Positions 1 through 64,000 of a stretch of 64,000 nucleotides of DNA are shown in pieces. Source of the stretch: Owenia fusiformis (taxonomy: Eukaryota; Annelida; Polychaeta; Sabellida; Oweniidae); assembly GCA_903813345.2 (NCBI GenBank), contig CAIIXF020000002.1, forward strand, positions 21,840,455-21,904,454, given 5' to 3'. The number at the start of each line of letters is the position of its first letter. Positions within the stretch are counted from its first letter, which is position 1. A program made the translations under genes and the position numbers. Below the pieces are notes generated by a model. The model searched no databases, was not told the DNA's origin, and saw only the letters and a program-made list of their open reading frames with translations.

Positions 1-141
1 GAGGGTGTGGTTATCTATTGGAATATTCAGGAATGATAGAGAGGTCATACTGGAATGCAATGTAGATTATCAAAATATTTTTTTTTAAATGTTTCAGCTT
101 ATATTAATAAGATTTTTTTAATATCCTCTTTTACATTGCAG
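1..141 (+). other. ATRX intron sequence left of the first visible exon
   Basis: This stretch ends in a pyrimidine-rich acceptor (CTCTTTTACATTGCAG) directly before the exon at 142. I see no coding similarity in it, so I read it as the 3' end of an intron whose upstream exon lies outside the window. Confidence 0.7.
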
Positions 142-3100
142 TACAATAGAGTGACCCAGATAGAAGATTCCAGCTCCCCAACCAAGTGCCCAATCACAAC
201 TGAATTAATCCTTGAGAAGGATGAGGAAGATGATAAGGTCTTAGTTAAGGTGGACAAAACTCTGGTCAGGTGTCTGAAACCACATCAGGTTGAAGGTGAG
301 CATTTGCATCATTCATTACTGATCCCAGTTTCTGTTTTTGATTAACTTTCTCAGTTAGTAACGATGATAGGAGGTTGTACATCTGTATGTATCATTGGAA
401 AGGTTATTCAATTCCCAGTATTTTTAGCTTACTTTTACTATTTAATCATTTTTGAAGAAATAATTTGTTTTCATATTTCTACGTACCATTCGCCCTGTAC
501 TTATGTATGCCTCTAATGGGACTCAACTCATTACCAATGATTGATGTGACAGAATGCACATGTTGTTATTTCCACTTGTTCTGTTTTTTCAGCTGTTCAA
601 TTCATCTATGACTGTACAGTGGAAAATGTGAAACGTCTGAAAAAAGAGGAAGGATCTGGCTGCATCTTAGCTCACTGTATGGGTCTTGGCAAAACTTTAT
701 CTGTAAGTTTGACACTCTTGTTTATTTTTTGGGTCTTGGCAAAATTTTATCTGTTAGTTGGATATTATGGGAATATCATATGGTTTTGAAATATATGATT
801 TATATCCATGAGTGGATGTTGATATCTTCAACAGTGAGCGCAAAAAAATTGGAAAAAAGTTAAAATTTTTGAAAAATCAAAACCATCGAATATCACTTTT
901 GATTATTCAGTTACATTAATATTACATTTTCCTTATGTCTTAATCATACCTGATGAATCATGTGAAATTCCAGTTTGAGAAAACAGTTTTTCATTAATTT
1001 CTTATTTGAACACTGCTGTACACTTGGATCCTTCAATCTATTTTTAATATCTGAAATTATAGAGTAATTTAACTTAATTACGAAAATAATTAAACTATTC
1101 TATTTATTAGACTGTTACATTCGTCCACACAATGCTTACTACAAAGATCGCCAAACAGCGGACCTGTCTGGTTGTTTGTCCCCTCAACACTGTCCTGAAC
1201 TGGGTGAATGAGTTCGAAATTTGGATAACAGAAAAACTGGATGAGAAAAAACACTTAGATGTAAGTATATGAAAATATGCATGACATTTACTGGTGAGAG
1301 CAAAAATAAATTGTAATTTCTACATTTTTTTCAAAATTTACTCTAAACTTGTTCTTTCTATTTCCTTAAAAAGATGCCGTGTGTGTTTCAGATTTATGAG
1401 CTCTCCACCATCAAGAATGCCACAGAGCGTGCTGACTACCTCGAACAGTGGATGGAAGGGGGTGGAGTTATGGTCATTGGTTATGAAATGTTTAGAAATC
1501 TTGCCAGTGGAAAGAATATCAAAAAGAAAAAAGTTAAAGAAAGTTTTGCAAAGTCTTTACTCAATCCAGGTTTGTGAACTAAACTCTTTCAAAGAGTTGT
1601 AATTTAAAACATAATTACATTATTGCCTATCAAACAATTCTGTATGGCACCATTATTTCAGTTTTGAATTGGATGGATGTGGATTGTCTAATTAGACGAG
1701 ACAGTTAAGAGATTGCAGTGAAGAGACCATTTAGCCATTGTCAGTTTCTATTCCATCTTTAATAGCGATTTGTCATAAATGTACTATATTTTGCCATACT
1801 TAAGTCCTTGTATTATGTTGTAGTGACATATTTTGATAACTTTTTTGTGAATGGCAGTTGGCATTCGAAGTTTGTAACAAATGGCTGGTGGTGACATTTT
1901 GCATGTTAATGCCTTGTTAGTATTATGTGTGACTCACTGCCAACTATACTTGACTGTATGTGTATGTGGCTTGCTTCTTCTTTCAGGTCCAGATATTGTT
2001 GTATGTGATGAAGGCCACATCTTAAAGAATGCAGATACAGCAGTCTCCAAGGTAATGAACCAGATGAAGACAAGACGGAGAGTCATCCTTACTGGAACCC
2101 CTCTACAGAACAATCTCATTGAATGTAAGTTCTGGGATTAAAATTATAATTTCCAATAATTTTGCCGATTATTTTCATTCATTGTGCCCATTGACGGACA
2201 TTCTAAAATCACTGAATCCCTCACTGGAACCCCTCCCATTGACAGACATTCTAATATCCTTGAATCCCTCACTGGGACCCCTCCCATTGACGTACATTCT
2301 AATATCACTGAATGCTTAACCTACAGTATTGAACTGCAATATATTTTCTTCTTTTCAGACCATTGCATGGTGGATTTTGTAAAACCTAACCTGCTTGGTA
2401 CAAAGAAAGAGTTCAGCAATAGGTTCGTCAACCCTATAGCCAATGGTCAGTGTGCCGACTCCAGTAGTTATGACGTGAAACTCATGAAGAAACGTGCCCA
2501 TATATTACATGAGATGTTAGATGGCTGCGTACAGGTAAGCTGTACATGCGTAGCAAAATATGCTCAAAGATGTGGATGACCTTCTTCTTTCTAGGAATTA
2601 AAAGGCCCCATGCAAAGTTTTAAAAAATGAATCATCCCAATTATATTTTTTATGACTAAAAAGATCTTTTAGACCTTTTTCAAAAATCAAATTTACTTCT
2701 GAAAAAATTCAGAATCAAAGGTCATCAAATATAAACAGCACTACATTGTAGAATTATCAGCAAGGATTGTGTAATCTTTCCGCTCATAGGGCCTTTAACT
2801 CTATTTAATTATTTTTAAAAGCTACTGAGCGGTAATTAATTTACTAAAAATTAGGATTTTCATGCCTGCCAATTTGAAAGTGACATAAAACCTAAACCAA
2901 CAGAGATAACACCACCAAATTTTTACTCATAATTGGAAACATATGTATAAATCATATGTTAACGTATGAACTCATCACAATTAGAGGCACTGATGATAAA
3001 AAATCCTAAACATTATGTATTGCAAAAAAACATAAGACCCCTACTAAATATTACCTTGGTGTACCCCAGCAGCTTCCCTTGCCTGTCCCCCAAGCACAGA

Positions 3101-6100
3101 GTTGTCAGGCCCATCATCGTTCTAAGTTTCATTTTCTGAGGCTTCAAATATTAGGCTTCACTGCCAGAATAATTGAATATAGCAGCGATTTGATCATCAT
3201 TACCCGTCTAAATCTAGCCCTTTTTAAATACCACAATGTCTGATCACTTCCAGATTCGTATTTGTTACAAAATATCAATTAAGTGACCAAAATAATTTTT
3301 TTCAGAAACTTTGCTTCGCCAAATTAATTTTAAATCACTTCCTGTCAATGTGAGTACCAAATATTGGCACTGCAATACAAGGGTGACATCTTTTGAAGTC
3401 TGCTAAAACTTTCCTATAGCATGTCAACTCCAGGTTGACATACGCCATAAAGCGTAGTGGCGACAAAACTCGCCTGACCGCGCAAAAGAGTTAATACAAT
3501 TTAGAGCCACTGCTACATGCCGGTTTAACAACAATTTGCTAAATAGAAGCAGTTGATGATTCAAACTATGCTGTTCACATTCCGTATTAAACTCTGTGGA
3601 AAGTCATTTGATAGTATGAAACTGCACTAGTATGCTAAACATATCAGTTATAAACAAGAGTAGTTGGTACCAGATTTCAAGTCTGATGAATTTCAGCCTA
3701 TTAGTAAAAAAGATAACACTCCATTAAATACCCAGATTTTCTCTTATGAAATATCCACTTTTGAATAGAATACCATTCTATTTTAGGCCTTATGAATTTG
3801 ACATTTATTTTTCAGAGAAAAGACTACAGTGCCCTAGTGAAGTACCTACCTCCTAAGTTGGAGTATGTCGTATCAATACGTCTCTCCCCTGTACAGATAA
3901 AGATGTATAGACAATACCTTGATATGAATGTAGACCCCACACAAGATAAGGTAAGACTGGGTAAGGCTCATCAAGAAGGATGTGACTTATAGTGCAGGCT
4001 ACCTATGAGCCAAATATCAACTTGACCCCCGCACCCAGTATAACAAGTCGTCATGGGTATCAAATTGTTCGTCTTGTTGAGTACATTACAAAAACCAATT
4101 TTGACAGATTGAAATATGGGTCAGATTCGATAAATATGACATAATGTTATGTAATCTATTATTATGACATAGCATTTTTTGTAAAGCATTTTTAAAGGAA
4201 ATAATGAAAAGAAATCATGAGCTAAACAAATATTAATTGTGTATATACTTTAAAATAAATTTTGATAATTATCGAAAATACTTTGGACTTAGAATTATGT
4301 AATTATTACATAATTTCCATTGTTTTATGAGTAAAATTACAATTTGAATTGTTTTTGTTTTTAAGATAACAGAATTTTTGTTCTAAATGATATAAACGTC
4401 ATGTGCTAAACCAATTCAAGCAATAATATCTTATTATGAGTACAAACCTTTATAAAAAAGACTTAATCTCATTGCAAACAATATATGCCATGCATATGTA
4501 GCAGCAAATAACAGTACTTGAACGGTGTATTAAGACACAATGATAATATCATTAAATATTTAATCAGATATACTTATCCAAATATTCATGCATATAAAAA
4601 TCAGGTAACTGTTATGATCATTTTAAACATGATAAATATCAATTTTTACATATAAGGGCTTACATCTTTCAATAGAATCATTATATAATATGATGATATG
4701 ATTATTTCAAACATCTTTATTCTAAACATCTGGATATGGTTTTTCCTCAACCATTATTGTGTTTTGACAAATACCCACCTCACGGGAACAGATAGACATG
4801 CGCAACAATCCTGCAAGTAGGCATCTACAAGCCTGATTAGTGCGAAATCCATCTTTACAATAGATTTGGGTAAGATGCCTTAATTCAATGGGGGCGGATG
4901 CTCTCAAAATCATATTTGGAACCAGACTTCCATCAATAAAGTAGCATTCGTTGCCTTCTGGTTTCCAAAGTTTGGGCTTTGCTGTGTGAGCACTTTGTCA
5001 AGATTTGACATTGGAGATGTGCTGGTAGAAGATGTTGTTTAAAGCATCTTTTGTTAGTAGCATTGCAGATGCAGGCTTGTCAGTTGTGGATGCCAAAATA
5101 AAGCATAGGTCATCCAATGTCATCTTCTTCTTGTCATCTACATGGCTCTCACATTGTAGATGCTCATCTGATCCAAGCTTGCATAAATTGCTGAGGTGAT
5201 CAATGTTCTTGATTAATTTTGTGTAATATATCCCCAATTTTAGCAAATGAACAGGTAGTGTCACATCCTATAAGGGTGTGAGCTGCTGATAATGATTTGC
5301 AAAACTTTTCACCAAGTTTTCTCATATTCTTTGAATTGATGATGCGCTGCTTTGACCCATGGCCACCGTGCATGAATATCTCATGTGACGATGTAAAGAA
5401 CTGTGTGGTAGTAGTACAAAAACATGACCAACGCATCAGCATCACTGCATCGAATTATTTCTCTTATTCTTACTTAGCTGTCTTTGACCTTTGTATTGCA
5501 TGGTTAATCATTAGAGCATCTGCCTCATCAAGACATGCTTCCATGTATACTCTCTTACTCTGCACTGTAAGGGCCAGTTGTTGTTATGGTCATTAGCCTT
5601 CACCCTTTTTTGAAAACGTCCAGCTAAGATGATTGATTCATCACTTTTTTCAAATTAGCAAGATTTGCCTTATTTTACCATTCCTAAGACACCATCTATA
5701 ATTTGGACCTACAAGACTACATATCTTGCGCACATCATCTTCATCCTTTTCGACTCGCTTTGGTTGGCATTCTTCATGAGGTTTTTGTGTTGAATGTACA
5801 GATTTTTAACAGATTCTGCATAGTCGCTGGCGATGTGACAATGTTGTGACTTTACCACCTCCCTGATAGACCTGGTTTTCTTCTGCAGACTTAAACATCA
5901 GCCAGAAACATGCTTCACTTGCCATCTCAATTCACTATACAGTTTAACAATCCTGGACGTGGCTAATAATGCTAAAAGCACAGCCACTCACACTGTATTT
6001 TTGTATTGTAATCTTTGTACAAATGAATAACTTAATAAAAAAAACAAAAAAAAACAATCCTGGAAATAAGGCTAGGGTTGCTGTCAAGTGCATGACACTC

Positions 6101-9100
6101 ATTGTCATATTCTATACACGAGATGGTTCTTTTGTGCTTTGTTGTACAGGGTGGTCAAAAAATGGAAACCTTGCATTTTCCTCATATCTTTGTCATTTTA
6201 AAATATTACTCTCTCATATTTCACACATTTGTACATCATTCACTATCATACAACAGCACTTTAAACAACATGCTTCAGGTTTGGGCATTATCACGCTGTT
6301 GTCAAACCTGCACAGTTGTCAATGATCCAAATACATTCTTCAGCAGATATGGCCTGAATGACACTAATGATCTTACTTTTGAGGTCTGCAATTGTCCTGA
6401 GGTCATTCTCATACACTTTATCGTTGCCGTTTCCCCACAAGTAGAGACATTTTGGACTACATGTGCAGGTTTGCTGACAGCACAATAGTGGCCACTGGGG
6501 CATGTTCTTTAAAGTGCTGTAATATTGTGACTATCAATCTGATGGTCATGAAATATAGTGGGCTGGTAGGAAATTGAATTATGTACAAATGTGTAAAATA
6601 TCAGTTCTTAAAATGACAAAGATATGAGAAAAATGGTGTAAGTTTTTTTTACCATCCTGTAAATGGCCTTCTTTCAGCCTTCTGATTGTCTCATATGCCT
6701 CACAAGTCTCCACATCAGGTCAGATTTGATTGTCCTGTGGTATGAACTGGACTTTGTCATCATTTCTATATTTTCTTTTGATGAAATGGGATTCGGTGTT
6801 GGTGTCACTTTTGGTTTAACTCATCAACCTTTGGTTTTCATAGTTACATATATCTGTGTCTTCCAGAGAAGTCTTGTTTTTTCTGTTCTGCTCCTTGTTA
6901 TTATTATTAATTTCTGATCGTTTATACAAGACCATGGCCATAGGATGTGTTGATCCCTTCCCATCAATAGTGTCTTCGATTTGATCAAAGTTATGGATTG
7001 CAGCATCCACTAATAAAACCAATATTTCCATCATCGGCAGGTTTCTCAATACCACTGAGATTTTTTGTATTTTTACACAAATGGTGGCCATATGAGCAGT
7101 CATATTGATAATTCCTTCTCCAGCAGAGGTCCTACACCCATAAGGCATAAGCCTATAAAATTTGAATCAAATATGTCAATCGGTATTTAAGTAATCACCC
7201 AAACATACTTACGGACAGACGGGTGGCTTTTCTATATCCCTCCCTTCGTTTGGTGGGATAACAAAGTATTAAATAAACTAGCTACACATAACCTCTTGTT
7301 GAATGCATTCAGCAAGACCATCCTATCTGGATGGCCATAAGCTCTGCATAGTGACTCTGATAAAACGATTACTGTATGGCAAACAGATACTGAAAATCTA
7401 TAAGTCTCTATATGTTACATAATATTATATCCTCATATTAATTATGTTATTGTGGAAATAATTGTACTATCACATCCTTTTATTCATTTTTTGTATTTGG
7501 TGAAGTTTAACCAGTTTATTGCATTAAAGCGTGTCTTGCTACGTCTAATTTCAAATTTTTTAACATTATTACATAATAATTACATAATTATGATTAATAT
7601 TGATTTTAAATTTCTTAAAATTTTGTCATCAATTTTTTCTGAAAGCATTACCACCATTATCTGTTGTTATACTTTGATAAAAACCTAACCATAGCTGTTT
7701 TAAACCTTGAAAATATAAAAACATAGAAAACAATAAATTATGTAACATTGCGCTAATTATCTGGAATCTGACCCATATTTGAAAATGTCAAAATTGGTTT
7801 CTGAAAACTTCACATCATACCGAACAAAATGGTACCACATACGTCTCGTTATACCGGGTGCGGGGGTATGTCATAGAAAGAGGCCTCGCTGGAATGTCCC
7901 TAGCCTGTACTATTAAGGATTAAAGACACACTGGTCAGAATTGATTTTTCCTGCGTACTAAAAATATCAGCTTGTTTAGATTAGATCTAACTGGCTCCAC
8001 ACCTCTTTGCTAGGGTTCATGTCGCGCTAAAAATCAATAGTATTAAGTTTGTAAATAAGTCAACCAAACTAAATTATTTTTTGAAAATGTATTAATTTCA
8101 CACATGATATCATGAAAGATTTATTTATATGCAATACAATTAATATGAAACTCTAATTTTTGGGTCACATTGAGCCATAGAATTGACTAAGCATCCTTTC
8201 TTCCATCTGTCTGTCCATCCTTTTTTAACACAATTAACATGTTAACTCCTGTCCATCGCATCTAAAAACCTGTCTATGTTTAGTTGCTCTGATTTTCCAT
8301 GCCAACCCTGCTGATCGAAGGGGCAGGGCTTCCCATACAATCTTAAAATTTCCGGGAAGTTTGCTCTTGTAAAAAAGTTGACATACTTTTAAAAAAATTA
8401 ATTTCTTTGTGTTTCCTACTAATTGAATTCACTATATTTTATAAGATGTTTATTTCTAATGTTATAAGAATTCATTCGTACGAAAAATATAAAATAATTC
8501 GTTGGAACTGTTACAAATAGGTGAATACCTGAGACTTTAAGAAACTTTTGCGATCAGAAATTGTTTATTACATCGTTGCTATGCAGTTTGCTGAGAATAA
8601 TTCCTTTTGAGATGTGACATTTAAATCATGTGTTTGATAAAACAAATTTGATTTGTCCTTCAATTTCACCAATTCTTAATCGAAAGTTCTTTATACCAAA
8701 TTCCATGGCGATCTATGATGCAAGAAGAGAGTGTCGTGGTATTTCATAATGACTCCTGCCCCTTCGTGTAATAACCATGCTATTGCTATCTGCTCTAGGT
8801 GAAAGGTGCAAGGCTTTTTGCTGACTACCAACAGTTGATGAGGATCTGGACTCACCCTTATGTACTCAAATTACATGAAGTTCGAGAGGAAAACAAGGTA
8901 TATTGCTTTTAAATGCTTCAATCTATGCTCGGGTTCTCATAGTTGGTTATTGTGTATCTTTAAATACAATTGACTTTCCCAGTAATTTCTCATGTTTTTT
9001 CGGGAATTGAAGAAGCTAGGGTATATTGCTAGATTTATAAGTGTCATACTTTACAAACACCTCAGGGGGTGTATAATACTCATACAGGAATATATTATCA

Positions 9101-12100
9101 AAAGTAAGTTAGTGATGTCTTGTCAGTTCAAGAAATTGAGTATTAGTTTTCAAGTAAAACATGCAAAATGAATTAAGATCATGGTTACGTTTTACCTAAT
9201 ATATGTAACCTATGATAAAATTGTAATAGAAAGTTGGGCGACGGAGACCAAATGCCCTTGAAATAATTTTTAAAATATCCAAGTTACATGTACTTAACGA
9301 GACAACAACTCCACCTTTCGTAAGCTATTAGATACTTGTTTTGAATGCATGATAGTCAAATATTGAAATGCTGTACTAATATATTTGTGGTATCTGTCCA
9401 TTTCAGAAGCCAAAGGTCTGACTGAGTATTAGTTTATGCATAATACTTTCTCTGTTTAATATTGAGAAACATTTTTTAATAAGTTAACCTGTTTCTAAAT
9501 GTGCATCTATATATAAGTTGTGTCTGTCCTTATATAAAGTTTTACACTCAGGGGTTGTGTCAAATATCAATTTGCATTTTTACATTCATTAGGGGTGGGG
9601 AAAACCATACTTGACCATGACATTTTGACTCCATCCCTGAGTGATATCTGCATGGGTTTTAAGTAAATTAAATCAGTCAGATGAATAAGAAATAATAGTA
9701 CACACTTGTAGGGATTCTGTACAAGACTTATGAATAATAATGTCATATTTTTTTCTGAACACCGTAAAGAATAATAATAAAAAGATGAAAGGGTTTGCTT
9801 ATTGCCTGTTTCTATCTAAATACAGGGTGTCCCAGAATTCACTCAAACATTCTTGGACACCCTGTATAATGTGTCTCATCTCCATCTTTGCTGGTGCATT
9901 TAGAAATATTTTCTATTTACCACTTCTTCAGCATGTGTACTAATAGTGTAACAATTCATTGTCCTTTTCCAAATGTTATTTAAGCAAATGCAATGGATAT
10001 TGTTGGAACTCATGTTCCCATACATATAAAATAAATTACATTATCTTTATATTGTATAATGCCAGACCATTCAAATTATAAATAAAAATGTGAATATGAA
10101 ATTTATACAGGATTCTGTACAAAGAGGAGCACTTGTTGCCTGTGACTAAGCACCATTGTTTACTTGTTGCTAAGCAGAGTGTTTACCTGTTGCTAAGAAC
10201 CATTTCTATGTCACCATCAATAGTGGTAACATGTTTTTAAAGTTTCCAACTTTTGTGGACAGTGTTCGGCGTGGGAGGTTGGGGTCTGCAACAAATGGCA
10301 TGTGGTTACATTTAGCAGTTAATGCCTTGTTTACCTGTTGCAAAGCTACATTGTTTTCCTGTTGCTAAGCCCTATTGTTTTCCTGTTGCTAAGCACCATT
10401 GTTAACCTCTCTCTTTGTGTTATTGTAGAGACAGTTTGATGATGAAGATTCCTTTCTTGGTAGTGAGAACGATTATGACAGCAACTCATCATTCATTGAC
10501 AATGACAGTGAGATATCTCTAGTCTCTGATAAAAGTGACGATGACATACTCTGTTTAAGTTCTGATGATGATGGTCCCAAAAAAGGAAGGAAAACAAGAG
10601 CTCAGAGAAAGTATGTCCATTTTTTGTTGTAATACTGTGTCCATATCATGTTTTATCTTACATGTCATAGCAATTGCATGAAAAATGTATGTGTATTAAA
10701 GTATGTGATGAAAGATATTTTCTCATAAATAATTTCTTTGTTAATTTTAAATAATTTTGCAATGGTTAGAAAGCCAGCATTTTCATTGTTGAGAATATTG
10801 AGTTACAACATTTGTCAGATGATAATATATTGTACTATTTTATGTGAAACATTTCTTTGCTATAATATTCAAATCTTGAATTCTAGGGAGGCCAATGAGA
10901 AGAAAGCTCGTAATGACAAAGATGAAGTGGTGAATAAATGGAAATCTAGCACCCGTGGTGGGGAAGGAAGTGAGTGCTTATTCTTCTACTGTTACATGTG
11001 AAACTACACAGTTTCCATAGTAACAATATGAATCTTAGCTGAATATTTTTCATCACGATTTTTACTGAATAAATAAGGTGTCATATTTTTCCTTCCTGTT
11101 TCTCAAAAGGTTAATGTTGACAGCCATTCATTGGTTCATCGCCATTTTCACTATAAAGTTCTCTCCAATTTTCATGCATTAATGTACAGTTTTTTTTGTG
11201 TTTCCATATTCCACTGTATTTTGCATTTCAAAACATGACCATGTTATATTTAATTATTGACCACCCCGTCATCTTTTGTAGGTGGGAGGAACTCAGTCGT
11301 GCCTGAAGATGAAGATTCAAATCTGCCAATCAGCAGAGAGTGGTGGGGGTCACATGTCTCAGAGGAGGATCGTTATAAAGTAGAGCTCAGTGGGAAGATA
11401 CATCTACTGTTTGAAGTCCTAAAAGCATCCGAGGAAATTGGCGATAAAGTGTAAGCTTTTTTTGGATATTTTAGTAATGTCACATATTGAATTCTTCTAT
11501 AGTTGCAGTTGATGATTAAAACAATGCTGTTCACATTCTGCACTGAACCATGGAGAACATTCCTTATATATGAAACTGCCAAATGGTTAAATAGGTTCTC
11601 TTGGTGTTGAGTTTATGTAGAGTGCTCTTTCTACAGAAATGTTTCAATCATTCATTTTTGGCTCACACAGTGAGCCTATGGGATTGACCAGGCGTCCGTC
11701 CGTCCGTCCGTCCGTCCGTCCGTTGGTCCGTCCGTCCGTCCGTCAACATAGGCTGCACAAATTAAAACTGCTATTCGGATTGAGTCATATCCACATTCAT
11801 TTTATGCATATCCATAATGCCTATTTGACCTATCATCGCCATTTCCCAAGTTCGCCCGGTTTCCGAGAAATTGCGAATTTTGACGTCAAAAAGTCAAATT
11901 TTCTGTAAATACTAGACACTTTGTTGAAGTAGAACTTTCAAATAACTTTTAGTAGTTGGTGTATATGCAACTTATGTCCTCTGAAGATTTCAAAGCTCTT
12001 GGAATTACGGTTTTTGGTGTTTACTCTATAAAATTTGAAAAAAGTAGGACTTCGTCATTTTCAGGAAACTTTCTCATGTATAAAGTCAATGGCAGGTTTT

Positions 12101-15100
12101 GTGATTGACAAGATTCTTAAAGTTTGCCTTATACTTGATCATTTCCTGCAATACATTACATCATTAATAGATTTAAGCATTCCCTACATATTTCTCAATA
12201 TATGTCAGCATCAAATTTTTACCGTTTTTGAGATATTTGACGTCAAAAAACAGTAAAAATAAGTTATTTTTCAACTTGCTTCAATTTCACCAAATTTTTT
12301 TTTGAAAGTCATCTACAAGTTGCCAGGAGTTCAAATCTGACATTAGTTTTAGGATTTGACCTTCAGTGACCTTCGAAAGGTCAAAAAAGTTGATTTTTCA
12401 AATTGATTTTTGGATGTAAATTTTGGTCAGCTTAATCACAAAAGACCTTACTGAGCTCTGAATAAGTAAAATTTTCAAGGTCAAAGGTCATCAAACTAGG
12501 TCACACAACTATGCTATCAAAGTTTCTCAAAGTTCGAGACTACAAATCCAAATCAATATTTTTGTTTGAAAGTCAGGATAAAAATTCCTCTGAAGGTTCC
12601 AAACTGTGTGAGCATAGGACCGTGGGTCCTTCATTGAATTACTGAACCACTCTATCTTGCTATGCAGTTGTATTGTACCAGATATAAAACAAGAAGTCCA
12701 AATAATGTAATTTGTTTTTTAATGTAATAATAATAATTTTGTAACTTACAATTCTGATTTTATGTTTTCCAGGCTTGTGTTTAGTCAAAGTCTGCTATCT
12801 CTTGATATAATCGAAGATTTCTTAGCACATGCTGAGGAGGCCATGGCCTCGCAGAACAAAGAAGAGGATAATCTAAAGAAGGTAATAATAATAGATACTG
12901 ATTTTTTAAATACTGATTTATGTACAGTGATCTCACACAATGCATGTTGTACATGGCAGTATTGTCTGTTTTATTCCTATGACAACCACCATGGAGAAAG
13001 AGAAAAAAGTGTTTGGCAACATTTAGTCCATATGTGTTGGAATTTGTGTAATTTTCAAGTCTACTGATTCCAGAAATGTTAAGCTAAATACATTTTTTGT
13101 GTACATGTGGTAAAGTAAGTGCTATTTCTGTTTAATAGATGGCAGGCTTGGGCCAGTGGTCAAAGGGTGTAGATTATTTCCGCATGGATGGCTCCAGTAA
13201 TGCCCAGCAAAGGAAGAGATCGGCTGAAGAATTCAATGACCCAGAAAACTATAGGTGGGTTAGTTACATTCAAGTAAAGGCCATTTTAGTATTCCGGCAA
13301 GATATGTAGTCACTTATGTATTCATTAGGTCGAACTTGTGCTTTCGGTCGCTTACTATTTATTATAAAACTGATTGTATTAAACACATTTTTGTGTTTTC
13401 TTTCGAGAGTTTAGTTAACAGTGGTTGGTGATCATTTAGTGTCTGTATTGACATCTGTAACAAATGGGAGGAATTGACATTTTGCATGTTAATGCCTTGT
13501 TTATTCTCCTTTTTGCGAATACAGTTTCACAACCTCTAAAAAGGAGACCATTATATTCAGATTAGAATGAAGAATAATAGAAGACTATATTCTTGCAGGT
13601 CAAGACTGTTCCTGATCTCAACAAAAGCTGGTTCTCTTGGGACAAATCTGATTGGTGCAAACCGTGTGATCCTTTTTGACGCATCGTGGAATCCATCACA
13701 TGATATTCAGTCTATATTCCGTGTATTTAGATTTGGACAGGAAAAACCTGTTTATATCTACAGATTCCTTGCTCAGGTTTGTTGGTTTGTTACATAACAG
13801 AAATATACCAGACTCTCTTTTCAGTGATTGGCAAACCTGTTTTGAACCTGGCTTATTTTGTTATATGCTTGGATCAAGTAAAATGAACAATAAAGAAAGA
13901 TCAAAACTACATAATGTGGTGTATTTCTAAAATAAAATAATTTTATTTTAATGTATTAATAACTTTGATTTTACAAGAATAAACAAATGATTATATTCAT
14001 TCTTATTTTTCTTGTAAATATGAAAATCTGTGAAAACAATATTTAACCATGCAGCAAGGTTATCTCCCTTGGTGATGGAGAGGGAATAAGGGATCACAAT
14101 GTCAGTATTTGAAGCTATTTAATATGGCAAGTTTTATGTAGAGTATGAAATAGACTCTTCACAACCTAAGGGGTTGAAGTGAGAAAACACTATTTAACAG
14201 TGCAAGTTTTATAATACAGGGTACTATGGAAGAGAAGATTTATGAGCGTCAAGTGACCAAGCAATCTCTAGCCCAGCGTGTAGTCGATGAGCATCAGATA
14301 GATCGTCATTTCACAGCACGGGATCTCAAGGAACTCTACAATTTTACTCCAGATATACTTGAAGAAGGCAAAGAAAAGCCTATTCCTATTCTTCCAAAGG
14401 TCAGTGAAATTTCAGGCAGATTGGAAAATTTGTTCTATTATTATATCACTGTCATATTCCTCACCCTCTGATTGGTCCATGTTCAGATGAATGTTTCGGT
14501 GAATACATGTGGCACTTTCAAAGATGATATTCCACTAGCCCTTTGGGCTTCGTGAAAAATGCAGGTATTCCCTTCAAATGAATTAAATATTTGTATAATA
14601 TACAGTATGCTAAACCTAAATGATAGATGTGGTGATATTTTGTATTATCCTTGTATTTCTACCTATAGGACATGCTATTGGCTGACCTACTAAAGTCCCA
14701 AGAAGACTGGATTGTTAAATACCACGAACACGACTCATTGTTAGAGAATAAAATAGATGAAGGATTGACGGAAGAGGAGCGTAAAGCAGCCTGGGATGAG
14801 TTTGAAAATGAAAAGAAGAGAGGAGTCATGACCCACTCCAGACCAAGTGAGAAACATTTTGAATTTATTATGTCACCACCATATTTTTTGTAACCTACAA
14901 CTTTTTACTTGTGGATGGTGTTCGGCAGTTGGTGGTCAGTATTCAGTGTCTGTAACAACAAATTCATACCATTTGCAATAACTTGGAAAGTGGTGACATT
15001 TTGTTTTGTTAATGCCTTGTTTTTAATTTAGCCTAGGTTTTTTTCCTAAAAAGCAACATTACTTTGTTGAATATAACAAAACTTTCTTGAATTAAGCATA

Positions 15101-17231
15101 CAAGTCACATATTTATTTGATTCATTGCTCCTTGATGCAAACTTTCCTTTTTGATTTTGAATCACATTTTTCCCTTCCTGGGGATTTCTTGCTTTCTGAC
15201 ATTGTTATCAATTTCGAGGATCTTTTACAATGCAAGGAAAGTCAGTTAATTATTTTCTGGTTCCAAATCACATCTGCATATCAACTCTGCATGAAATGAA
15301 TTTTTCAGATGGTATGGCCCAGCCAGGACTTGGCCTAAATCCAGCATACAACCATCTTGTCAACAACTCCGCCATGAACTATAACCCCATGTATCAACAG
15401 GCACCTGGTGGTATTGGAGGTGGGGTCTCATACCCCAACCTTATGGGGATAGCAAAGATGATCCTTCAAAGGGTAAGCAACTAAGCATCATAATTAGTGA
15501 TTAGTGCCTCTATGATTTCAATTGCAAAATATGAGAACATGCCTTGATGGATATATTTAAATGTTAAAGTCATAGATCCTATGTAAGTAAATCACTATTG
15601 AACTACATCGAACACTTTATCTACACAAGAAAATTCACATTACATAATAATTATAAAACTTATTTCTTTACATTATGATTGTAACAGTTCCAAAATTGGA
15701 GTGTTGCATATCTTGGTCAGGTTTAATTATAAACTTGTTAAACCTCCCTTGCCTGTAGACAGATATACTATAAATGCCTCGAGATAATCATAATATCCCA
15801 AACCTCATATAGGATAACTTTGATATATTTCTAGAACCCTGGTATATCTCAACCTGACCTCCAAGACCGTATTCAGCAAGTTGTCCGCACACAGCTTGCA
15901 AACCAACAACACCAAGCACAACTGTTTTTGCAACAGCAGCAAAGAAGACAGGTATGCCTTAATGAACACTTCATTACATGTTAAAGAACACTTTATCATG
16001 ACATGTTAATGAACACTTCATTATGACATGTTCAAGAATTCTTTATCATGACATGTTTAAGAACATTTCATCATTACATGTTAATGAACACTTCATTATG
16101 ACATGTCAATGAACACTTCATTATGACATGTTCAAGAATTCTTTATCATAACCCGTTAATGAACACTTCATTATGACATGTTAATGAACACTTCATTAAG
16201 ACATGTTAATGAACACTTTTATGACATGTTAATGAACACTTTTATGACATGTTAAAGAACATTTCATCATTACATGTTAATGAACACTTCATTATGACAT
16301 TTTCAAGAATTCTTTATCATGACATGTTAATGAACACTTCATTATGACATGTTAAAGAACATTTCATCATTACATGTTAATGAACACTTCATTATGACAT
16401 GTCAATGAACACTTCATTATGACATGTTCAAGAATTCTTTATCATGACCCGTTAATGAACACTTCATTATGACATGTTAAAGAACACTTCATTAAGACAT
16501 GTTAATGAACACTTCATTATAACATGTTCAAGAACACTTCATTAAGACATGTTAATGAACACTTCATTATGACATGTTAAAGAACACTTCATCATGACAT
16601 GTTAATGAACACTTCATTAAGACATGTTAATGAACACTTCATTAAGACATGTTAATGAACACTTTATTAGGACATGTTAAAGAACAATTCATCATGACAT
16701 GTTAATTAACACTTCATTACATGTTAAAGAACACTTCATCATTACATGTTAAAGAACACTTCATCATGAAATGTTAATGAACACTTCATTATGACATGTT
16801 GAACAACACTTCACCACAACATTTTAATGAACACTTCATGCAAAGTTAGTGAATACTTCATTTTCAATGAAATGAATGCTACATGTTATGTTAATGAACA
16901 CTTTATCGTGACATGTTAATGAAAGCTAATTATTCATATTTTTTTCTTTGATTTAAATGAACTTAAAGATTTCTAAAAACATTTTTCCACTATTAAAGGA
17001 GCAATTACTCCTAGCTACAATATTTTTCACAGACTCCAATAATTATTTTGTTATCTCACTGGCAGATGTTAATGTTATGTTTCAATTCATTGATATTGCA
17101 TGTTTTAGATGGAAGAGAACATGAGGATGGACAGGCTAAGGATGGAGGCTCAGTACAGAGCTAGAACAGGAGCTGCCCCAGAATCTGCCTCCTCTGCCCT
17201 ACAGAATCTACTGACCAACCAGAGGAAATAG
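142..17231 (+). CDS. ATRX: ATRX-like SNF2-family chromatin remodelling ATPase, 3' part (19 exons, 5' end outside window)
   Basis: Exons: 142-295, 593-702, 1111-1260, 1392-1569, 1987-2124, 2359-2534, 3816-3950, 8799-8897, 10429-10610, 10887-10969, 11282-11450, 12773-12881, 13139-13254, 13599-13776, 14220-14399, 14669-14846, 15309-15472, 15835-15951, 17109-17231. All introns are GT-AG and all phases agree, giving 912 aa plus TAG. Residue numbers here start at the window's first exon. Motif I GLGKT is at 83-87, motif II is the ATRX-type DEGH box at 205-208, motif [11 protein letters not shown] at 233-240, motif V STKAGSLG at 607-614 and motif [13 protein letters not shown] at 637-647. An acidic Ser/Asp-rich linker (exon at 10429) separates the two RecA lobes. 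The C-terminus has the [12 protein letters not shown] block, then a Gln-rich tail. ATRX is a nuclear ATP-dependent translocase that, with DAXX, deposits H3.3 at repetitive heterochromatin. The ADD histone-reading domain would be upstream. The DEGH box and collinearity with ATRX exclude RAD54 and ARIP4. Confidence 0.95.
1862..1920 (+). repeat. Dispersed intronic repeat, copy 1 (ATRX intron 4)
   Basis: The core reads TGTAACAAATGG, then GGTGACATTTTGCATG, then TTAATGCCTTGTT. The same words in the same order and orientation recur near 10261, 13454 and 14917 in three other ATRX introns. It lies about 70 bp upstream of the next exon's acceptor. It has no coding potential; it looks like a short SINE- or MITE-type repeat fragment. 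Confidence 0.7.
2598..2798. mobile_element. Small inverted-repeat element (MITE) with TTAA ends in ATRX intron 6
   Basis: The left end reads TTAAAAGGCCCCATG and the right end CATAGGGCCTTTAA, an imperfect terminal inverted repeat with TTAA at both edges. TTAA target sites are typical of piggyBac- and Kolobok-type transposons. The 200 bp size and lack of an ORF fit a non-autonomous element. The terminus resembles that of the element at 35527-35951. Confidence 0.5.
2810..3780 (+). other. ATRX intron 6, remainder
   Basis: This is non-coding intron sequence. The segment near 3545-3625 (GCAGTTGATGATT ... GCTGTTCACATTC ... ATGAAACTGC) is repeated in the same orientation near 11508-11585 in intron 11, so it is a dispersed repeat. 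I see nothing else interpretable. Confidence 0.5.
4722..5445 (-). pseudogene. Transposon-borne protein fragment with a GCDTT-type motif and a Cys-rich C-terminus
   Basis: Three overlapping minus-strand frames read in order from 5445. The first contains [14 protein letters not shown], a motif resembling the HALTGCDTT-SAFFG segment of large uncharacterised invertebrate transposon-associated proteins. The second runs through [10 protein letters not shown] to ISNVKS. The third (4913 to 4722) has a Cys-spaced stretch, [18 protein letters not shown] ... [10 protein letters not shown], like a tesmin/CXC-type region. Frame changes between them show it is dead. It lies inside the terminal inverted repeats at 4026-7869, so it is part of that element. 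The family assignment rests on motif memory only. Confidence 0.55.
6147..6659 (-). mobile_element. Nested mariner/Tc1-like element with transposase C-terminal remnant
   Basis: The ends are inverted (CAGGGTGGTCAAAAAATGG left; CCATCCTG right), with similarity through the word CTCATATCTTTGTCATTTTA on both sides, about 85 bp of TIR. It is flanked by TA at 6145-6146 and 6660-6661, as expected for Tc1/mariner targets. The minus-strand frame 6503-6291 reads [19 protein letters not shown]...[13 protein letters not shown]. This matches the typical 'FLWGxLKDxVY..RT..DLKxRI' C-terminus of mariner-like transposases. It is internally deleted to 513 bp and inserted into the older element. Confidence 0.75.
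6816..7148 (-). pseudogene. N-terminal-side fragment of the same transposon-borne protein
   Basis: The minus-strand frame contains [27 protein letters not shown]. This fits the 'DNxDH..xTxDGxGxTxHxMG' pattern that precedes the GCDTT region in that protein group. It is separated from the C-terminal fragments by the mariner-like insert at 6147-6659 and by stops. No intact start is visible. Confidence 0.45.
7870..8798 (+). other. ATRX intron 7, right part, with a diverged dispersed repeat
   Basis: This is non-coding. Near 8165-8340 the words GGGTCACATTGAGCCATAGAAT, CTGTCTGTCCATCC and GATCGAAGGGGCAGGGCTT parallel the repeats starting near 11652 and 18906 (GTGAGCC/GTGAGTT, then runs of CCGTC, then GGTCGAAGGGG). 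It is an old copy of that family. It ends in the exon acceptor TGCTCTAG at 8798. Confidence 0.5.
9823..9864. mobile_element. Minimal mariner-type inverted-repeat remnant
   Basis: CAGGGTGTCC at the left and GGACACCCTG at the right form a perfect 10 bp inverted repeat. They enclose 22 bp and are bordered by TA on both sides. It is essentially two fused transposon ends, an extreme internal-deletion derivative. Confidence 0.6.
10261..10332 (+). repeat. Dispersed intronic repeat, copy 2 (ATRX intron 8)
   Basis: It starts AGTGTTCGGCGTGGGAGG and continues CTGCAACAAATGG, GTGGTTACATTTAGC, TTAATGCCTTGTTTACC. It is in the same orientation as the copies near 1862, 13454 and 14917, and it ends about 95 bp before the exon at 10429. 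Confidence 0.65.
11652..12640 (+). repeat. Dispersed repeat with (CCGT)n segment in ATRX intron 11
   Basis: It begins TTTTTGGCTCACACAGTGAGCC and holds a run of CCGT tetranucleotides (11694-11742). It ends near ACTGTGTGAGCATAGGACCGTGGGTCC, partly inverted relative to its start. The body has several AAGGTCAAA words. The same design (gctcacatggtgag plus CCGTC-rich stretch) starts again at 18906, so this is an interspersed repeat of about 1 kb. No ORF of note. Confidence 0.6.
13454..13505 (+). repeat. Dispersed intronic repeat, copy 3 (ATRX intron 13)
   Basis: CTGTAACAAATGGGAGG, TTGACATTTTGCATG and TTAATGCCTTGTTTATTC are present in order, about 95 bp upstream of the exon at 13599. Confidence 0.65.
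14917..15022 (+). repeat. Dispersed intronic repeat, copy 4 (ATRX intron 16)
   Basis: This is the longest copy: GGTGTTCGGCAGTTGGTGG, then GTCTGTAACAACAAATTC, then GTGGTGACATTTTG, then TTAATGCCTTGTTTTT. It shares its 5' part with copy 2 and its core with copies 1 and 3. Confidence 0.65.
15958..16930 (+). repeat. 25-bp minisatellite filling the last ATRX intron
   Basis: The unit is close to GACATGTTAATGAACACTTCATTAT. About 38 units follow one another with point changes, and the subvariant TTCAAGAATTCTTTATCATG recurs. The array starts about nine bases after the splice donor of the preceding exon (GTATGCC) and ends about 180 bp before the acceptor of the last exon. Each unit contains AATGAACACTTCATT, a 6-3-6 perfect inverted repeat, so the transcribed array could fold into serial small hairpins. 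Confidence 0.9.
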
Positions 17232-17630
17232 TGCACATTATGAGAGGAACTAGTGCACATTATTAGAGGAATAAGTGCTTAGGAGAGGAAATAGTGCAAA
17301 TTAGAAGAGGCAATTCAAGTTTTTTACAAAATCAAGATGAACATTCTTAACATGTCCACATGTTAATAAACTCCTCATTATGACATGTTAATGAAAACTA
17401 CATGCAGTGTTAACTAAAAGCTCATGGCATAAGGAACACAACATGCAATGTTAATGAATAGTTCATGACATGTTAATGAACACTACATGCAATGTTAATG
17501 AAAAGTTCATGACGTGTTAATTAACACTGCATGTAATGTAAATGGACATTCTTGCGACATGTTAATGGATAATTCATAATGTCATGTTAATGAACACTTT
17601 ATGACATGCTAATTAAACATGGGATGTTGA
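17232..17630 (+). repeat. Proximal 3' UTR of ATRX with decayed units of the same minisatellite
   Basis: Downstream of the TAG the words CATGTTAATGAAAACTACATGC, ATGTTAATGAACAC and GTTAATTAACAC recur every 25-40 bp up to about 17620. They are clearly derived from the intronic 25-bp repeat. A possible AATAAA lies at 17365-17370, within this stretch. The first 60 bp repeat AGAGGAAATAGTGCACATTA, including the stop codon context, as a short tandem duplication. Confidence 0.65.
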
Positions 17631-20600
17631 TTAACACAACTTGATGTGTCGATGGACTCTTCACACAACTTGACAAATGCAAATTCTTGAGACTGAATCT
17701 TATGTTCAATGCAAGGAGAGTATAAACTCACTATGGGTGAAAATGAAACTTTTCCAGCTATATTTGATTAAAGCAGAATTTAATGTCATTTGGACAAAGC
17801 ATGGGTGACATTGGGTGTACTGTTAACAAACACTTGAGTTTATAATGAACACTAATGAAAATTTCCGCATAAAAGACCAAACTCTCTTTAGAATTGATAT
17901 ATGTAAACAATGTACTGCACATGTTTGGGGTATGCTTTTAAAGAAATTCATGTGCTCTTAGTCTTAGTCTATCATGAAGACATTTTGTTAAACATTCCAC
18001 AGTTTTATCATTAGAAGGAGATGTTATACAACTGTAGTTCAAGTAATGTCTTCCAGCATTTTATTCATGAAAACTTACATTCATTTTGAGATTCGAGACA
18101 TTTCAAATTTCTTGACAGTACTACCCAAGTATTGCATGGTGGTAATCGTAGAATAGCTTGTATAGTAAATGTATGTATTTTATATCATGTTTGGAAAAAA
18201 TATTTTGTATGTACAGATATATGTATATCTAAACTATAGTGTCTAGTAAACCTAAAGAGGAGGAATTACCCATGATTCATGGATAAACCTACCTCCAAGT
18301 ATAGGGTCATCTATGAATTCTGGGATATTCCCCCTCTTGTAAACAAATGAGTGTTTTGTAAACTTGTACATGATGAAAAAAATACTTTTAAAAAGTTCAA
18401 AAATGAAAGGATGACATGGTGTGAGTGGTAAATTTGAGAGAAAGCATGTTAAATAGGAAATCTCCGCTGTATATAACTTTAGTAATATTATTGTATGAAT
18501 CTGTACCTTACTGTAAAATATAAAACTTAAACAAAACAAAAAACGATTTTATTATTGAGTTATTTTTCCATGGTGGAGATGGATCACGTTTATTGGCTCC
18601 CATTGAGATAGATATCTGCAACATGGTTCTGGAATGTCTACTTATTCGATTGACTTTTGCTGAGGTGCAAGGTGGATATTATGAGATTGATATTTCAGGT
18701 TGTAGGCACTTTTTTAGACCATTATTCTCTCGGAAATGTGATAGGTACCTTCATAGTGTAGAGACAGTCTGTTTTAAAGAGAGAACCAGGTCTATAGGGG
18801 TAACAAAATTGCAAGCAACATGAACAGTTGACTTACCAATGTATTCTTTACGATCTCATATATAATATCTATTCTATTTATCTAATTGTAACCTTTGGAC
18901 AAGGTGCATCATTTAATTTTTAGCTCACATGGTGAGTTATTGCAATCAATCACTTCTCCGTCTGCCTGTCGGTTCTGTCCGTCTGTCAACAACTGGCCCG
19001 TTTTAAAACCTCTGTCAATAGGATTCCCGTTTTAAGTTATTTTTGTTCAGTATCAATATAGAACCCCCCCCCCATATGAATCCTGGTTCAAAATGGTCGC
19101 CATTTCCTAGCTTTACAAATAATTTCAGCTGTCCTGCATTGTAAAAAGCCATGTCACTGTAAAGAGTAGTTGTATGAAATAATTTTGTCACAAAAAAATC
19201 GGCAAAAATTATATCCGTTTTTTATTTTCTGCCATTTTAGCCATCATTCACTTTTGAGCAACACCATGTGACCCCAGTACATACGGTACTATTTATTTCT
19301 TGAAGAACGGACCTTGAACCCCTCGTTTGCCTAGCTAAAAGTCAATTGAATGGTACCAGAAGAGTCAGATGTTCCTTTTACATTTCATCTTTTTCCATCC
19401 TTATTAACAAAACAAAGTCTGCAAACAGTTCATCGCCTTGATGTCAGCTGGGATGTTTACCAGGACATTAGCTTAAAAACAGCACAAGAGAGTCCTGTGG
19501 AACTAAAACAGAGAGGAAAGGTCTAGCGTGCAAAAAAAGAGTTAGACATTGACTTTTTGGAAGAAAGTGTACACAAATCAAAGTGTCCCATGGTCTTTTT
19601 TTTTTACCTCCAACCACCGACCGATCGGTCCTTCACAGTTTCATTTCAAACCCTGCTCTGAGGCAACCTGTGGTCGAAGGGGTCGGTCTTTTCCATACCC
19701 CCTATTTATGAGCAAAAATACATGAACTACCCAATCTATATTCTATGTCTGTGATAAACACTTAAATGTCTTTGTCAAATTCTTGAAAAACTGCCACTAA
19801 TGTTTCTAACTTTGGCAGTCTATGTTTTGTGTATTTAAATGTATTAATAGGAATAAAGAAAAAAACATTGAAATATAGTACTGGATGTCCCGTATGAATA
19901 CGATGAATTCTTGCTAGATAATTGGGTCAAACTGTGTTTTCTCGCTAAATACTATAGACTTCTACTTCTAAAGTGGGTTATACACAATTTTAAGGCTCAA
20001 AATGGAATCATTCAAAGAAAAATACTTTAAACCATTTTATTTATTTATTTTATAATTTACCCCCTCCCCGCCTGATAGGGGTGGAGGTCAGAAGCTAAAT
20101 CCAGGAAGACCACCCCGAATCACAAGCCCCAGAATAATTTTTCACTCAGATCAAGTGTTTCTACAAGTTAACTGTGCCAAGTTTGTTGTTTTCCTGATAA
20201 AGATGAAATACAAAGGGCTTTTTTCTGGACATTTGACACCACTTTACTTCATCCTCCCGGGTTCATACTAACCTGTTATTAATGTCTACAAAAGGAGTAG
20301 ATAGCAACGGCGTGCCGCTAAATTCCCTCTCCTTAAAAAGCTTTTAAAATATCAAAAAACCTTTACAGAATGTAAACAAAGCAAGCTTTAATATCAAGGC
20401 TTTTCACTTCTCCTATTTACACAAAAATATGTTGTGTCTATAGAGAGTGTCATTCAATTTACATTATGTAATAAGTATTGCCATAAAAATAGATATAAAT
20501 TGCAATGAGATACAATCTCCATTTCGGAGATCATCAATTATCTCGAAATGCTCTATTGTCGTTACTTGGAAACAATACAACAGTATAGATGTTTCGATTC

Positions 20601-21023
20601 AAGTACTCTTCATTAATATACAAGGTTGGCAAAAAATAAAACTATATAACTAGATCACAACTATTTTATATTATAACAATAGAAACTGTACATATCTGAC
20701 ATTGAGATGCATTGACAAATACTATACAAATATTTAATTTTATTGAGGTGAATATCTGTGCATCTTTCACAAATGAAAGTGGAATATCATCTTGTGATAG
20801 TGATGAAGATAGAATTAAATATTTGTTTTATTATTCACTGTTTTTCTGTATGTTTGTTATTTCATTTTTTCTATGCATTTGAGCTGTTCTGTATTATCAA
20901 AATATGATAATATAGTAGTTACCTTTTTCGACATCGAAACAGTAGACTTGTGTCTTGTATATGTCAAAGAATTAGGAAAGTAAACCTACTCGTAAGGTTG
21001 TCAATGTTCACTGTTCAAAAAGA
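17631..21023. other. Intergenic region between ATRX and the fibrinogen-domain gene
   Basis: No gene is seen. A dispersed repeat at about 18755-18890 is shared with about 46595-46760 and 60585-60745. At 18906 another repeat begins, TTTTTAGCTCACATGGTGAG with a CCGTCTG-rich tail, related to 11652-12640, and extends to about 19700. A predicted AATAAA for the minus-strand gene lies at 20832-20827. The remainder is featureless AT-rich sequence. Confidence 0.5.
20827..20832 (-). terminator. Candidate polyadenylation signal of the fibrinogen-domain gene
   Basis: TTTATT on the plus strand reads AATAAA on the gene strand, about 190 bp after the stop codon at 21024. Distance and hexamer are typical, but the cleavage site cannot be verified. 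Confidence 0.45.
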
Positions 21024-22818
21024 TCAAACTCGAAATATCTTCATAGAAACCTCTTTGAAAGTATTATAGGTGTTATCAGGCGATGCAATGTCATCTGGCC
21101 AATATCTCCATGTCATGCATGTTGCATAATTTGGACAATTCTCTCCATTCGTGTACTGGCCAAACAAATTAGCCCTATGACATCCACGGTACCACCAAGC
21201 ACCTTTGTATGTATTGGCACAGTCATTGCCATTATTGTCCTGGTCGTATGTAGAGAATTGTTTTCCATTGTGATACGCCATTGAATCTCCCGCTGTTCCG
21301 GAATACCCACTGATGTTAAGGCGGTATTTGTCACTCTCGTCAGCCATGTTGAAAACGGAATATTCCGCGAAGCCAGTTTGAGATGTGGGAACTGTCGGCC
21401 ATGTTGTTAGGTCAAATCGAACTTTATAACCTCTTTGCTTTAATATGCTAGCAAGATTATCAAGTCCGATGAAGTGTTCGTTGTAAGGTTCACCAAAGCC
21501 TTGTTGATATTCAACCCAGCTGCGGAAGAAATCCTGGCTCCCGTCAAACCTCTTCATGATGTACGTCCATCCCTGGTCACAGTAAGCTCGGACGACTCTC
21601 CCGTCTGTGCTTTGGATATCTCTGGGACCTGTGAATGTAGGAATTGCCCCACAGTCCTCATCTATTATTGGCAGACATGTGAAATTAGAGCGAAACGGGC
21701 CCGTTTCGACACAACTCGTACCATTCTGGCACATTACGTGCAGACATGCATCTAGAAATAAATATAAAAGACAAGGATGGAGGTCTGAAACGATTACAAG
21801 GCAAATACCCGTTCTCTGCAAATAAACAAAGTTTTGTTTAACAAACTGCTTCAATCAATTTTAATGCATATCCAAGCACACGTGTCAAATGGAAAGGACC
21901 AAAAGTTGTAATAGCTGTCGATACAAGCACTTATATATACAAGATAGAGCATGTCTCAAATGATGTTAGACAAAATCAAAAGTCTCAAAGTCCATAGGCG
22001 CTTCAAAGGGTCAATATCCATTCGAGAAGCTGTCACCACAATCCAAAAGCATTTAGATATAACAAGTTAAGCCAATACGATGAAATGGGCAAAAATTACA
22101 TAATATGTTATTGTGACATAATAAGCATTTAATTACTCGTTCATATCACTTACCACATAACGGTGCTCCACCAGAAACCTGGAACAAAACAAGTCATTTT
22201 TAAAAATCGTGAATGTAATAATAGTTATCAAAAAGAAAATGCCGTAGCTCAAAAAATCTGACAAGATTTTGAATTATTGATTAAATTGATTTTTGCTCCT
22301 CAATTCGATTCATTTTGTTAAACCCAATGGTTGCAGTTGAGTGCTCTAATGGACTTTCATGTCTCTGGTAGTTGTGAATTCTACAAAATACAAACAATTA
22401 TTGAAACACATATTCATTCTGTCAATTACGTATATATTTTTAAAGTAAAACTGTCCATTTTTAATTGAACGATTTTTCAACTCACCTGGCCATAGTAAAT
22501 CAAAGGTGCGTTAGACGGCAATACAGGTTTATTCTGATCTGCATTACAAGATACCAGATCACATTGCGATAATCCAGATGTTGATCCCAGCTCAAAGTTG
22601 AACGAATAACATTCATCATTTGCTTCGCATAATATGCTACATTTAGCCAAACTATCTACCATCATACTTTCCAGTATGTACCCTACCAAAGATTCACTGT
22701 GTACTCCTCTCTTTAGCAAGGTACCAGCCTGGGAAGATATTGTCAACGCTAGACCAATAAAGGCCAAAATATATATCATATTCATAATTGAATGCAATGA
22801 TCTCGTCTTGCTATGCAT
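21024..22818 (-). CDS. Secreted fibrinogen-related protein (PAN/apple-like region, EGF-like remnant, fibrinogen C-terminal domain)
   Basis: Exons 22818-22486, 22178-22154 and 21751-21024 join in phase to 361 aa. Residues 1-31 are a signal peptide (MIYILAFIGLALTISSQA core; Met12 or Met14 could also be the start). Residues about 32-105 form a Cys-containing PAN/apple-like stretch (KCSILCEANDECYSF). The 25-nt middle exon encodes a VSGGAPLC linker. Residues 122-145 (CLHVMCQNGTSC...C) look like a shortened EGF-like module. Residues about 152-361 are a fibrinogen C-terminal domain with WTYIMKRFDGS, the Ca-site-like YDQDNNGNDC, AWWYRGCHRANLFG and a WRYWP..FKEVSMKI end. Such proteins are extracellular, often innate-immune lectins binding acetylated sugars. 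Ligand and exact subfamily (ficolin-, tachylectin- or tenascin-like) cannot be decided. Confidence 0.9.
21860..22060. repeat. Dispersed repeat in intron 2 of the fibrinogen-domain gene
   Basis: The words GGAAAGGACCAAAAGTTGTAAT, GTCTCAAATGATGT, GTCTCAAAGTCCATAGG and AAAGGGTCAATATCCATTC recur in the same order at about 37418-37835 in an intron of the DUR3-like gene. It is an interspersed repeat fragment. Confidence 0.6.
22179..22485 (-). other. Intron 1 of the fibrinogen-domain gene
   Basis: It is bounded by donor GTGAGT at 22485 and acceptor TTCCAG at 22179. Nothing else is recognisable in it. Confidence 0.7.
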
Positions 22819-23557
22819 TCTTCCTTGTACATAGAGATCCTTCTGGACTTTTCTGCGTTGTCTATCAACAAAACTCCAACGAGTCCTTTGAAATCAAAAG
22901 TCTCCAACGATCTCTGGCGGTTATTGAACAGAAAATCAATGAAATGTTAAGCAATGATACTTTCATTGTATTATGACATACGCGACACAAAAAAGCAAAC
23001 GGTCCATGCACGTAGCCAGGCTTGAGGCAGGCGAGGCAGTTAATTTTACAGAAAATATTAAATCAGACGTTTTTCAATTGAAACTCTGAAAATGAAGTAA
23101 TGTGATAGTGTGATTTCGCTTTAACCCCAAGGCCTCACCAAATAAAATCTACCTCTAAAAAATTTAAGACACTGGCTACAGTCACGATGTACACGCCCAA
23201 TTTACAGTGCCGGATCCAGAAATTAACAGGGGGGGGGGGGGCAAATTTTGAATCTGGAAAAAAAATTCCGGGCCCCTAAAATCAAACTTTTGAAAAATTA
23301 AGACCCATTTTTTGATAAATTGGCTCTAAAAAGACCAAGTTATGGCACAAAAGGCCCACTTTTTAAGGCATGTACTTTCTTTAAAACATTGTTCTAATGT
23401 TTATTACATATTGGGTTGACATAATTTGCAAAATACACTCTGCTGTATTTTGAAATTTTCAGTGTCTTCCACAGTAAACAACGAAGTTTTTTGTACATGC
23501 ATAATTTATCCAACAATATCATTGCGTGTTTTTATATTTTTTTCAAAATTACCCTCC
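22819..23557. other. Upstream region of the fibrinogen-domain gene, intergenic
   Basis: The interval should contain the minus-strand promoter, but no clear TATA or initiator can be assigned. Around 23005-23030 and 23210-23280 there are fragments of the 'GTAGCCAGG' and 'GGATCCAGAAATT...G-run' type. Related G-run elements occur at 62267-62480. No gene is seen. Confidence 0.4.
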
Positions 23558-23904
23558 ACAGCAAACATTTCTCAATGCTGATTCAATGAAAAATCAACAT
23601 CGATTCAACATTGATTTTCTCAAGCATTGATAATGCCATAATTGAACTTGGGTACATTCAGTGTTAAATCAAGCTTTGACTCAGGCTTGAATCAACGCTG
23701 ATTCAACTCAGAGTCAATTTAAGCTTGAAATCAAGCTTTATTCAGTGTTGACTTTTCAGGCTTGATTCAATGTTGAGAATATCGATGTTGAATCATGCTT
23801 GATTTTAGGTTGATTCAGGATTGAGATTATTCATGTTGAATTAAGCTTGGTATCAAGATTAAATTAACCCCGATTTGCAAACAACCTTGAGAAATGTTTG
23901 CTGT
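23558..23904. mobile_element. 347 bp inverted-repeat element filled with TTGATTCAA-like words
   Basis: The termini ACAGCAAACATTTCTCAA and TTGAGAAATGTTTGCTGT are a perfect 18 bp inverted repeat. The interior consists almost entirely of variants of TTGATTCA, TTGAATCA, AAGCTTGA and ATCAAGC, on both strands. There is no ORF. The structure is that of a MITE whose interior has been built from one short palindromic word. Confidence 0.75.
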
Positions 23905-24627
23905 ACTTGAGTATATAAATTGGATGTTTCTATGCATTGTAAAGTTAAAAATGATATCTTTGTACTTGAATTGTACAGAATTGATAAAAATCATCCTGTA
24001 CAGGAAAGGTATGTGCACGACTCATCAGTTCCTAAATTTCCATATTTTCAGTATATCAGTTTCTTTTTAGCGCTTGATATGGGGGGGGGGGTGAATAGCA
24101 TTTTCATCATAGTTTGAGCATATTGCTTACATTTTTTCACATATTGGATTCGTATTTTTGATTAAATAGATTCATCAAAAACTGAAAACATTTCACAATT
24201 AACAGATATCCGTTATATCATAAATGTGCTTTGAGAGTGTATTATACCATAAAGCTAACACTAATCCTAATAGAAAAGGTTTTAGATGAACTGGATTATA
24301 TGTGTAATTAACTACTGATCGTGATGTTAAAGGAGTTCTGACTTTTTCATAGAGAAATCATTGTAAATATTCATATGTACTGGCCTGGATGATTTTACCC
24401 CACATGAGACGATGTACAAACTGATTTTTTGAAGTACTATCTACACGTAGTATCTACACGCCGCATAAGCAATGATGCTTACGATAAAATTCTAACGTTT
24501 AATAAAACACGACACGAGACTGTTCCTTTAAATGCACAGAATTGATAAAATTAATTTTGAGAACTATTGAATAAAGATTACTAGATGAATTAGATCGTAA
24601 AATGCAAGACTCGATTTTCCAAGCATA

Positions 24628-26359
24628 ATGAACGTCCAATACTTTATGCTCTTTGGATTAACAGTGTGTGGTTTGTCCGATGCGTTGTCAACTGATGAGT
24701 TGGATGAATTTAAAAATGATGTTATCATCAAGGAAAATGCGAACGGCTACAAATATAGGATATCTTTGAAGAACGATAATAAGATGAAATATGGTATATT
24801 GGCTAATCCTATACTTTCAAAGACCCCGGGTTGCACTGTAACAGACTCACCTATAGGTGTCTCTCCAGAGGGCGTCATTTTTAACCGCAATGACGTCATA
24901 TCGACTAGAAATACCATAGATGTATTTATTGGTGTTGCATTCGATGGGTATCCAATTTATGGATCATTTTCTTCTGATCTTGGAAGAGTCGTAAGCCCTG
25001 ATGACGTAGATGCGTGCAATGGAAGGGTGCAAAGCGATGGTTCGTATAGATATCACAGGATCAATACGTTTCCACATCTGATTGGTTGTTTTAGGGGTGT
25101 CGTCATTGACAGACGTGGGGTTATGACATCATATACGTGCAAAATTGATGGTGAGTGCTAAAGGCGCTATTGATATTATCTCAGGTTACGATTCAAAATT
25201 GCGTGATATTTACAAAACATATCTTATTTAGGGGGGAAATCTTACTAAATCCTAATCAACAAATTAAAAATGAAATTTTATCTGATACAAGAAGGATTGG
25301 CTCCTAGGGTTGGGTTCCAACTCTGTATTCGACCTTCACCTTGACCGAGGACGACATCAAAAAGATTTATAATCATCGATCTAAAACATTTGAACGAATA
25401 TCTTTATCCCATGTGTTTTAAATTTTTTGTTTGGAAATAAGACCAAAACTCAAATTCAAATTCTGAAATGCATAAATGGCCGCTGTTTGATTTTGTTTGT
25501 TTTGTTTGTTTTATTTTTCCACATTGTATTCTTTGGTCAATAACTAATTTGATACAACCTGATGATATTGTCATACATTTATCAGTATTAATTAGATTAT
25601 ATGAAAGCTATTCAGGTAGAAATTTGATCAATAGCACCAGGTGGGTACAATTAGAACAAACCGGTTGTACCAATAATTTCATATTCATATTCCTTGTTGA
25701 TTCAAATTAATTAACATAACGAGAACACAACAAAGCCATCTTGATTCACAAGGTTTCACTTGCTCCAACCAGAGACATAAAAACACTCCTTGGAGGTCAA
25801 AGATTTTCCAACAAAATTAATAGACGTCTCTTTCAGAATCTGCCACCAAGTCCATCATATCAGTAGTCGCATCCTTCGGAAAACCATCAACTTTACTTGA
25901 TCTTTTCGCCAATTACATTACCTCAAGTAATTTCATTGTTGTTAGATGACATACCACTATATATTTTGGTAAGCTTTCTTTGTATTTACAGGAAGTCCAA
26001 CCCTATGCACGTGCGAGGATCACCTCAATTCGATGTTGCGCAGAAATAAGAAAAAAGCCTTCAAGAAAAGAGTCAAGGAAATCGTTAAAAAAGTTGTCTT
26101 GCAGATATTACAAAATGACTGGCAGATTCATATTGGAAATTCTGATGAAGATAAACTCAACGCTTATGAACTCATTTCAGAGGTTGACATCCCAAAACTT
26201 GTAGAGGAAGCAATAGATAATAACCATTGGCCCATAGGAGCAAATGACGATGTCCCACCACCACCAAAAAGAATTCCAACCAAAGATGACCCTAGGAGGT
26301 ATCACATCGGTAAACTTAGAACATTGAAAATCAAACGCCCGAATAAAAATAATAATTGA
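24628..26359 (+). CDS. Secreted YHYH-domain protein
   Basis: Exons 24628-25150 and 25992-26359 (donor GATG/GTGAGT, acceptor TTTACAG) join in phase to 296 aa. Reading through the donor would stop after three codons, so the splice is favoured. Residues 1-20 form a signal peptide. Residues about 65-160 match the YHYH domain: GVAFDGYPIYG at 102-112, DACNGRV at 128-133, SYRYH at 139-143 in place of the usual YHYH, and FPHLIGCFRG at 148-157. Exon 2 adds a basic, Lys/Arg-rich stretch, an acidic and helical part, and a PPPPKR tail. The function of YHYH proteins is unknown; they are probably extracellular. A candidate AATAAA lies at 26475-26480. Confidence 0.85.
25151..25991 (+). other. Intron of the YHYH-domain gene
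   Basis: It is 841 bp with GT-AG ends. No repeat or internal exon is recognised. Confidence 0.75.
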
Positions 26360-26474
26360 ACGCCTTGGAGTAAATGTTAAAGAATGTATAACCGTTACTT
26401 CGTGCCAACCAACTACCAAGCAAATCATTAACATTCGGACTACAGTTCGAAAAAACAGACGTCATTTACTTGAA

Positions 26475-26480
26475 AATAAA
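26475..26480 (+). terminator. Candidate polyadenylation signal of the YHYH-domain gene
   Basis: AATAAA lies about 115 bp downstream of the TGA. It is plausible by position and unverified. Confidence 0.45.
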
Positions 26481-26609
26481 CATCAATATAATATCTCAAA
26501 GTTTATTGAGAATGCCATGTTAGTATCCAAACAGTTACAAAAGGTGTTGATGGTGGTTTCATACATAATTATTGAAAATATATGGCAGTTAAAACTCCTT
26601 TCTGCCATA

Positions 26610-26830
26610 TACAGGGTGGGCCAAAAACAATAATACCCAAGTTTAAACATGAACGTTTCATATGAATATGTTAAACCATGACATGAGTTATATATCATTT
26701 TAAAGATAAATCATTCCTAACACTATGCCGCCATTCAATTGAAAAACCCTTGTTTTCTTGTGGAGTTAGAGACTACAATTGACACCAGGATTGCAATGGG
26801 CGACCAAAAATCAAAACATTCCCTCTCTAT
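26610..26830. other. Intergenic, with a lone mariner-type end
   Basis: TACAGGGTGGGCCAAAAAC at 26610 looks like a Tc1/mariner terminal sequence next to a TA. I could not find a convincing inverted partner before the retrotransposon begins at about 26832. Confidence 0.35.
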
Positions 26831-26831
26831 A

Positions 26832-29040
26832 TTATGTTTATGTTTATGTATCTTTATTTCCACCTATGCAGATGAGTACATAATGATTATAAAGTTAATG
26901 TGGCAATATTAAAATATAAAAATAAAAAAATATATATTTACAACGCAAACTGTGTTGATTTAATAGTTTATAGAGCTATAGCTGTAGCTCTTGTTTTTAA
27001 CATGTATTTGACACTTAACATTATCTTCACATACATTCTGTAGTCTAATGCTTCATTTTTTCCTAGTAGGACCTCCATTTTTCCAACCATATTATATTCA
27101 TCAAATATCCTGTCACTTAAAACTGCCAACAAGTCACTCCTACTTTCATGAAGTTCAAAGCAATCTAAGAGAAAATGCCTTGTCGTTTCATTTGTCACCC
27201 CACACAGAGGACAAATAGTGTCATAGTTGAGTGGGAAAGCACCAGTTAGCAGTTTTACCATATCCCTACACATCCCTATATATTTACAATTCGATTGACA
27301 GATTCTTCACCATACGCATGGTTGTATCGTTCTATAAACGCTAAGTCTGTTAGATATGTTACAAGTGCCATCTGTCTTCTTCATATCGCATTATGCATGA
27401 TTTAACTATCCGCTTCCACGCACATTTGGGCATCAGGTCATAATTCAAAAAATATTCATTAATATATCGCCATAAATTGTATCTTGTCACGAGGTTCAAA
27501 ACTGCATTTATTACTGAATAGTTGCTATACAACTTTGAATGTTCAGAAATTGACTTCCATCTAAAGAACTCAATTATAAAAATCATTTTAAACACACATG
27601 TGGTTGGTAAATTTAATATGCTCCACAGAAACATTAACTTTTTTGTATCTATGACCGCACGAATCCTCGACCAGCCCAGTTGTGCCAAAGAAGCTTCGTT
27701 ATGCACACTACATGGCAATTGTTGAATACGTTTTGCTATTTGTCTATGTGTCAATTCAAGGGTATCATAATCATATTGTTTCAATGGCAGGATATCCATA
27801 CCGTATGTCATGGATGGTACCGATATGGACCAGTATAAAATAGAGGCCGTCAGTGGATTGTATTCGAAGGAGTCACTGCTGAGAAGCCCCACCCCCGCGT
27901 TGATAGCCCTTCTAGCCTTTCCCATTGCATTATCAATATGTTGTTTCAAATTACCATTTGTATTTAAAATGAGACCCACATGTGTACATTCTCTGACATG
28001 TTCCATTTTATCTGGTCCAAGGTGAAAACACAAGTCTTTGCGGCCCTGTTTCTCTTTAGTGCAAACCATCAACGGTTTTGACTTCCCAGGGTGGAAGGTG
28101 AAACGCCATCGCGTACTGAAACGATATGCTATGTCCAGTAATGTTTGTAAGGACCTTGGGAACACAGCCATGAGGATCAGGTCATCGGCGTATGTGGGTG
28201 AGGTTACATTAATATTGCCGATTCTGCATCCAGCATTGCTCTGCTCGAGTTCCTTTAAGAGGCTATTTGTGAAACGCATAGAGAGCATCAAACTACAGAC
28301 ACCCCCCTGATGGACTCCCTGGTTAACGAAGAAAGGATCAGACATAGTTTTTCCCACTCTAACCCTGCATTGATAATCCGATACCAAATTTTCAAAATTC
28401 TCCATATTTTCCCCTTGAAACCTTGGTTAAAGAGTGTGTACAACAACCCATCTATCCAGATAGAATCGTAACAATTTTTAATGTCCAATGATGCTATATA
28501 TGTATCACTACCCCTGTCCGCATTATGCGCGACAGTCTCCCGCACGACCATCGATGTGTGGATACAAGAAGTACCATCTATTGCTGCCCCTTGCAGACAA
28601 TGTATCGGTTCAATGTTATTATCAGCCTTAACTCGTGCTATGTATAAATTTTCAAATAGTTTGCTAAATATAGTCATTAACGTGATACCCCTATGGTTAT
28701 CTTTTTCTAAAATATCTTTGTTCCATCCTTTGAGTAACGTTATTAGACCCCTATTTTAAAAGAATCCGGAAAGAACTCATTTTCGATTATAGCATTGAAT
28801 AGATACGCTAAGACCGAGATTAACCTTGTACCGCCGTACCTTATATGCTCTGGGGTGACAAGATCGTGCCCCGGTGCTTTATTTAATCTTAATCTATCTA
28901 TAGCAGCGATAACTTCGACTTCCGAAAACGGTTCCTGTAAATTATCGTCAGTTTGGGTGCGCGTTAATTGATCAATTCTATGAATTGCGCCTTCGACCTC
29001 TTGCTTAAAGCCGGTATCAAAAACAGGATTATATTGCAGT
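26832..29040 (-). mobile_element. 5'-truncated non-LTR retrotransposon (LINE), first copy
   Basis: Minus-strand frames give consecutive parts of a LINE reverse transcriptase. 28677-28380 has GITLMTIFSKLFENLY and SLDIKNCYDSIW. 28405-27359 has VNQGVHQGGVCS and the catalytic TYADDLIL. 27273-26968 has the terminal zinc-knuckle-like CPLCG...TRHFLLDC. The parts lie in different frames, so the copy is dead. The 3' end shows AATAAA and then a simple tail of ACATAA units near 26825-26850, as in many CR1/L2-like elements. Upstream similarity is lost near 29040 and no endonuclease region is seen. Confidence 0.85.
27359..28405 (-). pseudogene. LINE reverse-transcriptase fragment (palm, thumb and connection)
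   Basis: This is a 348-codon open stretch inside the element. GGVCSLMLSMRFTN and YADDLILMAV are RT motifs, followed by GKSKPLMV and the thumb-like LPCSVHNEASLAQLGW. The preceding RT motifs lie in another frame around 28380, and the C-terminal knuckle is in a third frame below 27290. At least two frameshifts therefore inactivate it. Confidence 0.8.
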
Positions 29041-29520
29041 CACGGCTGCACTCAATATGCTTGAATGAATCATCATAAATTTATTTAACAGTAACACACA
29101 ATTTATAATTAATTAAAAAGATGAACGTATTATTGGTGAATTTTGCACTAAACTTGTATAAATGTACCTCTTTTAAAGGTGCCAAAGTTAAAATCTACCT
29201 CCATTTTCCACAAATGGAAATCCGCAGTGAATATTTTTTGGTCGTTATTACGGGTTTTCTCGGTTCAATTTTTAGGACACCCTGGCCCTGTATTTATTAA
29301 TAGATGTTTCGAATGAAACTGTTGATCAAGGATTACGCGAGGTGCATTATACATTTATATATTAAGTTTACTGGTATGAAGGATGATTGATTCCGTTGAT
29401 TGTTTTTAAATCAAGGTTGGGCCGTGTTGCCATGTGAAAATCTGATCATGAGTTATGAGTATATACTTTTCACCATTCTGATTAATAGATCTAGATTCCA
29501 GTTAACAACATTGGTCATCG
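29041..29520. other. Spacer between the LINE and the 3' flank of the DUR3-like gene
   Basis: No gene is seen. At 29268-29293 there is a mariner-type terminal word (reverse: CAGGGCCAGGGTGTCC). No clear poly-A signal for the DUR3-like gene could be chosen; TTTATT at about 29290 is one candidate. Confidence 0.35.
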
Positions 29521-29524
29521 AAAG

Positions 29525-29771
29525 ATTGGCAGTCATTATTCAAACTCGGCCTTCCGTTGCTTGGCGTGGACCATTTTAAACAATTGTACCCATATGTTGA
29601 AGACTAGGACTGCCCCGGGAGCATGATTATCTGAATATTAATTACCATAATACTCGTTACGCCCATCTTCCAAGGAAATGCTTTGTCCGAAGATGAACCT
29701 TGTAGAAATATTATTACTGAATTCTTCCATTCCAGGCAACGCAAGATCGAGTTTGAATAATGACTGCCAAT
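29525..29771. mobile_element. MITE, copy A, immediately downstream of the DUR3-like stop codon
   Basis: The ends ATTGGCAGTCATTATTCAAA and TTTGAATAATGACTGCCAAT are a perfect inverted repeat that continues with CTCG/CGAG. It is 247 bp with no ORF. A relative in the same orientation lies at 41772-42008, upstream of the same gene's first exon. Copy A probably lies in the 3' UTR or just beyond. Confidence 0.8.
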
Positions 29772-29897
29772 TCCCCTTGACAGTTGCACGAAGATATTAT
29801 TCAAACATGAGATGTCGAGCTTCCTTGATAAAGTACTAATAACAAGCTGTAATATGTGTCCAAAGGTCATTGTTTTAATACCGATCGTATCATATAT

Positions 29898-32800
29898 CTA
29901 TATGCTAGATGCACTATCCGCGACATATCCCGAATTTTCAATTCCGACGTTTTGCCTCCCTTCTCTTTTCTCCCTCAACTTTCTATTCTTTCTTATCTTA
30001 CCACCAATAAAGTAGATTTCTTGAACAAGCGGTAGAATTATGATGAACGCGGCAGCTATGAAAGCATATGCCATTGAGAAATTTGTCCAATGGTGAAACT
30101 GCTTCTTGGTGAAGACTTCAAACGCCACCATGACTGCTGGCCAAACTATAGTTAATCCGATACTGAGGCCTATTCCGGCAATAATGGCAGTAATTGTTGA
30201 TCTCTTGAAATGCTTTCTCATCATTTTTTGTGTCGGACGAACGAATTTCGTCTCCAAATCATGAATTACACCAAAATCATGAGCATACGTAATACACCAG
30301 GGATGAAGAGGATTTTCGATATTTCGTAACTTATTCCACTCCTTTTCTGCATCAAATGTTTTTCTATCTAACGTGCATAATGAGACAACTATGCACACAA
30401 CTCCACTTAAACCTAACGAGACGCAACTTCCGGCCAACATTGGTATTTCTCGGCCAGTATTCTCTATGAACTTGCTCAGTCCACCTTCGTAAGTCGATGC
30501 GGTCCCTAACCATACAGGTATGCCGCATAGACAGCCAGAAAGCACACCTGTGCAAATTAATTAAGTGAGTTTTGAACACGTTTATCTAGTATATTCTCAC
30601 TATGTCTTAAATACAATTGCATTTTACTGAATAATATTTTACACTCACCTGCCATTGTGCCAGCAGCTGTTGATCTGCTCCAAAGTATACTCAGTACATT
30701 GGGGATGAGAACCCCACCAATGATCACCCCTGTGAATAAGTAAACCCAACCAAGCATCAAGCCAACCCAATGGGCAAACAGAACCAGGGGGATCGTAAAC
30801 AAAGTGACCCAAAGGATGCACCAATTCTTGAAATTGAGTAGCTCATCTTGATACTGTTGGTATAATCCATGTGTTCCGCATCGGTATGGATTTCGAACAC
30901 CCAAAATGGACTTTTTCTTTGACCTCATTGCTTTGTCGTCTGCACATTCCGTGCATTCCACGACTGGTATACATGTGCATTTGTCCGTGTTTCTTTCCAT
31001 CACGTGAGTGTTGGGATTTGTGTCACTGGTAGGCTTACCACAAAGAACACACTCACCGGCTTTAAGATTCTTTCTGAAGTAGTAGAATGCGAAATGTAGA
31101 ATAACTTAAGGAAATGGAGTGGTTTATGACTATAGGAGGGAAAGCCCAGAGCCTTAGAGATGACAGACATGATTGCTATTCTTGCTTACCACTAGTCCAA
31201 CAACATTAGACCTAGCCTGGGCCTCGTTTCTTATCTGACATGTCTTATGGCCCCGGCTAGGTCTAACCTCCATGATCATTTTGCCCTTGTTGCGCGTTCC
31301 GCAGGTTTCGACCAGCGGAACTAATTAACACTGAAAACATGGTAATATTACATAAAGAATGTGATTCAAGCATGCATACATACCTTATGAATACATACAC
31401 ACCATCCCGTATCCCCCTTAGACCCTATTGATGCATAATTACGAAAATATTGGAGACAGGTTTGGAATTTTACGAAAATGTCGGTCAGTTCCGGTAACAT
31501 CGAAATTGCAAATCGTTTCAGGAATTGACCGTCATTGCGACACTGCATCAACGAACAGTAGGTTTGCAATTAATAACTAATTTGCGTGTATACAAGCGCT
31601 ACATAAATCAATCAAAGATACCTGTTATCCTCAAAATTGATCTTTATATCCCGAGTAATCGCGTGATAATTATCAATCTATTTGACAACAATTTCGTTTC
31701 AATAGTTTAAATTTTAACCCGGGACGAACAGACACAATGACGGACATGCGGAATGTCATTTTAGAGATTGGTAAGTTTAACCTCATTTTACTTGTATAAA
31801 TGACCATTTAATACAATAATATTGTGTTGAATCGCTTGATGTTATGTGTTTTTATATTGTTGTCAATTAATAAGTAATTTCATGCGCGTTTAATTAATAA
31901 CTGATAGTGAGAATTTGCAACAAATGAAAGCATACCACGGAAGTTAAACCCAATCACGGCAACAAGAACATTCAGATTAATAAATGAAAGCCGTGGTATT
32001 GGGTTTAACTTGTTGAACTAGCTTACCACCTTCATCGTCGGTTCCCACGCTCAATCACTACGTTCTAGGATATAGTGCAGTCAGTTATGACAATAAAACA
32101 CTTGAATTGCACTTGCTATATATACGGCACCATTTTTTGACCAAAGTATCATTATTACATATATTTATGAAATCCACCGAAGTGGTGTCAAAAAGTGGCC
32201 CCAGTGGATGATAACAGGCTTCGAGAATTTTGCATGTTTCCATTGAGCCCATGTTAATTCACCAATCTTCAAAAGACCCCCTGCAGAACAGTTCAAGAGC
32301 AATAAAGTCAGTCTTCCTAGTATGTAACCATGACTCAAATGTCTTCAAAATAAGAAGGGTTACAAGCGAGATTTTGTCTAGTTCAAAAGATATTTGTGTT
32401 TGAATTTTGGAAAATTCCCATTGACTGCCATTATAAACTACTCTCAATATGGCTTTACTAACCCCCCTATCACACCAAACTAGTTCTTACCCGTTCTTGC
32501 CAGTCCTACGAAAATGTCGTAAAACGGGCTCAATCTGGCTGTGGTCGGGAAATATGTCTGAAATAATTAGCTTCTTCGTTCTTAAACAGTCTTCAATACG
32601 TCCATCTCGTTTGCAGTTCGTTCAGGTCGCACCACGTCGTTGTGCAACGTCGTAGAACGCGTCCCTTGGTCTAGAAGGTCAACATGACCTGATTACAGAA
32701 CGGTATGGTCGCCATCGAATTTTGAATCTATTCAAAATTCTAAAATCACATTCCCGTCTGAGAACGTTCATAAAGTTCGTAAATAGACCTTAGAAAGTTG

Positions 32801-35800
32801 CAGCTACGTTCATTCCGTTCGCACACAGTTTAAAACCAGTTTTGAAGAACGCAGTGGCAACTTGTTTGGTGTGATAGCTATATTTTTGCTAACTCGTTCA
32901 TATGCAGTGTTAAATACGTTCTTAATCAGTTTAAACCCGTTTGCAATTAGTTCTACCTCGTTCTCAACACGTCCTCAGACAGTTCAACTCGTTGTTAAAA
33001 CGTCCCTAGTAGGATTGAAGTACGACGGTTCCGTTCGTAGTACGTCCAGTTCGTCGCTAGTACGTTGTCACTCGTTCTAATTGTAGAACGTGACGACCAC
33101 GAGAACATTTTGAGCATTGTCTAAGTTCTAGAGGACCTACCCGTTCGAATACGTTCGATGAAGTTTGTAAATAGATCCCAAACGGTTCTTAGTAGGTCCA
33201 GTCCGTTCGTACACAGTTGAAGCCCGTTTTCGAGAACGTAGTGAGAACTAGTTTGGTGTGATAGTAGGGTAAAGGGTCATTTTCTCCAAAAGTCCACTAT
33301 GGAATTTTCTGATGTTGCAGATTTCTACAGCAAATATATTGACTTTCAAAAAACCAAACAGGCACATTTCTAAAAATTTCTTATTTTTAATATATCTAAT
33401 CACAAAAACTCCATTGAGTCCCATGTTAATTTATCAATCTTCAAAAGACCCCCTGCAGAACAGTTCAAGAGCAAAAAGTCAATATTACTAGTATGTAGCC
33501 ATAACTTGAATGTCTTCAAAATAAGAAGGGTTACACGTTGGATTTTATCTAGTTCAAAATATATTGACGATTGAATTTTGGGAAATCCCCATTGACCGCC
33601 ATTATAAACTACTATCAATATGGCTCTACCAAAGTGTCATTTTCTCCAAAAGTTCACTGTTTCTGATATTGCAGATTTCTATAGCCAATATACCGACTTT
33701 TAAATACTCAAACTGGCACATTTCTAAAATTTTTGATTTTAAATATATCTAGCCATTGAGTTGCACATGAATATTCCCATTGGCTGCCATTATAAACCAC
33801 AGTCAACATGGCTTTACTAATAAAGTGCCATTTTCACTAAAAGTCCACTATGGAATTTTCTGATATTGCAGATTTCTATAGTTGATATATTTAAAAACCA
33901 AACAGGCACATTCCTAGAAATTTCTTGTTCTTAATATATTTAGCCAAAAGTCACATACAAAAATCCTCATTGACTGCCATTATAAACTGATATCAATATG
34001 CTTTTACTGCAGTGTCCTTCCCCAAAAACTCCAATATGAATTTCTCTGATATTGCAGAGTTCCTATTTCTATAAATCAGAAAATTTCATAGTTGACTTTT
34101 GGAGAAAAGTACACTCTATTCGTAAATCATTGTTTATAGCAGTTTATAATGGCAGCCAATGGGGATTTTCGGTCAACTTAAGGGCTAAATATGTTAAAAA
34201 TAAGAAAGTTTTAGAATTGTGCCTGTTTGGTTTTTTAAAAGTCAATATATTGGCTGTAGAAATCTGCAATATCAGAAAATTCCATCGTGAACTTTTGGAG
34301 AAAATGACACTTTAGTAAAGCCATATTGATAGAAGTTTATAATGGCGGTCAATGGGAATTTTCCAAAATTCAAACACCAATATCTTTTGAATTAGATAAA
34401 ATCCAACTTGTAACCCTTCTTATTTTGAAGACATGCAAGATATGTTTACATACCAGGAAGGTTGACTTTATTGCTCTTGAACTGTTCTGCAGGGGGTCTT
34501 TTGAATATTGATAAATTAACATGGGACTCAATGGAGTTTTCGTGGGCAACTTAATAGCTAGATATATTAAAAATAAGAAATTTTTAAAAATGTGCCTGTT
34601 TTGATTTTGGAAAGTCACTATGTTGGGTATATAATAATGCAATATCAGAAAATTCCATAGTGAACTTTTGGAGAAAATGGCACTTTATTAGAAAAGCCAT
34701 GTTGATAGCTTTTATAATGGCAGCCAATGTGAGTTTTCATGAGCAACTCAATGGTTAGATATATAAAAAATAATGAATTTTTAGAAATGTGCCTGTTTGG
34801 TTTTTTAAAATTCAATATATTGGCTATAGAAATCTGCAATATCAAAAAATTCCATAGTGGAATTTTGGAAAAAATGACACTTTAATAAGGCCATATTGAG
34901 AGCAGTTTATAATGGCAGTCAATGGGAATTTTCCAAAATTCAAACACCAATATCTTTGGGACTAGACAAAATCCAGCTTGTAACCCTTCTTATTTTGAAG
35001 ACATTTAAGTCACGGTTACATACAAGGAAGATTGACTTTATTGTTCTTGAACTCCTCTGCGGGGGGTCTTTTGAAGATTGATAAATTAACATTGCACTCA
35101 ATGAAAACATGCAAAATTTTCGAGCCCTCTTATTATCCACTGGGGCTACTTTTTAACACCACTTCGGTAGATATCAAAAATACATGTATTAATGATACTT
35201 TGGTCAAGAAATGGTGACGTATATATAGCAAGTGCAATTAAAGTGCTAACTGACTGCACTAATAGGTCCGAAGCTTGATGAAGCAAGATGTACCACCTTC
35301 GTTTGTCCGAATTATCACCGGCTAGCTTTCGTTGAGATATTTTAATCCATGTGGCATAATTCTTAAACTTTTATTTATCTTGATGTGAAATAACGAGCTA
35401 TGGTATTGGTTAATACGCCAGAAATCAACATATTATCATTCGAAGCATGGTTTGAAAATTTTGAAACCGCCATTGATCAATGGCGTCATTTGTTTGTCGC
35501 TTTGATCAATCAGCAACGATGTATTCTTAAAGGCCCACTTTGAGAAATGTCAACGTTTTTGGGCAAAATAAAGACTTACATTTGAATTCCATAGTATGTC
35601 CAATGTATTGATAAGAACCTTATCTTTCATCTGACGCCAACAACAGCTCAAACGGACCACATCAAAGCTTACAATAAATTGTCAAAAAAATATTTTCGAT
35701 CTGTCAAGCTTTATATATCAAGTTTTTATCAATGTCATTGAAAGATGGCGAAATTGTTTGTATTACATGATACATTTATTTTTATACTAATGATCTCTGA

Positions 35801-38800
35801 ACTTCAAATGCTTTTTTCTATGTGTATTTTTTTCTTGGTTCGATATTAAAGCAAATCAAACTTTGTGTCATATTTGAGCGAGTGTATGAGTAACATGTTT
35901 CAATGATTATTTTTTCTCTTTTCTTCTAAATTAAGTATAGTGGGCCTTTAATAAAGATTTATTTTATAGACGTATTAGTCTTCTTTTTATCCTTGGGTTA
36001 TCTCACCCTGTTGGTTATGGCCCGAGTCACAGTTATCACTTAAAATTAGCAGGGCGGTTGGGTGCCATATAAATCAAAATTAAGGATAACCGCATAAAGG
36101 GGGAATGTCGCCTAACTTTCTCCCCTAAACAATCAGTGATGTCCCATTATAATTGCTCATATAATATCTAACATACCTAAAATATATCTTGAGAACAAAT
36201 TAAGGGCACAATATCGCCAATATATACACGTATATTCGGAAAATCAACAGAACAACCAACTGTCGGATAAAATGCAATAAATTCTTTTTTAACATTCTGT
36301 CTCGCTCAACCTATAATTCATACCTGAATGGGTTTATATATGGCTGATATATGTCGTATACAATAATTGAAGCAACGGCAACCACCTCTGCAGATCCTGT
36401 TGACATTATCGCCATTAAGATGGCTATAAATGTCAGGTACACCCCTGTCTCCCCCAAAATTGCTTGGGCGATTACCGGGACTGCCAACCCTAAATGACCA
36501 GTACAAGCTTTGATATATATTATTTAGAAATACTAAATAGGGATGTTGGGTAACAATTGATATTCGTTTGAAAACTATTGAGGTTTTGTTTGTCAAAATA
36601 TTATAGGAAATGAAATAACTAATTTGATGCTGAAAAAGTATGTAAACTTCGTTGAAAAATCCTAGCATTAACTGAAATGAACACACTGATGATATTCTGT
36701 CACCCCTCTTTAAAGAATAGTACTGCTCAGTCCGATCATTTATCAATTAAATGCACAGCAAAATCATTTTCGTGCATATATCAATAAATTAATACACTGA
36801 AATGCTTTAAGCTGATTGGCCGAGACGCACTTGGCATGTTTGTTATAGGAAAAAATCATATGATTGATTAGAACAAACGTAACAAACAAAAGTGGGAAAA
36901 CCTTTTTCAAGATCACTTGCTGAAAGTATCGGCGTTCCTTGCGACCTTTCGATTGCTAGATACGCCAGTCCAAACGTTGTACCAAGTGTGAATGGTATGA
37001 CAAACCAAGTCAAGGCCCCTGATATGAATCCCCAAACGCCATGTATTGGTTTAGCTGCAACACTACTCTGCCAATAGGACTGATCCCCGAGGTTTGCCGC
37101 ATAACACATTATAACATTGATAACTCCAAACATTAAACCACCCGATGAGACTATTGTGACGTAACTTCCTTCAAGGTTACCATCTGGTCCAGTTGTATTC
37201 TGGAGGTAGTCGTAGATGATATCAGAGCTACCGTATGCTAAATCTTCAATTTCCGATTGTGACTTTAGGAATATTTCTTTTACTGTCACAATGAGAAAGA
37301 CGAAGATTAACGTGGTATTGAAGTAAGAAACGTAGAACGTTGCGCCCAAACCGCCTATTAAAGTGTAGGAACCTAGAATGAAGTAAGATGTGATAAATAT
37401 CTAAGCATAATTGCCAAAGGGAAAGGACCAAAAGTTGTAATGGAACTTAGCAAGAAAAGGCAAACTCTAAAGTGCATACCAGTCAAGAAAAACAAACCCC
37501 ATATATCCCAAAACCATGATCTAACGTGAAAAGAAACAATGCCCAATACCCCATTTCCCCCACCATTCAAAAACCGATATCACAATCCCAGACCAGAACA
37601 ACAAAGGACATTTCATTCATACTGAAGTTATTACAATATGTTGAAGAAAAAATTAGAAATTAGATAGCCAATAATCATAACATCAAAAATAGTTGTAGAT
37701 ACAAGTAATCATACAAGAGAGAGCATTCAGTCTCAAATGATGTGGGATAGATAAAATCCAGTCTCCAAGTCCAAAGGAGTTTGAAAGGGTCAACATCCAT
37801 TCATAAAAGCCGTCGCCATAATCCATAAAACACAATAATTCACAATGGTCACTGGGAGAAAACTATGGCTGGTTTCGATCCCTATTTTGAACATTTTGTA
37901 AACGTTGATGAAAGTGATATTTTGACTTTGCTAGACGACGAGTATAGCAAAAAATACAAATAGAAACGCAAAGTTAACATTAATTTACTAGTGAGTACGC
38001 AGTTATGTGCCAAAAACAGAGAGTTTAGCTACCACTGTCTTCAGGTTTTCTTGAGAAATTATTGCTGGCGTGGTTCGGAGAAAAGATTGTGAAATGAAGC
38101 CATGATTGATGACTTTCGTCTATTTGTGTATTATTAGTTTCTTCTGACTAACAAAACAATTGTAGACCTCTCCATTCGGTCAACCGTCAAAATCATATAT
38201 ATCGACTGTAAACCTTGAAACTACTGTTGACCTCGACCTTCGGTCTCTGTCAACAGTAGTTTCTCAGTTTACAGTCTCGGTATACAATTTTGCCGGTTGA
38301 CCTCTAAATTGTATACTGTTGTCTTGTTCAATGTTAATGAGAAGGTCAAGATAAGGCGCATTCATGTTCGATTCATTTGTCTTTTTTAACTCTAATTCAG
38401 AAGGGTATATCTCATTTACAAAATCTTCAAATACAGGGTTGTCCAAACTCAACAAGTCATCTATATACCCATCTGTTTTATTAAAAAGTTTAGCTATGTG
38501 GAGTTTTGTCTTATCTTTCATCATCTTTTGCAAAAACTTCATACGAGAAAAAAAATTCATAAGAGAATAGAAAAAGGTCTGCCAAAAGAGGAGCACAATC
38601 TGACCCCATTGGTATTCCTATATTTTGACGTAAAACAGTATTTCCAAACTTAACATAAAATTTATCAATCAAAAAGCCTAAAACCTCACAAAGTTGTATT
38701 GCAGTAAAAGAAATGTACTCACTACAACAAGCTCACTATAAAAACTCACTACTAAAGCTCACTACAAAATTAGGCCATTATGATGAAAATCCAATTTTAA

Positions 38801-41599
38801 GTCAAATAAGTCACCGACACATTTCCTATGTTAAATGCTAAACCTTCTTCAAACCGTCTTACTTGAGATGAATTTAGGAAAAGCGACAAATTATATTGAA
38901 TATCCATGTATATTTTGTGAATTTACCAATTACGGCTGCCAAGAGCATACAGGTCAATTCAATAGAAAGATCCTTCGTGAGACTTGTGAGGACGTCAGTA
39001 CCTCCCAGTAGCAGACTCATGCTGACCAAAAGGTTTGTGATACAAGCAAACACACAGAACACGATGTGCGTGGGTCCTCCAAAACGAACACGAATAACCT
39101 GTAAAAATCAATTGAAAAAGTTGAGAGCTTATGATATGACATTTATGATACCAATTTTACCAGTTGGTCTCAATATGTAAAATTGAAAACAATTTTGAAG
39201 TGTACCTGAAGGAATGTTTTTGCTCCTGGTGCTTTTGTTTTTAGTTGAATTGAAAGAAGTGAGAGGAAAAGTGGTGAAAGTGTTGCCCCAGCTCCATACC
39301 AAAATGGCCCACTTATGCCATACTAAAATAAATAAGCATAGGATTTGAAGTTCATTTAAAAAGAGGCTCGTGTAATAATAGGAAGAGCAATTGACTCATA
39401 TCTCAAACAAAGTAAAATTAAATGCACATATATTAAATCCAATACTTATTCAAATACATTATTCATGAGATACATTTGATGGAAAATTCAGAAACTGTTA
39501 AAATAGAAATGTTGCATTTAATGTTGATATGGTGGGGTGTATATGGTCTATTTGCCCTATCATATGATGTAAGATTCATCGTCTGAATTTTTGAAGAATT
39601 GAGGTGGATTATCATTGAGAAAGTATCTCAGTAATCTTTGTGGCATCAACGATATAGAGTTGTTTTTGTTACTACACTCTAAATATGTACGTACCTAGAA
39701 ATTAGGTTGATTACAATTATAACTTTTGGGTCACTCTATGTTCACTTGAAAACAGAAATTATTGAAGCCGAATATCAAAATTGATAAATTTATTTCGTCT
39801 TATTCTAATGACCCCAAAACAGCGCGCAAAGTACTTTTCAGACCCGAAAAAATCCTGAAGAAATTATTATTGCAACACGCGTAACGGGCATTGATCAAGT
39901 ACATTCAGGACAAAAAGAGGCAGTTGTGTCATCTTTTTACGTCTTCTCCAATGAGCTATCTTAGGAAGAAATTTATTTCGTCCACTACCATACCCTGCGC
40001 GCAGAGTCTAGTTATAAGCCGAAGCTCTCTTTTGAGAAGCGAAGTCGAACGAATATAACGGTACCACTACCATGGTATACGCTTCACATTTATACACCAA
40101 CCTTAACACCGACTGTTGCAGATTGAAGCAACGTTGCAGCCCAGGTCATTTGCGATACTATTGTTGTTGCTGTCAGGCCAATCGACACTTTACCTCCTGC
40201 ATCGAACGAAGTGTCAACATTCGACGCATCCCCATAGACGTATTTCCGGACACAATGGAAAGTTATTGCAATCAAAACAGAAAATAAGCCGAATCCCAAT
40301 ATGAGAAGAATAGCATTGCGTAATTCAATTGTCGGTTCCACGCCATTTATCACCTGTCTGGAAAGAAAACATTGATCACACGTTGTCGGATTGAGGGCAT
40401 TGATTGAGGTTTTAAAATATACAGGGTGTTTCATAATGACCATCCCCCCACCAAACACCAATCCTAAATAGCAGACCCACATATGTTATACATCATATTA
40501 AAGCATGTTCAAATCTGGACTACTGAATCGACTTTGATTAAGCTCTACAATTTTTACAACTTGCTACATATCTCTACAGATAGGTACCCATTTTACCTTA
40601 AGCATAGAATCTAAAAGCCACATTTTCCAAAATTTGCCATGTGTCCTGCAAAAAGCTATGATAACCATGCATTAATACATCTATGGTAATGTACAACTTC
40701 TAACATTTGATGAATGCTGAGGAAAATCGTAATATTTGAAAGACCTATATATCTAAATGTATTAAATATTTCGAAGAAATGATCAGAGAGCAATAGATGA
40801 TACAATGTACTATATAGCATTCTACTCCTCTCTTAAAGGGTGACGCATATCGTTTAGCAAATCGAACGCTCGTTTCTGGTGTTGCTCACCATTTAGTATA
40901 AAGGCTCGATCCCGGAATAATACTCAAGGGTTCAAAGGCTCGAGGTCGTTGTGTCAACACCTCTAACTTTTATATAACATTGGTACAGTATAGATCGTCA
41001 CACATTTATAAAAACCATATTGTTTTTATACGGGAAGCTTATCGGAACCCTTTAATTCCATCAGGAATAGTAGCCATAAATATGCAAATTGAGGGGATAA
41101 GTGACTACCAAATACAATTTCACTAATTATATGTTGCCAAAGATCAGGTATGCTAAGATTTGGCACGTAAGTCCAGAAGCTTTATTACGGTATATAGAGT
41201 AGGAGGGCATGTGATCTAGTATTGCCTGTGGATGGGGGGACGGTCATTATGAAACACCATGTATACATCCAAAGATAGTACTTCACAGTACTAAGCAACC
41301 AATATAGGGCATTGCCAAAAGACCACTACACCTAGGCTTGCATTTCATAATACCATGCAATGTAACATATACAACAAAAATAATGCATTGCTAGAAATTA
41401 TAAAAAGATTAACTATTTCTTAAAAGTAAAGTCAGAAATAAACAAAAAATAATTGTGTAATGGGGGGGGGGGGGATATTTTTGATAAAAAATATAATAAT
41501 ATAATATTCCTACCTTTTATTAATTGCATCTGCGTTTTCCACATAGAGTAAACACTCGAATATCAAAACCAAAGACAATTTCAATATTTCACCTTTCAT
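29898..41599 (-). CDS. DUR3-like urea-proton / sodium-solute symporter (SLC5/SSS superfamily), 8 exons, 780 aa
   Basis: Exons 41599-41514, 40357-40102, 39322-39206, 39098-38927, 37372-36902, 36489-36324, 31073-30649 and 30547-29898 have GT-AG introns and consistent phases. They give an uninterrupted 781-codon frame, close to the 650-800 aa usual for the family. Exon 1 encodes a cleavable-looking signal sequence, unusual for transporters but intact. Hallmarks: YGISGPFWYGAGATLSP, VIRVRFGGPTHIVF, SYTLIGGLGATFYVSYF, GSAEVVAVASIIVYDIYQPY, SRSTAAGTMAG and VWLGTASTYEGGL. These match DUR3 symporters, which import urea and in some species polyamines with a proton across the plasma membrane. A Cys-rich loop (431-466: CVLC...CTC...CTEC) follows the DIYQPYINPF motif. 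Substrate in animals is not established from sequence. No clear promoter motif was found. Confidence 0.93.
30548..30648 (-). other. Last intron of the DUR3-like gene
   Basis: A 101 bp intron with donor GTGAGTG and acceptor TTTGCACAG. It is the shortest intron of the gene. Confidence 0.8.
31074..32049. other. DUR3-like intron 6, 3' part
   Basis: No coding. Two short hairpins are visible. One is near 31208-31268 (TTAGACCTAGCC... and GGCTAGGTCTAA). The other is near 31945-32010 (AAGTTAAACCCAAT against ATTGGGTTTAACTT). Both may be edges of old elements. Confidence 0.4.
32050..35300. mobile_element. 3.2 kb foldback element with internal repeats, in DUR3-like intron 6
   Basis: Left sequences from about 32060 (TAGTGCAGTCAGTTA, GCACTTGCTATATATACG, GACCAAAGTATCATTA, ACCGAAGTGGTGT) recur inverted and in reverse order at 35300 down to 35100. 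Between the ends, a module (CATTTTCTCCAAAAGTCCAC, CAGGCACATTTCTA, GACCCCCTGCAGAACAGTTC) is repeated several times in both orientations. No protein is encoded; short frames are by-products of the repeats. The left arm is interrupted by the insertion at 32467-33264. Confidence 0.75.
32467..33264. mobile_element. 798 bp inverted-repeat element rich in CGTTC words, nested in the foldback
   Basis: CTATCACACCAAACTAGTTC at the left is matched perfectly as an inverted repeat at the right (21 bp). A third, internal copy of the end (TTGTTTGGTGTGATAG at 32863-32878) suggests two elements in tandem. The interior is crowded with GTTC, CGTTC and ACGTTC, more than a dozen in direct orientation. Base composition differs visibly from the AT-rich host element. 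There is no ORF. Confidence 0.75.
35527..35951. mobile_element. 425 bp TTAA-flanked MITE in DUR3-like intron 6
   Basis: The ends read TTAAAGGCCCACT and AGTGGGCCTTTAA. The TTAA duplication plus a 9 bp TIR is the pattern of piggyBac/Kolobok-type non-autonomous elements. A related terminus occurs at 2598-2798. Confidence 0.75.
35952..36323. other. DUR3-like intron 6, 5' end
   Basis: Nothing recognisable, apart from the splice donor GTATGA at 36323. Confidence 0.5.
37373..38178. repeat. DUR3-like intron 4, with a dispersed repeat
   Basis: Between about 37418 and 37835 the sequence matches words of the repeat at 21860-22060 (GGAAAGGACCAAAAGTTGTAAT, GTCTCAAATGATGTG, AAAGGGTCAACATCCATTC), separated by extra sequence. 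The rest is unremarkable. Confidence 0.5.
38179..38304. repeat. Hairpin-forming inverted repeat of about 55 bp arms
   Basis: GGTCAACCGTCAAAAT ... GACTGTAAACC ... AAACTACTGTTGAC at the left pairs with GTCAACAGTAGTTT ... GTTTACAGTC ... ATTTTGCCGGTTGACC at the right, around a short GACCTTCGGTCTC loop. It sits at the 3' edge of the reverse-transcriptase relic, so it may be that element's terminal structure. Confidence 0.75.
38264..38720 (-). pseudogene. Reverse-transcriptase relic with YIDDLL motif (Penelope-like type)
   Basis: On the minus strand a frame gives IGIPMGSDCAPLLADLFLF near 38640-38580. The next frame gives GYIDDLLSLDNPVFEDFV and IYPSELELKKTNES...APYLDLLINIE. This is the conserved order of the RTs annotated in many invertebrates around 'RYIDDLL..NPxF..xxxxIYPxELxL', which I associate with Penelope-like or related elements. 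It is short, frameshifted and lies in an intron, hence a dead fragment. Confidence 0.7.
39323..40101 (-). other. DUR3-like intron 2
   Basis: A 779 bp GT-AG intron with no recognisable repeat or exon. Confidence 0.6.
40422..41261. mobile_element. 840 bp mariner-type MITE in DUR3-like intron 1
   Basis: CAGGGTGTTTCATAATGACC at the left matches an inverted GGTCATTATGAAACACCATG at the right, continued by C-run and G-run tracts. TA dinucleotides border both ends. No transposase is visible, so it is non-autonomous. Confidence 0.8.
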
Positions 41600-41771
41600 G
41601 ATAACGAAATATGTGCTTGAAAAGCGATGCTACACCCGAGTCATAAATATTCAACTGAATGTCCTATTTAGATGTTATTTTTTTATTTGGACATAAAGAC
41701 AGAGGAGGGACTATTCCCAAATTTCATTTAGCCGCCAATTATTCAGCATGTGATATCCTACAGCAAGGACG

Positions 41772-42008
41772 ATTGGAAGCCGTTATTCAAACTCGATACT
41801 CCGTTGCCCGGCGTAGACCAATTTGGTAAAAATATTACTCATATTTTGAAGACTAGAACTGCTGAAGAAGCAGGTATACTACCAAAATATTCGCAATGAC
41901 CATCTTTCAACGAAAAACTTGATCCAAAGAGAACCTTGTAGAAATATTTTTTACTTAATTGTTCCACTGCAGGCAACGGAGTATTGAGTTTGAATAATGG
42001 CTGCCAAT
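41772..42008. mobile_element. MITE, copy B, upstream of the DUR3-like first exon
   Basis: 237 bp with ATTGGAAGCCGTTATTCAAA and TTTGAATAATGGCTGCCAAT ends. It shares interior words with copy A at 29525-29771 (GAAGACTAG, AACCTTGTAGAAATATT, AGGCAACG). It lies about 170 bp upstream of the ATG and could therefore overlap the promoter. Confidence 0.75.
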
Positions 42009-42989
42009 CCTCGTTGATCCCACAGCAGGGGGAGGGGGCGGATTTCCCAAAAATGACCCATCATATTGGCACGTTCGAAAACAAATTTATAAACAGGCCT
42101 CAATTTGCCATTGAAATGGATCTCCAAATGTTCACTGTAGATTTATGAGTATTCTCTACAAGTATGGATCGAGTAACTTCAATAGTATTACCGTAGGTTT
42201 GAAATGATGATGTTGAACTGATGTTAACGCCATTCCCACGATTTCAAATTTTACTTTGCGCATGCGCAGCACTGAGAGAGCACGTGCTAATGATTGTTCA
42301 CGTGATCACATCCTGCAATTTGATTGGAGATGATGCGGGAGATGATGTAATGGGGAATCCCCGAATACGATAGAATATGAAAGAATTATGGGAGCTACTC
42401 ACTTCTTCTGATCCCACAGCATATAAGGATTTCTCTCAATTTAATAGAACAGCAAACAACGTGTCAGTCTCCGCGTATTCTGCACGTTTACACAAATTAT
42501 TTATGTAGTCTGCAAACAATGCGTGTCAATTATAATATTGATGTAATAATGTTATACACACTGTTATTTCATTAAGTTCTAAATTTAACAACATACCATT
42601 AACAGATATGCAGCTTTTCACTACCTAGAAATAAGATTTCCACATAGCTAGGCAAGGTGTGTCCAATTCAAGCCAATCAGAACACGCTATTACACGTAAC
42701 TGCATTCCGTTAGAATAACGCATTTGTTGTCAAGGTGAGGATATTAAAATTGATGCTTTGCCAACTTTACCCTGGTCTTGTAAAAATATGTTCTTTTAGT
42801 GATTTTTCATCTTCTAGGTGATTTTCTAGAAAATATTTTACAATGTGTGAAAAGAATTTAAGTCCAAGTCTCGATGCATTGTGGCTGCTTCATTCAACTC
42901 TCACAGGCGTTGTTTCCGGAAATCATTTGCAGAATTTGAACAAACATTATTAGTTCTACAAGCTATTATATCATTATCGTTTTACACAT
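42009..42989. other. Upstream region of the DUR3-like gene
   Basis: This is the probable regulatory region between the gene and the large palindrome. CACGTG words occur near 42280 and 42300. No gene or repeat is recognised. Confidence 0.35.
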
Positions 42990-43564
42990 TTACACATAGA
43001 CAAGTTCCAATTTCAGAATATCTCAAGGGAAATGGGTTTTGGGGCATTTTTTAGAAAAAGCAACGGACCTATTTTTCTAGATCAGTTTGTCATGCTGATC
43101 AAGATATTAAAAGATGACAGCTCAACGGGATTGCCATGACACTGATTTTTAGCGTTTTTACCCCCCCCCCCCTAGGAAAATATTTTAGGGGGTACTATAA
43201 TATTAGTTTATAACCCAAAGAATATATGAACTATTGTTCCGAGTTCTACAGCATACATTGTTAGTACAGAGATGAATACTATCCTCAAGTTATAGGTTGA
43301 CATCTTTGTTGGTTTTGGAAAAATAGTAAAATACAATTAACTAGAAAAATATGCAATTCTTGTCATTTTTTCTTGCTTATTATATATATGTAGCTTCAAG
43401 CAAAACATGATAACTTTAACAGCTCAAAGTAGTATTATAACAACATTCCCAAGCTATGTGTGATATTGCAATACATCTATTATAGTGATGAAGTACTATT
43501 TTGTATTTTAATATGACTTTAAAGTGCCCTACCCCTGGTAAATAGAAGAAAGTTGGTGTGTTTC

Positions 43565-45810
43565 TTTCTGGTTTTAATATTTTATTGACTCCTTAGTTGA
43601 AGATACAATCAATTTTGTCAGTTTACCATGAGTAGCTTTACAATGGTTAACAATGTACATGAATAGAGGGTTGGGACCTTAAAAATACCAGAACTGTTAA
43701 GTGGCATCCTTGTGCAACCCTCTTCAGAGCATTTCCCTTACACTCCGATAAAATCTGCAGGGGATACTATATTTATTCATTTGGAAAACGCTTTTAGAGC
43801 AGCGGCACTCAATCGGTGCATCCAATACATCATATATAAAATATAAATGGGATAAAACATATCATGCAAAAGGCCACTAAAAACATGCATACGACTATTG
43901 TGTGCACTGTACATGTATTTTCTTTAAAAACAATTTGACATATTTGTCAAACTTCACGTAATTATCATGTCCCCACAAGATCAAAGTGTCATCTCCCAGA
44001 GCCCAACATGTTTTTAGTTGTACACTTCCTGCTAGAAAGTCAGAGGAGAGTTGGTGGTTGCAGTTTGACACAACATTGTTGAAAAATACATTCCTATCAC
44101 TACCAAAGTACGGACAGACAAAAAGTCTATGCTGTATAGTATCTTTAACATTGAGGTTACAAAAGAGACATATACCGTTGCCTTGACCCCATCTTTGAAG
44201 GTCGGAGCGAAGGCCAAAACATCCCGTTCTGGCCATGAATTTAAGTTTCTGACCATAGAAATCAAAGTCTGAGTTCATATAATTTTCCTTAGAGAGATTA
44301 CTTTTCAAACATTTGTAAAGATTTAGGGATAACTTCTCCCCTATTGAAGAGAAGAAAGCTACATGGCTTAAATCATTTGAGATCTGGATGTATGTTTTAT
44401 ACCAGTTATCATCCTGCCTTTGAAGGATGCCATCCAGACCGTGTTTTATCAGGATCTCCTGAATATTGGCAAAATAGGGGAAAGCCTTACCTTCCTGACC
44501 ATTTATGTATTTATTGTACATTGTGTTGAAGATAGCTTTGTGAACTGACCCTTCTTTAATAGAGTGCTTTAAATATAAAAAATAATCGATTTGGCGTTTT
44601 TCAATGACATCTAGAATAGGTCTTAATCCTAAATCTCCTAACAATGCCTCTCTTGCAGGGCGGCATCTAAGCTGGAGAATGGCTCTTGCTACATTGTATT
44701 GCATTGATTTGAATTTTTTGCAAGTTGTCTTATTCAGAATCAAGGTGGGGCATCCATGTAATATGGCTGGCAAAAACATTGTATCATGCATTTTAATTCC
44801 GAATTTGACTCGCATAACATTGCAATGTTTGGTTAAGGTTGAGCTTATCATTCCTTGTACTCTTTTTGATTTAGAGCTTAACATATTATTTATGTGGAAA
44901 GAATCCTTCATGGACCTGTCAATATGTATACCCAAATATTTATAGTTCTGAACTTCGGAAATATATGAGTTCCCCAAAATCCAAGTTTTTTGTTTATCTA
45001 GACGTTTTCCTACTATCATAACTTTTGATTTTTTTGAGCTAAATTTAAATCCCCATTTGATTGAGAAATTATCTGCAATTTTCAACATTTTGTTTAAACC
45101 CTCTTCATTGTCAGCAAGTAGTACAATGTCATCAGCAAACATTAGAGCTGGGATTTTTTGCCCTTCGAAAGGTATACCTGTTGATTCTTCTTGGAGCATT
45201 TCAACTAGTTCTGACATTACAAGGGAGAATAGGGTCGGGGAAAGACAGCAGCCTTGCTTTAGGCTATTAATGGAACTACTTTCTTCCCAATCAGTTGAAA
45301 TTGATCCAAATATAACTTTATTTTGAACACCATTGTATAGTTCCCGTAGGAGTCTCCACACTTTACCCTGAATCCCTTTCTCCCATAATCGAATGAATAA
45401 TAAGTCCCTATTTACAACATCAAATGCTTTGGATATGTCCAAAAATGCTAGAAATGTCTTCCTATTGTTACTTTTGCGCATACTGCAGAGGCCCTTTAAA
45501 GCAAACAAATGGTTTTCCAATCTTAGCCCTGACCGAAATGCACCTTGCAGATCCCCAAGTAGATTGTTATCTTCACAGAACTTAATGATTCTTGTTTCAA
45601 TTACAGAGGTAAAAAGTTTATATACATTAGAATTGATAGTTATTCCTCTATAATTGTCCAAAACTTCCTTATCTCCATTTTTATGAATTGGGAACAGGAG
45701 ACCCTCTTTCCATTCTGAGGGCATTTCCTCTCGTAAAGAAACCTATATATCTCAGATACTAATGAAGATGCTGACTTCAAATTTTCAGGATTTGGTATGC
45801 TAGGTAATTT
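43565..45810 (-). mobile_element. 5'-truncated non-LTR retrotransposon (LINE), second copy, inserted in the palindrome arm
   Basis: It comprises the RT-containing frame 45724-43895 and a frameshifted upstream piece (45800-45725, SIPNPENLKSASSLVSEIY). The 3' region reaches AATAAAATATT near 43580. It occupies the left arm of the palindrome and has no counterpart in the right arm, so it inserted after the inverted repeat formed. Confidence 0.8.
43895..45724 (-). pseudogene. LINE ORF2 C-terminal part: reverse transcriptase, 609 codons open
   Basis: RT motifs are in order: YRGITINSNVYKLF, GAFRSGLRLENHL, FLDISKAFDVVNRDLL, LKQGCCLSPTLFSLVM, the catalytic LMFADDIVLLA and SKKSKVMIVG. The thumb and C-terminus end with a zinc-knuckle-like CLFCNLNVKDTIQHRLFVC. 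The long open frame points to recent insertion. A frameshift near 45725 and lack of an endonuclease domain make it inactive. It differs in sequence and RT box (FADD) from the copy at 26832-29040 (YADD), so two LINE families are present. Confidence 0.9.
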
Positions 45811-45982
45811 GTATGACAAAAATGACAAAAAGAAAAAACTCCATTGCCATAGTAACAAGAATATCAAAAATTTCACAAGTGACACTCTATCTTATGCAGA
45901 AAATACTATCGTATTTGACGACATGTCAAAAATCTGGTGGAAATAATTTTGTCACTCCTGATTTGACCCTGGAAAGGTTCAG

Positions 45983-46531
45983 GTAAGTTATCGCAAACAA
46001 TTTCAGACAGTTATATCTTTGATTATGACTATTTTTTGACCATAAAGACGGGTATACAGGGATAGCAAAGTCAATCGGACTCTGAGATATTTAGCTAACC
46101 CATCAATATGTTTTTTCAAAGTTGTTGACCTCATTTCACCAAAAATGCAATTATTTTTACAATGTTTAATGCATTACTATTCTTTATTTTAATGTATGAA
46201 ATAGCTCTTGGTTTTAGTTCATTTTAGTCATCCAAATTCAGTATCCACTTTTCCTCTTAGGAAATAGAACATGTCTCAAAGCATATTCTATTATTATGCA
46301 TTCAACAATATAATCAAAGGTTCCACTTTTCGATAAAAATTAGGTCAACATTTTTAGTAAAAAGTATGTTGATTGGTCCATTCCCTTTAATATCACTCTG
46401 ATTAACTTCATTATCATTATATTTACTTTTCTTGAAGATAATGAATATATCTAAAAGATAAACCCATGTTCATGGTCAGAAATATTCATAATTCAAGTTA
46501 GAATTAACTGAAATTGTTTGCGATAACCTAC
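45983..46531. mobile_element. 549 bp MITE
   Basis: GTTATCGCAAACAATTTCAG at the left is matched by CTGAAATTGTTTGCGATAAC at the right, a 20 bp perfect inverted repeat. The interior has no ORF. It lies in the left arm region of the large palindrome. Confidence 0.8.
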
Positions 46532-46594
46532 ATGCTCCTTTATATAAATACTATCAAATGCTTTAACCATGACAGTTGAAGAAAACTGAAGTCT

Positions 46595-46760
46595 TGGTAT
46601 TTAAAGGCAGAATCAGATCTATATAGAGTAAACAAAATTGAAAGCAACATATACAGTTGACCTACAAATGTATTCTTACAATCTCAAATATAATATCTCC
46701 TAAAAGATCCACAATATGTTATTAATTATAAAGTTGTTTAAAATTCAAAGTGTAAAAAGG
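46595..46760. repeat. Dispersed repeat shared with 18.8 kb and 60.6 kb
   Basis: Words such as AAAATTGAAAGCAACAT, ACAGTTGACCTACAAATG, ACAATCTCAAATATAATAT and CCACAATATGTT recur with changes at about 18755-18890 and 60585-60745. Confidence 0.6.
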
Positions 46761-46761
46761 G

Positions 46762-47147
46762 GGAATGTTCAAATTCTCCCAAATAATAATAAATGAGTTA
46801 TACTAAGTTATACAAGTGTGAGGCACCATTTGTGGTATCTGTGTCTGGAGTTAGTGATGTTAGCACCGTTTGACAATCTTACCACCATTAATAAGAAGCA
46901 AGTATTGGCTACAATGCTTGTACATGGCTCCACTCCTATAGCTATGAGCAAGTCTGATTTTATGCATATTGCAGCTAGGTTGACTACTGGAAAGTCATAA
47001 AGATTCTTAGCTACTTTTCTAACATCTGGCTGTGATGCATCATGGCTTAATGAGGACTCTGTTATATGGTCAGATGATGAGAACTAACAGCTTTACGGAA
47101 CTTTTGCCATGATTTGCACATTGTAAATTACCCTTCTGAATTACTGG
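46762..47147 (+). other. Unrecognised, partly coding-like stretch
   Basis: A 60-codon frame at 46818-47000 (PFDNLTTINKKQVLATMLV...DFMHIAARL) and a later short frame near 47115-47200 (LHIVNYPSELLDERGVKVV) read like eroded protein sequence, separated by stops. I could not place them in a family. They may belong to the mobile element that makes up the palindrome. Confidence 0.3.
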
Positions 47148-48299
47148 ATGAGCGTGGTGTAAAAGTGGTTTTGAAAAATAGCAAATTTATCTTTATGTAA
47201 AACTACAAAAGTAATAAGTTCATCAAAGTTGATCAACTGGTTGCTATGGAAACGGAGATCATATGTCAAAAAGTACACAATTTCGTCAAAATGTAAGACA
47301 CCCCATGAGACAAAACACATATTATTTAAATGAAATTGGAAAGAAACACCATAAAAACATTTTTAGAAAACTTATTCAGAGTATGTTTGATAATATTAAA
47401 TCAAGTGGTGTTTTATCCTATCCACACAGTGAAATCTATTGCTCATGATTATAAATGATTATAAAATAAATAACCAATTGTCCTGTTATTTACAGATATT
47501 ATTCACATCATTATGTTTGACTATCATGGAAAGTTTCATCAGTGTTGGTTTACTGGTTACTACACTATGCAGATTTATACCCCTTGGTATGATTTTTAAT
47601 GGGGGTACAATGAAAGCCATCTATAATTCCTAGAATATACAGCCAATTATCTTGATATTTACAGGTAATCGTCTACATAGCATGTCTTACAACCATGACA
47701 ATTTTCATCAATGTGTATCAATTGGTTGCTATGGAAACATAAATCATTTTTTCAAAAGTACACATTAAGGGAGGTACTATGAAAGCCATATATAATTCCT
47801 AGAATATCTAACCAATCATCTTGTTATTGGCAGGTAGTCACTACTCACCATGTTCTTCCACTATGACAAAGTTCATCAATGCGGGGCAAATGGTTGCTAT
47901 GGTAACAGAAATCATTTGTTAAAAAGTACACATTAGGACGTACTATGAAAGCCATTTATAATTCCTTAAATATCAAAACAATCATTATGATATTTGCAGA
48001 CAATCTACTACTTATCATGTCCTACCATGATGACAAGTTTCATCAATGTGAGTCAAATGTGGGAAGAAATCTATTTGTTAAAAAAGTACACATTTCGTAA
48101 AATTTTAAGACACACCCTAAGACATTGAAAATCTTCATCAAATTAGAGGAATTAGCATGAAAACATTTTTAAAAACCTATTTTGAGTATGTCTGATAATA
48201 TTTAATCAATGGATATTTCATCTGGGCCATTTGATATATTGTATTTGCTTATGATAATAAAACTATGCAGAATGCGGCTGTCACATTATGCGTAGGGAC

Positions 48300-48480
48300 A
48301 TAGTAAAATATGAGCTGATCTCACTTAGTCATCTTTTATATCATTTGCATCAAAATCCTCATTCATAGATCTTTCAACGTCTACTTCTGTCAAAGCATCC
48401 GTTGCAATCTGTATGTGACTATATGTCTATGAGATCATTAGGTGGAATGGGTTGGTCTGGCCAATTTTGCTCTATTTTGC
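48300..48480 (-). pseudogene. Short eroded C-terminal protein fragment in the palindrome spacer
   Basis: The minus strand reads NWPDQPIPPNDLIDI, a stop, then HIQIATDALTEVDVERSMNE and an acidic end DFDANDIKDD with a stop codon. The acidic tail resembles C-termini of the transposon-associated protein group seen at 4722-5445, but this is only an impression. Confidence 0.3.
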
Positions 48481-48639
48481 CATCAACAAGTTACCACGTC
48501 ACTTGTAATAAACAAACTAAGAGATAATTACAACTATTACACCCAATTAAAAATACTTGAAATGCTTCTTAATGAATTCTAAAAACAATGAACAGTTGAA
48601 AAAACCATCAGACATAAAAAAAGTTGAGAACAACAGCAT

Positions 48640-49215
48640 GTATTACTCTGAGTGTAAAACATGTCCGTTGTGTTACGCGGTATATGGCATACATTCATGG
48701 TTGCGCGGTATTTGTGATTATGGCATATTCCACAGGTGAGTATGCGATATTCCGCAGTGAATATGCGATACATTGATTTCAGTGAATACCCGATACTCAC
48801 TTGTGGAATATGTCATACTCACTTGCGGAATATGCCATACACCACAGGTGAATATGACATATACTGCAGGTGAAAACGTGATACAGAAAGCCTTGATTTG
48901 ATTGGTTGCGAGAATCGACTCTAAATGTAAAACTATGCTGGATTACCAATATAGTTAGTGCGTCGAGTACTAATATATGAATCCTGGGTTGATTGAGTAA
49001 GTTTATTACGCAAGATTGGTGACTGATACTTCTGCTAAGTTAATATATTCGATACACAGTACTGTTGATTCAGTAATCACTATAATAATTTATAACGTTT
49101 TACTTGTTCGTTCAATCGATGCAATTGACAATTGCGCACTTCTGTATCATGTTCTCATTGGTTAGTGTGTATGCCATATACCGCTGGTGAATCTGTCAAA
49201 CACCGCGTAACACGT
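48640..49215. repeat. Cluster of palindromic ATATGCCATA / ACAGGTGA words at the centre of the palindrome
   Basis: GGCATATTCCACAGGTGAGTATGC, GAATATGTCATACTCACTTG and ATGCCATACACCACAGGTGA alternate in both orientations at 48715-48870. GTTACGCGGTATATGGCATAC at 48671 has an inverted partial partner near 49165-49210 (ATGCCATATACCGC, CCGCGTAACACG). It is a nested set of short hairpins. Confidence 0.6.
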
Positions 49216-51808
49216 TGACGACCAGTGATGGCAATAAAGCGTCCACTGTTGTGATTGATGTGATAAGTTTTATTAAATGTTTCCATGCTTATTTCTCCCA
49301 AAATGATGAACATACGAACATATGCTTAATGTCAAAGGTTACATGAGTCTTAGATTTTTACGAAAATGTGTACTCTTTTAACAAATGATTTCTGTTACCA
49401 TAGCAACCAAATTACCAACATTGAGGCACTTGTTATACTGGTAGGACATGTAAACGGATGATTACCCGTAAATATCAAGACGATTGATTGAATATTCTAG
49501 GAATTATACATGGCTTTCATAGTACCCCCTTAATGTGCACTTTTTGACAATTTATTTCTGTTACCAGAGCAACCAATTGACCAACATTGATGCCACTTGT
49601 CATACTGGTAGGACATGATAAGCAGATGATTACCCATAAATATCAAGATGATTAATTAAATATTCCGGGAATTATACATAGTATCTCCTCAATGTGTATT
49701 TTTTAATAAATTATTTCTGTTACCATAGCTACCAAGTGTTAAACATTAATGAAACTAGTCATAGTGGTAGTGCATTATAAGAAGATATATATCTGTAAAT
49801 ATCAAGATGAATGGCTGTATATTCTAGGAATTATAGATGGCTTTCATTGTACCCCCCTTAAAATCATACCAATGGGGTATAAATCTGTTTACCATAGTAA
49901 CCAGTTATCCAACACTGATGAAATTTTCCATGATAGTCAAACATAATGATGTGAATAATATCTGTTAATTTCAGGACAAATGGTTACTTATTTTCTTCAA
50001 AAAGTTGAACACAAATAAAGAATTCTTTGGAAAAGTGCCACATCCTCTTTCTAAATTTACTTGCATTGCCATATAATCATCAGCAATAGATTCCACTGTG
50101 TGGATAAGATAAAACAGCAGTTGATTTAATATTATCAAATATACTTTGAATAAGTTTTCTAAAATGGTTTCATGGTGATTCCTTCCAATTTCATGAAACT
50201 AATATGTGTTTTGTCTCATGGGGTATCTTACATTTTGACGAAAATGTGTACTTTTTAACATATGATCTCCATTTCCATAGCAACCAGTTGATCAACTTTA
50301 ATGAAACTTGTCATAATGGTAGGACATGATAAGTACATGATTACCTGGAAAAATCAAGATGATTGACTCTATATTCTAGGAATGATATATGGCTTTCCAA
50401 GTACCCCCCTTAAAATTACACCAGGGGGGTATAAATCTGAATATTTCCAAAACGCTGAAAAACTAGACACCAATAATTTCAGAATCAATGTATAATAATA
50501 AACCACAAATAACCTATATGAAGAGAAATTTGCTACTTTTCAAAACCATTTTTACACCACGCTCATCCAGTAAATGGGTTGTAAAGGATTATTAGGTATA
50601 TACCAGGAGGTATATATGGCTCAAATGACTCGTGACCCAGTCCGTGGGACACTATAGTACATTACTTGTGCATGATGACCACCATAGTCTAGGTGTTCAA
50701 ATGAGATAAATTGATGATTATAGTGTTTAGACTTTATGTCAATGTCCAGACTGTATGCCAACCTCTCTAGTATGTGATTACACTAGATTTCATTATGATA
50801 CATGTACTAAATTGAAACCTTACATATAAAAGATCTAAAGTCCTATATTCTAGTTATAAATGTATTAGAATGTCACCTAACATTTGATGATGTTTTGAAT
50901 GCACTGATTTGGTGTACATGTCTATCAATACATGTTTCTAACTTAATGCTGCAAAATGATAAATTTGACTACATCCACTTTCTTTAATTTTCCAGGGATA
51001 GGGACTATAGTCATATTAAAATAACAAAATAGTACTTCATACCTTAAATGAATGTATTACAATATCACACATAGCTGTTAAAGCTGCCATATTTTGCTTG
51101 AAGCTACAAATATAAAATTGGCAAGACAAAAATTGCGATCTTTTTCCTGTTTATTGTATTTTTTCAGAGACCAATAAGGATATCAACCTATACCTTTAGG
51201 ATAGTATTCATATTTGTACTAGCAATGTATGGTGTAGATAACAATAGCTCATGTATCCTTTTAGTTATGAACTAGTTTCATAGTACCCCCTAGAATATTT
51301 TCCTAGGGGAGTAAAAATGCCAAAATTCAGTTTCATGCCCATCCCGTTGAGCTGTCATCTTTTAATACCTTCACTAGCATGAAAAACTGATCTAGTAAAA
51401 ATGGGTCTGTTGCTTTTTCTAAAAAATGCCTCAAAAACTTGAATTATTTCAATTGGAACCTGCCTAACATGTTTATACACATTTTCATTTGGCCTGTAAC
51501 ATTCTCGAACTTTATTTTATGCAATAAATTGTTGTGAACGTTGAATTCTTTAAAGATCATAAAATTTAACGTTGTGTAACATAATTTTTAGCAAAAGGGT
51601 TTCCGTGGCGTATAATCTAATCATGGAAGGCAAAATACAAAAAATACCGTTGGTTTTGATAATAGGGTGCCTAATATATGTAGGAAGCGCCGATGCAATT
51701 AACAAAAGGTAATATTTTCATGCATTTATTACTTATTTGTTATATATCGTGATTTTACGTAATATACATACATTCCAAGAAGTGGAACGTTACATGTATA
51801 TATATATT

Positions 51809-52086
51809 ATGGGACACGATGGGACATCGAGGGAGCAATAGAGATAAAACTATTTCATGGGACCATGCTCGGGCATTTCCATGGGACATCGGAGGACATT
51901 GTCCCACGTCCGTCGTTGGGACATAACTGGACAAATAAAGGCCATTTTCTGACAAAATGACGCTGTAATTCGGACATCATTGGACAAAATGGGACAACGG
52001 ACATTGTCCAATGATGTCCGGGGGACAACACAGGGCAAGCTCGGACAAAACGGACAAAGGGACAAAGCCGGACAATGTCCCATGGG
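51809..52086. mobile_element. 278 bp element built from GGACA words
   Basis: It begins ATGGGACACGATGGGACATC and ends GGACAATGTCCCATGGG, so the ends are roughly inverted. Inside, GGACA occurs about fifteen times on the plus strand and TGTCC about four times. There is no ORF. It lies in the first intron of the broken DUR3 copy. Confidence 0.65.
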
Positions 52087-52395
52087 TTTAAGGCTAGCTG
52101 AAGGACAGCTATGACAGACGGTGGTTTGCTTTCATAGTAAATTCTATTCTGGTTTCACCTTTAATGTTTTTATTTTAGTTCATGATTATCTCAACAACAA
52201 CGTCGAAAGTTTAAACTGACACCTTGGACTTCTTTAAATATGATGACTACTTATATGTTAAAAGGATAATACGTGCACTTCGCATGTAGGTATCATTTTT
52301 AGGTTAGCAGACAGCAGTGCACTCGCAAATTAAATGCGTGGCATCGTAACATAGTCATCATACATCACTCTAAATAGCATTCTAAAATAAAGGTC

Positions 52396-54890
52396 ATTTG
52401 TCATTTATTGCTACAACTTTGTACATCATTTCGTTTTGAAAACAACCTACAGATTGAACCCAAAAATACAAGCCTCTAATTTTAATCATTTTGCCAATAA
52501 TGATGGATAATAAAGCAACCCAACGCTACAACTTTGTACATCATTAAGTTTTGAAAACAAGTTACAGATTGACCCCAAAAATACAAGCCTCTAATTTTAA
52601 TCATTTTGCCAATAATGAAGGATAATGAAGCAACCCATCGCTACAACTTTGTACATCATTTCGTTTTGAAAACAACCTACAGATTGAACCAAAAAATACA
52701 AGCCTCTAATTTTAATCATTTTGCCAATAATGATGGATAATAAAGCAACCCATCGCTACAACTTTGTACATCATTTCGTTTTGAAAACAACCTACATATT
52801 GAACCCAAAAATACAAGCCTCTAATTTTAATCATTTTGCCAATAATGATGGATAATAAAGCAACCCAACGCTAGAACTTTGTACATCATTAAGTTTTGAA
52901 AACAAGTTACAGATTGACCCCAAAAATACAAGCCTCTAATTTTAATCATTTTGCCAATAATGAAGCAAACTCATCGCTACAACTGTGTACATCATTTCGT
53001 TTTGAAAACAACCTACAGATTGAACCCAAAAATACAAGCCTCTAATTTTAATCATTTTGCCAATAATGAAGGATAATAAGGCAGCCCATCGCTACAACTT
53101 TGTACATCATTTCGTTTTGAAAACAACCTACTGATTGAACCCAAAAATACAAGCCTCTGATTTTAATCATTTTGCCAATAATGAAGCAACCCATCGCTAC
53201 AACTTTGTACATCATTTCGTTTTGAAAACAACCTACTGATTGAACCCAAAAATACAAGCCTCTGATTTTAATCATTTTGCCAATAATGAAGAATAATGAA
53301 GCAACCCATCGCTACAACATTGTACATCATTTCGTTTTGAAAACAACCTACATATTGAACCCAAAAATACAAGCCTCTAATTTTAATCATTTTGCCAATA
53401 ATGAAGCAACCCATTGCTACAACTTTGTACATCATTTCGTTTTGAAAACAACCTACTGATTGAACCCAAAAATACAAGCCTCTGATTTTAATCATTTTGC
53501 CAATAATCAAGAATAATGAAGCAACCCATCGCTACAACATTGTACATCATTTCGTTTTGAAAACAACCTACATATTGAACCCAAAAATACAAGCCTCTAA
53601 TTTTAATCATTTTGCCAATAATGAAGCAACCCATCGCTACAACTTTGTACATCATTTCGTTTTGAAAACAACCTACTGATTGAACCCAAAAATACAAGCC
53701 TCTGATTTTAATCATTTTGCCAATAATGAAGGATAATGAAGCAACCCATCGCTACAACATTGTACATCATTTCGTTTTGAAAACAAGTTACAGATTGACC
53801 CCAAAAATACAAGCCTCTAATTTTAATCATTTTGCCAATAATGAAGCAAACTCATCGCTACAACTGTGTACATCATTTCGTTTTGAAAACAACCTACAGA
53901 TTGAACCCAAAAATACAAGCCTCTAATTTTAATCATTTTGCCAATAATGAAGGATAATAAGGCAGCCCATCGCTACAACTTTGTACATCATTTCGTTTTG
54001 AAAACAACCTACTGATTGAACCCAAAAATACAAGCCTCTGATTTTAATCATTTTGCCAATAATGAAGAATAATGAAGCAACCCATCGCTACAACTTTGTA
54101 CATCATTTCGTTTTGAAAACAACCTACTGATTGAACCCAAAAATACAAGCCTCTGATTTTAATCATTTTGCCAATAATGAAGCAACCCATCGCTACAACT
54201 TTGTACATCATTTCGTTTTGAAAACAACCTACATATTGAACCCAAAAATACAAGCCTCTGATTTTAATCATTTTGCCAATAATGAAGCAACCCATCGCTA
54301 CAACTTTGTACATCATTTCGTTTTGAAAACAACCTACTGATTGAACCCAAAAATACAAGCCTCTGATTTTAATCATTTTGCCAATAATGAAGAATAATGA
54401 AGCAACCCATCGCTACAACATTGTACATCATTTCGTTTTGAAAACAACCTACATATTGAACCCAAAAATACAAGCCTCTGATTTTAATCATTTTGCCAAT
54501 AATGAAGGATAATGAAGCAACCCATCGCTACAACTTTGTACATCATTTCGTTTTGAAAACAACCTACATATTGAACCCAAAAATACAAGCCTCTAATTTT
54601 AATCATTTTGCCAATAATGAAGCAACCCATCGCTACAACTTTGTACATCATTTCGTTTTGAAAACAACCTACTGATTGAACCCAAAAATACAAGCCTCTG
54701 ATTTTAATCATTTTGCCAATAATGAAGGATAATGAAGCAACCCATCGCTACAACATTGTACATCATTTCGTTTTGAAAACAACCTAAATGTTAGCCCCAA
54801 ATATACAAGCCTCCAAATTAATTATTTTGCCAATAATGAAGGATAATGAAGCAACCCGTCGCTACAACTTTGTACATCATCATTGTAAAA
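52396..54890. repeat. 115/105-bp satellite array with higher-order structure
   Basis: The unit contains TTGAACCCAAAAATACAAGC, TAATTTTAATCATTTTGCC, AATAATGAAGGATAATGAAG, CATCGCTACAACTTTGTAC and ATCATTTCGTTTTGAAAAC. Phase positions advance by 115 (52451, 52566, 52681, 52796, 52911). After that long (115) and short (105/106, lacking GGATAATGAA) units alternate for most of the array. The eight-unit block 52911-53791 (881 bp) is repeated at its start by 53792-54013 and beyond, with the same private variants (GATTGACC, AAACTCATCGC, AAGGCAGCCC). The last unit (54788) is degenerate. Frames such as those giving MIKIRGLYFWVQ repeats are by-products. Confidence 0.9.
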
Positions 54891-54974
54891 ATATATGAAC
54901 ATTCAAGATGGTCTTGTAATAAATTCAATGTTTTCTCCCCAGACGCGTGATAAATGGTGTACAACCAACAATTG

Positions 54975-55414
54975 AATTACCCAGATGCGAGTAGAAATAA
55001 TCTTGATTTACGTCATTAACAATTCCAAATTCAGTCAAAGTAATATCATATTTGAAATCTACATGTAAAATTACATCTAGAAATGTGGTTTTAAAAAGTG
55101 TTTATCAACTTTGAAAAAATAATTTTCTTTGAAAATGTGACTTCTAGCTCGGGGAGATTCCCCATAGACCCCATGCTATAAAATCACAAAAAATGAAATA
55201 TCTTTTCTTTTAGTGGACAGATAATATTTTGCTTCATTGGACATATTTTCATTAGTATAAGTATCAGACACATAAGGGTTATATGAAAATTGAGCCACTT
55301 AAATTGATAATATTCAAGTTTAAGGGAACTTTATTATATACCTACCATGTTAATTGACCCGAATCAGCCACCTGGTGGTGAAACTGGTAACTACCTACTC
55401 GCATTTGGGTAATT
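54975..55414. mobile_element. 440 bp inverted-repeat element interrupting DUR3-copy exon 2
   Basis: AATTACCCAGATGCGAGTAG at the left and CTACTCGCATTTGGGTAATT at the right form a 20 bp inverted repeat with one mismatch. The interior is AT-rich and without an ORF. Its left end coincides with the point where homology to exon 2 ceases. Confidence 0.75.
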
Positions 55415-55669
55415 GCGTGATGGAAACATTACATTTATAAACTCGACATATGAAATCTAAAATATATAATATAAAATATAATATAATCTTTGTTCCTCAA
55501 AAATAAATTTGGATTCACTAAATTAACCTCCTGATAGGAAGAGAAAGTTCCTAAAAGTGTTACAAAATAGACAAATGAGAAAAAAACAGAGAAAATGAAA
55601 CATAAAACCAGTCATAAGAAAAAAGAAACGAATTCCAAGTAGCGAAACTATGGTCCTTAAATTCCCAGC

Positions 55670-58600
55670 TAACAATTTTACGTTGTGATAACGTCGTCAG
55701 AATATATGTCTCAAGTTGTAGCAACGTTAAATATGGAACGTTGTAGGTACAGGAAGGTGTGGACTCGCACAGATGTTTAAAGAACGTTACATTTGACTTA
55801 AATATCACGTGTCAGGAACGTAGTAGCGACCTTAACAATTACGTCACCAAAATAACGAAACTGTAACGTACTTACATTACGTCATATATACGTGGCCAAT
55901 CTAAATTTCTGGTAACGTTGATATGGAACGTTGTAGGTACAGGAAGGTGTGGACTCGCATAGATGTTTAAAGAACGTTAGATTTGACTTAAATATCACGT
56001 GTCAGGAACGTAGTAGCGACCTTAACAATTACGTCACCAAAATAACGAAAATGTAACGTACTTACATTACGTCATAAATACGTGGCCAATCTAAATTTCT
56101 GGTAACGTTGATATGGAACGTTGTAGGTACAGGAAGGTGTGGACTCGCACAGATGTTTAAAGAACGTTACATTTGACTTAAATATCACGTGTCAGGAACG
56201 TAGTAGCAACCTTAACAATAACGTCGCCAAAATAACGAAACTGTAACGTACTTACATTACGTCATATATACGTGGCCAATCTAAATTTCTGGTAACGTTG
56301 ATATGGAACGTTGTAGGTACAGGAAGGTGTGGACTCGCACAGATGTTTAAAGAACGTTACATTTGACTTAAATATCACGTGTCAGGAACGTAGTAGCGAC
56401 CTTAACAATTACGTCACCAAAATAACGAAACTGTAACGTACTTACATTACGTCATATATACGTGGCCAATCTAAATTTCTGGTAACGTTGATATGGAACG
56501 TTGTAGGTACAGGAAGGTGTGGACTCGCATAGATGTTTAAAGAACGTTAGATTTGACTTAAATATCACGTGTCAGGAACGTAGTAGCGACCTTAACAATT
56601 ACGTCACCAAAATAACGAAAATGTAACGTACTTACATAACGTCATAAATACGTGGCCAATCTAAATTTCTGGTAACGTTGATATGGAACGTTGTAGGTAC
56701 AGGAAGGTGTGGACTCGCACAGATGTTTAAAGAACGTTACATTTGACTTAAATATCACGTGTCAGGAACGTAGTAGCAACCTTAACAATAACGTCGCCAA
56801 AATAACGAAACTGTTACGTTCTTACATTACGTCATATATACGTGGCCAATCTAAATTTCTGGTAACGTTGATATGGAACGTTGTAGGTACAGGAAGGTGT
56901 GGACTCGCACAGATGTTTAAAGAACGTTACATTTGACTTAAATATCACGTGTCAGGAACGTAGTAGCGACCTGAACAATTACGTCACCAAAATAACGAAA
57001 CTGTAACGTACTTACATTACGTCATATATACGTGGCCAATCTAAATTTCTGGTAACGTTGATATGGAACGTTGTAGGTACAGGAAGGTGTGGACTCGCAT
57101 AGATGTTTAAAGAACGTTAGATTTGACTTAAATATCACGTGTCAGGAACGTAGTAGCGACCTTAACAATTACGTCACCAAAATAACGAAAATGTAACGTA
57201 CTTACATTACGTCATAAATACGTGGCCAATCTAAATTTCTGGTAAAGTTGATATGGAACGTTGTAGGTACAGGAAGGTGTGGACTCGCACAGATGTTTAA
57301 AGAACGTTACATTTGACTTAAATATCACGTGTCAGGAACGTAGTAGCGACCTTAACAATAACGTCGCCAAAATAACGAAACTGTAACGTACTTACATTAC
57401 GTCATATATACGTGGCCAATCTAAATTTCTGGTAACGTTGATATGGAACGTTGTAGGTACAGGAAGGTGTGGACTCGCATAGATGTTTAAAGAACGTTAC
57501 ATTTGACTTAAATATCACGTGTCAGGAACGTAGTAGCGACCTCAACAATTACGTCACCAAAATAACGAAAATGTAACGTACTTACATTACGTCATAAATA
57601 CGTGGCCAATCTAAATTTCTGGTAACGTTGATATGGAACGTTGTAGGTACAGGAAGGTGTGGACTCGCACAGATGTTTAAAGAACGTTACATTTGACTAA
57701 AATATCACGTGTCAGGAACGTAGTAGCGACCTTAACAATAACGTCGCCAAAATAACGAAACTGTAACGTACTTACATTACGTCATATATACGTGACCAAT
57801 TTAAATTTCTGGTAACGTTGATATGGAACGTTGTAGGTACAGGAAGGTGTGGACTCGCATAGATGTTTAAAGAACGTTACATTTGACTTAAATATCACGT
57901 GTCAGGAACGTAGTAGCGACCTAAACAATTACGTCACCAAAATAACGAAAATGTAACGTACTTACATAACGTCATATATACGTGGCCAATCTAAATTTCT
58001 GGTAACGTTGATATGGAACGTTGTAGGTACAGGAAGGTGTGGACTCGCACAGATGTTTAAAGAACGTTACATTTGACTTAAATATCACGTGCAAGGAACG
58101 TGGAACCAACCTAAACGATGACTTCGCCAAAATTACGAAAATGTAACGTACTTACATTACGTCATAAATACGTGGCCAATCTAATAAATTTCTGATACGT
58201 TAATTATGGAACGTTGTAGGTACAGGAAGTTGTGGAATCGCACAGATGTTCAAAGAACGTTACATTTGACTTAAATATCACGTGCCAGGAACGTAGAACC
58301 AACCTAAAAGATAACTTCGCAAAAATAACGAGACTGTAATGTGCTTATGCAACGTCACATATACGTGGCCAGTTTTAAGTTCTGGTACGTTAATTATGGA
58401 ACGTTGTAGGTACAGGAAGGTGTGGACTCGCACAGATGTTTAAAGAACGTTACATTTGACTTAAATATCACGTGCCAGGAATGTAGAACCAACCTTAACA
58501 ATGACTTCGCAAAAATAGTGAGACTGTAATGTGCTTATGCAACGTAACATATACCTGGCCAGTTTAAAGTTCTGGTAACGTTTGTCTTGGACCGATGTAG

Positions 58601-58930
58601 GCACAGGAAGGTCTGGACTCGCACAGATGTTTATACAACATTACATTTTACTTAAATATCATGTGCTAGGAATGTAGTAGCAACCTTAACAATGACTGCA
58701 AAAATAAAATAACAGACTGTAACGTGCTAATGCAACGTCACATATACGTGGCCAAGTTAAAGTTCTGGTAACATTAACTATAGAACGTTGTAGGCAAAGG
58801 TAAGTGTGGACACGCATAAATGAGTATACAAGTTACGTTCGACTTAGATATCATGAGCCAGGAATGTAGTACCAACCTTAACAACGACTTTGCCAAAATA
58901 AAGAGACTGTAACTGCTTGTCACATAAATG
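55670..58930. repeat. 190-bp satellite array with higher-order repeats and a decaying right edge
   Basis: Twelve near-identical 190-bp units start at 55731, 55921, 56111 and so on to 57821. Further units from 58011 are progressively more diverged and indel-bearing and fade out near 58930. Landmark words are ATATGGAACGTTGTAGGTAC, AGGAAGGTGTGGACTCGCA, AAATATCACGTGTCAGGAAC, CAAAATAACGAAA and TACGTGGCCAATCTAAATTT. Variant sites (CGCAC/TAGATG, GTTAC/GATTT, AGCG/AACC, TCA/GCC, GAAAC/ATG) follow an A-B-C period of three units first, then a two-unit period. Each unit is unusually dense in ACGT cores. Confidence 0.92.
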
Positions 58931-59347
58931 GCAAATTCATCAAGTTAGGACAACACATGCAAGGAATGTTCTAGTAACCTTAATTATGCCATCAACAAGA
59001 TATAGTGATAGTAATGACTAACGTCCAGTTAAATGAATCATTACATGAACATAATTTAAAGTTCCTGTACAGGAAGATGTAGACACCGATGTTCAGTAAA
59101 ATTATATATAACACACTAAGCCTAACATTTTCACATGTGAAGGTAAAACACAACTAACTCATGCTTTGACTTATTAACAAATGTATATTGTTTTTCCAAT
59201 AATTAATGAGTTAATACACAAGAACTTTTTTGAGCATCCAAATAGAGAATATTGACACACAGAATTGAACTTAAATATAATTACAGTCTCGTATGTCATC
59301 TATCAAAAATCTATCCTATCGTTAATAAGTTTTATTAAGTATTTTAT
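58931..59347. other. AT-rich spacer
   Basis: The first 100 bp still carry faint satellite words (GTCACATAAATGGC, GGAATGTTCTAGTAACCTTA). After that nothing is recognised. Confidence 0.45.
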
Positions 59348-60111
59348 TAACCCCTAAACGGTTAAGGGGGTGGGGAGATTTGCCGTTCTGGCTTGTCTTA
59401 AAATTGAATTAGGCATATTTTAACTAATAAATCGTGACTATATTGTATTTACTGAGGGATATACACTGTATCAAAAATCGAGCATTTAATAACTGATTTA
59501 TCCTATACTTAGTAGATTATGAGAATTAAATATGCATTGAAATTTCCCATTTTTCCCCAAATTTTTTTTCACATTTTTAAAAAAAAGATTTTCAAATTTT
59601 TTTTTCAAATTTTATTTTTCAAAATATGAGTTAGGCTATATGAGTTTGATAATCTCAGAAACTTAAAAAAACACTTTAAAACACCAAGAAAATGTGTATC
59701 TTAAGTATATTTTTGAATTTTGGAACTTTATAAGGTATATGACGTACCAAGAACATCAGTAGGTATGAAATACATCTGTTATGTACGGTCGGTTTTGGAT
59801 ACAGGGTTTATCCCTCGGGAAATATGTGTATATCCCTTGGTCCCTGCGGTCCCTCGGGATATACACATATTTCCCTTGGGATAAAACCTGTATCCAAAAC
59901 CTCCCAGTACATAACCCTTATATATCTCCCGCTCAACTCAGATATCAATTATATTCCCGCATGTTATTTACCTATAACACTACTAAGTATGGGATTAACC
60001 TTTGATGATCTTTCAATATTTCATTTCCGAGATTGTGCCCAGATCTCGGCAGATCTATTCACCCCCTTTACTATGAATGTTATTATCTATAGCCTAACTG
60101 TTTAGGGGTTA
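59348..60111. mobile_element. 764 bp MITE-like element with an internal long hairpin
   Basis: TAACCCCTAAACGGTTA at the left and TAACTGTTTAGGGGTTA at the right are inverted with one mismatch. Within it, 59779-59914 is a near-perfect hairpin: TATGTACGGTCGGTTTTGG... pairs with ...CCAAAACCTCCCAGTACATA, about 58 bp arms around a GGTCCCTGCGGTCC loop. Short frames in the hairpin are mirrored and not genes. Confidence 0.7.
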
Positions 60112-60938
60112 TATTGTTATTTTTCTGAACGGGAATGAATAAATATTCTTATTTGAGCTTGAACAAATGCTCTATTAGTTAACATGGTATTGATTTTCAA
60201 AAAGCAATAAGGACCATTTTAAGTTGGGAATAAATCTAGAAAAATTGCATGTTTCAGATATGAAGCCATTATATCTATGCAATCTTAAAAGTACTGTCCC
60301 GTTACTTGTTGTAGAGATAAAAATTTAATTCAAACTGGCTTGCTTCTCGGAACAGATATTGTTTATGCTAAGTGTTCATTTTTCCTTGAAAGCATGAGCT
60401 CTCATTGGTCCTCATCACTTTCCAAATGTTTTTTCAAATGACTTGTACAGCTCAGTCGTTGTTTCCCTGGTTGCATGTTTAACACATTGCCATTTCTGCT
60501 TGTTTTTGGACATTTTCCTGGAAAAAATCAATCTATTGAAAAGTATGAAATGTAACCTGTATACCCATACCCACTCTGTATATTTTGCAGTGTCATTTTC
60601 AACCAAAATTGAGCTAGCGATCTATTCTTTACAATCTCAGATACAATATTTCTCAAAGGTCCACAATGTGTTGTAAATCAGTAAGTTATTGAGGATTAAA
60701 AGTGCGAAAATCGGGAAAATTTTTAAATTCTTCCAAATATAAATATGGAAGCCATATATATAAAATAAAATACATAATTGTAAAATTCTTTGGTAAAATA
60801 CTCTAGTATTCCTGAAGTAAAGTCTGCACTTTATATTTTTAGAATAGAATGACAAGGATCTTGCTAGATTTGATTCTGCTGGAAACTTAATATATATAAA
60901 ATACTTCTATAATGAATAATAGATTAACCTGGACTTAC
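60112..60938. other. Unassigned sequence with a dispersed repeat copy
   Basis: About 60585-60745 is the third copy of the repeat found at 18.8 and 46.6 kb (AATCTCAGATACAATAT, GGTCCACAATGTGTTGTAAA). No gene is recognised. Confidence 0.45.
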
Positions 60939-62021
60939 CGAAGTCACTTTCCTCGCAACTCCCCAAGCTCAGAGGACTCTAGACTGCCTAACTTCCAAAC
61001 CGTCAAATGTTCCATTCTGCTTGTACTGCTAGTTTGTCTGAAATATTTTAGAGACTTGTAGTATAAACATTTTATTAGTTGGTTATCTGAAAATGCACCT
61101 GAGGGTGTAATCTTTCTTCCACCAGATCTGATCTTTGTCTCAGGAGACTTTTTGGGACTACTCTGGGGTAAAACAATCCCTAATGCTCATCTGTTTATAG
61201 ATCCCTAGTAGCTTTTTGTACTATCCTTTTGTATTTCTACAGTAGAATCATATAGCCAAAACATTCCTTCGTTGACTCTCATAATCTTCATCCAATGATC
61301 TAACTAGAGATCTATTTATTAAAATATTCTATTGGATAATAATTTGAAATGTTGGAACGGTAGGAAAGTAGATACCTGAGAATGACTCTTAACTTTCTGA
61401 GATAAAATATGGCAGGTCAACTTCGGGTCAGTGTGACACCTCTAGAAATAATATAGGCCTACCTGATTAGCATAACATCACTCATCTCAACACAGCCAAA
61501 ATCATCTCAGGGTTATCATGGGTGAAGGCTACAACAATCCTGAAAACAGAATAGGTAGATGGGAAAATAGAGGACAATAGTAGTACTTTAAAAGACTGTT
61601 ACTTTATTTTATACTTTTATTTCAAATTGTATTGATTAAGATAAGACCTTTAAATTGTGAATATGATGAGTAAATCTACTGAGATGTTTTAACATTGTGT
61701 CAATCAGGATTAAGTTCAAACCTTTTAAAAGAACTTAATTATATAGCAGTCATACTTTTAAAATTTGCACAGGGCGCCAAATTAAATAGCACCAAATTAA
61801 AGCAATTTACAGTATCTCATTTGCTGTGAAACTGTGAAAGTTAAATAATAACTGCATTAAATACAAATGAATACTTTCTGAAGCAAGGAGCCACAAATAA
61901 TGCAAGTTAATTAAATCAAACGATGAAATAATATACCTGATTAGTATGAAACACCATCATCCAACAAGGTCTCAGGGTTATCATGGATGAAAGCTACAAA
62001 AATCTGGTTCATCTCCTACTT
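60939..62021 (-). other. Three possible small minus-strand exons, two of them tandem-duplicated
   Basis: On the minus strand three segments have good splice borders: 62021-61937 (CTGTTTTCAG to CAG/GTATAT), 61539-61463 (CTGTTTTCAG to CAG/GTAGGC) and 61037-60939 (TATTTCAG to TTCG/GTAAGT). The first two are related (GTAGCTTTCATCCATGATAACC against GTAGCCTTCACCCATGATAACC), and the similarity runs into their flanks. None is open in a shared frame, so they could be UTR or lncRNA exons or just a duplicated repeat. Confidence 0.3.
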
Positions 62022-62266
62022 CTGAAAACAGAGTAGAGAACTATTGTACACTAAGTACACTGGAAAAACAGATGACAATAGTAGTTTTTTTAAAGGCTGA
62101 TAAAAGTTAACTTAACTTAAAAGAAATTAACTTTCATTGAATTCGATCAATAAAAACAAAGCTTAATTTCAGATTTGCTGAAGATGAAATACACTTTTCA
62201 GTCTCTATCAATTGTTAAAAGGCGTGTGCTTATAACAAACACCATTTCGATTAAAAAATATCAATA

Positions 62267-62480
62267 ATCAGGCCCATAGCAAGGATTTGCCAAGGGGGGT
62301 TCATTTTTCAAAAATTTCCAGGGGGGGTTCACATTTGACAATTTTGGCCCAAATATGGACAAAATCACTTGAGAAGTGCTCAAAATGGTGAAAACTGCAT
62401 GATTTTGAAAGAATTTTTGGCCAGGGGGGGGGGGGTTTGCCCGAACCCTGCGAACCCCTCCCCCTGGCTACGGGCCTGAT
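62267..62480. mobile_element. Short element with GGCCC-type inverted ends and G-runs
   Basis: ATCAGGCCCATAGC at the left and GCTACGGGCCTGAT at the right are imperfect inverted repeats. The interior has several runs of 6-14 G and the words GGGGTTCA and GAACCC. This is a common MITE-like pattern in invertebrate genomes; partial relatives occur near 23.0-23.3 kb. Confidence 0.6.
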
Positions 62481-62696
62481 AATCATACAGTTTCAAGGAA
62501 GGTTGAAGTTCACCTTTCAGTCTCCGTAAATTGGTAAAGGGTGTATGCTTAATATGCTTAATAACAGACACATTTCCACATCAAAAACTGTCAAAGGCGA
62601 ACCTAAATCATAATGGATAATGTTTGATTTTAAATTAAATTCACAAAATTTTGCCAGGCATATGTTATATACATATTAATACTAGCCTAAATAAAT

Positions 62697-63551
62697 TTCA
62701 CCCTATGCAGACAGAGCCTGTGGGAAATATTGGGTGCGGTGCAAATGAGCGGAGGATGCGGAGCTAATGGTCATTTTTGATTTTAAAATTGGGATATTTC
62801 TGAAACTAAGCCGTTTTGGGACTTCAAATATACCAAGATATGTGTATTTGACACCAAATATCAAAAAATTTTGAAAATAGTAGTGCAATTCATTTTATAG
62901 TGACGCAGTATGCCTTAAACATTTCCCAGACCTATATATTTTGAGACTATCCTTTTAATACTGCGTCCCCAGCATTCATAAAAAATGGTGTTCAAGATAC
63001 ACTACCCATGCAAATTATTTTTGCATCTTGGAAGCCAGGCAGTATCTGTGTGATTTTATAAAAATTCGGAAATGTTCTTCAGATATGAGCCCCCTCTAAA
63101 TATTGGGTGCGGAGGTACGTTTATGGAGCTCCTCCGCACCCAATATTTAGAGGGGGCTCATATCTGAAAAACATTTCCGAATTTTTATAAAAGCACACAG
63201 ATACTGCCTGGCTTCCAAGATGCAAAAATAATTTGTATAGATAGTGTACCTTGAACACCATTTTTTATGAATGCTGGGGACTCAGTATTAAAAGGATAAT
63301 TTCAAAATATATAGGTCTGGGAAAGGTTTAAGGCACACTGCGTCGCTACAGAATGAATTACGCTACTATTTTCACAATTGTATTGATATTTGGTGTCAAA
63401 TACACATATCTTGGTATATTTGAAGTCCCAAAACGGCTTAGTTTCAAAAATATCCCAAATTTAAATTCAAAAATGACCGTTAGCTCCGCACCCCCGCTCA
63501 TTTGCTCCGCACCCAATATTTCCCACAGGCTCTGTCTGCATAGGGTGAATT
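62697..63551. repeat. 855 bp near-perfect palindrome (foldback element)
   Basis: The left arm starts TTCACCCTATGCAGACAGAG and the right arm ends with its inverse, CTCTGTCTGCATAGGGTGAA. Arms of about 410 bp match with few differences. They share GGGAAATATTGGGTGCGG, CCAAGATATGTGTATTTGAC, CATAAAAAATGGTGTTCAAG and CAGATATGAGCCCCCTCTAA with their inverses. The centre is near 63120 with a loop of about 20 bp (GTACGTTTATGGAGC). GGGTGCGGAG occurs four times, twice per arm. Mirrored small frames (62703-62888 and 63353-63562) encode the same residues because of the symmetry. Confidence 0.9.
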
Positions 63552-64000
63552 TTGGAACATAAATAAATGACATGTGAATTTGCTGAAGTGACGATTTCCC
63601 ATGTTAAAAATAAGAGAATTTTAGAGAGACCATACATCATGCGATTTATCGCATTCTACCCCCACTTTAACAAAAACCTGTATGGCCCAGTTATCTACGG
63701 CTGACGTTGTTGGTCTACGACATTTCAGAATCAGGGAGTGGATAACAGGGCCAGACGAGTTTGGTTACCCCCACTTATGTTTTTTACAAATTTAAGTGGG
63801 GGTCGTAGAGTAGATGAGATTACAGTAAAATTTTGAATGTTTGGAACTTCTCTGAATCTAAAAAATAAGCAATTAAAGGACCACATTGAAACAGAACATG
63901 TAAAAATAGAAACATTTATACATGTTCTTACTTTTGTTTATTTTAGTTTGTTTTGTAGTTTAGCTATCATATCTGTGACCTCATATTTCAATGCTTCTCT
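63552..64000. other. Right edge of the window
   Basis: Contains a loose inverted pair, CTACCCCCACTTTAAC near 63656 and TTAAGTGGGGGTCGTAGAG near 63793, probably a small MITE. No gene is recognised. Confidence 0.45.

Follow-up and report, generated by a model that had tools for sequence, protein, structure and literature searches.

The 64,000-nt stretch of Owenia fusiformis DNA analysed here (referred to in the following as the window) carries a DUR3-like transporter gene on its minus strand and, facing away from it on the plus strand, a twin of that gene's signal-peptide exon. The question raised by this locus is whether the twin is debris from a broken copy or the working start of another gene. 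A sequence-only reading had described an inverted, head-to-head partial duplication whose second copy was cut in exon 2 by a MITE. We conclude that the twin very probably opens the coding sequence of a second, complete DUR3-like gene, derived from an old head-to-head inverted duplication.

Two head-to-head transporter genes

The minus-strand gene has eight exons: the 86-nt signal-peptide exon 1 (41514–41599), exons 2 (40102–40357), 3 (39206–39322), 4 (38927–39098), 5 (36902–37372), 6 (36324–36489) and 7 (30649–31073), and exon 8, up to the stop codon (29898–30547). Its first intron is 1.2 kb and its product 780 aa. A region at 38.3–38.5 kb that looked reverse-transcriptase-like by eye gave no Pfam match above the cut-off. 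The twin is located at 51623–51708 on the plus strand and has, as had been claimed, the same length, phase and donor: both exons are 86 nt, are followed by GT and break off after the second base of a codon (AAA AG|GTA). The two copies are 76% identical over 92 nt of DNA (E about 1e-11); the count of 10 changed residues in 29 was also correct, and corresponds to 22 of 87 nt. The twin has a start codon and codes for both a hydrophobic signal-peptide core and a cleavage-like A-D-A motif.

When the same assembly was followed beyond the end of the window, exons 2–8 of the copy were found on the plus strand, between continued window coordinates 71271 and 86352. They are located at 71271–71526 (exon 2), 71925–72041 (exon 3), 72714–72885 (exon 4), 75333–75812 (exon 5), 76088–76253 (exon 6), 76983–77425 (exon 7) and 85703–86352 (exon 8, 76% identical over 190 aa). 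The eight exons form one open frame of 789 codons and are bordered by AG and GT, and 597 of 780 aligned residues are identical between the two proteins. The copy lacks the sequence marks of a pseudogene: it has no stops or frameshifts, and its downstream exons follow on the same strand. The duplication is indeed inverted and head-to-head, but it is not partial. The view of a partial copy cut by a MITE was wrong because the window stops too early, and the relic call stemmed only from this edge; the gene there is complete and under constraint, and its predicted first intron is very long. The completeness of the copy past the window end leaves an ordinary duplicated gene pair, plus one odd exon fragment in that intron.

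The inverted duplication is also larger than first stated. Matching DNA blocks span 30.7 kb to 77.4 kb, with exon 8 of the plus copy (85.7–86.4 kb) outside this span, and an intergenic inverted-repeat block pairs 43037–43559 on the minus strand with 50971–51436 on the plus strand (75.7%). A false inverted or duplicated copy created by the assembly is a highly improbable source of this arrangement. Tandem arrays, an error-prone place for assemblies, flank the exon fragment, but the window and its continuation to 100,000 are without any N, and about 0.7 synonymous substitutions per site make the two genes too diverged to be one gene assembled twice.

Over 780 codons, the pairwise dN/dS of the two genes was 0.204 (bootstrap 0.17–0.25). 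For exon 1, where a value near 1 had been named as the sign of a plain relic, it was 0.138 (0–0.45), similar to the 0.14–0.31 seen in exons 2–8. Nonsynonymous changes made up 11 of the 22 differences between the exon 1 copies, fewer than neutral (P 0.002). Exon 1 alone is compatible with a half-neutral history (P 0.19), while a fully neutral one gave P 0.03; its freedom from stops is uninformative, since 42% of neutral runs were equally stop-free. In an exon-2 tree with 10 rows, the minus and plus genes were sisters (support 96/92). The plus branch, counted over exons 2–5 only and with 33 sites left without assignment, had 39 nonsynonymous and 32 synonymous changes (binomial P about 1e-4). This is fewer amino-acid changes than neutrality predicts, and the branch is constrained. 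A plain relic is rejected on the strength of the intact downstream exons and a dN/dS far below 1.

The twin as probable first exon of the plus-strand gene

Joining the twin to the downstream exons would require an intron 1 of 19,562 nt, from 51709 through the end of the window at 64000 to continued coordinate 71270. This length, far greater than that of intron 1 of the minus-strand gene or the distance between candidate exon pairs in the paralogues, counts against the join. It contains a 115-bp tandem array (52410–54880), a 190-bp tandem array (55723–58913), the start of whose unit is present on many contigs, and the MITE. The transcription of the gene and the junction 51708|71271 are predicted.

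The plus strand from 51.4 to 71.25 kb was scanned for a signal-peptide exon with a phase-2 AG|GT donor in the 20 kb ahead of exon 2, at a hydrophobicity threshold of 8. By these rules, which like those of the paralogue scan below were drawn up after the twin had been seen, there was one candidate, the twin, against an average of 0.06 in 50 shuffles. Splicing of the twin to another gene in 55–71 kb was considered and rejected, the longest stop-to-stop frame there being only 120 codons; 3 of the 15 frames listed from this region were compared with Pfam and gave no match. The earlier idea that exon 1 serves as a secretion-signal exon for another transcript comes close to our preferred reading, in which this transcript would most likely be that of the plus-strand gene itself.

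A homology search for exon 1 in about 10 kb before exon 2 of eight other paralogues found nothing above 24 bits, indicating that first exons diverge strongly between paralogues. A relaxed scan of the same kind (hydrophobicity threshold 7 instead of 8) identified a candidate separate signal-peptide exon in six of the eight (shuffle means 0.03–0.2 per stretch), one in each, 1.4–5.3 kb ahead of exon 2, and none in the other two stretches; one paralogue stretch, L013, contains 500 N. A separate first exon thus looks usual for the family. A genome search with the 29 residues of the twin returned two places, the twin itself and exon 1 of the minus-strand gene. It did not report the candidate first exons of the six other paralogues and is therefore blind to distant relatives.

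These distances bear on another explanation, in which the downstream gene either starts with another, unrecognised exon 1 or has lately lost its own, and the twin and the exon-2 fragment in the intron are what is left of a dead third copy. At 3.2 kb, the distance between exon 1 and the fragment falls into the family range of 1.2 kb in the minus-strand gene and 1.4–5.3 kb in the candidates, so both could be remains of one copy, and the strong divergence of exon 1 between paralogues also speaks for this explanation. However, no other phase-2 AG|GT signal-peptide candidate was present in 51.4–71.25 kb, and exon 1 has the dN/dS of its fellow exons and the deficit of nonsynonymous changes described above. 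We consider a third copy rather unlikely.

A copy of the exon-2 edge in the predicted intron 1

The sequence-only reading had placed the exon 2 of the twin at 54943. An acceptor and a correctly framed exon start are indeed present there, but they belong to a short second copy of that exon's edge and, most likely, not to the exon 2 of the twin. The left part of this fragment (54926–54974, plus strand) comprises 17 nt of intron end with the AG acceptor and 32 nt from the start of exon 2. The right part (55415–55423, plus strand) has 9 nt, of which 8 match exon 2, and there the similarity ends. The 55 nt that begin the true edge of exon 2 matched the intron at 47 positions, while 100 single-base shuffles reached no more than 32. 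Besides itself, the only genome match reported for the fragment was exon 2 of the plus-strand gene.

Between the two parts lies the MITE, about 440 bp long with AATT at both ends (54975–55414, plus strand). It had been held responsible for cutting exon 2. This is ruled out as the cause of the truncation, because the similarity to exon 2 picks up again past the element and breaks off only at about 55423. It is short, has terminal inverted repeats and is present in many copies: from 3118 first-look candidates, all 40 scored matches (the copy in the window included) were 97–100% identical, and the ends ACCCAGATGCGAGTAG and CTACTCGCATTTGGGT were present in the window copy and in all 6 of the other copies that were retrieved. 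In all seven, the letters on the left are AATT or AATA and those on the right AATT, which may be part of the element or a fixed target.

The coding part of the fragment differs from true exon 2 by five synonymous changes and one nonsynonymous change in 15 codons, a tiny sample that gives a dS of about 0.62 and a dN of 0.03; the intron part carries 4 differences in 17 nt. The substitutions look coding-constrained, as far as six differences can suggest, and it is perhaps to this fragment that the earlier remark on a once functional copy applies. In the history that we favour, the plus-strand gene would have been duplicated in tandem, and a single deletion would have linked exon 2 of the first copy, at around codon 16, with intron 1 of the second. 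Today's gene would have kept its promoter and exon 1 from the first copy and exons 2–8 from the second, and the MITE would have inserted later into the leftover piece of exon 2. We hold only weakly that the fragment marks such a fusion, judging from six substitutions in one genome.

A different history, in which the plus gene is equally intact, is that no tandem copy ever existed and that the fragment is about 63 nt of templated filler from break repair. The similarity to the true edge breaks off at both ends, and 45–120 nt of upstream flank gave no match above shuffles. The fragment has few changes of its own (two private ones in 63 nt, plus two sites where all three copies differ), which would suit a recent copy. 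On the other hand, the contrast between dS and dN, together with the 4 of 17 differences in the intron part, is unexpected for a recent neutral copy and expected for an older, once-coding one, although the numbers are very small. We regard filler as a tentative possibility, less probable than not.

The fragment offers exon 1 of the plus gene a nearer acceptor than true exon 2, an observation that counts against the twin being the first exon of that gene. This acceptor is closer to that of the minus-strand gene (2 differences in 17 nt) than to that of true exon 2 (4 differences). Both the fragment and true exon 2 have 14 pyrimidines in the 20 nt ahead of the acceptor, a comparison that does not separate them. 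Splicing of the twin to the fragment would give a product of 45 residues, ended by a stop at 54992. With its AG intact and its phase correct, the fragment might be a present-day poison or alternative exon that lowers the output of the plus gene, which would be compatible with our preferred reading. However, it has a MITE inside it that is nearly the same as the scored family members, and no second exon-2 start above 24 bits was found in the eight other paralogue stretches, a search in which the fragment itself scored 26.6 bits, so that a more diverged one could escape. We find this role quite improbable. The more specific proposal of a young chimera, in which the leftover acceptor competes for splicing and output is set by a fusion-born decoy exon, seems unlikely.

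Our preferred reading remains that an old head-to-head inverted duplication made a second DUR3-like gene. Its exon 1, ending at 51708, would be joined to exon 2 at 71271 over a 19.6-kb intron that contains the two tandem arrays and the MITE, and its product would be a 789-residue transporter of the SSS family. Gene finders could easily miss the first exon of such a gene or end the model at the decoy acceptor. On a small scale, and with synonymous divergence at about 0.7, the locus illustrates how a gene whose coding exons are still under selection is remodelled by inverted duplication, by the growth of tandem arrays and by a MITE.

Comparison with known systems

In a search of solved structures (E up to 0.001), both proteins matched only three distinct sequences, all of them DUR3 (9j7c, 9x5u and 9vim), with best E values between about 1e-93 and 1e-98. 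With these DUR3 urea–proton symporter chains as their closest solved relatives, the genes described here differ in having a separate signal-peptide exon and many genomic paralogues, and urea transport is only putative for them. The DUR3 passages in PMC6836662 and PMC6019070 contain nothing on this locus. The proteins share the Pfam SSF domain (PF00474; 53.3 and 59.1 bits, above the cut-off of 22.8) with the sodium:solute symporter family. Their matches to TIGR00813, a general superfamily model for prokaryote annotation and not a DUR3 model, had E values of 1e-31 to 1e-35, yet at 123.8 and 109.4 bits fell below the curated cut-off of 184.

Tandem exon duplication and decoy or poison exons are a known notion, and the plus gene has their second acceptor and exon-2 start between exon 1 and true exon 2. 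Unlike such exons, the fragment has only about 45 exonic nt and is interrupted by a MITE, and its use as a decoy is putative. Head-to-head inverted paralogue pairs, in turn, occur in expanded gene families. The present pair resembles them in its divergent sister genes with inverted-repeat remnants between them, and is set apart by the 19.6-kb intron 1 of the plus copy, with its broken second exon-2 edge.

An inverted pair of probably complete genes

A 368-residue part of the protein encoded by the minus gene, the DUR3-like gene on the minus strand of the window, was searched against the window's own genome. Its closest relative was found on the plus strand, roughly 7 kb beyond the end of the window, with exons 2–8 at 71271–71526, 71925–72041, 72714–72885, 75333–75812, 76088–76253, 76983–77425 and 85703–86352 in window coordinates continued past position 64,000. 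With exon 1 inside the window, these most likely make up the plus gene, which has AG and GT at all internal exon borders and 789 of 789 codons open. The minus gene has the same eight-exon layout, running from 41599 down to 29898 (780 codons), and 597 of 780 aligned residues are identical between the two proteins. The N count was zero in the window and its continuation. The inverted, head-to-head duplication proposed by the sequence-only reading was upheld, but the duplication is not partial: the complete plus gene only looked so because the window edge cut through it. The locus holds an ordinary case of inverted gene duplication within a transporter family that has expanded.

Two inverted-repeat arms (47141–48223 and 49263–50573; 72–92% alike), made up partly of 159–168-bp tandem units, enclose 22-bp tandem repeats at 48714–48874, and together these perhaps mark the centre of the inverted duplication. 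Another cluster of inverted and tandem repeats (76–94% alike) occupies 32073–35261 in intron 6 of the minus gene.

The first exons

The two first exons, at 41599–41514 (minus) and 51623–51708 (plus, the twin), were confirmed to agree in length, phase and donor, each having 86 nt, ending two bases into a codon and being followed by a GT donor; 10 of 29 residues differ, as had been claimed. At the DNA level they match at 76% over 92 nt (E about 1e-11). Each retains a charged start and hydrophobic core as well as the motif ADA-INKR, in which ADA is presumably a signal-peptidase-type site. The region 51800–52100 is rich in GGACA/TGTCC, with 19 occurrences in 301 nt where the window average is 0.5 per 300 nt.

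When the 29 residues of the twin were searched against the genome at E up to 10, a search that detects close relatives only, two places were matched: the twin itself and the minus gene. The plus strand from 51.4 to 71.25 kb was then scanned for a charged start, hydrophobic stretch, cleavage-like site and phase-2 AG|GT donor; this feature scan returned the twin and no second candidate, against an average of 0.06 in 50 shuffles. At a slightly lower threshold, candidate signal-peptide first exons were found in six of eight other paralogues, three of them clearly similar (MKD-L-F-VLF type), and none in the other two. Each of the six had one candidate 1.4–5.3 kb upstream of exon 2, and one had a second at 8.7 kb. 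The usual gene structure of the family thus appears to include a separate exon for the signal peptide, ending in a phase-2 donor, although both scans are somewhat weakened because they were designed after the twin had been seen. We infer from the sequence that a splice junction, 51708|71271, joins the twin to exon 2 of the plus gene.

The exon-2 fragment in intron 1

The presumptive intron 1 of the plus gene contains an extra copy of the exon-2 edge, the fragment (54926–55423). The exon-2 start noted previously at 54943 was borne out: a 55-nt stretch from the edge of the true exon 2 is identical to it at 47 positions, compared to at most 32 in 100 single-base shuffles of the intron. A MITE (54975–55414, AATT at both ends) follows the left part (54926–54974) and had been held to cut the exon. 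However, exon-2 similarity resumes beyond it, with 8 of 9 nt matching up to 55423, showing that the MITE did not end the fragment. The MITE family is very abundant and uniform and looks like a recent burst: all 40 scored matches, own copy counted, among 3118 first-look candidates were 97–100% identical.

Besides itself, the only reported genome match of the fragment was exon 2 of the plus gene. Over 63 nt, the fragment shares the base of the plus exon but not that of the minus exon at 9 sites and shows the reverse pattern at 6, of which 4 fall in the acceptor region; it alone differs at 2 sites, and all three copies differ at 2. Against plus exon 2, its 15 codons show five synonymous changes and one nonsynonymous (dS 0.62, dN 0.03; P 0.006 against neutrality, or 0.019 using the first 12 codons), a ratio that suggests that the fragment had a coding role over much of its history. 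Its distance from exon 1, 3.2 kb, is a usual one for exon 2 in the family. The fragment could be a short templated filler copy, but because of the suggested coding past and the 3.2 kb spacing we weakly prefer a history in which two tandem plus-strand copies would have been fused by one deletion, leaving the fragment behind. The flank directly upstream of it, taken at lengths of 45–120 nt, resembled neither gene more than shuffled sequence did. Its acceptor has the same pyrimidine count as that of the true exon 2 (14 of 20 each); splicing to this acceptor would bring in a stop at 54992 and so limit the product to 45 residues. The fragment is an unusual but small piece of exon and a potential decoy.

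A 115-bp tandem array (52410–54880, about 22 copies) fills most of the interval between exon 1 and the fragment. On the other side, at 55723–58913, is a 190-bp tandem array (16.8 copies), whose unit start has no fewer than 39 further scored matches spread over many contigs, indicating a dispersed repeat type.

Constraint and relatives of the two genes

The dN/dS comparison suggested earlier for exon 1 gave 0.138 (0–0.45), but exon 1 alone is indecisive. Nonsynonymous changes made up 11 of 22, versus 80% expected under neutrality (P 0.002), and 10 or fewer residue changes arose in 3% of fully neutral simulations; however, a half-neutral history gave this result in 19% of runs, and 42% of neutral runs were stop-free. 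Over 780 codons, dN/dS between the genes was 0.204 (Nei–Gojobori; bootstrap 0.17–0.25), with single values of 0.14 to 0.31 for exons 2–8. Using three paralogues as outgroups, changes were assigned to branches over 337 comparable codons of exons 2–5, with 33 left unassigned: 32 synonymous and 39 nonsynonymous on the plus branch, which departs from neutrality at P about 1e-4, and 44 and 33, respectively, on the minus branch. Both copies are apparently functional. In an exon-2 protein tree (10 rows, at most 84 residues), the two genes are sisters with support 96/92.

Both genes have many relatives in the genome: exon 8 gave 26 matches including the pair, some of them pieces. Further clusters of DUR3-like paralogues lie at C7 26.00–26.08 Mb, in both orientations, and C5 5.35–5.38 Mb; stops in some matched stretches may be mere intron read-through.

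Both proteins match the SSF family, and matches to the general model TIGR00813 score under its curated cut-off. In the search of solved structures (E up to 0.001), DUR3 urea–proton symporters were the only matches for either protein, and by sequence they are DUR3-like putative urea transporters. A DUR3-like gene in the gill of a clam is discussed in PMC6836662.
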